A program made the position numbers and the translations under genes. Shown in pieces: positions 1-64,000 of a stretch of 64,000 nucleotides of DNA. This DNA is from Myxococcales bacterium (lineage in GTDB: Bacteria; Myxococcota; Polyangia; Nannocystales; Nannocystaceae), in the NCBI GenBank assembly GCA_016793465.1, contig JAEUJW010000066.1, positions 151,548 through 215,547 of the forward strand, in the 5' to 3' direction. The notes under the pieces are model-generated. The model was not told where the DNA came from, searched no databases, and saw only the letters and a list, made by a program, of their open reading frames with translations. Every line of letters begins with the position of its first letter. The first letter of the stretch is position 1.

Positions 1-826
1 CCAGCACGCCCGACGGCACGAACATGTCGGCGATCATCACCGCCTCCGGGACATCGCCGCCCGGGTTGCCGCGCACGTCGACGATCACCCCCGCCAGAGG
101 CGTCGCCCCAGCCGCCCGCCGCAGCTCCTTCAAGCTCTTTTTAAACAGCTCGCCGGTGCCCGCGCGGAACGCCCGCACGCGCATGTGGGCGAACTTCCGG
201 CCGGACTGCTCGACCAGCTTGCCCTCGACGAGGTTCTTCGGGTGGCCGGTGAGCCCGAGCTGCAGGGCGATGGGCGCCGGGTCTTGCCGGCGCTGGACCG
301 CGAGCTCGAGCGTATCGCCGTCGGCCCCCGCGAGCAGCGCCTCGACCTCGGCCTGCGACAGCATGAACGCGACCTCCTGGCCGCGGATCGCCAGGATCCT
401 GTCACCGGGCTGCAGGCCCGCCTTCTCGGCCGGTGAGGTCGGCAGCACCGCCGTCACCTCGAGCCAGGCGGGTCTGCGTCCGGCCTCGCCGCGATGCAGC
501 GTCACGGACATGCCGGAGGTCCCGCCCTTGCTGCGATCTCGCAGGGTCTGCCGCTCGTCGGCGGTCAGGTAGTGGCTGTAGGGGTCGAGCCCGCTGACGA
601 CCCGCTTCAGCGTCTCGGCCAGCACCGGCGAGGCCTCCACCGGGTCGACGTAGCGGTCGATCACCGTCTGGAGCGCGGCATCGAAGCCCGCGCGGTTGAG
701 CGTGCGGCTGCCGGCCTCGGCCTGCGGTGTCGGCCACCACGCCTGGACCGCCGCCATCGCCACCGCCCCGAGCGTGAACACCACGCCCGTCCTCAACCAG
801 GACATCCGACGCGACATGGACTGCAT
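1..826 (-). CDS. S41-family C-terminal processing peptidase (PDZ protease), 3' end outside window
   Basis: The frame is open from the start codon at 826 to the window edge (about 275 codons). The N-terminus has a short charged stretch, then a hydrophobic segment (residues about 11-27), so the protein is exported or membrane-anchored. A helical N-terminal region leads into a PDZ domain around residues 95-180 (LPTSPAEKAGLQPGDRILAI). The beginning of the S41 fold follows, with the hallmark DVRGNPGG near residue 255. The catalytic Ser and Lys lie beyond the window and cannot be checked. Family members cleave exported or unfolded proteins at their C-termini. Met at 817 is an alternative start. The family call is firm; the substrate is unknown. 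Confidence 0.9.
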   Translation of the reverse strand, partial: MQSMSRRMSWLRTGVVFTLGAVAMAAVQAWWPTPQAEAGSRTLNRAGFDAALQTVIDRYVDPVEASPVLAETLKRVVSGLDPYSHYLTADERQTLRDRSKGGTSGMSVTLHRGEAGRRPAWLEVTAVLPTSPAEKAGLQPGDRILAIRGQEVAFMLSQAEVEALLAGADGDTLELAVQRRQDPAPIALQLGLTGHPKNLVEGKLVEQSGRKFAHMRVRAFRAGTGELFKKSLKELRRAAGATPLAGVIVDVRGNPGGDVPEAVMIADMFVPSGVL

Positions 827-873
827 GGTGGCGCAGGAACGCGGGCCGATCCAGACCGGCCTTCATTCCCCGC

Positions 874-1047
874 TCACGCGGCCTTGAGCGGGACTTCGAC
901 CGGCAGGGGCTGAACCGGCGCGACCTGGACCACGGGGCTGTGCATCCGCGCCCGCTTCATCTCCAGCAGCGCGGACAGCATGGGGCGCACGGTGGCGGCA
1001 TCGACCAGGGAACGAACGAACTTGGCGGAGCGGGTGCGGGGCTGCAT
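874..1047 (-). CDS. small basic hypothetical protein, 57 aa
   Basis: A short frame begins at ATG 1047 and ends 47 nt before the S41 peptidase start, on the same strand. The product is basic in its first half (MQPRTRSAKFVRSL) and ends in a Val/Pro-rich tail (VVQVAPVQPLPVEVP). Codon third positions are GC-rich like those of real neighbours, and the upstream part of the same frame (repeat DNA, 1169-1304) does not look coding. There is no clear ribosome binding site and no recognised family. It could be a real small protein co-transcribed with the peptidase, or a chance frame. Confidence 0.35.
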   Translation of the reverse strand: MQPRTRSAKFVRSLVDAATVRPMLSALLEMKRARMHSPVVQVAPVQPLPVEVPLKAA

Positions 1048-1168
1048 ACCCAGACAAGTTGCAGGTGTTGTTCCATCCTGGCCAGCGCCCGCCCCGCCTA
1101 AAAAACTGCAGAAGTCCCGCACCCTTCCACGACAGGTTTGCGCTTCTTCGGGCGCCCCGGCGGGGCAT

Positions 1169-1304
1169 GGGTGTCCCGCCGGTGGGACAGCTTGTCCGCG
1201 ACGATGGAGGCAATCGCGACGCGATGCCACGAACTGCATCGTTCCAGGCCCGATTGGAGCGGGTGTCCCACCGGTTGGCCACCCTGACGACCGGCGGGAC
1301 ACCC
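1169..1304. repeat. intergenic repeat, 15-bp GGGTGTCCCRCCGGT in three copies
   Basis: GGGTGTCCCGCCGGT occurs at 1169-1183. A one-base variant (GGGTGTCCCACCGGT) lies at 1261-1275, and the reverse complement is at 1290-1304. The last two form an imperfect 15-bp inverted repeat around a 14-nt loop, so the transcript could fold into a strong hairpin. At 1172-1189 the repeat also contains TGTCCC-N6-GGGACA, related to the dispersed CTGTC...GACAG palindromes. The stretch 1048-1393 contains this repeat and no convincing gene. Confidence 0.7.
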
Positions 1305-1393
1305 GCGGTCGGTTCGATTTAAACGCTGAAGGCGAGCGCGGTGCGCTCGCCTCCTTTCTTTACACGCTCCGGCGACGGACGCGGGCCGACGTC

Positions 1394-1774
1394 CTAGCCG
1401 GGTTCCATGCCGCGAGCCGACTTGACCAGCTCGCGGATCTGCTTGGGCGAGAGCTGGGCAGCGACCGCGTTGAGCTCGTCGAGCAGCTCGGCCTTGGCGC
1501 CGCCTTTTTGTTTGGCGCGCGGCAGCAGCTCGGTCGGGTCGCAGCCGAAGGCCGACGCGAGCAGCAGCAGCGACTCGATGCGCGGCGCCTTGTAGCCGAG
1601 CTCGAGCTTGTTGACCGTGGTGACGGTGAGGCCGGTCGCCTTGGCGAGCTCCTCGATCGTCATGTGGGGTCGCCATCCGGTCTCGCCTTGGTTCTTGCGG
1701 CGGGTCTTCGGAGGAGGGGTCGCCGTCCGCCACAGTCTGATCCGTCGTCCGATCTCTTGCGCTACTTCGTTCAT
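1394..1774 (-). CDS. XRE-family helix-turn-helix regulator, 126 aa
   Basis: The core (HMTIEELAKATGLTVTTVN followed by LELGYKAPRIESLLLLASA) is a canonical Cro/CI-type HTH in mid-protein, preceded by a basic stretch (RRIRLWRTATPPPKTRR) and followed by a short helical tail. The start at ATG 1774 is chosen because a GAGGGG ribosome binding site lies a few nt upstream; the frame is open further but non-coding in character. A perfect 7-2-7 palindrome at 1843-1858 in the upstream region is a natural candidate for its own operator. Role: probably a local DNA-binding repressor; targets are unknown. Confidence 0.9.
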   Translation of the reverse strand: MNEVAQEIGRRIRLWRTATPPPKTRRKNQGETGWRPHMTIEELAKATGLTVTTVNKLELGYKAPRIESLLLLASAFGCDPTELLPRAKQKGGAKAELLDELNAVAAQLSPKQIRELVKSARGMEPG

Positions 1775-1842
1775 GATCTGATCCCCTCGGAGGATGATGG
1801 CCCGGCGGGGATGATGACACACCTCTCGCACCCCCTTGAACG

Positions 1843-1858
1843 GTCTACAAATGTAGAC
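1843..1858. promoter_or_regulatory. palindromic operator candidate upstream of the XRE gene
   Basis: GTCTACA-AA-TGTAGAC is a perfect inverted repeat (7-bp arms, 2-nt centre). It lies about 69 bp upstream of the XRE start codon, in the gap between that gene and the 3' end of the TonB-type receptor gene. It is AT-richer than its surroundings. Autoregulation by the adjacent XRE protein is an inference from position and symmetry only. Confidence 0.5.
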
Positions 1859-1937
1859 TATTCTCACGGGCAGGTCCGAAAGCACAGGGACCAAGGGGCA
1901 GCCTCGCCTGTCCCTCGGGTCATCTCGGCAGAACGCC

Positions 1938-4505
1938 TCAAAACACCCCGCGAACGCCGATCGACGGCAAGATGTAGCGCAGGCTCTGCTGCGTGCAGCC
2001 GATCGGCGCGAAGTACCCGCCTGGCCCCGAGGCCAGGCTCCGGAACCCGCCGACGTTGGTCGTTCCGTTGAGCGTGCATGTGAACACTTCGCGCGAATAG
2101 GTCGCGTTGAGCACGTCGACGATCAGCTGCAGCTGCCAGGCCCTGAACCGCCAGGTCCGCTCGGCCCGCAGGTCCATCTGGAAGAACGGCGGCAGCCGCT
2201 GGTTGTTGCGGTTGTACGTCAACGCGTCCGCGGCCGACTGGCCCTCCATCGCCGCGGTGTACGGCCGGCCCGTGTTGAAGTGCACGCGTCCGCCGAGGTT
2301 CCACTTCTCGCCGATGCGGTAGCCGAGCACCAGGTTCAGGATGTGGCGCTGGTCCCAGTTGGACGGCGCCCGCCCGCCCTGGTCGAACGTCCGCGTCGAG
2401 CGCGACAGCGTGTACGCCGCCCACCCGTAGACCCGCTGGCGCGGGGCCAGGCGCAGCATCGTCTCGAGCCCGTAGGCCCAGCCGGTCGCGTTGACGACGA
2501 TGTCCTCGAACTCCGAGACCCCGCCGCGCATCGCCGCCGCGAAGTCGTAGTCCTGCAGGTTCGACATGCGCCCGAGGTACGCGTCCTGGGTGAGGATGAA
2601 CTTGTCGGCGACGTTGAACTCGTAGCCGAGGCTGCCTTGCACGTTGCGTTGCAGCCCGCGTTCGAACCCGAAGCTCTCGACGCCCGGCAGCGGGATCGGG
2701 AAGCTCGGCGGCTGGTGGTACATGCCGAGGTTCTGGCGCAGCGTCCAGCGGTCGGTGAGGCGCTGGCGGACCAGCAGCCTGGGATCGAGCCCGAACGCGT
2801 GGGTCGCCGACGTCGCCTGCGGCAGCACGGCCGACGAGCCGAGCTGCACGTACAGGTCGCCGCGCACGCCCGGTCGCAGGTCGACCCGGCCCTTGCGCCA
2901 CAGCAGCTCCGCGTAGAAGCCCGTCGCCGAGACCACGCGGTCGCTGAGCACGTTCGACAGGTTCTCGACCGCCGCCGGCCCCATCGACCCGGTGTCGGTG
3001 CGAAAGATCTGGAACTGCTGATCGACCCCGAGCCCGACCTCCGCGTTGCCGGTGTCGCCGAGCGGCAGGCGCACGTCGACGCGCGGCGAGACCTGCCACT
3101 CGTTGGTCTTGATCTCGCTGATGCCCGCGCGGTCGAGCCCGAGCGCCAGGCTGTAGCTCGCCGACCCGCCGCGCGGCAGCTGCTGCTGCACGCGCTGCTG
3201 GATGCGATAGAACTCGAAGCGCAGGATCGGGTCGGGCGCCGTCTTGTCGCCGATCTCGTCGAAGCTGCCGTACGCGAACGCCGTGTACTGCGCGTTGCGG
3301 GCCAGGCGGTGGTCGAAGCGCGCCTGATAGTCCCAGAACCGCAGCTTCACGGTCGACTGCACCAGGCTCAGCACCCCCGCCGTGTAGCTGTAGCGCCCCG
3401 CCAGCGTCAGCGACCCGCGCGCCGTCCCCGTGCGACAGCTCTTCTTGCGCTTGTTGCCGTTCGCGTCCTTGCCTGTCCTTTCAGACAGCTTCATTTGCAT
3501 GCACGCCGGGTCGCGCGCGCGGTTGAGCGGCACCTCGACGAGCCCGCCCGCGTCGGTCAGTTTGATCTCGAACTCGCCGTAGACGCGGTCCTTGCGGGCC
3601 GCCTTGGTGCGCCCCTCGATCATGCCCGACGCGTAGCGCCCGAGCCGCACCGGCGCCCCGCTCGGATAAAAGTCGACCTGGTCGATGAAGTACGGGTGCA
3701 CGATCGACGGGCCGATCGCCACGTGGAACAGGATCGGCACCTTGACCCCGTCGAGGAAGTAGCCCGTGTTCCCGGGCGCCGCCCCGCGGACCACCACGTA
3801 CGGCAGGAAGCCCGCCAGCTGCGACGCCCCCGGCAGACTTTTAATAACTCTGAACGGGTCTCCGAACGTGCCCGGCAGCGCGTGGATCTCGTCGTCGCGC
3901 AGCGTCGTGCTCGAGATGGCCACCTCGCGCTGCTGCCGGACCACCGTGCGGTACGGGTTGCCGTCGAGGTCCGGCGCCATGCGATATTCGAACGTCAGGT
4001 CCTGCCCGTCCGCCAGGCGCACCGTGATCGGCAGCTCGCGGAAGCCCGGCGCCCGGATCTTCAGCTTGTGCTCCCCCGGCGCCAGCCACAGCTCGAAGCG
4101 CCCGTTCGCGTCGGTCACCGCCGTGTCCGCCAGCGCCTCGCCGAGGATCCTCGCCCCGAACACCACGTCGCGGCTGCCGTACACCAGCACCTGCCCCTGC
4201 AGCCGCGCCCGCCCCTGCGGCGCCTGCGGCGTCGCCTGCCCGCTCGCGCTCGCCGTATCCCTGTCCCCGGGGACAGGTCCCGGCGCCCGCGACGGCTCCC
4301 TGTCCTCGGGGACAGGTCCCGGCGCCCGCGACGGCTCCGGCGCCGCCTCGCGCGTGCCGTCCCCCGGCACCGCCAGCGGCACCGACTCGACCGGCCTGTC
4401 CCTCGGGACAGCCGCCGGCGCCGCCGCCCCCGCGACCGCAGGCGCCGCCACGAGCGCGAGGGCGAGGGCTGCGAGGCGCGTCACCGCCGGAGGATACCTG
4501 CACAT
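1938..4505 (-). CDS. TonB-dependent receptor with carboxypeptidase-like regulatory domain, 855 aa
   Basis: A signal peptide (residues about 8-26, LAALALALVAAPAVAGA) is followed by a Pro/Asp-rich linker with two 13-residue repeats. A CarboxypepD_reg-like beta-sandwich spans about 98-180 (ending near LAPGEHKLKIRAPGF). The plug domain follows at about 195-310 (LPGTFGDPFRVIKSLPG, then VVVRGAAPGNTGYFLDG). A long beta-barrel rich in alternating aromatic strands ends in Phe (GVRGVF), the usual outer-membrane C-terminal signature. Such proteins sit in the outer membrane and take up or sense ligands using TonB energy; the ligand cannot be told. The gene carries four CTGTC...GACAG palindromes, three of them in the linker. 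Confidence 0.93.
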   Translation of the reverse strand: MCRYPPAVTRLAALALALVAAPAVAGAAAPAAVPRDRPVESVPLAVPGDGTREAAPEPSRAPGPVPEDREPSRAPGPVPGDRDTASASGQATPQAPQGRARLQGQVLVYGSRDVVFGARILGEALADTAVTDANGRFELWLAPGEHKLKIRAPGFRELPITVRLADGQDLTFEYRMAPDLDGNPYRTVVRQQREVAISSTTLRDDEIHALPGTFGDPFRVIKSLPGASQLAGFLPYVVVRGAAPGNTGYFLDGVKVPILFHVAIGPSIVHPYFIDQVDFYPSGAPVRLGRYASGMIEGRTKAARKDRVYGEFEIKLTDAGGLVEVPLNRARDPACMQMKLSERTGKDANGNKRKKSCRTGTARGSLTLAGRYSYTAGVLSLVQSTVKLRFWDYQARFDHRLARNAQYTAFAYGSFDEIGDKTAPDPILRFEFYRIQQRVQQQLPRGGSASYSLALGLDRAGISEIKTNEWQVSPRVDVRLPLGDTGNAEVGLGVDQQFQIFRTDTGSMGPAAVENLSNVLSDRVVSATGFYAELLWRKGRVDLRPGVRGDLYVQLGSSAVLPQATSATHAFGLDPRLLVRQRLTDRWTLRQNLGMYHQPPSFPIPLPGVESFGFERGLQRNVQGSLGYEFNVADKFILTQDAYLGRMSNLQDYDFAAAMRGGVSEFEDIVVNATGWAYGLETMLRLAPRQRVYGWAAYTLSRSTRTFDQGGRAPSNWDQRHILNLVLGYRIGEKWNLGGRVHFNTGRPYTAAMEGQSAADALTYNRNNQRLPPFFQMDLRAERTWRFRAWQLQLIVDVLNATYSREVFTCTLNGTTNVGGFRSLASGPGGYFAPIGCTQQSLRYILPSIGVRGVF
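3473..3488. repeat. dispersed palindrome CTGTC-N6-GACAG
   Basis: CTGTCCTTTCAGACAG lies inside the TonB-type receptor gene, in an extracellular-loop-like, Lys/Arg-rich part of the protein. It is one of about twelve copies in the window. Confidence 0.6.
4261..4338. repeat. 39-bp tandem repeat, two units, each carrying a CTGTC palindrome
   Basis: Units at 4261-4299 and 4300-4338 differ by one base in the palindrome (CTGTCCCCGGGGACAG at 4261-4276, CTGTCCTCGGGGACAG at 4300-4315). On the minus strand they encode two 13-residue repeats (EPSRAPGPVPEDR and a GDR variant) in the linker between signal peptide and first domain of the TonB-type receptor. The unit length is a multiple of three, so the frame is kept. 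Confidence 0.85.
4396..4411. repeat. dispersed palindrome CTGTC-N6-GACAG
   Basis: CTGTCCCTCGGGACAG lies in the signal-proximal linker of the TonB-type receptor gene, a third copy close to the tandem pair at 4261-4338. Confidence 0.6.
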
Positions 4506-4527
4506 GCACGCCGGGACACCCGGCCAT

Positions 4528-4992
4528 TCACGGTGCTTCGCGACGCCCTGCGCCCCCGTCCGCGCTCGCCTTCCGCGCCCGCCGCCCCGGCAGCGCCCGC
4601 TCCTCGCCGCGCGGCGCCGCGGCCCTCGGCTCGGCCTTCGCCGGCCCGGCCTTCACCGGCCCGGCCTTCGCCGGCGGCTGCGCCGGCGTCTCGCTCAGCG
4701 CCCCGGGCCGCACCCGCATGACCGCGGGCGGCCGCCGCGGCGCCGGCGCCTCGCCTGCGGGCACGAACGTCGGCGCCTCGACGTACTCGCCGAGCATGCG
4801 CTGCTTGACCTCGTCGAGGGCCGGTCGGACGCGCGCGCGTGCTCCGTCGAGCAGCGCCTTGGCCTCGCGGGTCTCGCCGATGCGGTCCACGTGATCCGCG
4901 AACGTGCGGTCCCCGAGCTTGACGCTGAACGCCGCCCACAGGACGACCACCAGGAAGCCGACGCTGACGAGGGTGCGGAGCGGACCGAGCAC
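4528..4992 (-). CDS. single-pass membrane protein with Ala/Pro/Lys-rich tail, 154 aa, function unknown
   Basis: One transmembrane segment (residues about 7-24, TLVSVGFLVVVLWAAF) precedes a short charged helical region (DRTFADHVDRIGETREAKAL, a possible coiled coil). A low-complexity basic tail follows, with KAGPVKAGPAKAEP repeats and many Arg. The gene lies upstream of the receptor gene on the same strand, 22 nt away, so the two may be co-transcribed. No family is recognised. The tail could be a periplasm-spanning linker or a cytoplasmic nucleic-acid-binding tail; topology is uncertain. Confidence 0.65.
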   Translation of the reverse strand: MLGPLRTLVSVGFLVVVLWAAFSVKLGDRTFADHVDRIGETREAKALLDGARARVRPALDEVKQRMLGEYVEAPTFVPAGEAPAPRRPPAVMRVRPGALSETPAQPPAKAGPVKAGPAKAEPRAAAPRGEERALPGRRARKASADGGAGRREAP

Positions 4993-5057
4993 GCGCGCCG
5001 TAGCCTCGCCCCGTCCACCGCCGACCGCAAAATTTCAGCAGTCTCGGCGATCTCGAA

Positions 5058-5888
5058 TCAGCGATCCGCCGTCGACTCGCGCCCGAGCTCCCCGGCGACC
5101 CTGGCCGCCTCCTGGATCGTCCGCGCGAGCACCGAGCGGATCCTCCCGTCCTCCATGGTCAAGATCCCGGCGATCGTGCAGCCCGCCGGCGTCGTCACCT
5201 GGTCCTTCAGCGCCGCCGGGTGCCTGGAGGTCTGCAGCACCATGCGCGCCGCCCCCTGGAACACCTGGGCCGCGATCTCGAGCGCCAGGTTGCGCGGCAG
5301 CCCCATCATCACCCCGCCGTCGGCCATCGCCTCGATCATCACGTACACGAACGCCGGCCCGCTCGCGCCGAGGCTGGTGACCGCGTCCATCAGCTTGTCC
5401 TCGACCTCGACGCAGCGCCCCACCGTCTCGAACACCCGCACCGTCGCCGCCGCCGCCGCATCGCTCACCCCCGGCCCGCGCGCGAGCACGGTCATGCCCT
5501 CATTAATTAAACACGGCGTGTTCGGCATGGCCCGGATCACCGCCGAGCCCGGCAACCACCCCGCGAGCTGCGACAGCGTCACCCCGGCCGCGATGCTGAT
5601 CACAGTCTTGCCGAGCAGCGCCTCGCGCACGCCCGGGACCTGCAGCACCTTGCCGATGCGCTGGGGCTTGACCGTCAGCACCACCATCTCGGCGCCCGCG
5701 CACGCGGCCACGTTGTCGAGCGTGGCCGCCACCCCGTGACGCTGACGCAGGGCCTCGGCCGCCTCGACGCGCCGCGCCGTCACGATCACCTCCGAGGGCG
5801 TGTACACCCCGGCGCGCAGCAGCCCGCCGACGATCGCCTCGCCCATCGTCCCGCAGCCGACGATCGCCAACCGATGCGCGTGTGTCAT
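5058..5888 (-). CDS. proC: pyrroline-5-carboxylate reductase
   Basis: This enzyme catalyses the last step of proline biosynthesis, reducing 1-pyrroline-5-carboxylate with NAD(P)H. The Rossmann motif is at the extreme N-terminus (LAIVGCGTMGEAIVGGLL). VLTVKPQ, VIRAMPNTPCLINEG and the C-terminal dimerisation helices with TSLGASGPAFVYVMIEAMADGG and HPAALKDQVTTPAGCT are all typical of ProC. The length (276 aa from ATG 5888) matches the family. A TTAATTAA word occurs at Leu-Ile-Asn (5503-5510). A TTACGG box 7 nt before the start suggests a leaderless transcript. Confidence 0.96.
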   Translation of the reverse strand: MTHAHRLAIVGCGTMGEAIVGGLLRAGVYTPSEVIVTARRVEAAEALRQRHGVAATLDNVAACAGAEMVVLTVKPQRIGKVLQVPGVREALLGKTVISIAAGVTLSQLAGWLPGSAVIRAMPNTPCLINEGMTVLARGPGVSDAAAAATVRVFETVGRCVEVEDKLMDAVTSLGASGPAFVYVMIEAMADGGVMMGLPRNLALEIAAQVFQGAARMVLQTSRHPAALKDQVTTPAGCTIAGILTMEDGRIRSVLARTIQEAARVAGELGRESTADR

Positions 5889-5930
5889 GCGCCGCCCGTA
5901 ACACACGCGCGCCCGCCCGGGCCAGAAACT

Positions 5931-6611
5931 TCACGCCGGCGGCACGCGGGAGATCGTCCCGCCGCCCGCTTCACCGGCCTCGCCGGCGCCCTCGGCCCGC
6001 AGCGGCACGACCCCCTCGGCCCACGGGCTCTCCTCCTCGACCTCGACCGCCGTCGTCGTCGCGTCGACGACGCCCTTCACCCGCCCCTCCTCGACCACGA
6101 ACTCCGACCCCGCCGCCCCCGCCGGCCAGCTCCCCCGCGCCGCCGCGGCCAGCTCCGGCAGCAACGTGCCACCGATCTCCTCCAGCCGCTTCTTCAACGC
6201 CTGGACCAGCTGGAAGTAATCTTTCCGGGAATAGCGCTTGTTGAGCACGCAGTAGGATTCGCCGCGCAAACCGACGCAGGCGAAGCACTGCTCGCAGCGC
6301 GAACAGTCGAGGCACAGCAACAAATACTGCGAATCCTCACAAGATTCGCTGAGCTCGACCTCGTTGCAGCCCACGCAGCGCCTGGCGCTCCGCGTCCGCG
6401 TGCAGCGCACGCAGTCCTCGCACTGCTCGCAGTTGCCGCAGTCCTCGCACCGCACGCAGCGCACGCAGAAGCGGCAGCGCTGGCAGTCGAGGCACTGCTC
6501 GCAGCGCAGGTTGCCCTTGCCCTCGCCCGCGTGCAGCGGGTCGCGGGCGCCGCGGTAGGCGGACACGAGGCCCCGGAATTGGGCCAGCAGCTCGTCGAGC
6601 GTGACGGACAC
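5931..6611 (-). CDS. cysteine-ladder protein (Cys at every third residue), 226 aa
   Basis: The N-terminus is a short helical segment (SVTLDELLAQFRGLVSAYRG). From about residue 36, twelve cysteines follow each other with exact spacing of three (CEQC LDC QRC RFC VRC VRC EDC and so on). A second run of five (CLDCSRCEQCFAC) follows, giving 21 Cys in all within about 95 residues. The region then has GESYCVLNKRYSRKDYFQLV and a helical, acidic C-terminal part. No signal peptide is visible, so a cytoplasmic metal-binding or structural role is more likely than a disulfide role, but this is inference. The start is GTG 6611. It is divergent from the Cys-rich lipoprotein gene. No function can be assigned. 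Confidence 0.8.
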   Translation of the reverse strand: MSVTLDELLAQFRGLVSAYRGARDPLHAGEGKGNLRCEQCLDCQRCRFCVRCVRCEDCGNCEQCEDCVRCTRTRSARRCVGCNEVELSESCEDSQYLLLCLDCSRCEQCFACVGLRGESYCVLNKRYSRKDYFQLVQALKKRLEEIGGTLLPELAAAARGSWPAGAAGSEFVVEEGRVKGVVDATTTAVEVEEESPWAEGVVPLRAEGAGEAGEAGGGTISRVPPA

Positions 6612-6679
6612 AGGGCGCTCAGGTTGCCAGAAACGCCGGCCCCCCGGGAAGGGCGGGACGATGTATGCTGCGCGCGCCC

Positions 6680-7462
6680 ATGCCCCGCGTCCCGCACGGC
6701 CCTCCCGGCCAGCGCCAGCCCGCCCCGCCGCGCTCCGTCGCGGCCCCCGGCCTGCGCTCCCCGGGGTTCTTCTCCGCCGCTCCGGGCGTCCTCGCCGTCG
6801 CGCTCGCGCTCCTCGCCGTGGCCGGCTGCCAGCGGAAGATCGGCGCCGCCTGCCGCGTGAGCACCGACTGCAGCATCCGCGGCGACCGCGTCTGCGACCT
6901 CAGCCACCTGGTCGACGGCGACGGCAACTACGACCCCAAGGGCAAGGGCGAGTGCACCATCGACGGCTGCAACACCACCACCTGCCCGCGCGAGGGCGAG
7001 TGCGTGCAGGTCTACGGCGCCGAGTTCCTCAGCGTGGCCTGCGACCCCGAGCTCGAAGATCGCCCCCACCCCTACAACGACGAGCTGCGGGCGCGCTTCG
7101 CCGCCTGCCACACCGACCCGCCCAAGCGTTGCACCGACCCCGAGCTCGAGCCCGGCGACCCCGGCTGCGAGCTCGACTTCGCCGCCGACCAGTCGATCGC
7201 CTGCAACGACTGCCAGGCCTCCGAGATCTGCCTCCCCGAGGGCCTCTGCGCCGACGTGCTGTCCGCCCGCACCAGCTGCCGCAAGCGCTGCCGCACCGAC
7301 CGCAAGTGCCGTGACGGCTACGAGTGCCGCTCGACCGGCAGCAACGGCGTGTACCCCGTCTCGAGCCCCGAACACCCGTTCGGCGCCGAGGACGTCTCGA
7401 TCTGCATGCCCATCCGCCGCGGCCCCGACGAGAGCGACGACCCGGAAGTCGTCGAAGAGTAG
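6680..7462 (+). CDS. cysteine-rich lipoprotein, 260 aa
   Basis: An N-terminal basic region is followed by a hydrophobic segment and a lipobox (LLAVAGC), so the mature protein is a lipid-anchored envelope protein. The mature part has roughly 20 Cys in short patterns (ACRVSTDCSIRGDRVCDL, CNDCQASEICLPEGLC, CRKRCRTDRKCRDGYECR) typical of disulfide-rich myxobacterial surface lipoproteins, and ends acidic. The start at ATG 6680 is preferred over the ATG at 6665 because a TATGCT -10-like box occupies 6664-6669. No enzymatic motif is seen and the function is unknown. Confidence 0.8.
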   Translation: MPRVPHGPPGQRQPAPPRSVAAPGLRSPGFFSAAPGVLAVALALLAVAGCQRKIGAACRVSTDCSIRGDRVCDLSHLVDGDGNYDPKGKGECTIDGCNTTTCPREGECVQVYGAEFLSVACDPELEDRPHPYNDELRARFAACHTDPPKRCTDPELEPGDPGCELDFAADQSIACNDCQASEICLPEGLCADVLSARTSCRKRCRTDRKCRDGYECRSTGSNGVYPVSSPEHPFGAEDVSICMPIRRGPDESDDPEVVEE

Positions 7463-7476
7463 GCGAGGCGCAGGCG

Positions 7477-7510
7477 GGGTGGCCAACGGGCGGACCGGGT
7501 GGCCAACGGG
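7477..7510. repeat. 14-bp intergenic direct repeat GGGTGGCCAACGGG
   Basis: Two identical copies at 7477-7490 and 7497-7510 (period 20) lie just downstream of the Cys-rich lipoprotein gene, followed by a partial inverted copy (TCGGCCACC). The TGGCCA core recurs in the loop of the 1261-1304 repeat, suggesting one intergenic repeat family. Confidence 0.6.
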
Positions 7511-7625
7511 TCGGCCACCTGGCCCTTCGACCACCTCGTAAATCCTTGAAATTGCACGCGCCGCTCGTGGTGCCCGGCTTGCTCATGGGGAGGCATCGGC
7601 CAACGCGCCGAGGAGACCAAAGACC

Positions 7626-7964
7626 ATGTTCAAGTCCATCGTTCACCTGTTCGCCGGCGCCGCCGCGGCCGCCGTCCTGTTCACCGCGAGCCCCGCGTTC
7701 GCCGCCCCCCAGCTCGAGGGCCAGATCAACATCAACACCGCGACCCAGGAGCAGCTCGAGCTGCTCCCGGGGGTCGGTCCGGCCATGGCCAAGAAGATCG
7801 TCGACTACCGCGCCGCCAAGCCGTTCAGCGAGCCCCTGCAGATCGTCCGCATCAAGGGCATCGGCCGCAAGACCTTCGACCGCATGAAGACCATGCTGAC
7901 CGTCAAGGGTGAGACCACCCTCCGCGAGGTCGGCAAGGACGAGCTCGACGCCAAGGCCAAGTAG
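7626..7964 (+). CDS. exported ComEA-like helix-hairpin-helix protein, 112 aa
   Basis: A cleavable signal peptide (residues 1-26, ending FTASPAFA-A) precedes a single ComEA-type helix-hairpin-helix DNA-binding unit. It begins with the diagnostic INTATQEQLELLPGVGPAMA and has a second hairpin at IVRIKGIGRKTF. A good ribosome binding site (GAGGAG) lies before the ATG. Members of this family bind DNA non-specifically in the periplasm and aid DNA uptake; whether this one does is inference. It stands alone, followed by a gap and a strong hairpin terminator. Confidence 0.9.
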   Translation: MFKSIVHLFAGAAAAAVLFTASPAFAAPQLEGQININTATQEQLELLPGVGPAMAKKIVDYRAAKPFSEPLQIVRIKGIGRKTFDRMKTMLTVKGETTLREVGKDELDAKAK

Positions 7965-8382
7965 CCCCGCGCCGCATCGGGCAGCAGCCCCGATCGCGAG
8001 GCGCAGGACGACGGGCCACGCCCGGCCCGCGTCGAGCCGCGAGGCTCCCCGCGGCACCACGAGCTCGAACCCCGCAGATCCATGTGTGCGGAGCGCGTGC
8101 ATCACGAGCGCACACGCGTGTCCGCGACACCGGCCCCGCGCACCCGGGGCCGTCTGCGACGAGCTCGTGGCCCGCGAGCCACGGACGGCCCGCCCCGCGG
8201 GCGGTCAGGCGGTGCTCCTTCCACCGCGCTGACCGCCCGCGCCGAGCGGACTTTTTTAATCTTTTTCACCTCCCGCGACCCAGCCGACGTGCCCGCAGAA
8301 GCACGCCCGCGCGTCCCCTCGCGCCGACGAGGCCCGGCGCGGCGGTGTCGACTTTCGCCACGGGCTGCTAGGTTTGCCCGAC
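7965..8382. other. intergenic region between ComEA-like gene and lipoprotein gene
   Basis: No gene is supported here. It contains the large hairpin and T-runs at 8197-8265, and near its right end a TAGGTT box (8369-8374) placed 8 nt before the next start codon. The segment 7970-8190 is GC-rich with no repeat or frame of note. Confidence 0.6.
8197..8257 (+). terminator. intrinsic terminator candidate
   Basis: An 18-nt arm at 8197-8214 pairs with 8222-8240 (one bulged G) around a 7-nt loop. Eleven nt later comes a run of six T (8252-8257) and then a second five-T run. The T-run is somewhat far from the stem, but T-runs are otherwise very rare here. It would end transcription from the ComEA-like gene. 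Confidence 0.6.
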
Positions 8383-9378
8383 ATGCGCGCGCGCCTCCTG
8401 ACCTGCATCGCCTGGCTGGCCCTCGTCACCGCCGTCCCGGCCTGCGCCGGCCGCATCGACCCGCCCTACGCCGCCGGCAAGGCCCCGCCCGCCGCCGAGC
8501 TGCTCACGCTCGTCGCCCCGCGGATCTCCGCCATCCAGGTCCCGTCCGCCAAGGTCCGCATCGGCCGCGCCCCCGCCGGCAACCTCATGCTCCTGGCCCA
8601 AAAGCCAGGTCGATTCTCCGGCCAGGTCCAGCTCGCCGGCCGCGAGCTCATCTCCCTCGCCTTCCACGAGCAGGGCTACACCCTGCGCAACGTCGCCGCC
8701 GACGGCCTCGACCTCGGCTTCTACAGCGGCCCCCCCGCCGACTGCGCGATCCGCCGCCTGATCGGCGTGCCCTTCGCCAAGGAGGAGCTGATCGCCCTCC
8801 TCCTCGGCGGCGCCCCGCAGATCTCCCGGCCCTTCGAGGTCGTCGACCAGCGCTGGGACCGCAAGCTCGGCCACGAGGTCCTCCGCCTGCGCAACGCCAC
8901 CGACGAGCAGGAGCTCCGCTTCGCCTTCACAGCCGGCGACTGGTGGGTCGCCGGCAGCACGCTCTGGCACAAGTCCGCCTCCGGCGAGCTCGAGCGCCTG
9001 TGGACCATCCTCCACGAGGACCTGCGCCCCGTCGACAACACCATCCTCCCCGCCCGCACCCGCATCTCCCGCCCGAGCGGCCGCCGCGAGGAGCGCGTCA
9101 CGATCACCTACTCGACGCAGCTGCCCAACCCCGACCTCGGCGACAGCGAGATCGCCGAGTCCGACGAAGGCGGCTGGGAGGACGAGGACACCGCCTCCGC
9201 CCCCGCACCCGGCGACGACGACGGCGGCTGGGAGGACGGCGAGGCCCCGCCCGCCGCTCCGCCCGGAGGCACCGCACCCGCCCCCGCCAAGCCCGCGGGT
9301 CCGCCAAAAATCCCCCCGCAGTTCACCCTCGACAGCGCCGGCCTGCCGCCCCGCGGCGACCTCTGCCGCAACGGCTGA
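8383..9378 (+). CDS. LolA/LolB-like envelope lipoprotein, 331 aa
   Basis: A signal sequence ends in a lipobox-like VPAC near residue 22. Residues about 45-215 have the pattern of LolA-like (DUF4292-type) half-barrels: PSAKVRIGRAPAGNLMLLAQ, KPGRFSGQVQLAGRELISLAF, GYTLRNVAADGLDLGFYSG, GVPFAKEELIALLLGG. The C-terminal 80 residues are disordered, with two acidic GGWED motifs and an Ala/Pro linker. It is probably a periplasmic lipid-binding or lipoprotein-sorting component; that role comes from fold resemblance only. The start at 8383 is supported by a TAGGTT -10-like box 8 nt upstream. Confidence 0.75.
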   Translation: MRARLLTCIAWLALVTAVPACAGRIDPPYAAGKAPPAAELLTLVAPRISAIQVPSAKVRIGRAPAGNLMLLAQKPGRFSGQVQLAGRELISLAFHEQGYTLRNVAADGLDLGFYSGPPADCAIRRLIGVPFAKEELIALLLGGAPQISRPFEVVDQRWDRKLGHEVLRLRNATDEQELRFAFTAGDWWVAGSTLWHKSASGELERLWTILHEDLRPVDNTILPARTRISRPSGRREERVTITYSTQLPNPDLGDSEIAESDEGGWEDEDTASAPAPGDDDGGWEDGEAPPAAPPGGTAPAPAKPAGPPKIPPQFTLDSAGLPPRGDLCRNG

Positions 9379-10101
9379 TCACTCGCTCTCGGCCGGCCGC
9401 CAGCGCAGCAGCTCGCTGAGGTCGGCCCCGGTCGCCAGCTCCTCCGCCGCGGCCCCGCGGCGAAACAGCCGGGCCCCGCCGGTCCCGCGCAGCGTCAGCG
9501 CCTCGCCCTCGCGCCGCAGCATCGCCGGCTCGCGCAGCCCGACCACGGGAGCCTCGTGCTCCTCGTGAAACTCTCGGATCCGCGTCTCCCGCGTCTCGCC
9601 CTTGTGCGTCGAGTGGGGGTCCGCGTCGAGGTAGTGCGGGTTGATATTAAAAGGGACCAACCCGAGCGCCGCGAACGTCGGCGGGTAGACGATCGGCATG
9701 TCGTTGGTCGTCTCGATCGACCGCGTCGCCAGGTTGGTCCCCGCGCTCGAGCCGACGTACGGCATCCCCTCGGCCACGCGCATGCCCACCACCGTCATCA
9801 GCCCGAGCCTGCACATCGCGGTCAACAACCTGAACGTGTTGCCGCCGCCGATGAACAGCGCCTCCGCGTCACCGATCGCCCCCACCGGGTCGCGGGTCGC
9901 GTGCAGCGAGTCGACCGCCAGCCCGAGCCCCGCCAGCCGCTCGCGCACCCTGGCCGCGTAGCCCTGGTGGTCCGCCAGCGCGAACGGCACGAACAGCACC
10001 CGCTCGACCCCACTCAAAAAGTCCCGCAGCTCGCCCTCGGCGTGGTCGAGATAATTGAAGCCGTGCACGTTGGAGCTGCTGATCAGGAGGAGCCGGGACA
10101 T
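9379..10101 (-). CDS. pepE: dipeptidase E (peptidase S51)
   Basis: This cytoplasmic Ser hydrolase releases N-terminal aspartate from Asp-X dipeptides. Family landmarks are all present: RLLLISSSNVHG at the N-terminus, FIGGGNTFRLL, and the nucleophile elbow VGSSAGTN with Ser119. VPFNINPHYLD and a late THKGETRETRI follow. The length of 240 aa is standard. The start at 10101 is the first ATG of the conserved N-terminus and has a TATGCT box 8 nt upstream with no Shine-Dalgarno. It is convergent with the LolA-like gene, with stop codons abutting. Confidence 0.93.
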   Translation of the reverse strand: MSRLLLISSSNVHGFNYLDHAEGELRDFLSGVERVLFVPFALADHQGYAARVRERLAGLGLAVDSLHATRDPVGAIGDAEALFIGGGNTFRLLTAMCRLGLMTVVGMRVAEGMPYVGSSAGTNLATRSIETTNDMPIVYPPTFAALGLVPFNINPHYLDADPHSTHKGETRETRIREFHEEHEAPVVGLREPAMLRREGEALTLRGTGGARLFRRGAAAEELATGADLSELLRWRPAESE

Positions 10102-10204
10102 CGCGCGCGAGCATACCCCCGCGCTCCCCAGGGCGCGCGCTTCCCACCCCGGGATCTGCCCGACCCTCTTGCCCCGGACGCCCGCGCGTGGAACCCTCCG
10201 CGCC

Positions 10205-10600
10205 ATGGCCGAGCCCGAGTGGCCCTACGAGGTCGAGCCGTTTCGCTGCCACCGCTGCGGCAACTGCTGCCGCGGCGACGGCTTCGTGCACATGACCGAG
10301 GACGACCTCGCCCGCGCCGCCGCCCACCTCGGGCAGACGCGCGGCGAGTTCCTCGCGAACTACTGCGAGGTGCGCCCCGACGGCACGGTCCACCTGCTCG
10401 ACCAGGCCGACCCGCTGCGCTCGTGCATCTTCCTGACGCCCGACAACCTCTGCGAGATCCACCACGCCAAGCCCGCCCAGTGCGAGGGCTTCCCCTTGAA
10501 GTGGCGCCCGCCCGACGTGCTCGACCTGTGCGCCGCCATGCGCCACGCCGCCGGTCTGCCGCCGCCGACGCGTCGTACGATCAGCAGCCGCAGCGGCTAG
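10205..10600 (+). CDS. YkgJ-type CxxCxxCC zinc/iron-chelating cluster protein, 131 aa
   Basis: The motif FRCHRCGNCCRGDGFV near the N-terminus is the signature of the YkgJ (CxxCxxCC) family. Later conserved Cys sit in SCIFL, NLCEIHHAKPAQCEGFP and LCAAM, spaced as in the family. Proteins of this kind are thought to bind Fe-S or zinc; the biochemical role is poorly known. The start at ATG 10205 follows from conservation. It is convergent with the next gene (stop codons 1 nt apart). Confidence 0.88.
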   Translation: MAEPEWPYEVEPFRCHRCGNCCRGDGFVHMTEDDLARAAAHLGQTRGEFLANYCEVRPDGTVHLLDQADPLRSCIFLTPDNLCEIHHAKPAQCEGFPLKWRPPDVLDLCAAMRHAAGLPPPTRRTISSRSG

Positions 10601-10601
10601 C

Positions 10602-11069
10602 TCAGCCCATGCTGTACGTGTAGGCCAGCGTCATCGGCTGGCCGTCGCGCGTCTTCGGGAACTTCCAGGTCTTGGCCTTCTCGAGCACGCAGGCGTTGAG
10701 CCCGTCGTCCTTGATCGTGCTGCCCGGGTCGGCCTTCACCTCGGTGATCACCCCGTCGCCGCCGACCGTGAAGTCGAGCGCCAGCTTGCCCGCGAGGTCC
10801 GCCTTGGCCTCCTTGGCCTTGTTGTAACACTCGCTCACGTCGCCGCTCTTGTCCTGCAGCGTCTCCTCGAACACGTCGACGGTCAGGAACTCCGGCTCCG
10901 ACGGCTCGTCCCCGCCGCCGCCACCACCGTCGCCACCGCCACCGCCGTCGGCCACGTCCCCGCCACCTCCGTCCTCGGGGGGCTTGCTGCCGTCGCCCTC
11001 CTTCTTGCAAGCGGACAGGGCCAGCGCGCCAGCCAGGGCGATGAGCAGGGACCGCGACGTCAGAGACAT
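10602..11069 (-). CDS. AgmX/PglI C-terminal-domain lipoprotein, 155 aa
   Basis: The signal peptide ends in the lipobox ALSAC, followed by a Gly/Asp-rich linker (GGGGGDGGGGGGD). Residues about 70-155 form a TonB-C-like AgmX/PglI domain: the conserved Cys pair (CYNKA and NACVLEKAKTWKFP), a LALDFTVGGDGVITEVK strand and a YTYSMG end. Such domains are common in myxobacterial envelope and motility proteins, but the role here is unknown. A TATAAA box on the minus strand (complement of 11078-11083) sits 8 nt before the ATG, pointing to a leaderless message. Confidence 0.85.
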   Translation of the reverse strand: MSLTSRSLLIALAGALALSACKKEGDGSKPPEDGGGGDVADGGGGGDGGGGGGDEPSEPEFLTVDVFEETLQDKSGDVSECYNKAKEAKADLAGKLALDFTVGGDGVITEVKADPGSTIKDDGLNACVLEKAKTWKFPKTRDGQPMTLAYTYSMG

Positions 11070-11212
11070 GACCGCGGTTTATATCACGGCACCCCGCCGG
11101 TCTCGGCCCTCCTTGCAGATGCACCCGCGAGCATCCGTAATAAGCCCGCGCTGCGCGCTCGCGAACATGGGGCCCCACGTCCGCGGTTGAATCGGTGCAC
11201 GGGCCTGGGGCA

Positions 11213-11241
11213 TGCTCCCCGCTCGTCCTCCATGGGGAGCA
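11213..11241 (+). promoter_or_regulatory. hairpin hiding the ribosome binding site of the RT operon's first gene
   Basis: TGCTCCCC (11213-11220) is the exact complement of GGGGAGCA (11234-11241), with a 13-nt loop. The 3' arm contains the GGGGAG Shine-Dalgarno of the gene starting at 11246, so folding would block translation of the operon's first gene. The 174-nt gap 11070-11245 holds nothing else convincing apart from a TGGGGCCCCA palindrome. Confidence 0.5.
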
Positions 11242-11245
11242 AGCG

Positions 11246-14200
11246 ATGGGCCTTGAACTCAGCCTCGATGACATCCGCCGCGCCTGGGACAGCCGGGATC
11301 CCGACCTGGCCAGCCTGATCGTCGGCGTGGCCGCGGCCCCGGATCCGCGCCCGGCGCAGCCGCCCCGCGAGGGCGCACTCAGCTACGCCGGCTTCACCGC
11401 CCAGCTGGGCAACTACAAGTACAAGCGCGACGCCCCGCAGGCCCGCGCCCGCTACCGCATCGACACCATGCGCGCGCTCGAGGCCCCGAACGCCGAGGTG
11501 CCGCTCCCGCCGCGCCTGCAGCTGCACTCGGTGCTGCTCGACCTGTGGCGTAAAGACGGCGCCTACGAGCGCGCCGCCCTGCTCGAGGTGATCCGCAAGA
11601 TCCCGCTGTGCTGGGGCCCGTGGCGCGGCCTCAAGCAAATTTTTAAAGAGGCCGAGGCCCGCGGCGACAACGAGGTGCTCGGCGCCCTCGCGGCCCGCTT
11701 CGACGCCGCCTACGCCACCAAGGCCGGCAACTATAAAGAGATCTCGCGGCGCACCATGGGCTACCTCGTGCGCCGCGCCTGGCGTTACCTCCGGCGCATC
11801 GGCCAGAGCCTGCCGCCCGCCTACGTCGACGCCGCCATCGACTTCCTGCGCGCCTACGCCGACGACACCTCGTTCGAGCGCACCTGGGTCTTCAATCACA
11901 TCCTCCACCACGAGACCAAGAAGTACACGCGCCGCAACTTCCGGGTCGTGCGCAGCAAGGACGGCGCGCTGACCGAGCGGGCCTTCGGCGAGCTGTGGCG
12001 CCGCACCCCGCGGCCGGTGCTCGGCCTGCTCGAGCGCGCCAGCTCGGAGCAGGTCCGCACCTTCGCCGTGAAGGCCCTGAAGACCGACTTCCGCGCCAGC
12101 CTGCGCGAGGTCGAGGCCCCGTGGGTCGCGCGCCTGATCGCCGTCGACTCCGCGACCGTCGACGACTTCGTGGTCTGGCTGCTGCAGAACGTCCCGAAGT
12201 TCGAACAGGGCCGCTTCCGCGAGCTCGGCCTGCACGTGCCGGTGCTGCGCCTGCTCGACTCGAAGGGCGGCGAGGCCGTCAAGTACGCCGCGGCCTACGC
12301 CCGCACGCACGCCCGCGACCTCGAGCTCGACCGCCTGCTGCGCCTGGCCAACAGCCGCTCCGACGAGGTGCGCAAGCTGGCCTTCGACCTGCTCGGCGAC
12401 CGCGACCCCCGCAAGGACGTCGGCCTCGACGCCTGGGGTCAGCTGCTCGGCACCCAGTACGCCCACGACCTCGCCGCCAGCGCCCTGCGAAAGCACTTCA
12501 GCGCCCGCGAGCTCACCCCCGAGTGGTTCAAGGAGCGCCTGCTCGGCGACCGCAAGGTTTTTGATTTTGCCAGCGACCTCCTCACCAAGGTGCACACCCA
12601 CAAGTCGCTCGGCGCCGCGTTCTTCCGCGACCTGCTCGACGACCCGCGGATCACCACACAGGCCACCAACTTCGCCCTCGAGGCCCTGACCCGCTTCCAG
12701 GGCGAGGACTTCGGCCGCGACTTCCTGGCCCGCATGATCCTCCACCCCCACGCCCGCGAGACCATTCTTAAATGGATCGCCGAGGAGCGGATCAAGGCCG
12801 AGGACCTCGGCGCCCCATTCTGGCGCGCCGTCGCCTTCCAGGCCACCTGGGACAGCGACCCATTTATTAAGGAGCTGATCCACTCCGGCAGGCCGTGGGC
12901 CCGCGACCTGAAGTTCGACGAGAACCTCGCCAAGTCGGCGCTCGGCTTCCTCAGCGACGTGCGCCGCTTCTCGCCCGGCGACCTCGGCTTCGACTGGCTC
13001 ATGCAGCTCGCGCTGCGCAGCGAGCCGCACTACCACGAGTTCGCCCTCGAATACATGACCAAGGCCCTGCTCCCGGCGGATTTCGCGCCGAAGCAGGCCA
13101 TACAGCAGAAGGCCGCTCCGGCCGCCGCCAAGAAGATCGACCTCGGCGGCAAAAGCTTCCTGTTCACCGGCAAGCTCGCGACCATGGTGCGCGACGAGGC
13201 CGAGGCCAAGGTCACCGGCGCGGGCGGCAAGAACGCCAGCAGCGTGACCGCCAAGCTCGACTACCTCGTGATCGGCGACGACGGCTCGCCGCTGTACGGC
13301 CAGGGCCGCAAGGGCAGCAAGCAGGTCGCCGCCGAGAAGCTGGTCGAGAAGGGCGCCGGCATCAAGGTCATCAGCGAGACCGCCTTCTTGCAGATGCTGG
13401 CCGGCGAGCAGCGCGAGTTCACGGCCGACGCCGTGGGCGCCGGCTGCGACCGCCTGTGGGAGATGGCCACCGGCCCCGGCCCCGCCGACGCGCCGCAGGC
13501 GAACTTCGCCCGCCACTACATCCGTCGCCACCACCCCGACATCAGCCTCGCGCTCACCGACCGCCCGGTCGACCCCGGCGCGGAGATCCCCGCCAGCTAC
13601 CTGACGTGGGCCAGAGTGAGACCGCTGCTCGTCGACGCCCGCAGCACCGTGCGTCAGTTCGGCCTCGAGCTGGCCCGCTGGGAGCTCGCGCGCTGGGCCC
13701 CGCCGATCGCCGACATCGTCGAGGTCACCGAGGCGCCGTACCCCGAGGTCCGCGAGTTCTTCGCCAGGGGTCTGCTCGCCGACGAGTCGGTCGAGCACAA
13801 GCGCTACCGCATCGACCCCGGCACGCTGACCGCCACCGCCGTGTACGGCTTCTGCGAGAGCCTCGTGCCCGAGACGCGCGCGCTCGGCATGCAGCTGATC
13901 CACCGCTACCCCAAGCTGGCGATCCCCGAGGAGCTGTTCCGCCTGAGCGAGAGCCCCGATCGTCAGGTGACTGCCTTCGTGGTGAGAACGATCTGGTCGC
14001 TGTACCGGGACCGCGGCATCACTCTCACGTGGAAGCCGACCCCGCGCCCCGAGCCCAAGCAGACCGGCAAGGCCAAGCCGAGCGCCAGGCCCGACACCAT
14101 CATTAAAGGTCCGCCCGCCGAGGGCTCCGGCCCGCCCGCGCGGCCAGGCAAGCTGCCGGCCAGCCACGAGGCCCTGCAGGCGTTCATGCGCCGCATGCTG

Positions 14201-14503
14201 TTCTCGATCCCGCCGGCCAAGCTGCCGAGCGAGGCCAAGACCTCGGACGCCGACGCCAACAAGCAGGACGACGAGCCGAAGAAGCGCCGGGCCAGGCCGT
14301 TGCCCGCGCGCAAGGCCAAGCTCTCGCTGATCGAGGCGATGCGCGACCTCGCCGTGCGCGAGCGGGCCTTCGCCGACCTGGCCGCCCCGCTGCTCCGCGA
14401 GTTCATGGGCTCGCGCGGCGCCAGCGAGCGCGCCGCCTGCATGGTCGCGCTGGTCCGCATCGGCGCGGCCCACCCCGACCTCAAAGTTCTGGAGGCTGCC
14501 TGA
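11246..14503 (+). CDS. alpha-solenoid (HEAT-like) protein with embedded BRCT domain, 1085 aa
   Basis: Residues about 1-610 are almost wholly helical with HEAT-like spacing (for example LLRLANSRSDEVRKLAFDLL). Residues about 628-712 form a BRCT domain: KSFLFTGKLATMVRDEAEAK, the Gly-Gly turn AGGKNASS, KLDYLVIGDD, and ISETAFLQML. A second helical region, a basic Pro-rich linker (about 930-1025) and a short helical C-terminus follow. BRCT domains bind phosphopeptides or DNA ends, and solenoids act as scaffolds. The start at 11246 has a clear GGGGAG; an upstream in-frame ATG at 11195 is less likely. It overlaps the next gene by 1 nt (TGATG), so it heads the operon ending in the reverse transcriptase. 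Biological role unknown. Confidence 0.85.
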   Translation: MGLELSLDDIRRAWDSRDPDLASLIVGVAAAPDPRPAQPPREGALSYAGFTAQLGNYKYKRDAPQARARYRIDTMRALEAPNAEVPLPPRLQLHSVLLDLWRKDGAYERAALLEVIRKIPLCWGPWRGLKQIFKEAEARGDNEVLGALAARFDAAYATKAGNYKEISRRTMGYLVRRAWRYLRRIGQSLPPAYVDAAIDFLRAYADDTSFERTWVFNHILHHETKKYTRRNFRVVRSKDGALTERAFGELWRRTPRPVLGLLERASSEQVRTFAVKALKTDFRASLREVEAPWVARLIAVDSATVDDFVVWLLQNVPKFEQGRFRELGLHVPVLRLLDSKGGEAVKYAAAYARTHARDLELDRLLRLANSRSDEVRKLAFDLLGDRDPRKDVGLDAWGQLLGTQYAHDLAASALRKHFSARELTPEWFKERLLGDRKVFDFASDLLTKVHTHKSLGAAFFRDLLDDPRITTQATNFALEALTRFQGEDFGRDFLARMILHPHARETILKWIAEERIKAEDLGAPFWRAVAFQATWDSDPFIKELIHSGRPWARDLKFDENLAKSALGFLSDVRRFSPGDLGFDWLMQLALRSEPHYHEFALEYMTKALLPADFAPKQAIQQKAAPAAAKKIDLGGKSFLFTGKLATMVRDEAEAKVTGAGGKNASSVTAKLDYLVIGDDGSPLYGQGRKGSKQVAAEKLVEKGAGIKVISETAFLQMLAGEQREFTADAVGAGCDRLWEMATGPGPADAPQANFARHYIRRHHPDISLALTDRPVDPGAEIPASYLTWARVRPLLVDARSTVRQFGLELARWELARWAPPIADIVEVTEAPYPEVREFFARGLLADESVEHKRYRIDPGTLTATAVYGFCESLVPETRALGMQLIHRYPKLAIPEELFRLSESPDRQVTAFVVRTIWSLYRDRGITLTWKPTPRPEPKQTGKAKPSARPDTIIKGPPAEGSGPPARPGKLPASHEALQAFMRRMLFSIPPAKLPSEAKTSDADANKQDDEPKKRRARPLPARKAKLSLIEAMRDLAVRERAFADLAAPLLREFMGSRGASERAACMVALVRIGAAHPDLKVLEAA

Positions 14504-17500
14504 TGTCGACCGCGACGACGAGTGACAAGTTCACGACCGACAAGTACACGCAGATCCGCGGGGAGCTGCGCGCGCTGCTCGGGCACGGCCCGCAGCTGCT
14601 GGTCGTCACCGTCCACCCCGAGGGCCAGCCCACCGCCCTCTACCGCCTCAACGTCGACTCCGGCGAGCTCACCAGCGGGCCGCTCGGCGGCGGCGGCACC
14701 CACCTGCTCGCCGACGACGGCCACGTCTACGTCGCCGGCACCGACGGCCACATCTACGTCGCCCCCATTGACAAGGGCGCCCCCAAGTCGCTCGGCCCCA
14801 AGCTCGACCCGGCCCCGGTCGCCCTCGCGTTCGCCGGCAAGGACCGCCTCGCCGCGGTGTGCGGCAAGGAGCTGGTGATCGTCGGGCGCAGCAACGGCAA
14901 GGAGCTCCAGCGCCTCACGCTCGGCGAGTTCGGCGTGAGCGTGGCCTCCGACCCGAGCGGCGTGTGGCTGGTCGTCGGCGGCGACCGCGGCACGCTCAGC
15001 GTGTTCGACTGCGAGGACAAGGAGAAGTTCTTCGCCGCCGAGTCCAAGAAGATCCACGACGGGGCGATCAACGCCCTCATGTTCGAGACCGAGGAGCTGC
15101 GCGTCACCTCCGTCGGCGCCGACAACAAGGTCCTGGGCACCCACGTCCGCGGCGAGCTCGAGCCCGAGGACCGCAGCGGCAAGAACGGCCACAGCAGCGG
15201 CACCACGGCGGTGATCCCCGGCGTCGCCGACAAGTTCTACACCGGCGGCCTCGACGCAAACATCAAAATCTGGACCCGCGGCGCCGGCCAGCGCAAACCC
15301 TCGAGCCAGAAGGAGGGCCTCGCCAAGGTCGTCGCCCTCGCGCTCGTCGACTTCAAAGGTCGTCCACACCTCGTCGCCGCCTGCAAGGACAACACCCTGC
15401 GCCTGTTCCCGGTCGACGCCGGCGGCAAGGTCGGCGATCGGATCCAGCTGTTCCACGGCGCCCAGACCTGGGCCGAGTACGAGCTGAAGCGCCGCGACCC
15501 CAAGCTGCGCGAGGTCTCGCTGCGCGCCCTCGCCGGCTGGAACGACGCCACCTCGCTCGAGCTGCTGGCCGGCCGCGTCACCGAGGACGAGGACCACGGC
15601 TTGAAGGTCCTCGCCACCGAGCTGCTCGGCGCGACCAACAACCCCCGCGCGATCAAACTCCTCGAGCCTTTAATTAAGGCCAACGAGGAGGCGGTGCGCC
15701 TGGCGGCCCTCGCCGCCCTGCGCAAGCTCGAGGGCGAGGACTCGCTGCGCATCCTCGACCTCGCGCTCGCCGCCCAGCAGCGCGACGTCGGCACCGTGGC
15801 GATCGAGGCCCTCGCGCGCCTGGCCAAGAAGGACGACCTCGCCTACGCCCGCCTGACATCCGCGCTCGGCCAGAACCCGCGCGAGGTCCGGCTCGCCGCG
15901 CTCGTCGCCCTCGAGTCGCTGCACCCCGACAAGTCGCCCGAGCCCGAGCTGATCGCCCTGCGCGCCAAGCCGGCCGATATCCGCAAGACGGCGCTCGTGC
16001 GCTTCTACCAGCGCGACATGCTGGCGCTGCCCGACGTGCAGTCGGCGCTGCGCCGCTTCTCCGCCGACGCCGACGCCGGCGTGCGCCAGACCGCCTTCCT
16101 CATCTCCTTGCTCACCACGCCGAAGCTGGCCGCTGCGCTGCGCTTCCACAGCAAGCAGATCCACCGCCAGCTCCACGACATCGAGACGGCCCCCGACCCG
16201 ACCGCAGAGGTCAAAGCCGCCGAGAAGCCGAAGACCGGCAAGCCGGACAAGGCCAAGGCCCCGAGCGACGACGACCTGCCGAAGGCCAAGAAGGTCGACC
16301 CCTCCGAGGTCAGCGAGGCCGACAAGCGCCCGCTGCTCGAGGCCATGGCGAGCCGCGCCCTCGACACCTGCCTCAGCGGCGCCACCGGTCTCGCGTCCCT
16401 GCAGGACCCCCGCGCCCTCGGCACGCTGCTGCAGCTGTCGCGCGAGCAGACCGCGAGCGTGCGCGTCGAGACCTGCAAGGCCCTCGCCGAGCTCGCCGAC
16501 CCGCGCGGCGCGGCCCGCCTGCGCCTCATGCTGCGCGACGGCGACGCCAGCGTGCGCGACGCCGCCTTCACCGCGCTCACCCGCCTCGAAGACAGGGCCC
16601 CGCTCGCGGTCGCCGAGGCCGGCCTGCTCGCCGAGCACGAGGACGTACGCCGCCGCGGCCTCGACCTTTTAATTAAGCAGCTGAAGAAGGGCCACGAACC
16701 CGCGGCCGTGACGCTGCTCGAGCGCGCCCTCGGCGACGCCGGCAAGTCGGTCCGCACCGAGGCATTCAAGAGTGCCCTCGGCCTCGAGATCGCCGGCGGC
16801 GGTCCGGCGAGCCTGCGCTTCGTTCTTAAAAGCCTGCACGCCGACGTGCGGCGCGAGGTGCTGACCGAAGTGATCGGCCAGATCTCGCAGTCGTGGGCCT
16901 GGCCGCTGCTCATCGAGCTGCTCGGCGACCCCGACCCGGGCGTGCGCAAGGACGCCTTCGAGTTCGCCCTGAAGCGCACCAAGGGCATCGGCCTCGAGCC
17001 GCTGAGCGCCGCGCTCGCCGGCAAGTACGCCGACCTGCGCACCGAGGCCGTCAAGGTGCTCGCCAAGCGCAAGGCCCCCGGCACCCAGGAGCTGCTCAAC
17101 AAGGCCGTCGACGACGACGACGAGAACGTGCGCCAGCTGGCCGTCGACGCCCTGCTCGTCGGCGACTCCGAGGACGCCCTGACCGCGGCGATGGCGAGCA
17201 AGCACCCCGACGTGGTCGTGCGCGCCGCCTGCGCCCGCGCCGTGCTCGGCGACCCGGCCGCCCGCGCCCCGCTGCAGGCGATGATCGCCGAGCCCGAGCC
17301 CGAGGTCGCCCAGCTGCGCACCAAGTGGCTCGACCGCGCGGTGCGTGCGCTCGGCGGCCTCGCCGAGCTCGGCGACCCGGCCGCGGCCGCGGCCGTGCTC
17401 CCGCTGCTGCAGCACAAGGACGCGAAGATCCGCCAGACCGCCGCCCACGCCCTGGCGTGGATGGCCCGCCCCGGCAACGCCAACGCGATCTTCGCCCTCA

Positions 17501-20500
17501 AGGTCGCGCTGCAGCACAGCGACGCGGCCGTGCAGCTCGAGGCCGCCCTCGGCCTCGCCTTCATCGGCGAGCCCGCCGGCTCCTCGCTGCTGTTCACCGC
17601 CGGCAAGAACGCCCCGTCGCCCGACCTCGGCCTCCACGCCGCCCTGGCCCTCGGCCTCGACGACGTGTTCATGGCCTTCCTCGACCACGCCAACGACAAG
17701 GTCCGCGACAAGGCCCTGCTCATCATCCTCATGCGCGAGATGGTCGAGGGCGACGGCGTGCCCGACCGCTGCCTCGCCGCCCTGTCGTCGGCCCACCCGC
17801 GCGTGCGCCTCGTCGCCGCCCAGGCCCTCGAGCACTTCGGCGACGACGCGGCCTTCTCGAAGTTCGTCGCCGACCTCACCAACGACCGCGGCGAGGGCAA
17901 GGCGAAGTTCACCATCCCGCCCGCCACCTCCCGCGCGCTCGCCGAGGTCATCACGTTCGGCGACGCCAGGGGCAACCCGCAGTTGAAGGTCCGCGCGGCG
18001 CGCCTGCTCGACGCCCTCCGCGAGGACAAGCAGGAGTCGTTCGACCGCCAGTGGGGCGTGTTCTCCCGCCGCTACGCCGGCGCCCTCGCCGACGCCCACG
18101 CGCTCGCCGACAAGCGCAGCCCGCAGAAGCCCGCCTACGCCCCCGACGAGCTGCGTCAGGTCGTGTTCGGCGCCTACGCGGCCCTCTCGCGCCTCCCCGG
18201 CGGCAACACCGAGATGCGCATCCGCCAGACCGCGCTCTCGCGGCTGCTCGCCGGCGTCACCCCGCCGAAGGACGGCAAGCCCAAGAAGGGCGAGCAGGCC
18301 CCGCTCGCCGCGGTCCAGAGCGTGCTCGTGCTGGCCCTCGGCGACCCGCACCAGACGGTGCGCAAGCAAGCGTTCGACGGCCTGAAGGCCACCGGCATGG
18401 ACGCCACGGCCCTCGCCGCCGAGGCCCTCGCGACCGGCCAGCGCGACACCGGCGCCCTCGGCCTCGCCCTGCTCGCCCAGCAAGGCAAGGGCGCCGCCGG
18501 CTTAAAAGTCCTCGAGGACGTGCTCGCGGTCCGCGACGACGGCCTCGAGCAGGAGGCCGCCAAGCTGCTCGCCGAGCTGAAGGGCGGCAAGCCGCAGGAG
18601 GGCGAGAGCGACGCGGCGATCGCCGCGCGCCGCGACGCCTGGGTGTACGTGCACAAGCTCAGCCTCGGCGCCCGCTCCGAGGCCCTGCGCCAGGCGGCCG
18701 TCGGCGGCCTCGCCGGCTACTACGAGGAGAGCGGCAAGGGCCCGGCCGCCGAGGCCCTGCGCGCCGCGCTCGGCTCGAAGTACCGCGCCCAGCGCTTCGC
18801 CGCCGCCCAGCAGCTCGCGACCAAGAAGGACATCGCCGCCTTCGACGTGCTCGTCGAGATGCTGCGCTCCGACCAGTCGGGCGAGCAGACCGAGGCGATC
18901 CGCGCGCTCCAGCGACTCGGCGATCCCAGGGCCGCCGCGGCCTTCATGGACCGCATCGACCGCGACCCCGCCGGCACCGCCCGCGTCGACGAATTATTAA
19001 AGACCGCGGGCACGTTCCGCCAGGTCAGCGACGCCACCCGCCTGCTCGGCTACCTCGACAACCCGAAGCGCCGCGCCGCCGCCTTCGCCGCGCTCATGAC
19101 CATCTCCGGCCACGATCAGCGCATCGAGGACCCGGAGGACAACGGCGCCCTCTCGACCGTCCCTAGCACCAGCAGCGACGCCGACGACGACGACGACGAC
19201 GATTACAGCGACGACGACGACAGCGACGACGACGACAGCGACGCGCCCAGCTTCCAGGCCGACTGGGAGAAGAAGCAGCACCCGCGCCACGACGACGTGC
19301 TCGTGCAGATCGCCGAGGCCGCGCGCCGCCTGTCCGACGACCGCCAGCTGCAGGCGATCGCCCTGCCGATGCGCTGGGCCCGCGGCAAGGAGCTGGACGC
19401 CGCGCTCGCGCCGCTCATCACCTATCCCAAGCCGGACATCGCCCGCAAGGCGACCGAGGCGATCGGCTGGCGTCTACGTAAACGCGGCGGCCCGCCCGAC
19501 CCGCTGTCCGCCGCGCTCAAGTCGAGCGACCCGGAGATCTCCTTCCTCGCCGCCGAGGGCCTCGCGCTCGCCGGCCGGGGCGACGGCATCAGCGTCCTGC
19601 TGACCGCCATCGACCTCCTGCCCGACCTGAACATGCGCCGCCGGGCCGTGCGCGCCCTCGGCGAGCTCGGCGACGCCCGGGCGCTCGACACCTTCCTCCG
19701 CCTCGTCAACGAGGACGGCCACGCCCTGCAGGACGAGGCCGCCGAGGCGCTCGGCCACATGGGCAAGGCCGCCGAGGCCACGCCCGGCCAGTCCGACAAG
19801 ATCTTCAACATCCTGTCGCGCCTGTCCAACGGGACAGGTACGGCGGCCCAGCGCGCGCTCGTCGGCCTGCGCTGGTTCGGCACCCACGAGGCCTGGAAGC
19901 TGATCCGCGGGCGCGCCAAGGACGAGAACGGCACCACCCGCGGCACCGTCGCCCGCCTGCTCGAGTACGACAAGGACCAGGCCACCCTCGGCCTCATCGC
20001 CGAGCGCCTGCGCGAGGAGTCGTGGTCGGCCACGGCGCAAGCGCTGGCCCACAGCCTGCGCAAGCTGTCGGGCGCCGACTCGCTCGAGCCCGACTACGTG
20101 TTCCTGCAGGCCAACCAGGCCAGCCTCGAGAAGGACACGCTCGAGCGCCTGCGCCAGCGCGGCGACCCGGCCCGCCTGATCGCCCTGCTGCCGACCATTA
20201 AACGCGCCGAGGCTTACCTCGCGCCGGTCGTGCAGATCCTCCTGACCCGCACGCCGCTGCCGATCGACGCCGCCGCGCCGCACCTCGGCTCGGTCCACCC
20301 GCGCGTCGCCGCGGTCGCCGCGGAGATCATCGGGCGCGCCGGTCCGTCCGCCGCCAAGGCCCACGGCAAGCGCCTCGCCGAGGTCACGAAGGCCGCGCGC
20401 GAGGCCTGGCTCGCCGAGCACGCCCGCCTGTGCGACGGCAAGACCCACCGCCTCGACGAGGTCACCCCGCCGTACAAGGCCGCGCTGTGGGCCTCGTCCC

Positions 20501-21111
20501 GCCTCGACGTCGCCGGCGACGAACTCGTCGCCGCCGTCACGCTCGCCGACGGCTCGGCCAAGCCGCTGCCCGCCCGCCCGCTGCGCCGCCAGGCCGCCCT
20601 CGGCCTCGCCGACGGCGCGGGCGGCAAGGCCGGCGCCGAGGCCCTGCGGGCTGTCCTTCGGGACAGCAACGACGCCGACCTGCGCAGCATCGCCGCCGCC
20701 GGCCTGGCCGCCCGCAGCGCCGACAACGCCAGCCTGGTCCCGCTCGTGCTCGACGACGCCGCCAGCCTCGCGCGCCTGGTCCCGAAGACCGGCACCGCCG
20801 GCCTGCGCCCCGCGGCCGGCGACGTGCACCGCCAGGGCGTGGTGCTCGCGCACCTCGTCGCCGCCGGCGACGGGGCCGCGCTGATCGCCGCGCTGAAGGA
20901 CAAGAAGACCGGCGAGACCGCCCGCCTCGCGCTCGTCGAGGCCCTCGGCAAGCTGCCGAGCGACGAGGCGAGGACCGCCCTGCGCACCCTCGGGTCGACC
21001 GAGTCCGAGGACGAAGAGCTGCGCAAGGCCGCCTGGCGGGCCCTGCGTCGCAACAAGCGGCTCTCCATCAGTAAACCCGCGCGGCACGGCCGCTGGGAGG
21101 TGCAACCGTGA
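14503..21111 (+). CDS. giant beta-propeller plus HEAT-repeat protein, 2202 aa
   Basis: The N-terminal 300 residues are WD40/PQQ-like propeller blades (VYVAGTDGHIYVA, VWLVVGGDRGTLSVFD, FYTGGLDANIKIWT, VAACKDNTLRLFPVD). From about 310 to the end the protein is a continuous HEAT/PBS-lyase-like solenoid (LGDPDPGVRKDAFEFALKR, LGELGDARALDTFLRL), with dozens of about 30-residue units. It is interrupted by a Lys-rich linker near 570-600 and a very acidic Asp/Ser tract near 1555-1585. No catalytic motif or export signal is visible. It overlaps the previous gene by 1 nt and the next by 4 nt (GTGA), so all are translated from one message. A scaffold or sensor role is inferred. The gene holds two CTGTC palindromes and two TTAATTAA words. 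Confidence 0.88.
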   Translation: MSTATTSDKFTTDKYTQIRGELRALLGHGPQLLVVTVHPEGQPTALYRLNVDSGELTSGPLGGGGTHLLADDGHVYVAGTDGHIYVAPIDKGAPKSLGPKLDPAPVALAFAGKDRLAAVCGKELVIVGRSNGKELQRLTLGEFGVSVASDPSGVWLVVGGDRGTLSVFDCEDKEKFFAAESKKIHDGAINALMFETEELRVTSVGADNKVLGTHVRGELEPEDRSGKNGHSSGTTAVIPGVADKFYTGGLDANIKIWTRGAGQRKPSSQKEGLAKVVALALVDFKGRPHLVAACKDNTLRLFPVDAGGKVGDRIQLFHGAQTWAEYELKRRDPKLREVSLRALAGWNDATSLELLAGRVTEDEDHGLKVLATELLGATNNPRAIKLLEPLIKANEEAVRLAALAALRKLEGEDSLRILDLALAAQQRDVGTVAIEALARLAKKDDLAYARLTSALGQNPREVRLAALVALESLHPDKSPEPELIALRAKPADIRKTALVRFYQRDMLALPDVQSALRRFSADADAGVRQTAFLISLLTTPKLAAALRFHSKQIHRQLHDIETAPDPTAEVKAAEKPKTGKPDKAKAPSDDDLPKAKKVDPSEVSEADKRPLLEAMASRALDTCLSGATGLASLQDPRALGTLLQLSREQTASVRVETCKALAELADPRGAARLRLMLRDGDASVRDAAFTALTRLEDRAPLAVAEAGLLAEHEDVRRRGLDLLIKQLKKGHEPAAVTLLERALGDAGKSVRTEAFKSALGLEIAGGGPASLRFVLKSLHADVRREVLTEVIGQISQSWAWPLLIELLGDPDPGVRKDAFEFALKRTKGIGLEPLSAALAGKYADLRTEAVKVLAKRKAPGTQELLNKAVDDDDENVRQLAVDALLVGDSEDALTAAMASKHPDVVVRAACARAVLGDPAARAPLQAMIAEPEPEVAQLRTKWLDRAVRALGGLAELGDPAAAAAVLPLLQHKDAKIRQTAAHALAWMARPGNANAIFALKVALQHSDAAVQLEAALGLAFIGEPAGSSLLFTAGKNAPSPDLGLHAALALGLDDVFMAFLDHANDKVRDKALLIILMREMVEGDGVPDRCLAALSSAHPRVRLVAAQALEHFGDDAAFSKFVADLTNDRGEGKAKFTIPPATSRALAEVITFGDARGNPQLKVRAARLLDALREDKQESFDRQWGVFSRRYAGALADAHALADKRSPQKPAYAPDELRQVVFGAYAALSRLPGGNTEMRIRQTALSRLLAGVTPPKDGKPKKGEQAPLAAVQSVLVLALGDPHQTVRKQAFDGLKATGMDATALAAEALATGQRDTGALGLALLAQQGKGAAGLKVLEDVLAVRDDGLEQEAAKLLAELKGGKPQEGESDAAIAARRDAWVYVHKLSLGARSEALRQAAVGGLAGYYEESGKGPAAEALRAALGSKYRAQRFAAAQQLATKKDIAAFDVLVEMLRSDQSGEQTEAIRALQRLGDPRAAAAFMDRIDRDPAGTARVDELLKTAGTFRQVSDATRLLGYLDNPKRRAAAFAALMTISGHDQRIEDPEDNGALSTVPSTSSDADDDDDDDYSDDDDSDDDDSDAPSFQADWEKKQHPRHDDVLVQIAEAARRLSDDRQLQAIALPMRWARGKELDAALAPLITYPKPDIARKATEAIGWRLRKRGGPPDPLSAALKSSDPEISFLAAEGLALAGRGDGISVLLTAIDLLPDLNMRRRAVRALGELGDARALDTFLRLVNEDGHALQDEAAEALGHMGKAAEATPGQSDKIFNILSRLSNGTGTAAQRALVGLRWFGTHEAWKLIRGRAKDENGTTRGTVARLLEYDKDQATLGLIAERLREESWSATAQALAHSLRKLSGADSLEPDYVFLQANQASLEKDTLERLRQRGDPARLIALLPTIKRAEAYLAPVVQILLTRTPLPIDAAAPHLGSVHPRVAAVAAEIIGRAGPSAAKAHGKRLAEVTKAAREAWLAEHARLCDGKTHRLDEVTPPYKAALWASSRLDVAGDELVAAVTLADGSAKPLPARPLRRQAALGLADGAGGKAGAEALRAVLRDSNDADLRSIAAAGLAARSADNASLVPLVLDDAASLARLVPKTGTAGLRPAAGDVHRQGVVLAHLVAAGDGAALIAALKDKKTGETARLALVEALGKLPSDEARTALRTLGSTESEDEELRKAAWRALRRNKRLSISKPARHGRWEVQP
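19822..19837. repeat. dispersed palindrome CTGTC-N6-GACAG
   Basis: CTGTCCAACGGGACAG lies in frame inside the giant HEAT-repeat gene, encoding part of a loop (LSNGTGT) between helices. Confidence 0.6.
20651..20666. repeat. dispersed palindrome CTGTC-N6-GACAG
   Basis: CTGTCCTTCGGGACAG lies in frame inside the giant HEAT-repeat gene, encoding AVLRDSN at a HEAT-unit turn. Confidence 0.6.
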
Positions 21112-23012
21112 GCAGCGAAGAGACCGACAAGCCCGAAGCCGGGGCCGAGCAGGACTCGCAGAAGCCGGAGGACCAGCTCGCCGACCCGCGCACCCCGGTC
21201 ACCCTGACCTACGGCGGCGCCAGCCAGCTCGTCAGCGGCGACGCCGACGCCCGCCTCGCCCTGTTCGCCAACACCCGTCGCCCGGACGTCCACGCCGACG
21301 CGAAGATCAAGGACCCGCTGAAGCTCCGCGAGGCCCTCTCGGCCCTCTACGAGGTCGTCAGCTCGGACTTCCGCTACGTCCCGCGCGACAAGACCGCGTA
21401 CCTCGCGTACATGCGCCTGCGCAAGTCGATGGCCGGACAGAGCGCCGTGCAGGCCCAGCAGGCCTACTTCGAGTGGCTCGCGCGCAATGACCCGACGGCC
21501 TGGCTGGTGCTCGACCCCATCGTCACCGTCCACCCCGACCGCCTGATCTTCGAGGTGTTCTCGAAGGACGAAGGCGCCTACGCCCAGCTCGGCGTCGACT
21601 GGTCGGCGCTCGACGTCGCCGGCACCCCGCGCTACGGCACGACCAACATCGACTACAGCAAGGGCCTGTTCGACGGCGTGCAGCGCATGCGCAGCTACCG
21701 TCCGACCCGCCTGACCATCGGTCGAGAGGCAGTCTCGCTCGCGACCGGCGACGCCAAGCCCACCGTCGAGAAGACCATCCAGATCCCCGACAGCTGGCTG
21801 CGCGGCTTCCTGCAGGTCCAGAGCGCCGCGACCCTGCCGACCACGGTCGTCACGATCGCCGCGATCGACCTCTACAACACGCTCCGCCAGCTGCGCATGC
21901 ACGCCGACAAGAAGGGCGGCGGCCGCGGCGTGCGCATCGAGCTCGTGCCCGGCGAGCCGCCGCGCCTCGTGCTCGAGCCGTGGGAGCTCGTGCTCACCTC
22001 GAGCGCCGGCCCGTACAAGGGCCGCGCCCCCGCGCTGATCCGCATCTGGGGCCGCCGTCGCCTCAGCCTGCTGCGCCGCCTGCTGCCGTTCGTCGACACC
22101 GTCGACATCCACCTGCTCGGCTCGGGCCTTCCGAGCTTCTACGTGCTGCGCGCCGGCCCCGTCACCCTCACGCTCGGCCTCTCGGGCTTCACCAGCGCCA
22201 ACTGGTCGCAGTCGGTCGGCTTCGACCAGCTGCTCCCGCGCGACCGCGACGACGCCGTCAAGTCGACCCTCGCCGCCGTGCTCGAGCAGCTCAACAACGT
22301 GTGGGTCGCCTCCGCCGAGTCGCTCGTCAAGGCCACCAAGAAGCCGGCCAGCGAGGTCTACACCGCGCTGCAGATCGCCTGCCAGAACGGCCGCGTCATG
22401 TACGACCTGGCCCGCGACGTCTACCGCCTGCGCCCGCTCACCGAGGCCCCGCTCGACCTCTCGCGCCTGCAGTACCGCAGCGTGCGCGAGCGCATCGCCC
22501 ATGACCTCGTGCAGCGCGGCGCGGTCAAGATCGCCAGCGAGAACCGCATCTACGGCACCGGCCTCGAGATCACCGGCAAGGTCGTCGTCGAGTCCGACCG
22601 CCGCGAGTACCGCCCGCAGCTCGTGCTCGACGACGACGGCCGCGTCAAGTCGGCCGAGTGCACCTGCACGTTCTTCCGCAAGCACAGGCTGAAGGAGGGC
22701 CCGTGCGCCCACCTCATCGCCCTGCGCGTGGCCCAGGCCCAGGAGGAGGAGCGCCGCCGCCAGGCCCGCGGCAAGGCCCGCACGAGCATCACCATCGAGA
22801 CCCGCACCTACGCCCGCCGCCACGGCGAGGCCGAGGAGGTGTGCCAGATCTCCCTCGACCGCCAGCGCATCAAGCTGCGCTGGGGCCCGCGCGGCCACAA
22901 CCTCCGCGTGCAGAGCCTGGTCTTCAACACGGTCGCCGAAGCGCGCGCGGCCTACTTCGAACGCGTCGACGACCTCGAGGCGCGGGGCTACCTGGACGGA
23001 ACCGCGGGGTAA
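21108..23012 (+). CDS. SWIM zinc-finger protein, 634 aa
   Basis: The SWIM motif is explicit: C518-x-C520, twelve residues, C533-x-H535 (ECTCTFFRKHRLKEGPCAHL). It is followed by a helix and a basic stretch (EEERRRQARGKAR). Upstream regions are mixed alpha/beta with no motif I recognise: an acidic, disordered first 40 residues, a middle section (KTIQIPDSWLRGFLQVQSAA) and strand-rich parts (RGVRIELVPGEPPRLVLEPW). SWIM fingers bind DNA or proteins. The GTG start overlaps the preceding stop by 4 nt, and the RT gene begins 3 nt after its stop, so translation is coupled. It probably bridges the RT and the solenoid proteins; this is inference. Confidence 0.88.
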   Translation: MSSEETDKPEAGAEQDSQKPEDQLADPRTPVTLTYGGASQLVSGDADARLALFANTRRPDVHADAKIKDPLKLREALSALYEVVSSDFRYVPRDKTAYLAYMRLRKSMAGQSAVQAQQAYFEWLARNDPTAWLVLDPIVTVHPDRLIFEVFSKDEGAYAQLGVDWSALDVAGTPRYGTTNIDYSKGLFDGVQRMRSYRPTRLTIGREAVSLATGDAKPTVEKTIQIPDSWLRGFLQVQSAATLPTTVVTIAAIDLYNTLRQLRMHADKKGGGRGVRIELVPGEPPRLVLEPWELVLTSSAGPYKGRAPALIRIWGRRRLSLLRRLLPFVDTVDIHLLGSGLPSFYVLRAGPVTLTLGLSGFTSANWSQSVGFDQLLPRDRDDAVKSTLAAVLEQLNNVWVASAESLVKATKKPASEVYTALQIACQNGRVMYDLARDVYRLRPLTEAPLDLSRLQYRSVRERIAHDLVQRGAVKIASENRIYGTGLEITGKVVVESDRREYRPQLVLDDDGRVKSAECTCTFFRKHRLKEGPCAHLIALRVAQAQEEERRRQARGKARTSITIETRTYARRHGEAEEVCQISLDRQRIKLRWGPRGHNLRVQSLVFNTVAEARAAYFERVDDLEARGYLDGTAG

Positions 23013-23015
23013 ACC

Positions 23016-24323
23016 ATGGCGACCACTTTCCGCATCGACTACACCCGGCTCCTCGACCTCTGGCGGAGCATCGAGCAGGCCGGCGGCCGCGACAAGTACA
23101 TCCAGGCCCAGCTGAAGGAGAAGGGCTACCTCATCGAGCGCAAGCCGACCGACAACATGTCGAAGGCCGAGCTCGACCGCTACAAGAAGACGCTGAAGGA
23201 GGAGGCCGCCGAGAAGCGCCGCCTCGCCAAGGAGGCCTGGCAGGCCTACAAGGCCGCCCACCTGGTCCACCTCGGCGAGGGCGTGTTCTGGAACGACGAC
23301 CTCGACCACGACAAGTGGGACCTCCCCGACGGCAAGGAGCGCCAGGCCGAGAACGAGCTGCCGAAGCTCGACAAGCCCAAGCAGCTGGCCGAGGCCCTCG
23401 GCGTGTCGATCGCCGAGCTGCGCGTGCTCGCCTACCACCGCGACGCCGCCACGAAATTAAACTACTACCGCTTCACGATCCCCAAGCGCGACGGCTCGCG
23501 CCGCCCGATCTGGGCCCCGCACCGCCGCTTGAAGGCGGCGCAGCGCTGGATCCTCCGCGAGGTGGTCGAGCGCCTGCCGGTCCACGGCGCGGCCCACGGG
23601 TTCCTCCACGGGCGATCGATCGCCTCCAACGCGGCCGTGCACACCGACTCGCAGATCGTCTTGAAGGTCGACCTGAAGGACTTCTTCCCGACCGTCACGC
23701 TGCCGCGGGTCAAGGGCGTGTTCCGCAAGGCCGGCTACCAGGAGCAGATCGCGACCATCCTCGCCCTGCTGTGCACCGAGGCCCCGCGCCAGGTCACCGA
23801 GGTCGAGGGCAAGCAGTACTTCCTCGCCCTCGGCCCGCGCTGCCTCCCGCAGGGCGCGCCCACCAGCCCCGGCCTGACCAACACCCTGTGCATGCGCATG
23901 GACCGACGCCTCCAGGGCGCCGCCATCAAGCTCGGCTGGCGCTACACCCGCTACGCCGACGACCTCACCTTCAGCCTCCCCAACGGCCACAAAGGCAAGC
24001 CGGGCCTCGGCAAGCTGCTCGGAACGATCTCCGCGATCGCCGTCGCCGAGGGTTTTGTCGTGCACCCCGACAAGACCCGCGTGTCGCGCTCCGGCGGCCG
24101 CCAGCGCGTCACCGGCCTCGTCGTCAACGGCAAGACCGGCCCCCGCGTCCCGCGAGACATCAAGCGCCAGGTCCGCGCCGCCCTGCACAACCTCACCAGG
24201 GGCAAGCCCCTGCGCGAGGGCGAGACGCTCAGCAAGCTCGCCGGCATGGTCGCCTACATCAGCATGACCGACCGCAAGCTCGGCCAGAAGCTGCGCGCCC
24301 AGCTGGCCCAGCTCGGCGGCTGA
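23016..24323 (+). CDS. retron-clade reverse transcriptase, 435 aa
   Basis: An RNA-directed DNA polymerase. The RT fold spans about 145-400, with the first catalytic Asp in VDLKDFFPTV (D219) and the catalytic pair in YADD (D315, D316). PQGAPTSPGLTN (motif 4) is also present. Both retron-specific marks are visible: NAxxH (N205-H209, NAAVH) and VTG (365-367). RT motif 1/2 (IPKRDGSRRPIWAP, HGAAHGFLHGRS) closely resembles myxobacterial retron RTs from memory. The N-terminal about 140 residues are a helical, charged extension. It is the last gene of the operon, 3 nt behind the SWIM gene, leaving no space for the usual upstream msr-msd. A hairpin follows at 24343. Confidence 0.95.
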   Translation: MATTFRIDYTRLLDLWRSIEQAGGRDKYIQAQLKEKGYLIERKPTDNMSKAELDRYKKTLKEEAAEKRRLAKEAWQAYKAAHLVHLGEGVFWNDDLDHDKWDLPDGKERQAENELPKLDKPKQLAEALGVSIAELRVLAYHRDAATKLNYYRFTIPKRDGSRRPIWAPHRRLKAAQRWILREVVERLPVHGAAHGFLHGRSIASNAAVHTDSQIVLKVDLKDFFPTVTLPRVKGVFRKAGYQEQIATILALLCTEAPRQVTEVEGKQYFLALGPRCLPQGAPTSPGLTNTLCMRMDRRLQGAAIKLGWRYTRYADDLTFSLPNGHKGKPGLGKLLGTISAIAVAEGFVVHPDKTRVSRSGGRQRVTGLVVNGKTGPRVPRDIKRQVRAALHNLTRGKPLREGETLSKLAGMVAYISMTDRKLGQKLRAQLAQLGG

Positions 24324-24342
24324 GCGCGACGCCCCGCACAGC

Positions 24343-24364
24343 GACCTGGCCCTCGGACCAGGTC
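24343..24364. terminator. hairpin between RT gene and convergent kinase gene
   Basis: A perfect 7-bp stem (GACCTGG / CCAGGTC) with an 8-nt loop lies in the 51-nt gap between two convergent genes. No T-run follows on the plus strand. It probably acts as a bidirectional, possibly Rho-assisted, terminator. Confidence 0.5.
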
Positions 24365-24374
24365 GTTCTCGCGG

Positions 24375-27300
24375 TCAGCCCGCCTGTTCTTTAAGCCAGG
24401 CCGCGATCTCCTCGGCCTCGCGCGCGAACCCGGGGCCCCGGGCCCGCAGCGTCGCCAGCGCCTGCTCGGCCAGCCCGCGCTCACCCGCCGCCCTCGCCAG
24501 CGAGAAGCGGGCCGCGGCCAGGTCCGGGTGGTCCTCGTCGGCCACCGCGGCGTACAGCCCCACCGCGCGGCGGAGCAGCGGCGCCGCGTCGTCCGCCCGC
24601 CCCTGGGCCAGCACCGCGTCGCCGAGGTGCCGCAGCCCCTGGGCGATCGCCAGGCTCTCCGGCGCCAGCACGGCCTCGCGGATGGCCAGCGCCCGCCGCA
24701 GCTCGGCCTCGGCCTCGGCCGCGCGCCCGAGCCGCAGCGCCGCGACGCCGCTCGACTCGATCGCGCTGGCCATCGCCGGCGCCTCGCCCGACTCGCCGCG
24801 CCTGTAGATCTCGCGGGCGCGCGCGAAGTGCTCGAGCGCCTGCTCCGCGCGCCCGGCCACCAGCAGCGCCGCGCCGTGGCGCCACTCGGCATAACCCGTC
24901 TCGACGTGGTCGCCACCGAGGTGCTCCCGACGCCGCGTCAGCGCCTGCTCCGCGCGCGCCGACAGCTCGTCGACATCGCCTCGTCGGGACGCGAGGTCCG
25001 CGAGCCCGAGCAGCGCCCGCACGAAGCCCTCTCCGGACTCGTCGCCGTGCTTGGCCGACAGCTCGAGGGCCCGCTGGTAGCTCGAGCTCATGAGCTCGTC
25101 GTCGCGGACGACCGCCGCGACGTCCCCGATCGCCGTGTGCATGGTCGCGAGGATCGGCGCGTCGGCCCCCTCCGCCGCGCTCGTGCGCGACGCGACCTCC
25201 TGCAAGGTCGTCAGCGCCTCGCGGAGCCGGCCCTGCATCAACAGGGCCTGCCCGACGTTGAACTGCATCTGCAACGTCATCGGATGCTCCGGACCGAGCG
25301 CCGCGCGCGTCCGCGACGCGGCGTCGGTGAGCGCGAGGATCGCCTCGGCGGGGTTCTCGGACAGCAGCTCGACCACCCCGCGGTTGCCCAGGCTGAACGC
25401 GACCTCCAGCTCGCTCGCCCCGTGGGTCCGCTTGCTCGCCAGCGCCGCGGCCAGGGCCTCGCGCGCCTCCACGAAGCGACCGGCGAGCACGTACGCCGCG
25501 CCGAGGTTGTTGAGGAACTCGCCCTCGATCTGCGGATGAGCCGCCGTCCGCTCGACCAGCGAACGCACCAGGCGCAGCTCGCCCAGCGCCGCCTGCGGGC
25601 CCAGCGTGCCGGCCTGCACGAACATCCGCTTGCTCGCGGCCGTCGCCGCGACCTCCGCGTGCCCCGCCGACAGCCCGGTCCACAGCGCCTCGCTCAGGCT
25701 CTGCTCCGCCGCCGGATACTGCCCCGACTGCATGCGCACGCTGCCCTGACGCAGCAACGCCTCGGCCAGCAGCGGCTTGTAGCCGAGCGCCTCCGCGTTC
25801 GCCACGACCTCGCCGACCCGCGTCGATGCGTCGTCGTAGCGCCCGGCGTCCTCGAGGGACTTGGCGCGAGCCAGGCTCGCCCGCTCGTCGGCCACACGCG
25901 CGCGCACGGCGGGGTCCTCCGGCGGCGGGACGCTCTGCAGGAGCGCCTCGCTGTCGCCGCAGCTCGCCAGCGGCGCGAGGGCGTCGACCGCGAGGGCGGC
26001 CTTTTCGGCGGCGCCGGCGTCCGCGGCGGAGAACACCTCGACGAGCGCCGCGAAGCCCTCGCGTCGCTGATCGAGGCAGGCCATCCGCAGGTCGAACAGC
26101 TGATCGCTCTGCTTGGCCGAGCGATGGGTCTCGCACGCCTCGGTGCGCATCGCCGCCCACTCGGCCGCATACGCGTCGAGCCGCGGCGCGATCCGTCCCC
26201 ACGTGTCCGCGGCGTAGGACACCCCGGTCGCCAGGATCGCCGCACGGACGGCTTCGCCGCGGCTCGCGTCCCAGACCGCAGCGATCTCCTCGCTCGCGCC
26301 CTCACAGGTCGCCACCTCGCCGGTGAACATCGACGCCGCGCCGAAGCTGGCCGCGCCGATGAACCCGGCGAAGCCCGTCGCGGCCAGCCAGCGCCGGCGC
26401 TGCGCCTCGGGGTCGCGGCCGAGCTGGACCAGCAGCTCGGTCATCGACGAGAAGCGCCTGCCCGGGTCGACCGCGAGCCCGCGCAGCAGCACCTTGCGCA
26501 GCCAGCCCGGCACCTTGGTGCTCGCCGGCGGCTCCTTGATCTTGCCGGCGTTGACGTCGGCGACGAGCGACGCCAGCGTCGTGCAGTCGAACGGGTGGAG
26601 CCCGTAGAGCCCCTCGTAGAGGCTGATGCAGAAGCTGAACTGGTCGCTCTGCGCGCTCGCTGGGCGCCCGAGGTGCTGCTCCGGGGCCATGTACGCCGGC
26701 GTGCCCATGATGGCGCCGGTGCGGGTCAGCGGCGCGTCGAGCAGGCTGTTGCTGTACGACCCGCTCGGCGGCGTGACCGACAGCTCCTCGCTGCCCGCGT
26801 GCTCGGCCGAGCGGGCCAGACCGAAGTCGAGGACCTTGACCGCGCCGTCGTCGCCGACGAGCACGTTGTGCGGCTTGAAGTCGCGGTGAATGATCCCCGC
26901 GTGGTGCGCCGCCTCGAGCCCGCGGCCCGCCTTGACGAACACCTCGAGGACCTCGCGCCACGCGCGTCTGCTCGGCCCGCGCAGCCACGCGTCGAGGCTC
27001 TTGCCCCGCACGAACTCCATGGCGATGTACACCGAGCCGTCCTCGAACGTGTCGGCGGCGTGGACCGTGACGATGTTGGGATGCGACAGCCGGGCCATCG
27101 CCTGCGCCTCGCGGAGCAGGCGCGTCTTGCCCACTTCGTCCTGGCGCGTCGCCTCGCCGCGTAGCACCTTGACCGCCACCTTGCGGTCGAGGTGGTCGTC
27201 GTAGGCGGTGTAGACGATGCCCATGCCGCCCTCTCCCAGGCGGTCCAGCACCGTGAAGCGGCCGATCTTCACCGGCCGCGCCTTCGTGCGAAACAGTTTG

Positions 27301-27734
27301 GCCTTGACGAGGTCCTTGACGCGGCGGTCCTCGTCCACGGCGGGCAGCGGCAGCGCCGGTCGACCCTCGCCGTCACTGAGCCGGGTCGGAGCGACGAGAG
27401 GTGAAGCGGCCTCGTCGTCTCCGTCCGGCGCAGGCGTCACGGTCTTCGCCAGCGCGGCGGGAACAGGGGTGTGCGTGCGCTCGAGCGCCGGCGGCAGCGG
27501 CGTATGGGTCCGCTCGAGCGCGGGTGGCAGCGGTGGTTGGGTCCTTTCGAGGTCAGGGGGGAGCGGGGTCTGCGTCTTGTCGAGCGCGGGCGGCAGCGGG
27601 GCCTGGGTCTCCTCCAGCGAGGGTTGCGGGGTCTGCGTCCGGGCGAGCGCCAGGGGGTTCGGCGGCGCGGGCGTGCGTCCGTCCAGCGACGCCGCGGTCT
27701 GGGCGAGACCGGGGTCGGGACGTTCGACACTCAT
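24375..27734 (-). CDS. Ser/Thr protein kinase with TPR tail, 1119 aa
   Basis: The first 135 residues are disordered, with five 11-residue Thr-Pro repeats (LPPALERTHTP type, residues 47-101). The kinase domain (about 158-430) has an intact P-loop (GEGGMG), VAIKs-type lysine (KVAVKVL), HRDFKPHN, DFG and MAPEQ, so it should be active. A single transmembrane helix follows (TGFAGFIGAASFGAASMF), then about 600 residues of helical TPR-like repeats. It is probably an inner-membrane receptor-like kinase sensing through its tail. The start at ATG 27734 has a GGAGAG ribosome binding site. It lies 103 nt downstream of the ECF sigma gene on the same strand, so they are likely an operon. Convergent with the RT operon. 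Confidence 0.93.
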   Translation of the reverse strand: MSVERPDPGLAQTAASLDGRTPAPPNPLALARTQTPQPSLEETQAPLPPALDKTQTPLPPDLERTQPPLPPALERTHTPLPPALERTHTPVPAALAKTVTPAPDGDDEAASPLVAPTRLSDGEGRPALPLPAVDEDRRVKDLVKAKLFRTKARPVKIGRFTVLDRLGEGGMGIVYTAYDDHLDRKVAVKVLRGEATRQDEVGKTRLLREAQAMARLSHPNIVTVHAADTFEDGSVYIAMEFVRGKSLDAWLRGPSRRAWREVLEVFVKAGRGLEAAHHAGIIHRDFKPHNVLVGDDGAVKVLDFGLARSAEHAGSEELSVTPPSGSYSNSLLDAPLTRTGAIMGTPAYMAPEQHLGRPASAQSDQFSFCISLYEGLYGLHPFDCTTLASLVADVNAGKIKEPPASTKVPGWLRKVLLRGLAVDPGRRFSSMTELLVQLGRDPEAQRRRWLAATGFAGFIGAASFGAASMFTGEVATCEGASEEIAAVWDASRGEAVRAAILATGVSYAADTWGRIAPRLDAYAAEWAAMRTEACETHRSAKQSDQLFDLRMACLDQRREGFAALVEVFSAADAGAAEKAALAVDALAPLASCGDSEALLQSVPPPEDPAVRARVADERASLARAKSLEDAGRYDDASTRVGEVVANAEALGYKPLLAEALLRQGSVRMQSGQYPAAEQSLSEALWTGLSAGHAEVAATAASKRMFVQAGTLGPQAALGELRLVRSLVERTAAHPQIEGEFLNNLGAAYVLAGRFVEAREALAAALASKRTHGASELEVAFSLGNRGVVELLSENPAEAILALTDAASRTRAALGPEHPMTLQMQFNVGQALLMQGRLREALTTLQEVASRTSAAEGADAPILATMHTAIGDVAAVVRDDELMSSSYQRALELSAKHGDESGEGFVRALLGLADLASRRGDVDELSARAEQALTRRREHLGGDHVETGYAEWRHGAALLVAGRAEQALEHFARAREIYRRGESGEAPAMASAIESSGVAALRLGRAAEAEAELRRALAIREAVLAPESLAIAQGLRHLGDAVLAQGRADDAAPLLRRAVGLYAAVADEDHPDLAAARFSLARAAGERGLAEQALATLRARGPGFAREAEEIAAWLKEQAG

Positions 27735-27837
27735 GGGCGCTCTCCGAAGGACGCGAAGCATGGTGGGAGACGAGTGACCGTCCTCCCCCGAACAATTGCG
27801 ACGGCCCGAGAGATCGTCACCAGCCCCCGTTCGCCGC

Positions 27838-28455
27838 CTACTTGCGCGGCTTCAGCTCGTCCCTCAGGTGACGCGCCCAGCTCTCGAGATCGGACACCGT
27901 GCTGTGCAGCAGCGAGGGCGAGGCGGCGAGCTCGGCGAGCTGCGACTCGAGCAGCTGCTTGGCCCGGCGGATGCGCGTCCGCGCGGTGCCCTCGGGGATC
28001 TCGAGCACGTCGGCGATGTCCTTCGCCGTCATGTTCTCCCAGTAGTACAGCTCGAGGATCATCTGCGACTCGATGGGGATGCGCTGCAGCGCCTGCAGCA
28101 GCAGGCGGGTCTCCTGGGCCTGCGCCATCAAGGTCGTCGGCGTCGGGCCGAGGTCTGCGGCCGACTTCTCGGCGATGTCGAAGCGCTCCCCGTTGCGCCG
28201 CTGCCCGCGGTAGTGCTCGAGCAGGATGTGCCGCGCCACCCCGAACAGGTAGGCCTGAAAGGTCGTGCCCTCGCGCATCCGCGACTGCGTCTCGACGCAC
28301 ACGAGGAAGGTGCGCTGGATCAGGTCCGGCGCGTGCTCGCCCGCCTTGCTGCGGAAGAAGCGGGCGAGGCTGTCGTAATAGCGCTCGAAGAGCACCTCGC
28401 CCGCGTCCTCGTCGCCCGTACGCCAGGCGGCCAGGAGCTGCTGATCATCGGTCAC
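27838..28455 (-). CDS. ECF-type RNA polymerase sigma factor, 205 aa
   Basis: Sigma-70 region 2 is seen as GEVLFERYYDSLARFF and HAPDLIQRTFLVCVE, and region 4 as IPIESQMILELYYWENMTAKDIADVLEIPEGTARTRIRRAKQLL, which is a full HTH. Length is normal for the ECF group. GTG 28455 is chosen because a TACAAT box lies 8 nt upstream (complement of 28464-28469), implying a leaderless mRNA. There is no anti-sigma gene beside it. Instead a kinase gene follows, matching the known pairing of some ECF groups with Ser/Thr kinases; phospho-control of the sigma factor is an inference. Confidence 0.94.
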   Translation of the reverse strand: MTDDQQLLAAWRTGDEDAGEVLFERYYDSLARFFRSKAGEHAPDLIQRTFLVCVETQSRMREGTTFQAYLFGVARHILLEHYRGQRRNGERFDIAEKSAADLGPTPTTLMAQAQETRLLLQALQRIPIESQMILELYYWENMTAKDIADVLEIPEGTARTRIRRAKQLLESQLAELAASPSLLHSTVSDLESWARHLRDELKPRK

Positions 28456-28724
28456 AGGCCCGGATTGTATAACAACGCCGACCGATTCCGAGGTCCCGTC
28501 GGCTCGGCCCAGAATCGCCCGTATCGGCCATTGGCGAGGCCTACCACAGGTATCGACCAAGCTTATGAACGACGCCTGTACAGTGACGTCACCGAGCCTG
28601 GCCTGCGGCGGGCGTCACACACGGACCAGACCCACGAAGCGTACGAACGACTTTTTTCATTCAGGGGAAATTGTTCGTCTCCCAACCATCACATGACTGC
28701 TGAAGCGGCACGGTGGCACTCTCT
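28456..28724. promoter_or_regulatory. divergent promoter region between sigma factor and ADYC lipoprotein genes
   Basis: This 269-bp gap is AT-richer than its surroundings. It holds the TACAAT box of the sigma gene and a perfect 10-bp palindrome GTGACGTCAC (28583-28592). Two similar decamers, TATGAACGAC (28564-28573) and TACGAACGAC (28642-28651), are possible binding sites. A six-T run lies near 28652. No gene is seen inside. Confidence 0.45.
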
Positions 28725-29801
28725 ATGACGATCCTCAACATCCGGACAGCTGTTCTTACCCTCGCGCTCGCGTCCGCCGCGGGCTGTGACGCCGAGGACT
28801 TCGGCGCGGGAGACGTCTCCCTCCGCCCCGGTCAGAACGGCATCCTCTTCAACACCAGCTGGATCGGCACGTTCGACTTCGGCGAGTTCCACGACGAGTT
28901 CTCCACCCTGCACAACGACACCATGCTGCAGGGCGTCACGGTCACCAGCGAGTACAAGGGCAACTACTACAGCATCCCGCTGCAGTCGGTGTGGGCCGAG
29001 GACGGCCAGATCTTCGGCAAGGGCGACGGCCAGACCTTCAGCGGCCACCAGTTCGACGAGTCCGTGTGGTCCTTCCAGATGCTGATCGAGGGCAACAAGG
29101 TCGACGTGACGGTCAAGATCAAGAGCGTCACCGACGACGGCGGCAAGAACTGGAAGTACGTGTTCAAGCACAACTACAACGCCACCGACGCGAACGGCAA
29201 CTGCCTGGTCTCGCAGAGCAAGGAGGCCAAGAAGGGCGAGGAGAGCGACGGCGAGGGCGACGACCAGGAGTGCCTGATCCCCGTGTGCCAGGACGACCCC
29301 GACATGATCGGCGAGCAGTACGAGGCGATCGTCACCGAGGACATCACCGTCGACACCGTCACCGGCGTCATCGAGAAGTCGGCGAAGCCCGCCATGTACT
29401 GGGGCTGCGTGTCCGGGGCCGTCGGCAAGGCCGGCAACTGGGGCTACCGCCTCGAGCACCTCGACCACGAGCACTCGATGTTCGAGGCCGCCGTCCGCAT
29501 GGTCCGCGCCGACTACTGCGGCACCGGCGACTCGTTCACCACCCCCGGCCAGCAGGTCACCCTCACCGACATCTTCGGCTACAACCACCTCGCCCAGTCC
29601 TACAAGACCGAGGCCATTTGGGATCCGAAGGGCGCCGCCTGCGTCTACCAGCCCCGCCTCGCCGCCGAGTGGCCCGACGCCCTCTCCGTCATCAAGATGT
29701 GCGAGCAGCTCGGCGCCCCGCGCATCCCCAAGGAGTGCCAGTACGGCGACGACCTGAGCACCTACGCGGACGCCCTCTACTGGTCCGCCAACCCCTCCTG
29801 A
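28725..29801 (+). CDS. ADYC-domain lipoprotein, 358 aa
   Basis: The signal peptide ends in a lipobox (LASAAGC), so this is a lipid-anchored envelope protein. The name-giving motif VRADYCGTGDSFT lies around residue 263 within the typical domain (MYWGCVSGAVGKAGNWGYRL upstream, AIWDPKGAACVYQPRL downstream). A strand-rich N-terminal region and an acidic Lys/Glu loop with a Cys pair (QECLIPVCQDD) precede it. ADYC proteins are largely myxobacterial and of unknown function. The start at ATG 28725 fits the short n-region of the signal peptide; an in-frame GTG at 28713 is possible. It ends at a clear intrinsic terminator. Confidence 0.85.
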   Translation: MTILNIRTAVLTLALASAAGCDAEDFGAGDVSLRPGQNGILFNTSWIGTFDFGEFHDEFSTLHNDTMLQGVTVTSEYKGNYYSIPLQSVWAEDGQIFGKGDGQTFSGHQFDESVWSFQMLIEGNKVDVTVKIKSVTDDGGKNWKYVFKHNYNATDANGNCLVSQSKEAKKGEESDGEGDDQECLIPVCQDDPDMIGEQYEAIVTEDITVDTVTGVIEKSAKPAMYWGCVSGAVGKAGNWGYRLEHLDHEHSMFEAAVRMVRADYCGTGDSFTTPGQQVTLTDIFGYNHLAQSYKTEAIWDPKGAACVYQPRLAAEWPDALSVIKMCEQLGAPRIPKECQYGDDLSTYADALYWSANPS

Positions 29802-29823
29802 GCGCCTCACGATCAACCCTCAC

Positions 29824-29866
29824 CGCCCGGTCGCGCTCCTCTCGCACCGGGCGTCTTTAAATTCTT
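29824..29866 (+). terminator. intrinsic terminator after the ADYC gene
   Basis: An 8-bp stem CGCCCGGT / ACCGGGCG (29824-29831 and 29846-29853) is followed immediately by TCTTTAAATTCTT, a rare T-rich stretch in this DNA. It sits in the 72-nt gap between two convergent genes. Confidence 0.75.
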
Positions 29867-29873
29867 CGACTCG

Positions 29874-33095
<3,222 letters not shown>

Positions 33096-33183
33096 CGCGG
33101 CGAGTGTACCACCGCGGCCGCGCGCCGATGCATGCGCGCGGCGGGCGCGTTCGCGCCGCGACGTCGCGTCGACATGGCCGTCC

Positions 33184-33206
33184 AAACATGTTTGAACAGA
33201 CATGTC
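33184..33206. promoter_or_regulatory. paired palindromes in a divergent promoter region
   Basis: AAACATGTTT (33184-33193) and GACATGTC (33199-33206) are both perfect palindromes sharing ACATGT, with centres 14 bp apart. They lie between the divergent kinase and binding-protein genes, about 90 bp from one start and 165 bp from the other. They look like paired operator sites; the regulator is unknown. The rest of 33096-33370 holds the two -10 boxes and no gene. Confidence 0.4.
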
Positions 33207-33370
33207 CCAAGAGCCAGCACCAGCGCGGACGCGGACGATCCCCCGGCCCCGCCGGCCCACGGACCAATTGCACAGGCAAAATCGTAGAAAATCCGGAGGC
33301 TTGGCTCCTGTCCGCACGCGCCGGCGCGGGCGGTAGGATCTTCACGGCCTTTATGTCTAATATGGCAGCG

Positions 33371-34870
33371 ATGTCCCGCGCGCCTGTCCTTTGGACCTGC
33401 CTCTCCGTCTTCGGCCTGGTCGCCGCCGCGACGGCCACCGTCGCCTGCTCCGCGGTCTCCAAGGTCGATTACGCCGCGTGCTCCGACAACGTGACCTGCC
33501 GCGACGCCTTCGGCCTCGGCTGGACCTGCGGCGAGGCCGGACTGTGCCAGGAGGCCTTGCAGCACCCGCGCTGCAAGGCCGTGTTCCCCGAGACCCTGTT
33601 CGACGACCCCGAGACCTACGGCAACGCGATCATCTTCGGCTCGCAGCTCGACCACACGCCGGTGACCGGCGACGGCCGCATGGTCGACGCCGCCACCTTG
33701 GCCATCAAGGAGGCCAACATGTCCGGCCTCGACGGCCGCCTGTTCGGCATCGTCCACTGCGACTATCGCGAGGACGAGAAGATCGACAAGCTCACCTCGG
33801 ACGAGGCCGTGGTCGAGACCGCGAAGTACCTCGTCGACGACCTCGGCGCCGTCGCCATCATCGGCCCCGGCTACTCGAGCCTCGCCGAGTCGCTCTACCT
33901 CGAGCTGCAGAAAGACACCCACAAGACGTCGACGCTGATCGTCTCGCCCTCGGCGACCAGCGACTCGCTGACCAACGTCGACGTGCGCGACGGCGACAAG
34001 CCGGGCCTGTTCTGGCGCACCGCCCCGCCCGACTCGCGCCTCGGCAAGGCCCTCGCCCAGCAGATGGACGCCGACGGCATCACCTACGCCACCGTCGTCT
34101 ACGTCAACGACTCCTACGGCAGCGGGCTCGCCACCAACGTCGGCGACAACTTCCCCGGCGAGATCGACCTCAGGGGCTTCAAGGGCGAGGCCGCCGCCGC
34201 CGCCGACATCAACACCATCGTCGCCGAGCTCGACTCGCGCACCCCGGCGGCCGGCGAGGCCGTCGTGTTCGTCGGCGCCGAGGTCGCCCAGGTCGTCGCC
34301 TTCCTCAACGGAGCCGTCGTCTACGACTACTTCACGCAGGACGACAGCGTGAAGATCTACCTGAGCGACGCCGGCTTCAACGACGCTGTCCTCGAGCAGA
34401 CCCAGGAGCTCGCGTCGGAGCTCTACGACCAGGTCCAGATCGCCTTCCCGAGCGTCAACACCGAGGACCTCGTCTACAAAAAATTCAAGTCCGCCTACCA
34501 GACCGAGTTCAACGACAACCCCGACCTCGCCTCGTACTCCTCGCACATGTACGACGCCACCTGGCTCGGCGTGTACGGGACCGTCTGGGCCTACTACCGC
34601 CGCGAGCAGCGCCTCAGCGGCATCGACCTCGCCTTCGGCTTGCAGCAGGTGACCGCCGACAAGACCGCGATCCCCGTCCGGAGCGACACGTTCAACGACA
34701 TCAAGACCGAGTTCCAGGCCGGTCGCGCGGTCAACCTGCAGGGCGCCTCGGGCAACCTCGACTACAACCCCGAGACCGAGGAGCTGAAGGACGTGACCCC
34801 GATCTTCTACGTGATCGTCGATGGTAGCGACGGCTACGAGTTCATGGACCCGACGCCGCCGATGGAGTGA
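33371..34870 (+). CDS. branched-chain amino-acid-type ABC transporter substrate-binding lipoprotein, 499 aa
   Basis: A lipobox (ATVAC) follows the signal helix. A short Cys-rich insert comes next (YAACSDNVTCRDAFGLGWTC), unusual before this fold. A Peripla_BP_6/LivJ-type type-I binding fold follows (AVAIIGPGYSSLAESLYL, TLIVSPSATSDSLT, TYATVVYVNDSYGSGLA, SSHMYDATWLGVYGTVWAYY). No permease or ATPase genes are adjacent, so it may serve as an orphan receptor. The start at ATG 33371 is chosen because a TAATAT box lies 7 nt before it; ATGs at 33353 and 33362 lie before or within that box. Confidence 0.85.
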   Translation: MSRAPVLWTCLSVFGLVAAATATVACSAVSKVDYAACSDNVTCRDAFGLGWTCGEAGLCQEALQHPRCKAVFPETLFDDPETYGNAIIFGSQLDHTPVTGDGRMVDAATLAIKEANMSGLDGRLFGIVHCDYREDEKIDKLTSDEAVVETAKYLVDDLGAVAIIGPGYSSLAESLYLELQKDTHKTSTLIVSPSATSDSLTNVDVRDGDKPGLFWRTAPPDSRLGKALAQQMDADGITYATVVYVNDSYGSGLATNVGDNFPGEIDLRGFKGEAAAAADINTIVAELDSRTPAAGEAVVFVGAEVAQVVAFLNGAVVYDYFTQDDSVKIYLSDAGFNDAVLEQTQELASELYDQVQIAFPSVNTEDLVYKKFKSAYQTEFNDNPDLASYSSHMYDATWLGVYGTVWAYYRREQRLSGIDLAFGLQQVTADKTAIPVRSDTFNDIKTEFQAGRAVNLQGASGNLDYNPETEELKDVTPIFYVIVDGSDGYEFMDPTPPME

Positions 34871-35202
34871 TCGAAGGCCTGCGAGCTCCGCAGACCCTCA
34901 CGCGCTCCGCGACGCGCGTGCATGCGAGCGCGACCCGTCCCGCGACCGACACCGCCTCGCCGGAGATCGACCCGCAGCGCCCGCGAATCGCGGCCTGCGG
35001 ACACCCGCAGACGCCGCAAGAATCTTCCGGCCGTGAGGCCGCGCCCCGCGCCGCCCTCGCGGACGAGCCACTTTTTCGCACGCCTCGCGCGCGCTCTTAC
35101 GCGGCAATTGTGGGCCATTTCACCGCGAACCCACATGCGGGGTCGCTCGTACCCTCCCGGCGGATCGTGTACGCTGAGCCGCGTAGGGGTTAAAAGAAGC
35201 AC
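34871..35202. other. intergenic region before the third kinase gene
   Basis: No gene is supported in these 332 bp. Two small hairpins occur near 34981-35010 (CCGCG-AAT-CGCGG and CTGCGG-ACAC-CCGCAG). The right end carries a TACGCT -10-like element and an AGAAG ribosome binding site for the kinase gene at 35203. Short open frames here have no coding character. Confidence 0.5.
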
Positions 35203-36846
<1,644 letters not shown>

Positions 36847-36865
36847 GCCGAACCGACGACGCGCC

Positions 36866-36892
36866 GAAGGCCCGCGAGCCTCGCGGGCCTTC
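36866..36892. terminator. bidirectional hairpin terminator
   Basis: A perfect 12-bp stem (36866-36877 with 36881-36892) around a 3-nt GCC loop lies between convergent genes. There is no T-run on either side, so termination may rely on stem strength or Rho. Confidence 0.65.
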
Positions 36893-36910
36893 GTGCTCCG
36901 TCACCCGCGC

Positions 36911-37840
36911 TCAGAACCTGAAGCTGAAGCCCAGCCCGCCGCCCCGCTGGTTCGCGTACGGCGTGAGCATCGCCCGCGACGACGCGGCCTTCTGCTTCCT
37001 GGTCGACTTCACGACCAGCACCGCGACGAGGGCGATCGCCGCCGCGCCGGCGACCGCGAAGCCGACATCGGCGATCAGCGCGCTCGTCTTGCGCTTGTCG
37101 AGCGCGGACTGGCTGGCGTCGCTGCACAGCAGCGCTCCGTCGGCCGCGTTCATGCAGCCGTCGAGCGCCTGCTTCTTCTCGCCGGAGGCCTTCACCCCGA
37201 AGCCGATGCCGAGCCCGAGCCCGACCGCCACGCCCGCGGTCAGCCCGATCGCCGCCGGCCCGAACACCCGGTCCTTCTTCTCCGGCTGCTTGTCGGGCTG
37301 CGGCTGCGGCTGCGTCACCGGCTGCGTCTGCGGCTGCGGCTGCGTGTTGGCGTTGTTGGCGGCCGCGGCCGCGGCCGCCTCGCGGTCCTTCTGCTCCTTC
37401 TCGCGGATGCGCTGGTCGAGCGCGGCGATCTTGCGCGACAGCACCTCGCGCTCTTTCTCCGGCGCGTACGCCCGATACTGGTCGAGGTAGCGCCGCGCGT
37501 TGGCGAAGTCGCCGATGCGCTCGTACGAGTTGCCGATGTTGAAGAACAGCTGCGGCTCCTTCGACAGCTCGTAGCTCTCCTGGAACGCCAGCAGCGCCGC
37601 CTCGTACGAGCCCTCGCGGAACAGCCGCGCGCCGTTGTTGTACAGCTCCTCCGCGCGCTTGCGGGTCGCCGCCTTCTCCTCCTCCGTCTGCGCCCCCGCG
37701 GCCGGCGTCGCCGCCGGGGTCGTCGCCGGAGCCGGGGCCGCAGTCGCCGCGGGCGCCGCCACCACCGGCAACGGCGCGAGCGCCAGGCCGAGACTCAGGA
37801 GAAGGGCTGCCGGGGCGGTGCGGGGACTGCTGGCGGTCAT
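36911..37840 (-). CDS. exported TPR protein with C-terminal membrane segments, 309 aa
   Basis: A signal peptide (LLLSLGLALAPLPVVAAPA) precedes an Ala/Pro linker. Two or three TPR units follow at about 60-130 (RAEELYNNGARLFREGSYEAALLAFQESYEL, FFNIGNSYERIGDFANARRYLDQY), then a helical charged region and a Gln/Pro-rich spacer (QPQPQTQPVTQPQPQP). Two hydrophobic segments close the protein (IGLTAGVAVGLGLGIGFGV and DVGFAVAGAAAIALVAVLVV). This layout is common in myxobacterial envelope proteins of unknown role. The start at ATG 37840 lies about 28 nt downstream of a consensus -10 box. Confidence 0.8.
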   Translation of the reverse strand: MTASSPRTAPAALLLSLGLALAPLPVVAAPAATAAPAPATTPAATPAAGAQTEEEKAATRKRAEELYNNGARLFREGSYEAALLAFQESYELSKEPQLFFNIGNSYERIGDFANARRYLDQYRAYAPEKEREVLSRKIAALDQRIREKEQKDREAAAAAAANNANTQPQPQTQPVTQPQPQPDKQPEKKDRVFGPAAIGLTAGVAVGLGLGIGFGVKASGEKKQALDGCMNAADGALLCSDASQSALDKRKTSALIADVGFAVAGAAAIALVAVLVVKSTRKQKAASSRAMLTPYANQRGGGLGFSFRF

Positions 37841-37867
37841 AAGGGGCTGGCTCGCGGAACCGGCGCC

Positions 37868-37897
37868 AGTATAGGAGCCTCGCCGCGAACGAGGCAA
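37868..37897 (-). promoter_or_regulatory. sigma-70-type promoter of the TPR membrane protein gene
   Basis: On the minus strand TTGCCT (complement of 37892-37897) and TATACT (complement of 37868-37873) are separated by 18 bp. This is the best housekeeping-type promoter in the window, predicting a leader of about 20 nt. Confidence 0.6.
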
Positions 37898-37996
37898 GCA
37901 CGCGCAGGGACCCACGCGAACGCGGATATCGGCCGGCCGCGGGGCGCGCTTTTCAGGCCGTCGCCCCGTCCGGGTCCCGCGCCGAGCCGACGGCCC

Positions 37997-38509
37997 TCAG
38001 CCGACCTGCCGCTCGAGCGCCCGCTGCTCCGCGAGGCGACGCTGCAGATACGGCGAGATCCAGCGCGCGAGCCCGTCCTGCTGCTCGGAGCTCAGGTGAA
38101 AAAAACCGCGGATCTCGCCGAAGCAGCCCGCCGCGCCGCAGCGACAGGTGAAGGGCGCGGCCATGTGCCACTCCGAGGTCAGGTAATTGAAGCTGATCTC
38201 CTCGCCCGCCGCGATCGGCCGCACCGCCACGAACTGCAGGCGCTGGAAGTCGAGGTACGCGTTCGGGTCGCAGCTGTGGTTGAAGTAGTCGTCGGTCTCG
38301 CCGGTCCCGGCCTGGTGGAGGAACTCGTCGAGCTGGATGGTGTGCCGCGCCGGCTTGTCGACGAACACGTGGCCGAGCCCGACCAGCACCTCGTCGGCGT
38401 CGACCGCCTCGCGAGCGTAGACGCCGAGCCCCTCCTCGCCCTGTCGGAGCTCGACCTTCGGAGAGACCCAGGTGTGCGGACGCAACGGCGAGACCACAGG
38501 GATGTCCAT
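37997..38509 (-). CDS. SET-domain protein (putative lysine methyltransferase), 170 aa
   Basis: This compact SET domain has VYAREAVDADEVL near the start, the cofactor/lysine motif FNHSCDPNAYL, GEEISFNYLTSEW, and a post-SET-like Cys cluster CRCGAAGCFGEIRGF. All are features of protein-lysine methyltransferases, here without accessory domains. The target is unknown. The start at ATG 38509 gives the minimal domain. A GTG at 38587 overlapping the stop of the ABC transporter gene (GTGA) would add 26 residues and would imply translational coupling; both are possible. The gene follows the ABC exporter on the same strand. Confidence 0.88.
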   Translation of the reverse strand: MDIPVVSPLRPHTWVSPKVELRQGEEGLGVYAREAVDADEVLVGLGHVFVDKPARHTIQLDEFLHQAGTGETDDYFNHSCDPNAYLDFQRLQFVAVRPIAAGEEISFNYLTSEWHMAAPFTCRCGAAGCFGEIRGFFHLSSEQQDGLARWISPYLQRRLAEQRALERQVG

Positions 38510-38583
38510 CGTAGTGTTCCAATCGGCCCGCGCAGGGCCCTCGATCTGGTTAATAGGCAAGCGTCGGTTCGGTACCGGCCGGA

Positions 38584-40758
38584 TCACGAAAAGGTCTGGG
38601 GCACCGTACCACGGGCCTCGGACACGGTATGGAATTGCGTGCGCAGCCGCGGATCACTCTGGATGAGCTCGTTGAATTGGCGGCGCTGCAGCGTCAGAAA
38701 GATGCATGGCGTGAGCGTGCGGATCGTCGCGTTGCGCGGGGTGTCCTTCAACAGCGCCACCTCGCCGAAGTGATCGCCGTCCTGCAAGGTGGCCACCTGT
38801 AGGTCATTGCCGTCCGGCTGGCGCTTCAGCACCGCCACCTTGCCGCGGGCGATGATGTAGAACTTGTCGACCGTCGTATCGCCCTCGCGGATGACCTTGC
38901 GCCCCTCCGAGACCCGCTCGCTGAGGAACATCTGGGCCATCATCGCCAGCATGGTGTCCGACAGCTTCGAGAGGATGGGCACCGCCCGCAGGCGCTCGGG
39001 CTCGATGCCCGCGCGCGCGCCGTCGTCGCTGACCACCAGGCCCTGCTGCTTGTCCCACAGCCGCTTGTACACGCCGTCGAGCGCCAGCAGCTCGCTGCTG
39101 GTCCCCGACTCGATCAGACGCCCGCGCTCGAGGACCAGGATCTTGTCGGCGTGCACGGTCGCGGCGAGGCGGTGGGTCACCGAGATGACGGTACGGCTGC
39201 GACCTAGCTGCTCGAGTGTGCTGTTGATCGCAGCCTCGGTGGTCGGGTCGAGCGCGCTCGTGGCCTCGTCGAGCAGCAAGATCTTCGGGTCGCGGACGAT
39301 CGCGCGGGCGATCGCCACCCGCTGCCGCTGCCCGCCGGACAGGCGCCCGCCGCGCTCGCCGACGATCGTGTTGTAGCCGTCCGGCAGCCCGACGATGACC
39401 TCGTGGATCTCCGCCGCGCGCGCGGCCGCCTCGACCTCCTCGTCGTCGGCGTCCGGGCGCCCGAGGCGGATGTTCTCGCGGATCGTCGTGTTGAACAGGA
39501 AGCTCTCCTGGAAGACCACGCCCATCTGCTTGCGCAGCGAGTCGATCGTCACCGTCTTGCCGTCGCGCCCGTCGAACAGCACCGCCCCGCTGTCGGGGTC
39601 GTAGAAGCGGGCGATGAGCCCGAGCACCGTGCTCTTGCCCGAGCCGCTGCCGCCGACGATCGCCACGCTGCTGCCGCGGTGGATCGTGCAGCTCACGCGG
39701 TCGAGGTTCTTGTTCTCCCCGGTGTACGAGAACGTCACGTCCTCGAGGCGGATCGACTCGCTCAAGGCCGGCAGCTTGCTCGCCTTGGGGTTCTCGGCCA
39801 CCTGCGGCTGGGTGTCGAGCAGCTCCTGGATGCGCCGGATCCCCCCCGCCGCCTGCAGCAGCACCGGCATCACCCGCGTCAGGCTGGTGATGAACGAGCT
39901 CAGCGACGTCACGTACATGCTAAACGAGACCAGCGCCCCGACCGACAGCTCGCCATTGAAACTCTTGACCGCCCCGAACGCGAACACCGAGATCTGGACC
40001 ATCAAGAACGCCAGGTTCGGCGTGCGCTCGACCAGGTAGCTCAGCACGTTGAAGCGCAGGCTCGTGCGGTAGAACCCGCCGAGCTGGCTGCGAAAGCCGG
40101 CGACCTGCAGCGGCGTCAGGCTGAACGCGCGGACCACCGGCTGGGCGCTGATGTTCTCCTGCACCGTGCTGGCGATCTTCGCCTCCTCGTGGCGCACGAG
40201 GTAGCTGTCGCGCTCCGCCCGCGGCCCGAGGAAGCGCGGCCCGAGCAGCGCCAGCGGCAGCCCGAGCACCGTGAGCAGCGCCAGCTGCCACGAGTAGATG
40301 AACAGGAACGTCCCGAACGTGATCACCCCGAGCACCCCGAGGATCGTCTCGGGGATCGCCAGGATCACCGCCCCCTGCACCGCGTTGAGGTCGGTCGAGA
40401 ACCGCGACATCAGGTCGCCGACCTGCACCTTCGAATAAAAGCTCGCCGACAGCTTCTGCAGGTGCTCGAACATCCGCAGCCGCAGGTCGTTCATCACGCT
40501 GGTGCCCAGCCGCGCGTACAGGTAGTCGCGCCCGACCGCCACGATCGACGACAGCAGCGCCCCCGCGAACAGCCCGAGCAGCACCGTCCACAGCAGCACC
40601 TCGTCGCGCTGCTCGATGCCCTGGTCGATGACGATGCCGAAGCTCGTGCTAAACGCCAGCGTCCACCCGAGGTCGATCAGCAGCCCGATCAACAGCAACG
40701 TCACCTGCATCCGGTAGGGCCGGAGGTACTCGAGCAAGACTCGCAGGGCGCTGAGCAT
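38584..40758 (-). CDS. ABC exporter (TMD-NBD half-transporter) with C-terminal cyclic-nucleotide-binding domain, 724 aa
   Basis: Six transmembrane helices (about 15-310) are followed by a nucleotide-binding domain with Walker A GGSGSGKST (about 370), Q-loop FQES, signature LSGGQRQR, Walker B ILLLDEATS and switch His (SVTHRLAA). From about 600 on there is a cNMP-binding fold (REGDTTVDKFYIIARGKVAVL, LQDGDHFGEVALLKDTPRNATIRTL). Fusion of a cNMP domain to an MsbA-like exporter is uncommon and suggests ligand-gated export. The start at ATG 40758 precedes the conserved helix; an in-frame GTG at 40833 would add 25 residues. Substrate unknown. Confidence 0.92.
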   Translation of the reverse strand: MLSALRVLLEYLRPYRMQVTLLLIGLLIDLGWTLAFSTSFGIVIDQGIEQRDEVLLWTVLLGLFAGALLSSIVAVGRDYLYARLGTSVMNDLRLRMFEHLQKLSASFYSKVQVGDLMSRFSTDLNAVQGAVILAIPETILGVLGVITFGTFLFIYSWQLALLTVLGLPLALLGPRFLGPRAERDSYLVRHEEAKIASTVQENISAQPVVRAFSLTPLQVAGFRSQLGGFYRTSLRFNVLSYLVERTPNLAFLMVQISVFAFGAVKSFNGELSVGALVSFSMYVTSLSSFITSLTRVMPVLLQAAGGIRRIQELLDTQPQVAENPKASKLPALSESIRLEDVTFSYTGENKNLDRVSCTIHRGSSVAIVGGSGSGKSTVLGLIARFYDPDSGAVLFDGRDGKTVTIDSLRKQMGVVFQESFLFNTTIRENIRLGRPDADDEEVEAAARAAEIHEVIVGLPDGYNTIVGERGGRLSGGQRQRVAIARAIVRDPKILLLDEATSALDPTTEAAINSTLEQLGRSRTVISVTHRLAATVHADKILVLERGRLIESGTSSELLALDGVYKRLWDKQQGLVVSDDGARAGIEPERLRAVPILSKLSDTMLAMMAQMFLSERVSEGRKVIREGDTTVDKFYIIARGKVAVLKRQPDGNDLQVATLQDGDHFGEVALLKDTPRNATIRTLTPCIFLTLQRRQFNELIQSDPRLRTQFHTVSEARGTVPQTFS

Positions 40759-41111
40759 GGGGCGGCTGGTCGGTCGCTGCGCGAATTCGGCGTGCCCCGC
40801 GCTGGCGCGCAGGTCCACGGCCCATGGTGACACAAAGCCGCCGCGACCTGCAGCGCCCCGCGTCGCCCGCCCCGCCGTCGTCGTCGCGAATCGTGCACGC
40901 GCAACCCGAAAGATCGCCGAGAGGCCGCCGCCGGGCCCGTTCGCCCGCCGCGCAGCGAATTGCAGCGCGAGCGTCCGGGTTCTCTCGACCACGCGCGAGG
41001 TGATCGTGCCCACGCAGCGACGCTCCTCCGCGGCGCATCACCTCGCCCCGCCGGCCACCCGCGGCGAGACGCTTGCCGCCCGGCACGCGCGTGTGGCATG
41101 CCCGCGTCACC
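40759..41111. other. intergenic region between divergent ABC exporter and aldo/keto reductase genes
   Basis: This GC-rich 353-bp stretch has no supported gene on either strand; open frames crossing it lack domain character. It must hold both promoters, but I see no convincing -10/-35 pair. Confidence 0.5.
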
Positions 41112-42662
41112 ATGCACGAAGACGCGCCGCCTCCGCTCACCGGTCGCGCAACCCCGGACGCGACCGCCGCCGCCGCGCGACGCCTCGGCCTGACCCCGCG
41201 CCGTCTCGGCCGCACCGACCTCCGCGTCAGTCCGGTCGGCTTCGGCGGCTACCGCGTGCACATCGACGTCCCCATGCACCGCCAGGCCTTCGACGAGGCC
41301 CTGCGCGCCGGGGTCAACCTCGTCGACACCAGCGCCAACTACACCGACGGCGGCAGCGAGCGCCTGATCGGCGCCGGCCTCCGCGGCCTCGTCGAGGCCG
41401 GCACGCTCGCCCGCGAGGCCGTCGTCGTCGTCACCAAGATCGGCTACATGCAGGGCGAGGCGCTCGCGCACGGCCGCCGCCGCGGCTACCCCGACGTCGT
41501 CGAGTACCAGCCCGAGTGCTGGCACTGCATCCACCCCGAGTACCTCGCCGACCAGCTGGCGACCTCCCGCGCCCGCCTCGGCCTCGAGACCGTCGACGTG
41601 CTGCTGCTGCACAACCCCGAGTACTTCTTCATCGACCGCCGCAACCGCCGCGGCCGCGTCGACGAGGCCGACCGCGACGCCTTCTACGCCCGCGTCCGCG
41701 CCGCCTGCGAGTTCCTCGAGCGGGCCGTCCAGCGCGGCGAGATCGCCTGGTACGGCGTGTCCTCCAACAGCCTCGCCTCCGCGCCCGACGCCGCCGACCG
41801 CACCGACCTCGCGCGCATGCTGGCGATCGCCCGCGAGGTCGGCGGCGACGCCCACCACTTCGCCGTCGCCCAGCTCCCGCGCAACCTCTACGAGCTCGGC
41901 GCCTTCGCCCCCGACGACCCCGCCTCCCCGCTCGCCGTCGCCGCGAGCGACGACCTCGGCGTGCTCGCCAACCGCCCGCTCAACGCCTTCATCGCCGACC
42001 CCCCGCAGACCATCCGCCTGGCCGATGTGACAGGTCCCAAAGGCCAGCCCCGCGACCCCGCCCCGCTGCTGCGCGCCGCCGAGGCCCGCGAGGACGCCTG
42101 GCGCCGCGAGCTCGGCCCGCGCGTCGCCGACGAGCTCGCCGACGACCCCGCCCTCCGCGACCAGCTGATCCACCACACCTTCCGCTGGGCCCACGAGCTC
42201 GGCCGCGGCCTCGACTCGATCCGCGACCTCCAGCACTGGCTGCACGTGCGCAACGGCGTGATCGCCACGCACATGGGCCAGGTCAGCAACACCCTGCTCG
42301 CGCAGCTCGCGGGCGACACCCTGCAAGCCTTTCGCGCCTGGTGGGACGACTACGGCGCCGCCCTGCTCGCCGCCCTCGACGGCGTCGAGGACGGCTTTCG
42401 AGCCCGCGCCCAGGCCGCCCTCGAGGCGATCGGCGACCGCCTCGCCCCGGCGATCCCCGAGGCCTGGATCGAGCTCTCGCTCAGCCAGCGCGCCGTGCTC
42501 GCCCTGCTCGCCGCGCCCCCGCCCGCGGCCGTCAGCGCCGTCCTCGTCGGCATGCGCCGCCCCGCCTACGTCCACGACATGACCGCGCTCGCCGAGGTCC
42601 AGCCCCCGCCCGCAGGCAACGTCGACCCCGCGCGCCTGATGGCCGCCTTCGCCGCGCGCTGA
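41112..42662 (+). CDS. aldo/keto reductase with C-terminal extension, 516 aa
   Basis: The AKR barrel is clear in the first 290 residues: RLGRTDLRVSPVGFGGYRV, LVDTSANYTDGGSERLIG (catalytic Asp and Tyr region), VVVVTKIGY, VDVLLLHNPEYF and IAWYGVSSNSL. The family is usually about 300-330 aa. The extra 200 residues are helical (HEDAWRRELGPR-type helices) and end in a normal AKR-like SAVLVGMRRPAYVHDM, so the extension is an insertion within the late barrel rather than a pure tail. It starts a run of same-strand redox genes. Substrate unknown. The start at ATG 41112 is chosen over an upstream in-frame ATG that lies in non-coding-like sequence. Confidence 0.82.
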   Translation: MHEDAPPPLTGRATPDATAAAARRLGLTPRRLGRTDLRVSPVGFGGYRVHIDVPMHRQAFDEALRAGVNLVDTSANYTDGGSERLIGAGLRGLVEAGTLAREAVVVVTKIGYMQGEALAHGRRRGYPDVVEYQPECWHCIHPEYLADQLATSRARLGLETVDVLLLHNPEYFFIDRRNRRGRVDEADRDAFYARVRAACEFLERAVQRGEIAWYGVSSNSLASAPDAADRTDLARMLAIAREVGGDAHHFAVAQLPRNLYELGAFAPDDPASPLAVAASDDLGVLANRPLNAFIADPPQTIRLADVTGPKGQPRDPAPLLRAAEAREDAWRRELGPRVADELADDPALRDQLIHHTFRWAHELGRGLDSIRDLQHWLHVRNGVIATHMGQVSNTLLAQLAGDTLQAFRAWWDDYGAALLAALDGVEDGFRARAQAALEAIGDRLAPAIPEAWIELSLSQRAVLALLAAPPPAAVSAVLVGMRRPAYVHDMTALAEVQPPPAGNVDPARLMAAFAAR

Positions 42663-42702
42663 GCCTGGGCATTCCTCCCGCTTCGCGCTACATCGGTGGC
42701 CG

Positions 42703-43398
42703 ATGTCCCGCATCCTCGACGTCGCCACCGCGTTCATGGCCCAGGGGCTGCGCCTCCCCGCCGGCGTCCGCGTCGCGCACACCGGCCCGCGCCCGGCGCA
42801 GCTGCTCGAGCTCTACGAGTTCGAGGCCTGCCCGTTCTGCCGCAAGGTCCGCGACATGCTGACCTTCCTCGACCTCGACGCCAAGATCTTCCCGTGCCCG
42901 AAGAACGGCGCCCGCTTCCGCGGCGAGGTCGTCGCCCGCGGCGGCAAGGCCCAGTTCCCCTACCTCGTCGACCCGAACACCGGCGCCGCGATGTACGAGT
43001 CGAGCGAGATCCTGCAGTACCTCGCCGAGCACTACGGCGACGGCACCATCCCGCTGTCGCTGCGCCTCGGCCCGTGGACGGTCGCCAGCGGCTCCGCCGG
43101 CTCGCTGCTCCGCTTCCCGCGCGGCATGCGGGCCCGCCCCTCGCGCGCCCCCGAGCAGCCGCTCGAGCTGTGGGCCTTCGAGGCCTCGCCCTACTGCCGC
43201 ATCGTCCGCGAGGCCCTCTGCGAGCTCGAGCTCCCCTACGTCCTCCGCACCACGGGCAAAGGCAGCGAGAAGCGCCCCGCCTTCCGCAACCGCCTCGGCA
43301 AGCTGCAGTTCCCCTACCTCGAAGACCCCAACACCGGCGCCGGTCGGTTCGAGTCGGCCCACATCGTCGAGTACCTGCAACAGACCTACGGAATTTGA
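42703..43398 (+). CDS. tandem glutaredoxin/GST-N-like protein, 231 aa
   Basis: Two thioredoxin-fold units occur in one chain: LELYEFEACPFCRKVRDML (CPFC) and LELWAFEASPYCRIVREAL (SPYC). Each is followed by matching segments (GGKAQFPYLVDPNTGAAMYES and LGKLQFPYLEDPNTGAGRFES), so the protein arose by internal duplication. The first copy keeps a CxxC pair; the second has Ser in place of the first Cys. No GST C-terminal helical domain follows. It is cytoplasmic and likely glutathione- or thiol-linked. The start at 42703 has a TACATC box 8 nt upstream. It lies directly before the aldolase/SDR gene. Confidence 0.88.
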   Translation: MSRILDVATAFMAQGLRLPAGVRVAHTGPRPAQLLELYEFEACPFCRKVRDMLTFLDLDAKIFPCPKNGARFRGEVVARGGKAQFPYLVDPNTGAAMYESSEILQYLAEHYGDGTIPLSLRLGPWTVASGSAGSLLRFPRGMRARPSRAPEQPLELWAFEASPYCRIVREALCELELPYVLRTTGKGSEKRPAFRNRLGKLQFPYLEDPNTGAGRFESAHIVEYLQQTYGI

Positions 43399-43404
43399 CA
43401 AATC

Positions 43405-45432
43405 ATGCGCAGCGCCTGGTCCGACGACGACGCCCGCGCCGCGGTGGAGCACTACACCCGGCGCTACCCCACCTGCAACGCGGACCTCGCCCTCCGCGTC
43501 TACACCTCGCGCCTGATCGGCGGCGACCCGGCCCTCGTGCTGCACGGCGGCGGCAACACCTCGGTGAAGACCGACGTCCTCGACGACCTCGGCCAGCCCA
43601 CCCGCGTCGCGTGCATCAAGGGCAGCGGCTGGGACCTCGGCGAAATCGAGCCGCCCGGCTTCCCCGCCGTCCGCCTCGCCCCGCTGCAGGCCCTGCGCGC
43701 CCTCGAGTCGCTCGGCGACGAGGCCATGGTCAACGCGGTGCGCACGCGCATGCTCGACGCCTCCGCCCCCAACCCCTCGGTCGAGGCGCTGTTGCACGCC
43801 TTCATCCCCCACCGCTTCATCGACCACTCGCACGCCGACGCCGTGCTGGCGATCGTCGACCAGCCGCGCGCCGAGGCGCTCGCCCGCGACGTCTTCGGCC
43901 CCGCCTACGCCGTCGTCCCCTACATCATGCCGGGCTTCGCCCTCGCCAAGCTGGCCGCCGAGGTCTACGAGAAGAACCCCGACTGCCACGGCCTCATACT
44001 ATTAAATCACGGCCTTTTTAGCTTCGCCGACGACGCCCGCGACAGCTACGAGCGCCACATCGCCGCCGTCACCCGCGCCGAGCGGCACATCGCCGCTCGA
44101 CGCAGCAAGATCTCCGTCCCCGCCCGCCCCGCGCTCGACTACGCCGCCGTCGCCCCCACGCTGCGCGGCCTGCTGTCGACCTCCGAGCGCCGGACGATCC
44201 TCCACTGGCGCCGCGACCCGGACGCCCTCGCCCTCGCCGACGACCCCGGCGTCCGCGACCTGCTCCGCGGCCCCGCGACCCCCGACCACGTCATCCGCAC
44301 CAAGCAGCGCCCCCTCGTGCTCGACCTCCACGGCCTCGAGGGCCAGCCCCTGCGCACCGCCATCGCCGACGCCCTCGCCGCCTACCGCGAGGCCTACACC
44401 GCCTACTTCGAGGCGCAGTGCACGATCAAAGATGTCCGCAAGGTCATGCTCGACCCGGACCCTCGAGTCTTGTTGATCCCCGGCCTCGGCCTCGTCACCG
44501 CCGGCGCCGACGAGCGCGCCGCCAGGATCGCCGCCGACATCTTCGTGCACACCGTCGGCGTGATCCGCGACGCCGAGGCCGTCGGCCGCTACCAGGCCCT
44601 GCCCGACGGCGACATCTTCGACATGGAGTACTGGTCGCTCGAGCAAGCCAAGCTCGGCGCCACAAAGACCATCAAACCGCTGGCGGGGCAGGTCGTGTAC
44701 GTCACCGGCGCCGCCTCCGGCATCGGCCTCGCGGCCGCCCAGAAGTTCTCCGCCGCCGGCGCGCACCTCTACCTCGTCGACCGCGACGCCGAGCGCCTCG
44801 CCGCCGCCGCGCGTCCGCTCGGCGCCGCGTTCGAAGCCCTCGACGTCACCGACCGCCGCGCCGTCGAGGCCTCAATTAAAAACGCCGTGCTGCGCTTCGG
44901 CGGCCTCGACGGCGTGGTCTCGAACGCCGGCGCCGCCTACCAGGCGCCGATCGCCCGCTGCCCCGAGGATGTCCTTCGGGCCAGCCTCGAGCTCAACCTC
45001 CTCTCGCACCAGTGGGTCGCCGCCGCCGCCGTGGACGTGCTGACCCGCCAGGCCACCGGCGGCTTCTTGCTGTTCAACGCCTCCAAGGCCGCCTTCAACC
45101 CCGGCGAGGGCTTCGGCCCCTACGCCGTCGCCAAGGCCGCGCTCGTCGCCCTCATGAAGCAGCACGCCCTCGAGGGCGCGCGCCACGGCGTGCGAGCCAA
45201 CGCCGTCAACGCCGACCGCGTGCGCACCGGCCTGTTCCCGCCCGAGGTCGTCGAGGCCCGCGCCGCCGCCCGCGGCCTCGCGCCCGACGCCTACTTCCAG
45301 GCCAACCTGCTGGCGCGCGAGGTCACCGCCGCCGACGTCGCCGAGGCATTATTAAGCCTCGCGCTCGCCCGCAGCACCACCGGCGCGGTCGTCCCGGTCG
45401 ACGGCGGCAACCTGGCCGCCGCCCCGCGCTAA
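43405..45432 (+). CDS. bifunctional class II aldolase / short-chain dehydrogenase, 675 aa
   Basis: The N-terminal half is a class II (RhaD/FucA-type) aldolase with the Zn site in FIPHRFIDHSHADAVLAI and LILLNHGLFSFADDA. The C-terminal part (about 425-675) is an SDR Rossmann domain with TGAASGIGLAAAQ, VSNAGAAYQAP, catalytic YAVAK and VVPVDGGN. The same fusion is known in bacterial sugar (rhamnose-type) degradation, where the aldolase cleaves a 1-phosphate and the dehydrogenase oxidises the aldehyde. The exact substrate is not decidable here. It starts 7 nt after the GST-like gene, so they are co-transcribed. It ends overlapping the convergent zf-TFIIB gene by 4 nt. Confidence 0.92.
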   Translation: MRSAWSDDDARAAVEHYTRRYPTCNADLALRVYTSRLIGGDPALVLHGGGNTSVKTDVLDDLGQPTRVACIKGSGWDLGEIEPPGFPAVRLAPLQALRALESLGDEAMVNAVRTRMLDASAPNPSVEALLHAFIPHRFIDHSHADAVLAIVDQPRAEALARDVFGPAYAVVPYIMPGFALAKLAAEVYEKNPDCHGLILLNHGLFSFADDARDSYERHIAAVTRAERHIAARRSKISVPARPALDYAAVAPTLRGLLSTSERRTILHWRRDPDALALADDPGVRDLLRGPATPDHVIRTKQRPLVLDLHGLEGQPLRTAIADALAAYREAYTAYFEAQCTIKDVRKVMLDPDPRVLLIPGLGLVTAGADERAARIAADIFVHTVGVIRDAEAVGRYQALPDGDIFDMEYWSLEQAKLGATKTIKPLAGQVVYVTGAASGIGLAAAQKFSAAGAHLYLVDRDAERLAAAARPLGAAFEALDVTDRRAVEASIKNAVLRFGGLDGVVSNAGAAYQAPIARCPEDVLRASLELNLLSHQWVAAAAVDVLTRQATGGFLLFNASKAAFNPGEGFGPYAVAKAALVALMKQHALEGARHGVRANAVNADRVRTGLFPPEVVEARAAARGLAPDAYFQANLLAREVTAADVAEALLSLALARSTTGAVVPVDGGNLAAAPR

Positions 45433-46118
45433 AAGTTGAAGATCCCCTCGAAGATGCTCGCCAGCACGTCGAGGGCCCCCGCGCCGGCCTCGACGGTCGC
45501 GCCGACGACCTCGACAGTCCCGCCGTCGAGCGCCGCGCCGACCACCTCGACCGTCCCGCTGTCGACGAGCGCCGCGCCGACCACCTCGGCCCCGCTCGCC
45601 GCGACGTCGATGGCCGTCGCGCCCACGTCGATCACCCCGTCCGCGACATCGACGAGCGCCCCCCCGTCGGCCTGCGCCGCCTGCGGCCCCGGCCGCTGCA
45701 TCGGCGCGTAGATCGTCGCGGCCACCACCTCCGCGGCGACCGCCGTGCCGAGCACCGCCACGCCCGCGGTCGCCAGCCCGTCGTCGCCGCGAGGCCGCCG
45801 CGCCGCCGCCTGCACGCGCTCGACCTCCGTGTGGTCGAACCACACTCCGTCGCGCGGGCACACGTCGATCTCGACCCCCGCGACCTGCCGGCGCTCGAGC
45901 GGCGCCCCGCAGTCCGGGCAGCACAGCGACGCCCGCGTCGCCAGCGTCGCCAGCCCCGACAGCGGCCCGAACGGCCCCTCGATCAGCCGCTTCGCCGCCG
46001 CCTGCGACAGCCACACCCCCTTGCACGCGGCGCACCCGCGGGCCTCCGGCGCCCCGCCGCGGTGCGCCAGCGCGTCCTCCTCGAAGCAGCGCGGACAGTT
46101 CGCCAAATTGCCCTCCAC
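45429..46118 (-). CDS. protein with two zf-TFIIB zinc ribbons and hydrophobic repeat tail, 229 aa
   Basis: The first ribbon is CPRCFEEDAL...GCAACKGVWLS and the second is CPDCGAPLERR...DVCPRDGVWFD, both classical zf-TFIIB units. The C-terminal 110 residues are low complexity, built from Val/Ala/Asp/Gly repeats (EVVGAAL, TVEVVGA), and end in ASIFEGIFNF, perhaps membrane-associating. GTG 46118 begins just before the first ribbon, as is usual; GTG 46142 is an alternative. Function unknown; such proteins are often annotated as zinc-ribbon hypotheticals. Confidence 0.78.
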   Translation of the reverse strand: MEGNLANCPRCFEEDALAHRGGAPEARGCAACKGVWLSQAAAKRLIEGPFGPLSGLATLATRASLCCPDCGAPLERRQVAGVEIDVCPRDGVWFDHTEVERVQAAARRPRGDDGLATAGVAVLGTAVAAEVVAATIYAPMQRPGPQAAQADGGALVDVADGVIDVGATAIDVAASGAEVVGAALVDSGTVEVVGAALDGGTVEVVGATVEAGAGALDVLASIFEGIFNF

Positions 46119-46230
46119 ACGCAGCCTATCAGGTGTTCTCACCCCTCACCGGATCGATTTCGCCCTGATCCGAAGTAGATACACACACGCATTGTCCCCA
46201 GTCTCCCCCCGCGGTACCGTGCGCCCGACG

Positions 46231-46710
46231 ATGACCGTCGACCCCCTCCGCTCCGTGATCAAGCCGCGCTCGCTCGCGCGGCCGCGCAAGGTCAAAGATG
46301 TCCCGTTCGTCGAGCTCCACGCCGGGCGCCTGCAAGGCGTCGTGTCGAGCGGCTCCGACATCGAGCGCGTCTACGTCGCCTACTTCGCCGCCGGCACCGG
46401 CAACTACAACTGCAGCACCAACAACAACCGCCCGTGCGGCGGCCTGCGCGGCTCGCCCTGCAAGCACCTCACCCAGCTGCTCGACGAGGCCGTGCTGCAG
46501 TTCGGCCCCGGCCGCGTGATCTCCTACCTCGGACTCGCCGCCGAGCCCGACAAGGTCAAGCGCGGCGGCGACCTGCTGCGCTTCATCAAAGGCGGCCAGC
46601 ACAAGATCGAGGTCGGCATGGTCTTCAGCCGCTTCCTCACCTACCTGCAGTACATCCACCTCTCGCCCGTCGCCGCCCCGCTGCCGGAGATGGCCTGGTT
46701 CGTGCGCTGA
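46231..46710 (+). CDS. SWIM-like zinc-finger protein, 159 aa
   Basis: The metal motif is C61-x7-C69-x7-C77-K-H79 (within NCSTNNNRPCGGLRGSPC, then KHL), a SWIM-like C...CxH arrangement. It is followed by an amphipathic helix (LTQLLDEAVLQFG). The rest is a small alpha/beta protein without other motifs, ending EMAWFVR. It is the first gene of a five-gene operon: its stop overlaps the next start (ATGA). The start ATG has a TACCGT box 10 nt upstream. It probably binds nucleic acid or a partner protein of the MoxR/VWA module; this is inference. Confidence 0.75.
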   Translation: MTVDPLRSVIKPRSLARPRKVKDVPFVELHAGRLQGVVSSGSDIERVYVAYFAAGTGNYNCSTNNNRPCGGLRGSPCKHLTQLLDEAVLQFGPGRVISYLGLAAEPDKVKRGGDLLRFIKGGQHKIEVGMVFSRFLTYLQYIHLSPVAAPLPEMAWFVR

Positions 46711-48086
46711 TGCCTCTCAGTGACCTCCGCACCGTCCCCGAACCCGTGCAGCAGACCGCCGAGGTGCTCGCCGGCCTCGACGACGCGTTCATCTCCGGCT
46801 TCGGCCGCCTCTCGAACGCCCACCTCGAGACCCTCGGCGCCCTGCAGCGCTCCTTCCACGGCACGCCGCTCGGCGACGAGCTCGCGACCGCCGTCGCCGG
46901 CCTCTCGCGCTCCGAGTTCGTCGATCGTCACTTCGCCGTGGTCGCCGTCGCCCGCGCCGCGGCCCTCGGCGCCATGCACGACGCCCTGCAGGCCCAGGCC
47001 TGCGCCGCCCTCGGCCGCCCGCGACCTGTCCGCGAGGACATCCCGCCGGCCGCCGCCCAGGCCCCGCCGCCGAAGGCCGCCGTCCTGCTCGAGAGCACCC
47101 GCCAGTGGCTGATGGAGCTGGCGATCGCCGGCTTCGCCAACCTCGAGGTCGACAGCCTGCTGCCGTTCCAGTCGACGCTCGACGCGATCCTCGAGGAGCC
47201 CGCGCTGATCCGCGTCGCGGCCCTCCTCACCGGCTTCCTCGACGAGCTGCTGGCGATGTTCCCCGCGCACGGCTCGCCGGAGATCCCCCGGCAGCGCTGG
47301 GTCGACCTGTGGTCGCGCGCCATGGTCCTCGCGCTCGCGCCGAAGGCCGCCGGCCCCACCCGCCCGGCCAGCGGCGTGCTCGCGATCCTCGCCACCGACC
47401 TGCGCCAGCACAGCAACGTCGTCAGCCTCGTCGCGCACGGCGTGCTGCGCGAGGCGAGCGGCCCGCGCCTCGTCCGCACCAGCCTCGCCGCGTTCAAGGT
47501 CGACGTGCTCGAGGGCGAGGACGTCGCCGCCCGCCTCGCCACCCTCGGCGACAAGCTGCTCACAGCCCTCAGCGCCGGCCAGGCGCTGAAGATCGACGGC
47601 ATGCCGCTGACCGCCGACGGCGACCTGATCTGGAACGACGCCAGGGCCAGCCTCGACGCCAAAATCAAGCCGATCGAGGTCGCCGCGACGGTGCTCGCCA
47701 GCCCACCCGCCAACCGCCCCGGCTACGAGCCCGACGCGCGCCACCCGGCCCTGCTCGAGGAGCTCGTCTACCTCGCCGGCAACGACGCCACGATTATTAA
47801 AGAGAACAACCGCTCGACCCTCGCCAAGCTCCCGGTCGACCTCGTGCGCTGGCCCGACAGCGACGACATCGCCCCCGACGACCTCGCCAAGACCAAGGCC
47901 GTGGTCGCCATCTTGCGCTTCGACGGCGGCGCCTGGTCGCTGCAGCCCGTCGCCATCGACAACGGCAAGCCCGTCCCGCGCATGGTCGGCACCGGCCTCA
48001 GCGAAGCCCGCAAGAAGGCCAAGTCGAGCAACAACCTGGCGATCCTTCAGGAGCGGGCGGGCAAGCTGCTCCGCAAGAAGAGCTGA
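46710..48086 (+). CDS. helical protein of unknown function in MoxR/VWA operon, 458 aa
   Basis: The protein is largely alpha-helical, with helices such as LLESTRQWLMELAIAGFANL and LIRVAALLTGFLDELLAMF. A mixed alpha/beta C-terminal part (VVAILRFDGGAWSLQPVAIDN) ends in a Lys-rich tail. No signal peptide, membrane segment or catalytic motif is seen and I do not recognise the family. In gene order it occupies the place between the SWIM-like finger and the VWA protein. One copy of the CTGTC palindrome lies at 47026. Confidence 0.75.
   Translation: MPLSDLRTVPEPVQQTAEVLAGLDDAFISGFGRLSNAHLETLGALQRSFHGTPLGDELATAVAGLSRSEFVDRHFAVVAVARAAALGAMHDALQAQACAALGRPRPVREDIPPAAAQAPPPKAAVLLESTRQWLMELAIAGFANLEVDSLLPFQSTLDAILEEPALIRVAALLTGFLDELLAMFPAHGSPEIPRQRWVDLWSRAMVLALAPKAAGPTRPASGVLAILATDLRQHSNVVSLVAHGVLREASGPRLVRTSLAAFKVDVLEGEDVAARLATLGDKLLTALSAGQALKIDGMPLTADGDLIWNDARASLDAKIKPIEVAATVLASPPANRPGYEPDARHPALLEELVYLAGNDATIIKENNRSTLAKLPVDLVRWPDSDDIAPDDLAKTKAVVAILRFDGGAWSLQPVAIDNGKPVPRMVGTGLSEARKKAKSSNNLAILQERAGKLLRKKS
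47026..47041. repeat. dispersed palindrome CTGTC-N6-GACAG, one mismatch
   Basis: CTGTCCGCGAGGACAT lies in frame inside the unknown helical protein gene; the last base departs from the palindrome. It encodes PVRED in an Ala/Pro linker. Confidence 0.45.
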
Positions 48087-48091
48087 CCACC

Positions 48092-49498
48092 ATGCGCCCC
48101 GACAGCAACGACCCGGCCCTGCTACAGCGGACCCGTCAGGGCCTGTACTGGCGGCTCGTCTCGGCCCTCTTCGATCAAGGCGACGCCGCCCAGAACCTCG
48201 AGAACCTCGCCAAGTCGCTGGCCAAGGTCGCCGACGTCCCGCCCGAGCTGCTCGACCCCAAGATCTCGATCGAGCTCCTGGTCCACAAGTTCCCAAAGCT
48301 GCGCCCCGACTTCTCGCGCCCGCTGCCAGGCTTCGAACCCGAAGAAGCCCCGCCCTCGGTCGAGCCCACCGACCTGCAAGGCACCGTCCAGCGCGCCCTC
48401 GTCGTCAGCAAACTTTTATTAAACGCGTTCGGCCCCAACACCCAGGGCTCGGTCACGGCCCAGCAGTACGGCGCGTGGGCCAAGGACGTCGAGTGGCTGG
48501 AGGGCGCATTGGGCCTGCCTCCGGGCTCGCTGCGCACCCCCGGCAGCGGCCACAGCCAGTCCGGCGGCGCTCCGAGCGGCGGAGGCGGCGTGGCCTCGCG
48601 CCCGCCGATCGGCGACGACGAGCTGCGCGCGGGTCTCTCGGTCCTCGAGGCCGACATGATCCACCGCATGGACCTGCGCGAGGTCTTAAAAGATCCCGCG
48701 CTGGCCGAGCGCCTCACCCCCTCGATGGCCCTGGTCGAGCAGCTCCTGTGGGACAAGGGCAACCTCACCGGCCCCGCGCTCGCCAACGCCAAGAAGCTGA
48801 TCGCCCGGTTCGTCGAGGACCTCGCCAAAGTTTTGCGATTGCAGATGCGCCAGGCCATGTCGCGCGTGCAGGACAAGCGCATCCCGCCGCGGCGGATCTT
48901 CCGCAACCTCGACATGAAGCGGACGATCTGGAAGAACCTGACCAACTGGGACCCCAAGGAGCGCCGCCTCTACGTCGACCGCCTGTTCTTCCGCCACGCC
49001 GGCAAGAAGTCGCTGCCGACCAAGCTCATCATCGTCGTCGACCAGTCGGGCTCGATGACCTCGGCGATGGTCCAGACCACCATCCTCGCCTCGATCTTCG
49101 CCGGCCTCCCCAACGTCGACGTCGCCCTGATCGCCTTCGACACCCGCGTCATCGACCTCACCCCCTACGTGCACGACCCGGTCGAGACCCTGCTGCGCAC
49201 CAAGCTCGGCGGCGGCAACGACATGCGGCTCGCGCTCGACACCGCGGCCCCGTACATCCAGTCGCCGCGGCACACCGCCGTGGTCGTCATCTCCGACTTT
49301 TATGACTGGAGCGACTTCTTCTCGGTCCTGCGCCAGTGGAAGGAGTCGGGCGTGCACCTCATCCCGGTCGGGTCGCTGCACACGACCGGCTACTTCTCGG
49401 TCAACCCCGAGTACCGCGACAAATTCAAAGAGCTCGGCGCGCCGATCCTCCACGGCAGCCCCAAGAAGCTGATCGAGCAGATCAAGAAGGTGATGTAG
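48092..49498 (+). CDS. VWA-domain (CoxE-like) protein, 468 aa
   Basis: The N-terminal half is helical with a Gly/Ser linker near residue 150 (GHSQSGGAPSGGGG). The von Willebrand A domain begins about residue 312 with the MIDAS motif DQSGSM (D317, S319, S321), continues through FAGLPNVDVALIAFDTR and RTKLGGGNDM, and ends with VVVISDFYDW. A metal-dependent adhesion site is therefore intact. VWA proteins of this type partner with MoxR ATPases, whose gene follows 5 nt later. It is cytoplasmic (no signal peptide). Confidence 0.9.
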   Translation: MRPDSNDPALLQRTRQGLYWRLVSALFDQGDAAQNLENLAKSLAKVADVPPELLDPKISIELLVHKFPKLRPDFSRPLPGFEPEEAPPSVEPTDLQGTVQRALVVSKLLLNAFGPNTQGSVTAQQYGAWAKDVEWLEGALGLPPGSLRTPGSGHSQSGGAPSGGGGVASRPPIGDDELRAGLSVLEADMIHRMDLREVLKDPALAERLTPSMALVEQLLWDKGNLTGPALANAKKLIARFVEDLAKVLRLQMRQAMSRVQDKRIPPRRIFRNLDMKRTIWKNLTNWDPKERRLYVDRLFFRHAGKKSLPTKLIIVVDQSGSMTSAMVQTTILASIFAGLPNVDVALIAFDTRVIDLTPYVHDPVETLLRTKLGGGNDMRLALDTAAPYIQSPRHTAVVVISDFYDWSDFFSVLRQWKESGVHLIPVGSLHTTGYFSVNPEYRDKFKELGAPILHGSPKKLIEQIKKVM

Positions 49499-49503
49499 CC
49501 GCG

Positions 49504-50766
49504 ATGGCCAAGAAGACCACGTCCGAGACCACCCCCGCCGCCGCCCCGGCCGCTGCCGCGACCACCGCGGCCGCCTCGACCACCGCCGCCGGCAGCGAGA
49601 CCAAGCTGCGCATGCCGGCCGAGGAGAAGTACAAAGACGAGCTCGCCTACCTCGCCGGCGTCGACCAGGACCACAAGCCGTTCGCCTGGAGGCTCTCGCC
49701 GCGGATGATCCGCACCTTCATCCTCGGCGCCGGCCCGACCGACAAGTTCGACCGCCCGATCGCCCAGAAGTTCTTCGGCGACGCCTCGCTGGTCGAGCGC
49801 GCCATCGTCACCCTCGCGTCGGACCGCGGCCTGCTGCTGATCGGCGACCCCGGCACCGGCAAGAGCTGGCTCGCCGAGCTGCTCGCCGCCGCGATCTCCG
49901 GCAACTCGACGCACGTCGTCCAGGGCACCGCCGGCACCACCGAGGACCACATCAAGTACTCGTGGAACGTGGCCATGGTGATCGCCAGCGGTCAGTCGAA
50001 GGACTCGATGATCAGCTCGCCGATCATGACCGCGATGATGCGCGGCGAGATGGGCCGCTTCGAGGAGCTGACCCGCTGCTCCTCCGACGTCCAGGACGCG
50101 CTGATCTCGATCCTCTCGGAGAAGTACATCACCATCCCCGAGCTCCACGGCGAGCACAACGTCGTCTACGCCAAGCCCGGCTTCAACATGATCGCCACGG
50201 CCAACAGCCGCGACCGCGGCGTCAACGAGCTGTCGACCGCCCTTAAACGCCGCTTCAACTTCGTGACGATCCCCATCGTCACCAACAAGAAGTCGGAGAA
50301 GGAGATCGTCCTGTTCCGTACGCGCGAGCTCATGGCCCGCCACACCATCAGCATGGACCTCCCGCCGACCATGCTCGACATCCTCCTGCAGACCTTCGCC
50401 GACCTGCGCGAGACCATGGCCAACGCCTCGGGCGAGGACGCACGCCTCGAGTCCTCGCTGTCGACCGCCGAGCAGATCGGCGTGCTCGAGGACGCCCTGC
50501 TGCACGGCAACTTCTTCGGCGACCGCACTCTTAAACCCGACACCCTGGCCCGCTCGCTCGTCGGCTCGCTCGTCCGCCGCGTCCCCGAGGACGTCTCGAT
50601 TTTAAATAAATTCTGGCACGCGGGCGCCGGCGACGACACCAAGCCCAAGCGCCGCAAGGCCGGCGACGACAAGGACGCTAAACCCGAACCCGCCGGCTCC
50701 GGCCGCGGCCCCGAGTGGGAGTCGTTCGTCGCCGGCGGCAAGCAGGCCCTCTCCTCCTTCAAGTAA
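49504..50766 (+). CDS. MoxR-family AAA+ ATPase, 420 aa
   Basis: After a disordered Ala/Thr tail (first 30 residues) comes the AAA+ core: Walker A GDPGTGKS (114-121). The Walker B/E region is FEELTRCSSDVQDAL, somewhat divergent from the usual DEINR. Sensor 1 is MIATANSRDRG, and the arginine-finger region is LSTALKRRFNFVTI. The C-terminal lid is helical, with a Lys/Glu-rich end. MoxR ATPases act as metal-insertion or remodelling chaperones with a VWA partner, as here. The start at ATG 49504 lies 5 nt after the VWA stop. Confidence 0.92.
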   Translation: MAKKTTSETTPAAAPAAAATTAAASTTAAGSETKLRMPAEEKYKDELAYLAGVDQDHKPFAWRLSPRMIRTFILGAGPTDKFDRPIAQKFFGDASLVERAIVTLASDRGLLLIGDPGTGKSWLAELLAAAISGNSTHVVQGTAGTTEDHIKYSWNVAMVIASGQSKDSMISSPIMTAMMRGEMGRFEELTRCSSDVQDALISILSEKYITIPELHGEHNVVYAKPGFNMIATANSRDRGVNELSTALKRRFNFVTIPIVTNKKSEKEIVLFRTRELMARHTISMDLPPTMLDILLQTFADLRETMANASGEDARLESSLSTAEQIGVLEDALLHGNFFGDRTLKPDTLARSLVGSLVRRVPEDVSILNKFWHAGAGDDTKPKRRKAGDDKDAKPEPAGSGRGPEWESFVAGGKQALSSFK

Positions 50767-50775
50767 GGACCCGCG

Positions 50776-53700
50776 GTGACCGCCCTCGACTCCGCCCTGA
50801 AGGACCCCGCGCTCGCGGCCCTGCGCACCCAGCTGGAGGCCGCCGCCGCCGCGTTCGTCGGCGACTCGGCCCACCTCGGCGCGCTCCTGCGGGCCATGGT
50901 CGAGGACGTCACGCGCGCCACCAGCGAGCCCGTCGAGGTCTTCCCGGTCAAGCACCACTCGCCGTCCTCCGCGCTGCACATGGTCCAGCGCCTCAGAGCC
51001 CGCCCGCCGAAGGTCATCTTCATGGAGGGCTGCGAGGATCTGAACGCCGCGCTCGCCGGCCTGCAGCACTGCCGCTTCCCGGTCGCGCTGCAGGCCTACG
51101 CGCCCGAGGCCCCGGCCTTCCCGGTCGAGTGGACCCCGCTAAACTGCGTGCTGCCGCTGACCGAGTTCAGCGCCGAGTACCAGGCGATCGCCCACAGCCT
51201 GCAGCACGCCGACACCAGGCTCGTGTTCGTCGACCGCTCGGTCGACCACGTGTTCCAGTGGATGCCGCGCGGCGGCCCGCCCCCGGGCTCCGAGGCCAGC
51301 GAGGCCGACCCCGGCGAGCCCCCGCCGGAGACCAGCGAGGGCGAAGAGGAGTCGGGCAGCGGCGACACCACCAACCTCCACGGCGGCGCGATCGGCCTGC
51401 AGATCGGCGCGACCCAGCCCACCTTCGGCGAGTTCGTCGACGTGCTGCTGCGCAACGCCCGGGTGCGCCACTACAGCGAGTGGTGGACGCAGTACGTCGA
51501 GGGCCCGACCCTCTCCGCCGACTACGCCACCTACCGCCAAGTGTTCTTCCTCGTCGGCTCGCTGCTGCGCCGCATCGGCATCACCGAGCGCGACCGCACC
51601 GCCGACGTCGAGCGCGAGCGCTACATGTGGCAGCGCATCCGCGAATATTTAAAGGAGCACAAGATCGACCCGAAGGACGCCATGTACGTGTGCGGGGCGA
51701 TCCACGCCGTCAGCCCGATCCCCGAGTTCGGCAGCAAGGGCGGGTCGGACTGGAAGATCCCCCCGCGCACCGACAGCAAGTGGTTCTACGGCGTCGTGCC
51801 CTCCTCGTACTCGGCGATCGAGCACCAGTTCGACATGCCCGCCGGCGAGATCTCGATCGCGCAGTCGATGTGGGAGAAGGGCCTCGCCAGCCTCAACATC
51901 ACGCCCTATCGCATCACCGCGGAGAAGGTCGCGAAGGCCGGCGTCACCGTCCGCAAACCCGTCGCGACAGCCACGCCCCCGACCATCGCCGCGACCGACG
52001 CCGGCCTGCGCGCCTTCCTCACCCGCCCGCCCGAGTTCATCGCCGCCGACGACGAGCAGCTCATGCGCTGGTGCATCGAGATCGTCCAGCTCGCGCGCAA
52101 GCACGGCTACGGCGCCTCGACGGCCGACACCATCGCGATCCTCCACACCTCCAACCTGCTGGCCCGCCTGCGCGACCGCCCGCACCCCTCGCCGTACGAC
52201 TTCCAGGACGCCGCGATCACCTGCCTCGAGAAGGACCGCGTGCCCGGACGGCGCAACGTCCAGCGCCTGTGCCAGATCCTGCTCGGCGGCGACCGCCTCG
52301 GCCGCGTCGGCTACGAGTCGCTGCCGCCGCTCGCCAAGGACGTCTACGACCGCCTCGCCGTGCTCGGCATCGACTTGAAGTCGAGCCGGATCCAGCGCGC
52401 CCTCATGGACATCCAGGGCCGCCCCGAGCTCGGCCCCGTGTCCGACCTGCTATGGCGCCTCAAATACCTCGGCGCCGCCGTCCGCCCGATCATGGGCGAG
52501 CGCACCCTCGGCCACAAACCCAAGCAGGAGTCGTGGGACATCGAGATCGGCAAGTCGCAAGGCTCGCTGATCCAGATCGGCTACGAGGGTTTGACAATTG
52601 AAGCCGTCCTCGAGAAGCGCCTGAAGACCAAGGCCTTCGACCCGACCGCCCGCGCCTCGAAGGCGCTCGAGGCCGCCGAGGACAGCGTGCTCTACCTCCG
52701 CAGCGGCCGCCTCACCCGCGAGCTCGGCCTCCGCGCCACCGAGCTGCTGCGCCAGGAGACCGACGCCGCCGACGCCCCCGACATCTTCCAGCGCGTCCGC
52801 GGCCTCGTGCACTACTACCGCACGATCGGCCTGCCCGAGTGGATCCAGGACTTCGTGTCCACCGGCTACCGCCACTACGCGACCCTGCTCCCGACCGCCT
52901 TCAGCGACCGCGGCACCACGCCGCGCCAGCTCGCCGCGATGTTGGCCTTCATCTTCACGCAAGAGGCCCTCGCCTTCGCCATGGGCTGTGAGCGCAGCCA
53001 GCTGCTCATCGCCGTCGGCCACGCCGAGCCCGAGGACCCGCCGAAGATCGCCCTACACTGGGCCGCCCAGTGGATCCTCGGCCAGCGCGACGAGGCCGCG
53101 ATCCGCGACGACTTCATGCACCTGCTCACCAGCCCGCTGCTGCTCCCGGCCTTCCCGGAGTACATGGCCGGCTTCCTGCTCGCCCTCGAGTTCACGCCGA
53201 GGATCTCCCGCCTCGCCGTCGAGTTCCTCAGCCGCGCCTTCGCCCTGCTGCCCGACGAGGTCCTGGTCCCCTGGCTGCCCAAGCTGGTCGTCACCCTGCG
53301 CCCGCTCGGCAGCGGCCTCATGCAGACTTTAATTAAAGAGGCGGGGCTCGCGTTCCCGAAGGACATCGCCGCGCTGCCGAGGCACGAGTTCGCGTGGGAG
53401 CGCAGCGTCCCCGTCGCTCCTCCGCCCGCTCCCGCCGCGGCTCCGACCGCCGCTCCCGCCGCGCCGACGCCCGCGCGTGCACCCGCGATCGAACGCTCCC
53501 CGCGCGAGCAGGCGGTCGCCGGCCTGCTGCGCGCCGAGCCGGCCGCCCTCGACGCCCTCGCCGCCCGCCTCGGCCTCGCCGCCACCTGGGCCCCCGAAGG
53601 CGCGAGCGCCGAGCCCGAACCCGCCGCCCCGACCGCGACGAGCGCCGCTCCTGCCCCGGCCTCCGTCGTCGCCGCCACACCGCACGCGGCCGCCCCGGCC

Positions 53701-53778
53701 TCACCGCTCGCGGCCTTGCTCGCCGCTCACCCCGAGCCGCTCACCGCGCTCGCGGCCCGCCTGCGCGCGATGGCCTGA
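50776..53778 (+). CDS. DUF5682-like protein, 1000 aa
   Basis: The N-terminal region carries VFPVKHHSPSSALHMVQRL (HHSP at 60-63), VIFMEGCEDLNAALAG (E84), LQAYAPEAPAFPVEWTP, LPLTEFSAEYQAI and VFVDRSVDHVFQW. This matches my memory of DUF5682 proteins found beside MoxR/VWA genes. An acidic Pro/Glu linker (about 170-198) and a long helical remainder follow, then an Ala/Pro-rich linker (about 878-910) and a short helical end. His and Glu in the N-terminal motifs could form a hydrolase-like site, but no activity is established. GTG start 9 nt after the MoxR stop. The last codons and stop are part of an 81-bp direct duplication. Confidence 0.82.
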   Translation: MTALDSALKDPALAALRTQLEAAAAAFVGDSAHLGALLRAMVEDVTRATSEPVEVFPVKHHSPSSALHMVQRLRARPPKVIFMEGCEDLNAALAGLQHCRFPVALQAYAPEAPAFPVEWTPLNCVLPLTEFSAEYQAIAHSLQHADTRLVFVDRSVDHVFQWMPRGGPPPGSEASEADPGEPPPETSEGEEESGSGDTTNLHGGAIGLQIGATQPTFGEFVDVLLRNARVRHYSEWWTQYVEGPTLSADYATYRQVFFLVGSLLRRIGITERDRTADVERERYMWQRIREYLKEHKIDPKDAMYVCGAIHAVSPIPEFGSKGGSDWKIPPRTDSKWFYGVVPSSYSAIEHQFDMPAGEISIAQSMWEKGLASLNITPYRITAEKVAKAGVTVRKPVATATPPTIAATDAGLRAFLTRPPEFIAADDEQLMRWCIEIVQLARKHGYGASTADTIAILHTSNLLARLRDRPHPSPYDFQDAAITCLEKDRVPGRRNVQRLCQILLGGDRLGRVGYESLPPLAKDVYDRLAVLGIDLKSSRIQRALMDIQGRPELGPVSDLLWRLKYLGAAVRPIMGERTLGHKPKQESWDIEIGKSQGSLIQIGYEGLTIEAVLEKRLKTKAFDPTARASKALEAAEDSVLYLRSGRLTRELGLRATELLRQETDAADAPDIFQRVRGLVHYYRTIGLPEWIQDFVSTGYRHYATLLPTAFSDRGTTPRQLAAMLAFIFTQEALAFAMGCERSQLLIAVGHAEPEDPPKIALHWAAQWILGQRDEAAIRDDFMHLLTSPLLLPAFPEYMAGFLLALEFTPRISRLAVEFLSRAFALLPDEVLVPWLPKLVVTLRPLGSGLMQTLIKEAGLAFPKDIAALPRHEFAWERSVPVAPPPAPAAAPTAAPAAPTPARAPAIERSPREQAVAGLLRAEPAALDALAARLGLAATWAPEGASAEPEPAAPTATSAAPAPASVVAATPHAAAPASPLAALLAAHPEPLTALAARLRAMA

Positions 53779-53867
53779 CACCGCCCCACCGCTCGCGGCC
53801 TTGCTCGCCGCTCACCCCGAGCCGCTCACCGCGCTCGCGGCCCGCCTGCGCGCGATGGCCTGACACC
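53702..53867. repeat. 81-bp perfect direct duplication, period 85, spanning a stop codon
   Basis: Bases 53702-53782 recur exactly at 53787-53867, four bp apart. The first copy encodes the last 25 residues of the DUF5682-like protein (SPLAALLAAHPEPL and onward) and its stop. The second copy is untranslated relic sequence between this gene and the MBL-fold gene. Perfect identity implies a recent event. A CTGTC palindrome (53870-53885) lies directly next to it. Confidence 0.95.
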
Positions 53868-53869
53868 AC

Positions 53870-53885
53870 CTGTCCCCGAGGACAG
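53870..53885. repeat. dispersed palindrome CTGTC-N6-GACAG
   Basis: CTGTCCCCGAGGACAG is intergenic, immediately after the 81-bp duplication and 38 bp before the MBL-fold gene. It could serve as a terminator stem for the MoxR/VWA operon. Confidence 0.6.
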
Positions 53886-53922
53886 GATGACGCCGCGCCT
53901 CGCCGTGGTACAAGCGATCCCC

Positions 53923-55053
53923 ATGACGACCGCGACCCTCGAGCCGCGCGGCACCACTGCGTCCGATCTAAAAATTCTCGGCTTCCGCGACATCCCCGAC
54001 CTCGACGACGGCTGGCGAGAGCCGCGCCCCGGCCCGCGGCTCGCCGACCTGCGCGAGCGCGCCGGCGGCTTCGCCCGCGCCTTCCGCCAGGCCGGCGTGG
54101 TCCGCGGCATCCGCACGATCGACCTGCTGCCGTTCCCGTACCCGGTCGCCTTCGGCTTCTGGCAGGCCGCGCCCACCAGGGCCAAGTACCTGCTGATGCG
54201 CAACCGCATGAACCTGATCGAGTTCCTCGACTGGGACGGCCGCGCCCGCACCCTGCTGGTCAACCCGACCGAGGCCGACCTGTCCGCGAGGGCAGGTTTC
54301 TTCGACCAGGCCCGCCGCGAGCTGCTCCCGTTCGTCCCGGCCGACGTCGTCAAGCTCGCCGCCGACCCGGTCACCCGCCTGCGCCGCCTCGGCGTCGACC
54401 CGGCGCGCATCGACTACGTCACCTTCGATCACCTCCACGTCCAGGACCTGCGCCGCGGCCTCGTCGGCGAGCGCGGCGGCGCGCCGCTCTATCCGCAGGC
54501 CAGGCTGCTGGTCAACCGCCGCGAGCTCGAGAGCCTCCGCGAGATCCACCCGCTCCAGCGCCCGTGGTGGATCCCCGAGGCCCTCGACGGCGTGCCCGAC
54601 GACCGCATCATCGCCCTCGAGGGCTCCGCCTGGCTCGGCCCCGGCCTCGCGCTGGTGTGGACCCCCGGGCACACCCTCGGCAACCACTCGATCGTCTTCA
54701 ACGCCCCCGGCCGCGGCGTCTACGCCGTGTCCGAGAACGCGATCGCCCCCGAGTGTTACACGCCCGAGGCCTCCGGCCTGCGCAGCCTCCGCGAGCACCG
54801 CCGCAAGTACGGCGCCGAGGTCGTGCTCAACGGCAACGCCCTCGAGAGCGCCATGTCGCAGTACACCTCGATGATCGTCGAGAAGACCCTCGTCGACCGC
54901 GGCGCCCCCGGCGGCGAGGTCCCCAACATCCTCTGCTCCTCGCCCTGGATCCGCTCCCCGCTCGCGTGGGGCATCGGCCCCAGGTACGTCACCCCCGGCG
55001 TCGACGCCGGCGTGCTCGCCCACAGCCTGCCCCAAAGGACAGCCGCACCGTGA
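53923..55053 (+). CDS. metallo-beta-lactamase-fold protein with altered metal motif, 376 aa
   Basis: The MBL fold is suggested by VDYVTFDHLHVQDLRRG-type motif 2 (read at about residue 165-180), LLVNRRELESL, LVWTPGHTLGNHSIVFN (motif 3, His) and VYAVSENAIAPE. Motif 2 is HLHVQD rather than HxHxDH, so one metal site is degenerate or the register is shifted. The N-terminal 120 residues are additional. It may be a lactonase-like hydrolase; activity is uncertain. The start at ATG 53923 has TACAAG 8 nt upstream. Its stop overlaps the start of the next gene (GTGA), indicating co-translation with the alpha/beta hydrolase. One CTGTC palindrome lies at 54280, and another near its end. Confidence 0.75.
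   Translation: MTTATLEPRGTTASDLKILGFRDIPDLDDGWREPRPGPRLADLRERAGGFARAFRQAGVVRGIRTIDLLPFPYPVAFGFWQAAPTRAKYLLMRNRMNLIEFLDWDGRARTLLVNPTEADLSARAGFFDQARRELLPFVPADVVKLAADPVTRLRRLGVDPARIDYVTFDHLHVQDLRRGLVGERGGAPLYPQARLLVNRRELESLREIHPLQRPWWIPEALDGVPDDRIIALEGSAWLGPGLALVWTPGHTLGNHSIVFNAPGRGVYAVSENAIAPECYTPEASGLRSLREHRRKYGAEVVLNGNALESAMSQYTSMIVEKTLVDRGAPGGEVPNILCSSPWIRSPLAWGIGPRYVTPGVDAGVLAHSLPQRTAAP
54280..54295. repeat. dispersed palindrome CTGTC-N6-GACAG, one mismatch
   Basis: CTGTCCGCGAGGGCAG lies in frame in the MBL-fold gene, encoding LSARAG. Confidence 0.45.
55027..55042. repeat. dispersed palindrome CTGTC-N6-GACAG, one mismatch
   Basis: CTGCCCCAAAGGACAG lies at the 3' end of the MBL-fold gene, eight bp before the start codon of the hydrolase gene. 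Confidence 0.4.
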
Positions 55054-55979
55054 CCGACTCGAGCTGGCAGAGCTGGCAAAACCGCCTCCTGGTCGGCGTC
55101 ATGGGCTTCATCGTCCGTCGCCAGCGCCGCAACAAGCCGAGCCCCGGCTACCGCGGCGTGCGCCGGGCCCTCGAGCGCACCGGCGAGCGCCTGCGACCGG
55201 CGAAGGACGTCCGCTGGTCCGCCGTCGACGTCGGCGGCGTACCCGGCGAGTGGGTCGAGGCCCCCGGCGCGCGCCCTGGCCACGCGCTGCTCTACCTCCA
55301 CGGCGGCGGCTACGTCAGCGGCTCGCCCGTCTCGCACCGCTACCTCACCGGCGAGCTCAGCCGCCACAGCGCCGCCCGCGTGCTGGCGATCGACTACCGC
55401 CTCGCCCCCGAGCACGTGTTCCCGGCCGCGCTCGACGACGCCGTCGCCGCCTACACCTGGCTCCTGGGACAGGGCATCTCGGCCAACAAGCTGGCGATCG
55501 GCGGCGACTCGGCCGGCGGCGGCCTGACCGTCGCGACCCTCCTCTCGGCCCGCGAGCGCGGCCTCCCGCAGCCCGCGGCCGCGATCTGCCTGTCGCCGTG
55601 GGTCGACCTCGAGGGCGCCGGCGAGACAATCAAGACCCACGCGCACCTCGACCCCATGCTCACGCCGATCGGCATCCCGATCTTCGCCCGCTACTACGTC
55701 GGCGAGGCCGGCGACGTGCGCCACCCGCTGGTCTCGCCGATCCACGCCGACTTGAAGGAACTCGCGCCGATGCTCGTGCAGGTCGGCGGCCGCGAGGTGC
55801 TGCTGGACGACGCGCGTCGGCTCGTCGCCCGCATCCAGGCCGCGGGCGGCAGGGCCGAGCTCGAGGTCTGGGACCACATGATCCACGTGTGGCAGATCTT
55901 CGGCTTCCTGCCCGAGGCTCGCCGCGCGGTCGCCCGCCTCGGCACGTTCCTCCGCCGTCACATGGATCTTCCGGAATAG
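55050..55979 (+). CDS. alpha/beta hydrolase (HSL-type esterase/lipase), 309 aa
   Basis: Hormone-sensitive-lipase signatures are intact: the oxyanion motif LYLHGGGYVSGS, DYRLAPEH, the nucleophile elbow GGDSAGGGL, and the late acid/His region (LEVWDHMIHVWQIF). These are cytoplasmic carboxylesterases acting on short-chain esters. It shares a 4-nt overlap with the MBL-fold gene, so a two-enzyme hydrolytic unit is likely. The N-terminal 25 residues are basic with a hydrophobic run (LLVGVMGFIV), perhaps membrane-associating. GTG start. Confidence 0.93.
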   Translation: MTDSSWQSWQNRLLVGVMGFIVRRQRRNKPSPGYRGVRRALERTGERLRPAKDVRWSAVDVGGVPGEWVEAPGARPGHALLYLHGGGYVSGSPVSHRYLTGELSRHSAARVLAIDYRLAPEHVFPAALDDAVAAYTWLLGQGISANKLAIGGDSAGGGLTVATLLSARERGLPQPAAAICLSPWVDLEGAGETIKTHAHLDPMLTPIGIPIFARYYVGEAGDVRHPLVSPIHADLKELAPMLVQVGGREVLLDDARRLVARIQAAGGRAELEVWDHMIHVWQIFGFLPEARRAVARLGTFLRRHMDLPE

Positions 55980-55999
55980 TCGCGCGTTGCCGGGAGTCG

Positions 56000-56986
56000 A
56001 TGCCCCGCATGTCCGCTCCCGCGCGCTCCCGGTCCGACAGCTCCTCGACCCCGCCGGCGCGCCGCGGACCGGCGTTGTTCGCCGTCCTGCTCGCCTGCTC
56101 GCTGGTGGCCGGCGTCACCGTGTGGGCCACCAGCCGCGGCATCGTCGGCGTCGGCCCGACCCAGCAGGCCTTCGCCGCCGCGATCGTCATCTGGGGCCTG
56201 CTCATCGGCTACGCCACCTGGTGCCGCCACATCGGCGCGCGCCTCCTGCTCGGCTCGGTCGGCCTCGCCGTCCCGCCCGCCATGTGGGTCGCCGACCAGC
56301 TCGGCCACGACGTCGGCATCCTCGCCGGTGAGCGCGGCCCGGTCGCCGCCATATTCGCCGCCGTCTGCACCCTCACCATCCTCGGCGTCGCCCGCCGACG
56401 CCTCTGGGCCTGGTGGCTCGCCTGCGCCGGCGCCGTCGTCGGGGCCCTCAGCGCCGGCCTCAACGGCCTCGGCTCCCTCGCCGACCCCGGCCTCGCCACC
56501 TGGTCGACCGGCACCGTGTTCGGCGGGGTCTGCCTCGCGCTCGTCGGCCTGCTCTCCGCCGACGTCCGCCGCGCCTTCCGCGACGGCGCCCACACCAACC
56601 CCGTCTGGCAGGCCTCCGACCCGGTGATCGTCGCGCTGCGCTGGACCATCGGCGCCAACCTCGTCGCCCTGCCGATGCTGCTCGTCTACGCCTGGACGCA
56701 GCCCGTCGTCCCCGAGACCGCCACCCTCGCGCTCGTGCTCGCCGTCATGCTCGCCGTCAGCGAGCTCCTCGCCGTCGCCCGCAAGCTCGTCGGCGCCCTG
56801 CTGCTGTGCCTCACCGGCCTCGGCCTGCTGTGCCTCACCGGCATCACCCTCGCCCTCGCGGCCGACGCCGACGTCCGCTACATCGTCTACTACTACGCCG
56901 TGTTCTGGACCCCCGCCGGCCTGCTCTCGGCCTGGACCGGCGCCCGCATCCTCGGCCGCCTCGGCCGCCTGCTCCGCCGCGCCTGA
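56000..56986 (+). CDS. polytopic membrane protein of unknown function, 328 aa
   Basis: About eight or nine hydrophobic helices (for example PALFAVLLACSLVAGVTVWA, FAAAIVIWGLLIGYATW, LVALPMLLVYAW, TLALVLAVMLAVSELLAV) are joined by short loops, after a basic Ser/Pro-rich N-terminal tail. No transporter or enzyme motif is recognised. A clear GGGAG lies 5 nt before ATG 56000. It begins 20 nt after the hydrolase gene, so it is likely the third gene of that unit. It ends before a long palindromic hairpin. Confidence 0.75.
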   Translation: MPRMSAPARSRSDSSSTPPARRGPALFAVLLACSLVAGVTVWATSRGIVGVGPTQQAFAAAIVIWGLLIGYATWCRHIGARLLLGSVGLAVPPAMWVADQLGHDVGILAGERGPVAAIFAAVCTLTILGVARRRLWAWWLACAGAVVGALSAGLNGLGSLADPGLATWSTGTVFGGVCLALVGLLSADVRRAFRDGAHTNPVWQASDPVIVALRWTIGANLVALPMLLVYAWTQPVVPETATLALVLAVMLAVSELLAVARKLVGALLLCLTGLGLLCLTGITLALAADADVRYIVYYYAVFWTPAGLLSAWTGARILGRLGRLLRRA

Positions 56987-57004
56987 CCCCTCCGGCCGAC
57001 GAGC

Positions 57005-57032
57005 GAGCGCCTGTCCCATCGGACAGGCGCTC
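57005..57032. terminator. bidirectional terminator built on a CTGTC palindrome
   Basis: A perfect 12-bp stem (57005-57016 with 57021-57032) around a CATC loop has CTGTCC/GGACAG as its inner half. It lies between convergent genes. A second palindrome follows at 57051. The dispersed palindrome can thus serve as a terminator stem. Confidence 0.6.
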
Positions 57033-57050
57033 TCTCACGTCGACGAACAC

Positions 57051-57066
57051 CTGTCCTCTCAGACAG
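57051..57066. repeat. dispersed palindrome CTGTC-N6-GACAG
   Basis: CTGTCCTCTCAGACAG is the second copy in the 94-bp gap between the convergent membrane protein and protease genes. Confidence 0.6.
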
Positions 57067-57080
57067 TCGCTCGCCGAGCC

Positions 57081-58328
57081 TCACCGCCGCCGACGTCGCA
57101 GCGCGAGCAGCCCGAACACCGCGAGCCCCGACGCATCACCATAATTAAAATCGTCGCTGCGGCAGCCGCAGCCCTTCTCGCCGCCGTCGTCGTCCTGTCC
57201 GGCGGTCTCCGAGTCGGTCTCGGTCTCGGTCTCGGTCTCGCTCGGGTCGATGGGCCCCGGGTCGGTCGGCACCGTCGGATCCGGCTCGGGCGGCGGAGGA
57301 GGCGGCGGCGGCGGGTCCGGAGGTGGATCCGGCGGCGGCGGGTTGGTGTTGAACGGCGGCCCGCAGGTCCCGCTGAGCGTGCCGAGCTGTTCGGTCTCGC
57401 AGGCGTCGAGCCAGGTGCTCTCCGGCACGCCCGGGAAGAACGGGAACCCGCCGCAGCCGGCGCTCGGGTTCCAGGTGCCGTCGGCGTCGTGGCACGGCGT
57501 CACGTCGCGGCTGGTGAACGACTCGAGCCAGTCGACGTGCTGATACGCGATCTCGTAGACCGTGCCGAGCCCGCAGATCTCCCCGTTCGGATCGGGCTCG
57601 AAGTCGGGGTGCAGCGTCGACGCCGCGCCGAACACCCGCCACGTGCCGTCGGTGAGCTGGACCATCGCCGGCCCGCCGGAGTCGCCGAAGCACCCGCCGG
57701 TGTTGGGCCCGATCATGATCACGTCGTTGCGCTTCGGCAGCACGTCGGTGATCGTCTGGCGGGTGAAGCGCTTCAGGCCCGCGCCATCGGTGTGGACCTC
57801 GCCCTCGGGGTCCTGGATCGCCGTCGACGCGCCGAACCCGACGATCGTCACGCCCACGCCCGGCTTCAGCTGGTCGACCTCGCAGCCCATCAGCAGCGGC
57901 ACGATCGGCAGCCCGCGCACCGGCGCCTGCAGCGTGCAGACCGCGAGGTCGATGCCCTTGGTCTGCCACTCGGGGTGCATCCCGCAGTCCTGCACCGGCA
58001 CCTTGCGGATCGGCGCCTTGACGTCCTCGCCGAACATCACGCTGCCGGGCGTCGCCCACGACGAGTCGGGGTCCATGCAGTGCGCCGCGAACAGCACCAC
58101 CTCCGGGTGGATCAGCGTGCCCGTGCAGAACATCCCCTCGGACTCCAGGTCGAGCATCGCCACCGCCGTGGGGAACCCGCACTCCGGCGCCTCGACCCCA
58201 TTAAAGATCCCCGATGGCTCGCCCGGCGGGTCCGCCAGTGGCATATCGCCGCGAGCCAGCCCAGGGGTGAGCAGCACCAAAGACGTAAGTAAACGCGTCG
58301 CTCTGCGACCGGACACGCGACACCTCAT
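57081..58328 (-). CDS. secreted trypsin-like serine protease with MYXO-CTERM-like tail, 415 aa
   Basis: A signal peptide (LLTSLVLLTPGLARG) precedes a chymotrypsin-fold protease (about 40-270). The triad is visible: His in LFAAHC, Asp in GIDLAVC, and Ser in CFGDSGGPA. A Cys-containing spacer, a poly-Pro stretch (about 16 Pro) and a TETETETDSE tract follow. The end, GCGCRSDDF then a short hydrophobic segment and RRRRR, is a MYXO-CTERM sorting tail, so the protease is probably surface-anchored and later processed. The start at ATG 58328 has a TACGCT box 6 nt upstream (complement of 58335-58340). Confidence 0.93.
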   Translation of the reverse strand: MRCRVSGRRATRLLTSLVLLTPGLARGDMPLADPPGEPSGIFNGVEAPECGFPTAVAMLDLESEGMFCTGTLIHPEVVLFAAHCMDPDSSWATPGSVMFGEDVKAPIRKVPVQDCGMHPEWQTKGIDLAVCTLQAPVRGLPIVPLLMGCEVDQLKPGVGVTIVGFGASTAIQDPEGEVHTDGAGLKRFTRQTITDVLPKRNDVIMIGPNTGGCFGDSGGPAMVQLTDGTWRVFGAASTLHPDFEPDPNGEICGLGTVYEIAYQHVDWLESFTSRDVTPCHDADGTWNPSAGCGGFPFFPGVPESTWLDACETEQLGTLSGTCGPPFNTNPPPPDPPPDPPPPPPPPPEPDPTVPTDPGPIDPSETETETETDSETAGQDDDGGEKGCGCRSDDFNYGDASGLAVFGLLALRRRRR

Positions 58329-58410
58329 CGCATCAGCGTAGCGAGCGCGCGGCCATCGACGCAAGGGCGTTCTGCTGCCAACCGTCCTGTGCTATGGCCA
58401 GGTCCGATCG

Positions 58411-59262
58411 ATGTCCGGCGCGATCTTCAGCCTCCTCCTCGGCCTGCTCGCGGCGCCCGACGAACGCGAGTACGACGGCGCCGTCGAGGCCGTCGACGCA
58501 GCGGCGCGGCCCACCCGTGAAACCCCGCCGAACTCCGCCCTGGCGCCCGAAACCTCGGGTGTGCCGGATGAGCCGAATTCCGTCAGCGAAGATCGAGAAG
58601 TTCCACCGGTCCCGTCACCCGCGAACTCACCTGCCCCGGCCGCGACTCCGGCTCCAGCGCCCGAGCCGGCCCCGCCGGTGCAACGACCTCCCACCCCCGA
58701 CGCCCGGACGAAACCCACGCCGAAGTGGTGGGGTCCATTCCCTCGCCCGCGGATCACCGGGTTCGGCGGACCGGTGGCGCACTTCACCGGGCTGAAGCCG
58801 ACGTCGGATCTCGCCCGCAAGTTCGCCCTCATGCTCGGCATCGCCGCCGGCATGACGATCCGCCAGCGCGTCTCGCTCGGCGCCTCCGTCATGTGGCTGC
58901 TCAACCCCGTCGACGCCGGCGCCACCGCGGTCGGCAGCAAGCAGCGGCTCAACGTCAACTACGGCGGCCTCCTGCTCGACGTGGCGCTCGTCAAGCGCGA
59001 CCGCCTCGACCTCTCGCTCGCCGGCCTCGTCGGCGGCGGCGGCGCGTGCCTGCAGAACCCCGACAAGGGCACCTGCTACGACCGCACCGCCTTCTTCGTC
59101 GGCCAGCCCGGCCTCGCCGCCCACATCCGTCTGCTGCCCGTCGTGCGCCTGGTGTTCGGCCTCGGCTACCGCTTCGTCGTCGCCCGCTCGTGGTCCGGCC
59201 CGACCGGCGCCGGTCTCGGCGCCCCGGTCGGCTCGGCGATGCTCGAGCTCGGGTGGTTCTGA
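58411..59262 (+). CDS. exported protein with Pro-rich linker and beta-barrel-like domain, 283 aa
   Basis: A short hydrophobic N-terminus (AIFSLLLGLLAAP) acts as a signal or anchor. Residues about 25-105 are a Pro/Ala/Glu-rich linker. The rest (about 108-283) has alternating strands typical of small outer-membrane barrels (ITGFGGPVAHFTGLKP, SLGASVMWLLNP, LVFGLGYRFVVARSW), and the last residue is Phe (LELGWF). Function unknown. The start at ATG 58411 follows a TGCTAT element by 15 nt; other frames here do not give a domain. Confidence 0.7.
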   Translation: MSGAIFSLLLGLLAAPDEREYDGAVEAVDAAARPTRETPPNSALAPETSGVPDEPNSVSEDREVPPVPSPANSPAPAATPAPAPEPAPPVQRPPTPDARTKPTPKWWGPFPRPRITGFGGPVAHFTGLKPTSDLARKFALMLGIAAGMTIRQRVSLGASVMWLLNPVDAGATAVGSKQRLNVNYGGLLLDVALVKRDRLDLSLAGLVGGGGACLQNPDKGTCYDRTAFFVGQPGLAAHIRLLPVVRLVFGLGYRFVVARSWSGPTGAGLGAPVGSAMLELGWF

Positions 59263-59365
59263 CCGCCGCGTCGACCGCCGTTCGTACCGGGCGACCGAGC
59301 ACAGTTTGCGGCCTCCGCGTCGCTTGCTGGCGCCGTCGACCGCGGCCACAGATTCGGAGCACACC

Positions 59366-60472
59366 ATGCCCGACGGCCTCGACATCACCCTCGTCGATCT
59401 ACGCCGCGTCCGGGAGCACGCGCGGGCGGTCGGGCTGCGCCACGTCAACGACGCCGCCCCCGGCATCCAGCGCCGGCGCTGCGGCAGCGGGTTCGTCTAT
59501 CGCCTGCCCGACGGCGCCCGCGTGGCCGACGGCGCCACCCTCACGCGCATCCGTGGCCTCGTCATCCCGCCCGCCTACACCCGCGTGTGGATCTGCGTCC
59601 ACGAGGACGGCCACCTCCAGGCCACCGGCTACGACGTCGCCGGCCGCAAGCAGTACCGCTACCACCCGCGCTGGCAGGCCATCCGCGCCGCCACCAAGTA
59701 CGGCCACCTCATCGACTTCGCCAGCGTCCTGCCGCGCCTGCGTCGCTGCATCGACCGCGACCTCCAGGCCAACGGCCTCGTGCGCGAGCGCGTGCTCGCG
59801 ACCGCCGCGCGCGTCCTCGACGCTACCCTGATCCGCGTCGGCAACACCCGCTACACCGCGCAGAACGGCACCTACGGGCTCACCACCCTGCAGAACCGCC
59901 ACGTCAAGATCGACCGCGGCCACATCACCTTCCAGTTCGTCGGCAAGAGCCACCAGCGGCGCCGGCTCGACGTCGACGACCCTCAGCTCGCGCGCATCCT
60001 CCACCGCTGCCGCGAGCTGCCCGGCCACCGCCTGTTCGAGTACCTCGACGACGCCGGCCAGGTCCAGGTCATCGACTCCGACGACGTCAACGACTACCTC
60101 CACGCCGCCACCGGCCGCACGCTGACCGCCAAGGACTTTCGCACCTGGGGCGGCACCGTGCACGCCGCGGTGACGCTCGCGGCCATGGACCCGCCGAGCT
60201 CGCCGACCGCGGCCGAGCGCAACATCGTCGCGGCGATCAAGTCGGTCGCCGCCCGCCTCGGCAACCGCCCGGCCACCAGCCGCAAGTACTACGTCCACCC
60301 CGCCGTGCTCGGCGCCTACCGCGACGGCACGCTGTACGACCACATCCCCGCCGTGAACCCGGGGCGCCCTGCGCCACGCGGCGGACTCTCGCCGGAGGAG
60401 AAGGCCGTCCTGGCCCTGCTCCGCGCCCGCGCCGCTCCGTCCCGTGGGCAGCGACGCCGGCTCGCCGCATGA
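59366..60472 (+). CDS. DNA topoisomerase IB, 368 aa
   Basis: This is a bacterial relative of the poxvirus type IB enzyme, relaxing supercoils through a 3'-phosphotyrosyl intermediate. Visible family features are VIPPAYTRVWICV, DVAGRKQYRYHPRW, LIRVGNTRYTAQNGTYGLTT, the TFQFVGKSHQRR loop with active-site Lys, KDFRTWGGT (Arg/His region) and the C-terminal catalytic Tyr in SRKYYVHP (Tyr309 most likely). GGAG precedes ATG 59366. It is followed by the PNPOx-like gene 27 nt later. A housekeeping or stress role is assumed. Confidence 0.95.
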   Translation: MPDGLDITLVDLRRVREHARAVGLRHVNDAAPGIQRRRCGSGFVYRLPDGARVADGATLTRIRGLVIPPAYTRVWICVHEDGHLQATGYDVAGRKQYRYHPRWQAIRAATKYGHLIDFASVLPRLRRCIDRDLQANGLVRERVLATAARVLDATLIRVGNTRYTAQNGTYGLTTLQNRHVKIDRGHITFQFVGKSHQRRRLDVDDPQLARILHRCRELPGHRLFEYLDDAGQVQVIDSDDVNDYLHAATGRTLTAKDFRTWGGTVHAAVTLAAMDPPSSPTAAERNIVAAIKSVAARLGNRPATSRKYYVHPAVLGAYRDGTLYDHIPAVNPGRPAPRGGLSPEEKAVLALLRARAAPSRGQRRRLAA

Positions 60473-60499
60473 CCCCACAGAAGCCCACGAGGAGACCGC

Positions 60500-60988
60500 A
60501 TGGACAACGACGACCTGAAGAAGCTCCACACCCTGATTAAAGGCATCAAGACGGCGATGCTCACCACCATCGACGACCACGGCGCCCTGCGCAGCCGGCC
60601 GATGGGGACCATGGAGGTCGACGACAGTCATGACCTGTGGTTCTTCACCCAGCTCGACTCGCCGAAGGTCGCGGAGATCGCCCGCGAGATGCAGGTCAAC
60701 GTCTCGTACTCCGACCCCGGCGACAACCGCTACGTCTCGGTCTCGGGCCTGGCCCAGACCATCCGCGACCGCGCCAAGATCAAGGAGCTGTGGAAGCCCG
60801 CCTACGTCGCGTTCTTCCCCGAGGGCGTCGACGACCCCAACCTCGCCCTGCTGCGCGTGACCGCCTACGACGCCGAGTACTGGACCGGGCCGACCAACTT
60901 CCTCGGCAAGGCGCTGCGCTTCGCCGTCGCCGCGATCCGCCGCGACCCCGCCCCGCTCGGCGAGAACGCCAAGCTCCACCTCGCCTAG
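60500..60988 (+). CDS. pyridoxamine-5'-phosphate-oxidase-like flavin protein (general stress protein 26 type), 162 aa
   Basis: This small split-barrel FMN-binding protein has MLTTIDDHGALRSRPM, LWFFTQLDSPKVAEI, VNVSYSDPGDNRYVSVSG and VDDPNLALLRVTAYDAEYW, which closely follow the GSP26/YzzA-like family. It likely binds flavin or a related cofactor, reaction unknown. The ribosome binding site GAGGAGA lies before the ATG. Co-directional with topoisomerase IB and ended by a strong hairpin. Confidence 0.9.
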   Translation: MDNDDLKKLHTLIKGIKTAMLTTIDDHGALRSRPMGTMEVDDSHDLWFFTQLDSPKVAEIAREMQVNVSYSDPGDNRYVSVSGLAQTIRDRAKIKELWKPAYVAFFPEGVDDPNLALLRVTAYDAEYWTGPTNFLGKALRFAVAAIRRDPAPLGENAKLHLA

Positions 60989-61005
60989 AGGCCCCTTCGA
61001 AGCAA

Positions 61006-61038
61006 CGAGGCCCGACCGCCCCAGGCGATCGGGCCTCG
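61006..61038. terminator. hairpin terminator between PNPOx-like and ettA genes
   Basis: A perfect 10-bp stem CGAGGCCCGA / TCGGGCCTCG (61006-61015 and 61029-61038), with further GC pairing inside, lies in the 67-bp gap between convergent genes. No T-run, so probably bidirectional. Confidence 0.65.
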
Positions 61039-61055
61039 CTCGCGTTCGTCGCCCG

Positions 61056-62729
61056 TCAGTGCGTCAGCTTGCGGTACTTGATGCGGTGAGGCGTCAGCGC
61101 GTCCTCGCCGAGCCGGCGCTTCTTGTCGGCCTCGTAGTCCTCGTAGTTGCCCTCGAACCACGTGACCTTGGAGTCGCCCTCGAACGCCAGCATGTGCGTG
61201 GCGATGCGGTTGAGGAACCACCGATCGTGGCTGATGACCACCGCGCAGCCCGGGAACCCGAGCAGCGCGTCCTCGAGGGCCCGCAGCGTGTCGACGTCGA
61301 GGTCGTTGGTCGGCTCGTCGAGGAGCAGGACGTTGCCTCCGGTCCGCAGCAGCAGCGCCAGGTTGACGCGGTTGCGCTCGCCGCCCGAGAGGTCGCCGAC
61401 GAGCTTCTGCTGGTCGGTCCCCTTGAAGTTGAAGGACGAGACCCAGGCGCGCGAGGGGACCTCGCGGTTGCCGATCATGATCTTGTCCTCGCCGCCGGAG
61501 ATGACCTGAAAGACCGTCTTCTTCGGATCGAGGTCGCGCCGGTCCTGATCGACGTAGGAGAGCTTCACCGTCTCGCCGAGGCGCAGCGTCCCCGAGTCGG
61601 GCTTCTCCTCGCCGGCGATCATCTTGAAGAGCGTCGTCTTGCCGGCGCCGTTCGGCCCGATGATGCCGACGATGCCGCCGGGCGGAAGCTTGAAGTTGAG
61701 GTCGTCGAAGAGCAGCTTGTCGCCGTAGGCCTTGCGCAGATGGTCGGCCTCGACGACGACGTTGCCGAGGCGCTGCGGGATCGGGATCGAGATCTCGACC
61801 TTCTCCGGCGCGCGCTCGACGCCCTGCTTCACGAGCTCCTCGAAGGCGTTGATGCGGGCCTTGCCCTTGGCCTGGCGCGCGCGGGGCGAGAGCTTGATCC
61901 ACTCGAGCTCGCGGGCCAGCGTCCGGGCCCGGGCGCCCGCCTGCTTCTCCTCGACCTCGAGGCGCTTGTTCTTCTGCTCGAGCCAGGAGGAGTAGTTGCC
62001 CTGCCACGGGATGCCGCGTCCGCGGTCGAGCTCGAGGATCCAGCCCGCGACGTTGTCGAGGAAGTAGCGGTCGTGGGTGATCGCGACGACCGTCCCCGGA
62101 TACTCCTGGAGGAAGCGCTCGAGCCAGGCGACGCTCTCGGCGTCGAGGTGGTTCGTCGGCTCGTCGAGCAGCAGCATGTCGGGCTTCGAGAGCAGCAGCC
62201 GGCAGAGGGCGACCCGGCGCTTCTCGCCGCCCGAGAGGGTCTCGACCTTGGCATCGCCCGGCGGACAGCGCAGGGCCTCCATGGCGACGTCGAGAGTCCG
62301 GTCGATCTCCCAGGCGCCCGCGGCGTCGATCTCGTCCTGGAGCTTCGCCTGCTTCTCGAGCAGGGCGTTCATCTCGTCGTCTTCCATCGGCTCGGCGAAC
62401 TTCGCGGAGATCGCGTTGAACTCGTCGAGCAGCCCGCGGATCTCGGCGACCCCGTCCTCGACGTTGCCGAGCACGTCCTTCGCCGGGTCGAGCGTCGGCT
62501 CCTGGGCCAGGTAGCCGACGCGCAGGCCCTTCGCGGGCTTGGCCTCGCCGAGGATGTCCGTGTCGACGCCGGCCATGATGCGCAGCAGCGTGCTCTTGCC
62601 GGCGCCGTTCGCGCCGAGGACGCCGATCTTCGCGCCGGGGAAGAAGGAGAGCGTGATGCCGTCGAGGATCACCCGATCCCCGATCACCTTCCTCAGGTCG
62701 TGCATCGTAAAGACGAACTCGTGCGCCAC
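61056..62729 (-). CDS. ettA: energy-dependent translational throttle ABC-F protein
   Basis: This soluble ABC-F protein binds the ribosomal E site and gates the first steps of elongation according to ATP/ADP ratio. Two ATPase domains are complete: Walker [10 protein letters not shown] and GPNGAGKTT, signatures LSGGEKRR and LSGGERNR, and Walker [12 protein letters not shown] and [11 protein letters not shown]. They are joined by the P-site tRNA-interaction linker ([23 protein letters not shown]). The length of 557 aa matches EttA. GTG 62729 has a GGGGGAG ribosome binding site; a further in-frame GTG at 62747 is less likely. No membrane segments. Confidence 0.96.
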
Positions 62730-62775
62730 GGATCGATCTCCCCCCACGCGCGCGGCTCCGGCGCGTCTGCTGGCC

Positions 62776-63726
62776 CTATTTCTTCCGGCGGTCGGCCGAG
62801 TCTAGCCCCGACCCGCCCGGCGCACAGCCGCCACGGCGGCTCTCCTCCCGGAGGACCCGCATCAGGCTCGAGGAGTCGAGGCGCCCACCGCCCAGGCGCT
62901 GGACCTCGGCATAACGCCCGTCGACGAGCTCGGTCGCGGGCAGCGGGATCCCGCGCGCGTGGGCCTCGGCGAGGGCCATGCCGAGGTCCTTGCGCATCCA
63001 GTCGACGGCGAAGCCGAAGTCGAAGCGGTCCTCGAGCATCGTCCCCGCCCGGTTCTGCATCTGCCAGGAGGCGGCCGCCCCGTGCGAGATCACGTCGACG
63101 ACCGCCGCCACGTCGAGGCCGACCCGCTCGCCGAAATGGAGCCCCTCGGCCAGCGCCTCGACGAGCCCCGCGATGCAGATCTGGTTCACCATCTTCGCCC
63201 ACTGCCCGTGGCCCGCCGGCCCGATCCGCGCGTGCTTGCGGGCATAGCAGTCGAGCAGCGGGGCGACCCGGCGATGGTCCGCCTCGAGGCCGCCGACCAT
63301 GATCGTGAGCGTCCCCTGCTCGGCGCCGCTCTGGCCTCCGGAGACCGGGGCGTCGAGGAAGGCGAGTCCGCGGCCGCGGGCCTCGCGGTGGAGACGCTGG
63401 GCGAGCTCGGCCGACGCCGTCGTGTGGTCGACGAAGAGCGCGCCCGCGCGCATCGCGGCGAAGGCGCCGTCCGGGCCGAGGGTGATGGCCTCGAGGTCGG
63501 GGTCGGCGCCGGTGCAGGCGAAGACGAAGTCGGCACCGCGGGCGGCCTCGGCGGGAGTCGCGGCCGAACGGACCGCGAGGCCCGCATGGGCCTGCAGGAA
63601 GGCCTCGGCGCGGGCGGGGGTCCGGTTGTAGACCGTGACGCGGTGGCCCGCGCGGGCGAGATGACCCGCCATCGGGAAGCCCATCACGCCGAGGCAGAGG
63701 AACGCGACGTCGTGTCGCTCGCTCAG
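62776..63726 (-). CDS. 3-hydroxyisobutyrate dehydrogenase-family oxidoreductase, about 316 aa
   Basis: The protein belongs to the beta-hydroxyacid dehydrogenase family: [20 protein letters not shown] (NAD-binding), [19 protein letters not shown], the catalytic-lysine region [15 protein letters not shown] and [13 protein letters not shown]. The first Rossmann strand (DVAFLCLG) is encoded upstream of the first GTG (63687), and no ATG, GTG or TTG lies before it in frame. A CTG at 63726, overlapping the stop of the upstream gene, gives the full domain and is my preferred start. Starting at 63687 would cut the nucleotide-binding strand. Substrate unknown. Confidence 0.85.
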
Positions 63727-64000
63727 GCGGAGACCTCCACGCGGGACGTGGGCCGCGACGCCACCGGGGCCGGCCCGGGGGCCACCGCTCCGGGCCCGGA
63801 CGGACTCTCGGGCCGGCCGTCGACGAAGACGATCTCCCGGGTCGGCTGGGCCGGCACCCGCTCCCCCGGCGTCAGGATCCCGACGAGATTGAGCGGATCG
63901 CTGCCCGTGATGCGCACGCGCTCGCCCGCGCGCGGGGTCGCCCGCACGCGGGCGAGGCAGTCGAGGGCCTCGGGGAGCGCGAACTGCTCGCCGGTGAAGC
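63723..64000 (-). CDS. Lhr-type DEAD/DEAH helicase, C-terminal fragment
   Basis: Only the last about 90 residues are in the window; the frame runs off the right edge. FTGEQFALPEALDCLARV followed by GERVRITGSDPLNLVGILTPGERVPA is the C-terminal end of Lhr-like ATP-dependent helicases. A Pro/Ala/Ser tail (SPSGPGAVAPGPAPVASRP) closes the protein. These large helicases unwind DNA-RNA hybrids and take part in repair. Its stop overlaps the proposed CTG start of the next gene, so the two are co-transcribed. Confidence 0.8.
   Translation of the reverse strand, partial: FTGEQFALPEALDCLARVRATPRAGERVRITGSDPLNLVGILTPGERVPAQPTREIVFVDGRPESPSGPGAVAPGPAPVASRPTSRVEVSA

Follow-up and report, generated by a model that had tools for sequence, protein, structure and literature searches.

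The 64,000-nucleotide stretch of DNA analysed here, referred to as the window, carries four consecutive genes on its plus strand that encode two large HEAT-repeat proteins, a SWIM zinc-finger protein, and a retron reverse transcriptase (RT). Open reading frame coordinates agree with the operon of the original prediction, in which successive genes are joined by a 1-nt overlap, a 4-nt overlap, and a 3-nt gap. GC content at third positions is 0.95–0.98 in all four genes, and from their spacing we infer a single transcript. The features of the locus are:

11070..11245, no strand assigned: leader separating gene 1 from the divergent gene upstream (Nannocystis alignment, reading, RNA models)
11246..14503, + strand: gene 1, BRCT-containing HEAT solenoid, HEAT-ARM_XIII (PADLOC PDLC02921, 1207 bits)
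13148..13387, + strand: BRCT domain of gene 1 (Pfam PF00533, E 2.7e-5, above cut-off)
14503..21111, + strand: gene 2, 2202-aa WD40-like and HEAT giant, HEAT-ARM_XIII (PADLOC PDLC02919, 2160 bits; Pfam)
21108..23012, + strand: gene 3, SWIM_XIII protein (PADLOC PDLC02972, 639 bits)
21294..22214, + strand: PCNA-like sliding-clamp region of gene 3, residues 63–369 (predicted model)
22626..22724, + strand: SWIM zinc finger of gene 3 (Pfam PF04434, E 0.0027, just below cut-off; conserved Cys/His)
23016..24323, + strand: gene 4, retron reverse transcriptase RT_XIII (PADLOC PDLC02956, 537 bits; YADD, NAxxH, VTG)

The reading frame of gene 1 opens at 11195, and alignment with Nannocystis identifies the ATG at 11246 as the conserved start. 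The BRCT domain foreseen in this helical protein passes the Pfam cut-off, and its profile matches DNA ligase A and RFC1 chains in a PDB profile search; a search for gene 1 homologs in phages returned none. The expected WD40/HEAT architecture of gene 2 is strongly supported in its HEAT part (HEAT_2, E 4.5e-65), with a reservation for WD40, which falls below the Pfam cut-off (E 1.2e-4). A similar reservation applies to the CxCx12CxH SWIM motif of gene 3: the Pfam score is marginal, but C518, C520, C533, and H535 are invariant or at least 90% conserved among 25 homologs. The C-terminus of gene 3 extends past the SWIM_XIII model in the PADLOC comparison. A WGR domain suspected there by eye was rejected, since Pfam gave E 0.061 in one of four pieces and nothing in that of the window. 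Gene 4 contains the anticipated YADD sequence within an RVT_1 domain that exceeds the Pfam cut-off (E 1.1e-20). YADD, NAxxH, and VTG are motifs of retron-clade RTs, and gene 4 combines all three with its RT_XIII match. No catalytic effector domain was recognized among the four proteins of the operon.

Residues 63–369 of the gene 3 product are predicted to fold like the ring-shaped replication clamps PCNA and DnaN, with an identity of 8–14% among the structural matches listed. Unlike these clamps, the SWIM protein is fused to further C-terminal domains, and a PDB sequence search with its profile found no match to any clamp.

Type XIII assignment and two subtypes

The HEAT-ARM_XIII, SWIM_XIII, and RT_XIII models of the 2023 PADLOC-DB together match all four proteins, giving the combination of an RT_XIII enzyme with HEAT-ARM_XIII and SWIM_XIII partners by which type XIII is recognized. 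The protein set is therefore that of a known type, and the earlier statement that no described retron type has these partners does not hold. The type XIII numbering reportedly stems from Mestre et al. 2020. The WGR_XIII model matches gene 1 only partially (146.7 bits). Retrons fall into 13 types, as given in an excerpt of PMC12548924.

A search with the window RT led to Nannocystis genomes, and the six large ones (G002–G007) each encode two full type XIII RTs. In one arrangement, here called subtype A, the SWIM gene is followed by a gap of about 260–420 nt (13 loci aligned) and then by the RT; the arrangement of the window, subtype B, mostly lacks a gap between SWIM and RT. The subtype-A gap encodes an RNA, flanked in Nannocystis by inverted repeats, in which 19 of 40 pairs show changes on both sides; judged by its sequence, this RNA is a usual msr-msd. 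The subtype-A locus of N. exedens (L027) also contains a reading frame of 1695 aa that encodes a WGR domain. The window operon departs from type XIII as modeled in carrying no msr-msd beside its RT, with trans-encoded cassettes in its relatives, and in the BRCT domain of gene 1 and the predicted clamp fold of gene 3. Taken together with the explanation developed below, an assignment of the operon to a distinct subtype of type XIII retrons, B, is in our view probable.

All four genes occur together at 18 of 25 related subtype-B loci, and the remaining seven lie on short or cut contigs. One of these seven (L093) has no SWIM match above 60 bits in the 2.1 kb upstream of its RT. The retron-clade RT thus recurs with its conserved set of large partners, as originally proposed, and not mostly without them.

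Cassettes encoded outside the operon

In most characterized retrons, msr, msd, and RT form one transcript, according to the portion of PMC8867640 available to us. A covariance model built from subtype-A cis RNAs only was run on 25 genomes, where it yielded full-length matches far from the subtype-B operon. The matching cassettes are about 225 nt long and share the frame CACAAGG(A/T)AGGCT...GTGAGCCT(A/T)CC(A/G)TGTCCC. In Nannocystis, they mostly occur as pairs about 335 nt apart; the second cassette of G007 was found by motif and not by the model. The same frame is present in cis, between the SWIM and RT genes, at two loci (L084 and L085), and trans and cis cassettes therefore constitute one family, to which the subtype-A RNAs are distantly alike.

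Cassettes consist of an msr hairpin and an outer stem together with a long msd stem that bears a conserved tip. In a structure model built from 12 sequences, two of them cis, 37 of 59 pairs show changes on both sides, and 93.3% of cells are paired, against 72.6% in shuffled and 36–49% in slid versions; E-values of these home-made RNA models are rough. Two copies in G002 (L126) illustrate how the parts diverge: identity reaches 94% in the tip and 85% in the msr but only 57% and 53% in the stem arms, yet the stems stay paired. A hairpin and a T-run follow each of these two copies, as seen by eye. TAGC, which we take to be the branch-G motif, lies 10–23 nt before the modeled part in 28 of 40 cassettes, and an a1/a2 repeat matched by no more than 5 of 100 shuffles is present in 10 of 11 cis cassettes and in 16 of 29 in trans.

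Six Nannocystis genomes show synteny at the cassette locus. A 238-aa gene upstream of the Nannocystis cassettes is also found near cassettes in G341, G298, G343, and G225; it is missing from ten other genomes, G001 included, and for this reason we claim no partner for the cassettes. None of 12 trans loci contains a tRNA gene, and searches for the two-cassette stretch in plasmids and phages and for the core motif in viral contigs gave no match. Two genomes (G003 and G005) harbor msd-only copies of trans cassettes, one of them identical at 88 of 90 positions. These look like inserted msDNA, which suggests that the trans RNAs are reverse transcribed.

Within the window, no msr-msd was found, whether inside the operon or outside it. 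The template RNA could nonetheless be hidden in cis, overlapping the 3′ end of the SWIM gene, in the leader, or after the RT, and such a placement would accord with the single transcript of most characterized retrons (PMC8867640, in part), with the C-terminal extension of gene 3, and with the cassettes that sit just after the RT in G286. Against it, neither RNA covariance model finds a significant match in the window, leader included (best E above 1), and the core cassette motif is absent. Synonymous-site conservation across the four genes has no outstanding peak (largest z 3.4, lowest −4.5), and a promoter-like block alone is conserved in the operon flanks, among the matches listed in the Nannocystis alignment, whose sequences were read. 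We therefore consider a hidden cis template decidedly unlikely. Less probable still is a reading of the cassettes as something other than retron templates, whether msDNA copies that became inserted, repeats, or regulatory RNAs. The window and seven trans loci have no Rfam match at gathering scores, the msd-only copies show that such DNA can spread, and the title of a 1997 N. exedens report in the reference list of PMC6868368, known to us from parts of that review, proposes retrotransposition. Full cassettes nevertheless retain both the msr hairpin and the outer stem, 28 of 40 have TAGC, and an a1/a2 of their own is frequent; they also covary strongly and occupy one locus in six species. Template RNAs encoded in trans remain our preferred reading.

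Distribution of cassettes and RT phylogeny

In a phylum sample of 235 genomes, with matches counted at E 0.01 or better, 17 genomes have a cassette match. These include 12 of the 15 genomes whose RT belongs to the subclade of the window; in the other three (G144, G135, and G211), a laxer search produced nothing better than E 0.07. Five further genomes of this sample carry subtype B, and three of them are matched, two in cis (G220 and G196) and one unlinked (G070). Among the remaining 215 genomes, only two matched: G056 has a 149-bit cassette with no RT found, and G023 a 39.5-bit match beside a subtype-A RT.

A class sample of 289 genomes, partly the same as those of the phylum sample, was divided by the presence of a subtype-B RT, defined as an RT match of at least 375 bits (45 genomes; that of G343 is split over two contigs). 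Strong cassettes, of 73 bits or more, occur in 39 of the 45 subtype-B genomes and in 0 of the 244 genomes without this RT, a co-occurrence that was Fisher-tested on genomes that are related and not independent, nine of which supplied training sequences. Matches outside the training set include those in G225, G066, G221, G130 (two contigs), G341, G298, G390, and G343. Eight weaker matches occur in the 244 genomes, seven of them beside a subtype-A RT.

Placement of the cassettes differs between close and distant relatives of the window. Among the 12 close relatives, with RTs at least 67% identical to that of the window, 11 have strong cassettes, and in none of these 11 does the cassette lie beside the RT. 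It shares a contig with the RT in five, at a distance of megabases in G003–G006 and of about 15 kb in G390; in the other six it lies on another contig, which is weaker evidence than a separation of megabases because several genomes are fragmented. The exception is G001, the nearest relative (RT 88% identical), a 6.6-Mb MAG with no cassette; the cassette-neighbor gene is also missing from it, which fits a locus left unassembled. In the other 33 subtype-B genomes, a strong cassette is present in 28 and lies within 1 kb of the RT in 25 of these, with placement variants after the RT (G286), on both sides (G304), and on the other strand (G316). It lies on another contig in G400, G447, and G070. The five genomes without a strong cassette are G423, G243, G168, G373, and G354, the last having two matches of about 32 bits only.

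The RT tree comprises 41 rows. The window RT is sister to Nannocystis (100/100) and lies inside a 24-row subclade (99/99) in which cis cases are absent and three rows have no RNA found. At least four cis/trans changes are required on this tree. RT motifs are intact in the 21 subclade rows checked, namely the window and rows having trans RNA. These data indicate that the RNA of this clade is encoded in trans, in putative stand-alone and often tandem cassettes. Its tree position brackets the window with lineages whose RNA is unlinked, and the genome of the window would by this phylogenetic bracketing also carry trans cassettes.

A further possibility is that the trans cassettes serve the subtype-A RT and that the subtype-B RT, domesticated or template-free, needs no RNA. 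Both RTs and both RNA kinds coexist in the six Nannocystis genomes, and the A and B RNAs are distantly alike, as this proposal would have it. Cassettes are present, however, where subtype B was the sole type XIII RT fetched (such as G192, G197, G183, G077, and G225, all drafts), strong matches are confined in the class sample to genomes with a subtype-B RT, the same RNA family lies in cis beside subtype-B RTs, and the subtype-B RT keeps NAxxH and VTG; we give this proposal very little weight. Vertical inheritance, the part of the original suggestion of a host-domesticated RT that has some support, is reflected in flanks of the operon that are alike among Nannocystis genomes and in the synteny of the RNA locus in six of them. 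The RT motifs and template RNAs are kept, so that the system is still a retron. The locus could also be an ordinary type XIII retron whose beta-alpha-beta domains resemble a clamp by coincidence. The low identity among the structural matches listed and the missing sequence match to any clamp favor coincidence, which we hold to be unlikely. The reading we prefer, with good confidence when taken jointly with the mechanism below, is a subtype-B retron whose RT clade is tied to an msr-msd family encoded, in the subclade of the window, outside the operon. The original prediction did not include the lack of a cis RNA, the RNA encoded in trans, or the predicted clamp fold.

Retrons of Nannocystis exedens and a proposed mechanism

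Two retrons of N. exedens are described in a 2019 review (PMC6868368), of which parts were available to us. There, Nex1 (Ne160) is credited with several duplicated repeats of msr and msd but with no RT closer than a kilobase, and the N-terminus of RT-Nex2 (Ne144) is described as long. The review counts Ne160 among the retrons although no RT adjoins it, so adjacency is usual but not strict. Titles in the reference list name N. exedens for msDNA-like repeats in 1997 and for a partial msDNA copy in 2002. In N. exedens DSM 71 (G006), two type XIII RTs score above 500 bits with the model for this RT, and no other match exceeds 29 bits. At the subtype-A locus L027, the RNA is in cis and the RT is long, and part of the msd of this RNA is copied elsewhere (L218, 87% over 117 nt); a cassette pair without an RT lies at L130, at 3923–4104 and 4257–4439 on the minus strand. 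With end points of our choosing, msDNA lengths of about 144 and about 160 nt can be derived.

The simplest reading is that subtype A corresponds to Ne144, whose long N-terminal RT and partial msd copy, as described in the available parts of the review, fit L027 and L218; this retron differs from that of the window in its cis RNA and in an RT only 44–47% identical. The trans cassettes are then most probably Ne160, and the homolog of the operon its missing RT. The L130 pair resembles Ne160 in its repeated msr-msd with no RT within a kilobase, although in those parts of the review the Ne160 RT is unassigned, and the identity of L130 follows from the description and not from sequence. In a literature search on unlinked, orphan, or multiple retron RNAs, PMC6868368, seen in part, bore on an RT-less retron; the 1997 and 2002 reports or the type XIII paper may hold an earlier assignment of the Ne160 RT.

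In the mechanism we propose, the RT would find its distant RNAs through the conserved msr hairpin and outer stem and prime on a guanosine. The resulting msDNAs would have a common hairpin tip and differing stems, and the tip could be read by a partner. RT and msDNA would be held in a complex with the two HEAT solenoids and the SWIM protein, in which DNA may be contacted by the clamp-like body and zinc finger of the latter and by the gene 1 BRCT domain. When a phage attacks the msDNA or the replication machinery, this would be sensed and would trigger a protective response. The operon would thus encode a defense complex with msDNAs from distant, diversified templates, its anti-phage role being presumed from the family, as for other retrons. 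We see an even chance that this is a split multi-template retron, in which one RT operon with a PCNA-like clamp protein and an RFC1/ligase-like BRCT domain serves several unlinked RNA genes, giving distinct DNA sensors or decoys. If so, this would explain the orphan retron Ne160, and the clamp would act as a processivity factor or would sense phage replication.

The protein set itself was already known; the trans-encoded RNA and the clamp fold look new. An RT serving several distant templates could be useful in genome engineering. An old question, which RT stands behind msDNA-Ne160, reported in 1997 without a neighboring RT, becomes directly testable. Retron RNAs are usually sought beside the RT; should templates prove able to be unlinked and multiple, some of the RTs for which no RNA is known may be accounted for in this way. 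Retron defense would be tied to the replication machinery by a partner protein with a sliding-clamp fold.

Retron RNA copies in related genomes

Three cassettes, the msr-msd RNA units of the subtype-B family, occur together at a single locus at each of the following positions:

L211:2873-3720, triple cassette
L133:4324-5149, triple cassette
L213:4725-6951, triple cassette

The triple cassettes are unlinked to the RT in two related genomes (G400 and G086); in G304 they are placed around it. Six Nannocystis genomes carry a second, ordinary type XIII retron (L026-L031), which belongs to subtype A and has a cis-encoded RNA. Copies of the msd part alone, from both retron RNAs (the subtype-A cis RNA and the trans cassettes), are scattered through Nannocystis genomes (L218-L224). 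Nannocystis intergenic DNA also contains repeated, CTGTCCTTCGGGTCAGG-like palindromic elements, seen 3′ of the RT at L023.

C-terminal part of the SWIM_XIII protein

Structure prediction gives the C-terminal part of gene 3 these elements:

22794-22982, four strands and one helix (predicted)

By eye, the modelled segment appears WGR-like, and Pfam support for a WGR domain at this terminus is weak and confined to one relative.

Genes sharing the window with the operon

Two further gene groups were annotated in the window:

24375-36846, next to the operon, two large kinase-TPR proteins, one further kinase and an ECF-type sigma factor
46434-53778 (+), consecutive VWA (CoxE-like), AAA_5 (MoxR-like) and DUF5682 genes

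The VWA, AAA_5 and DUF5682 row recalls MoxR-vWA conflict systems.
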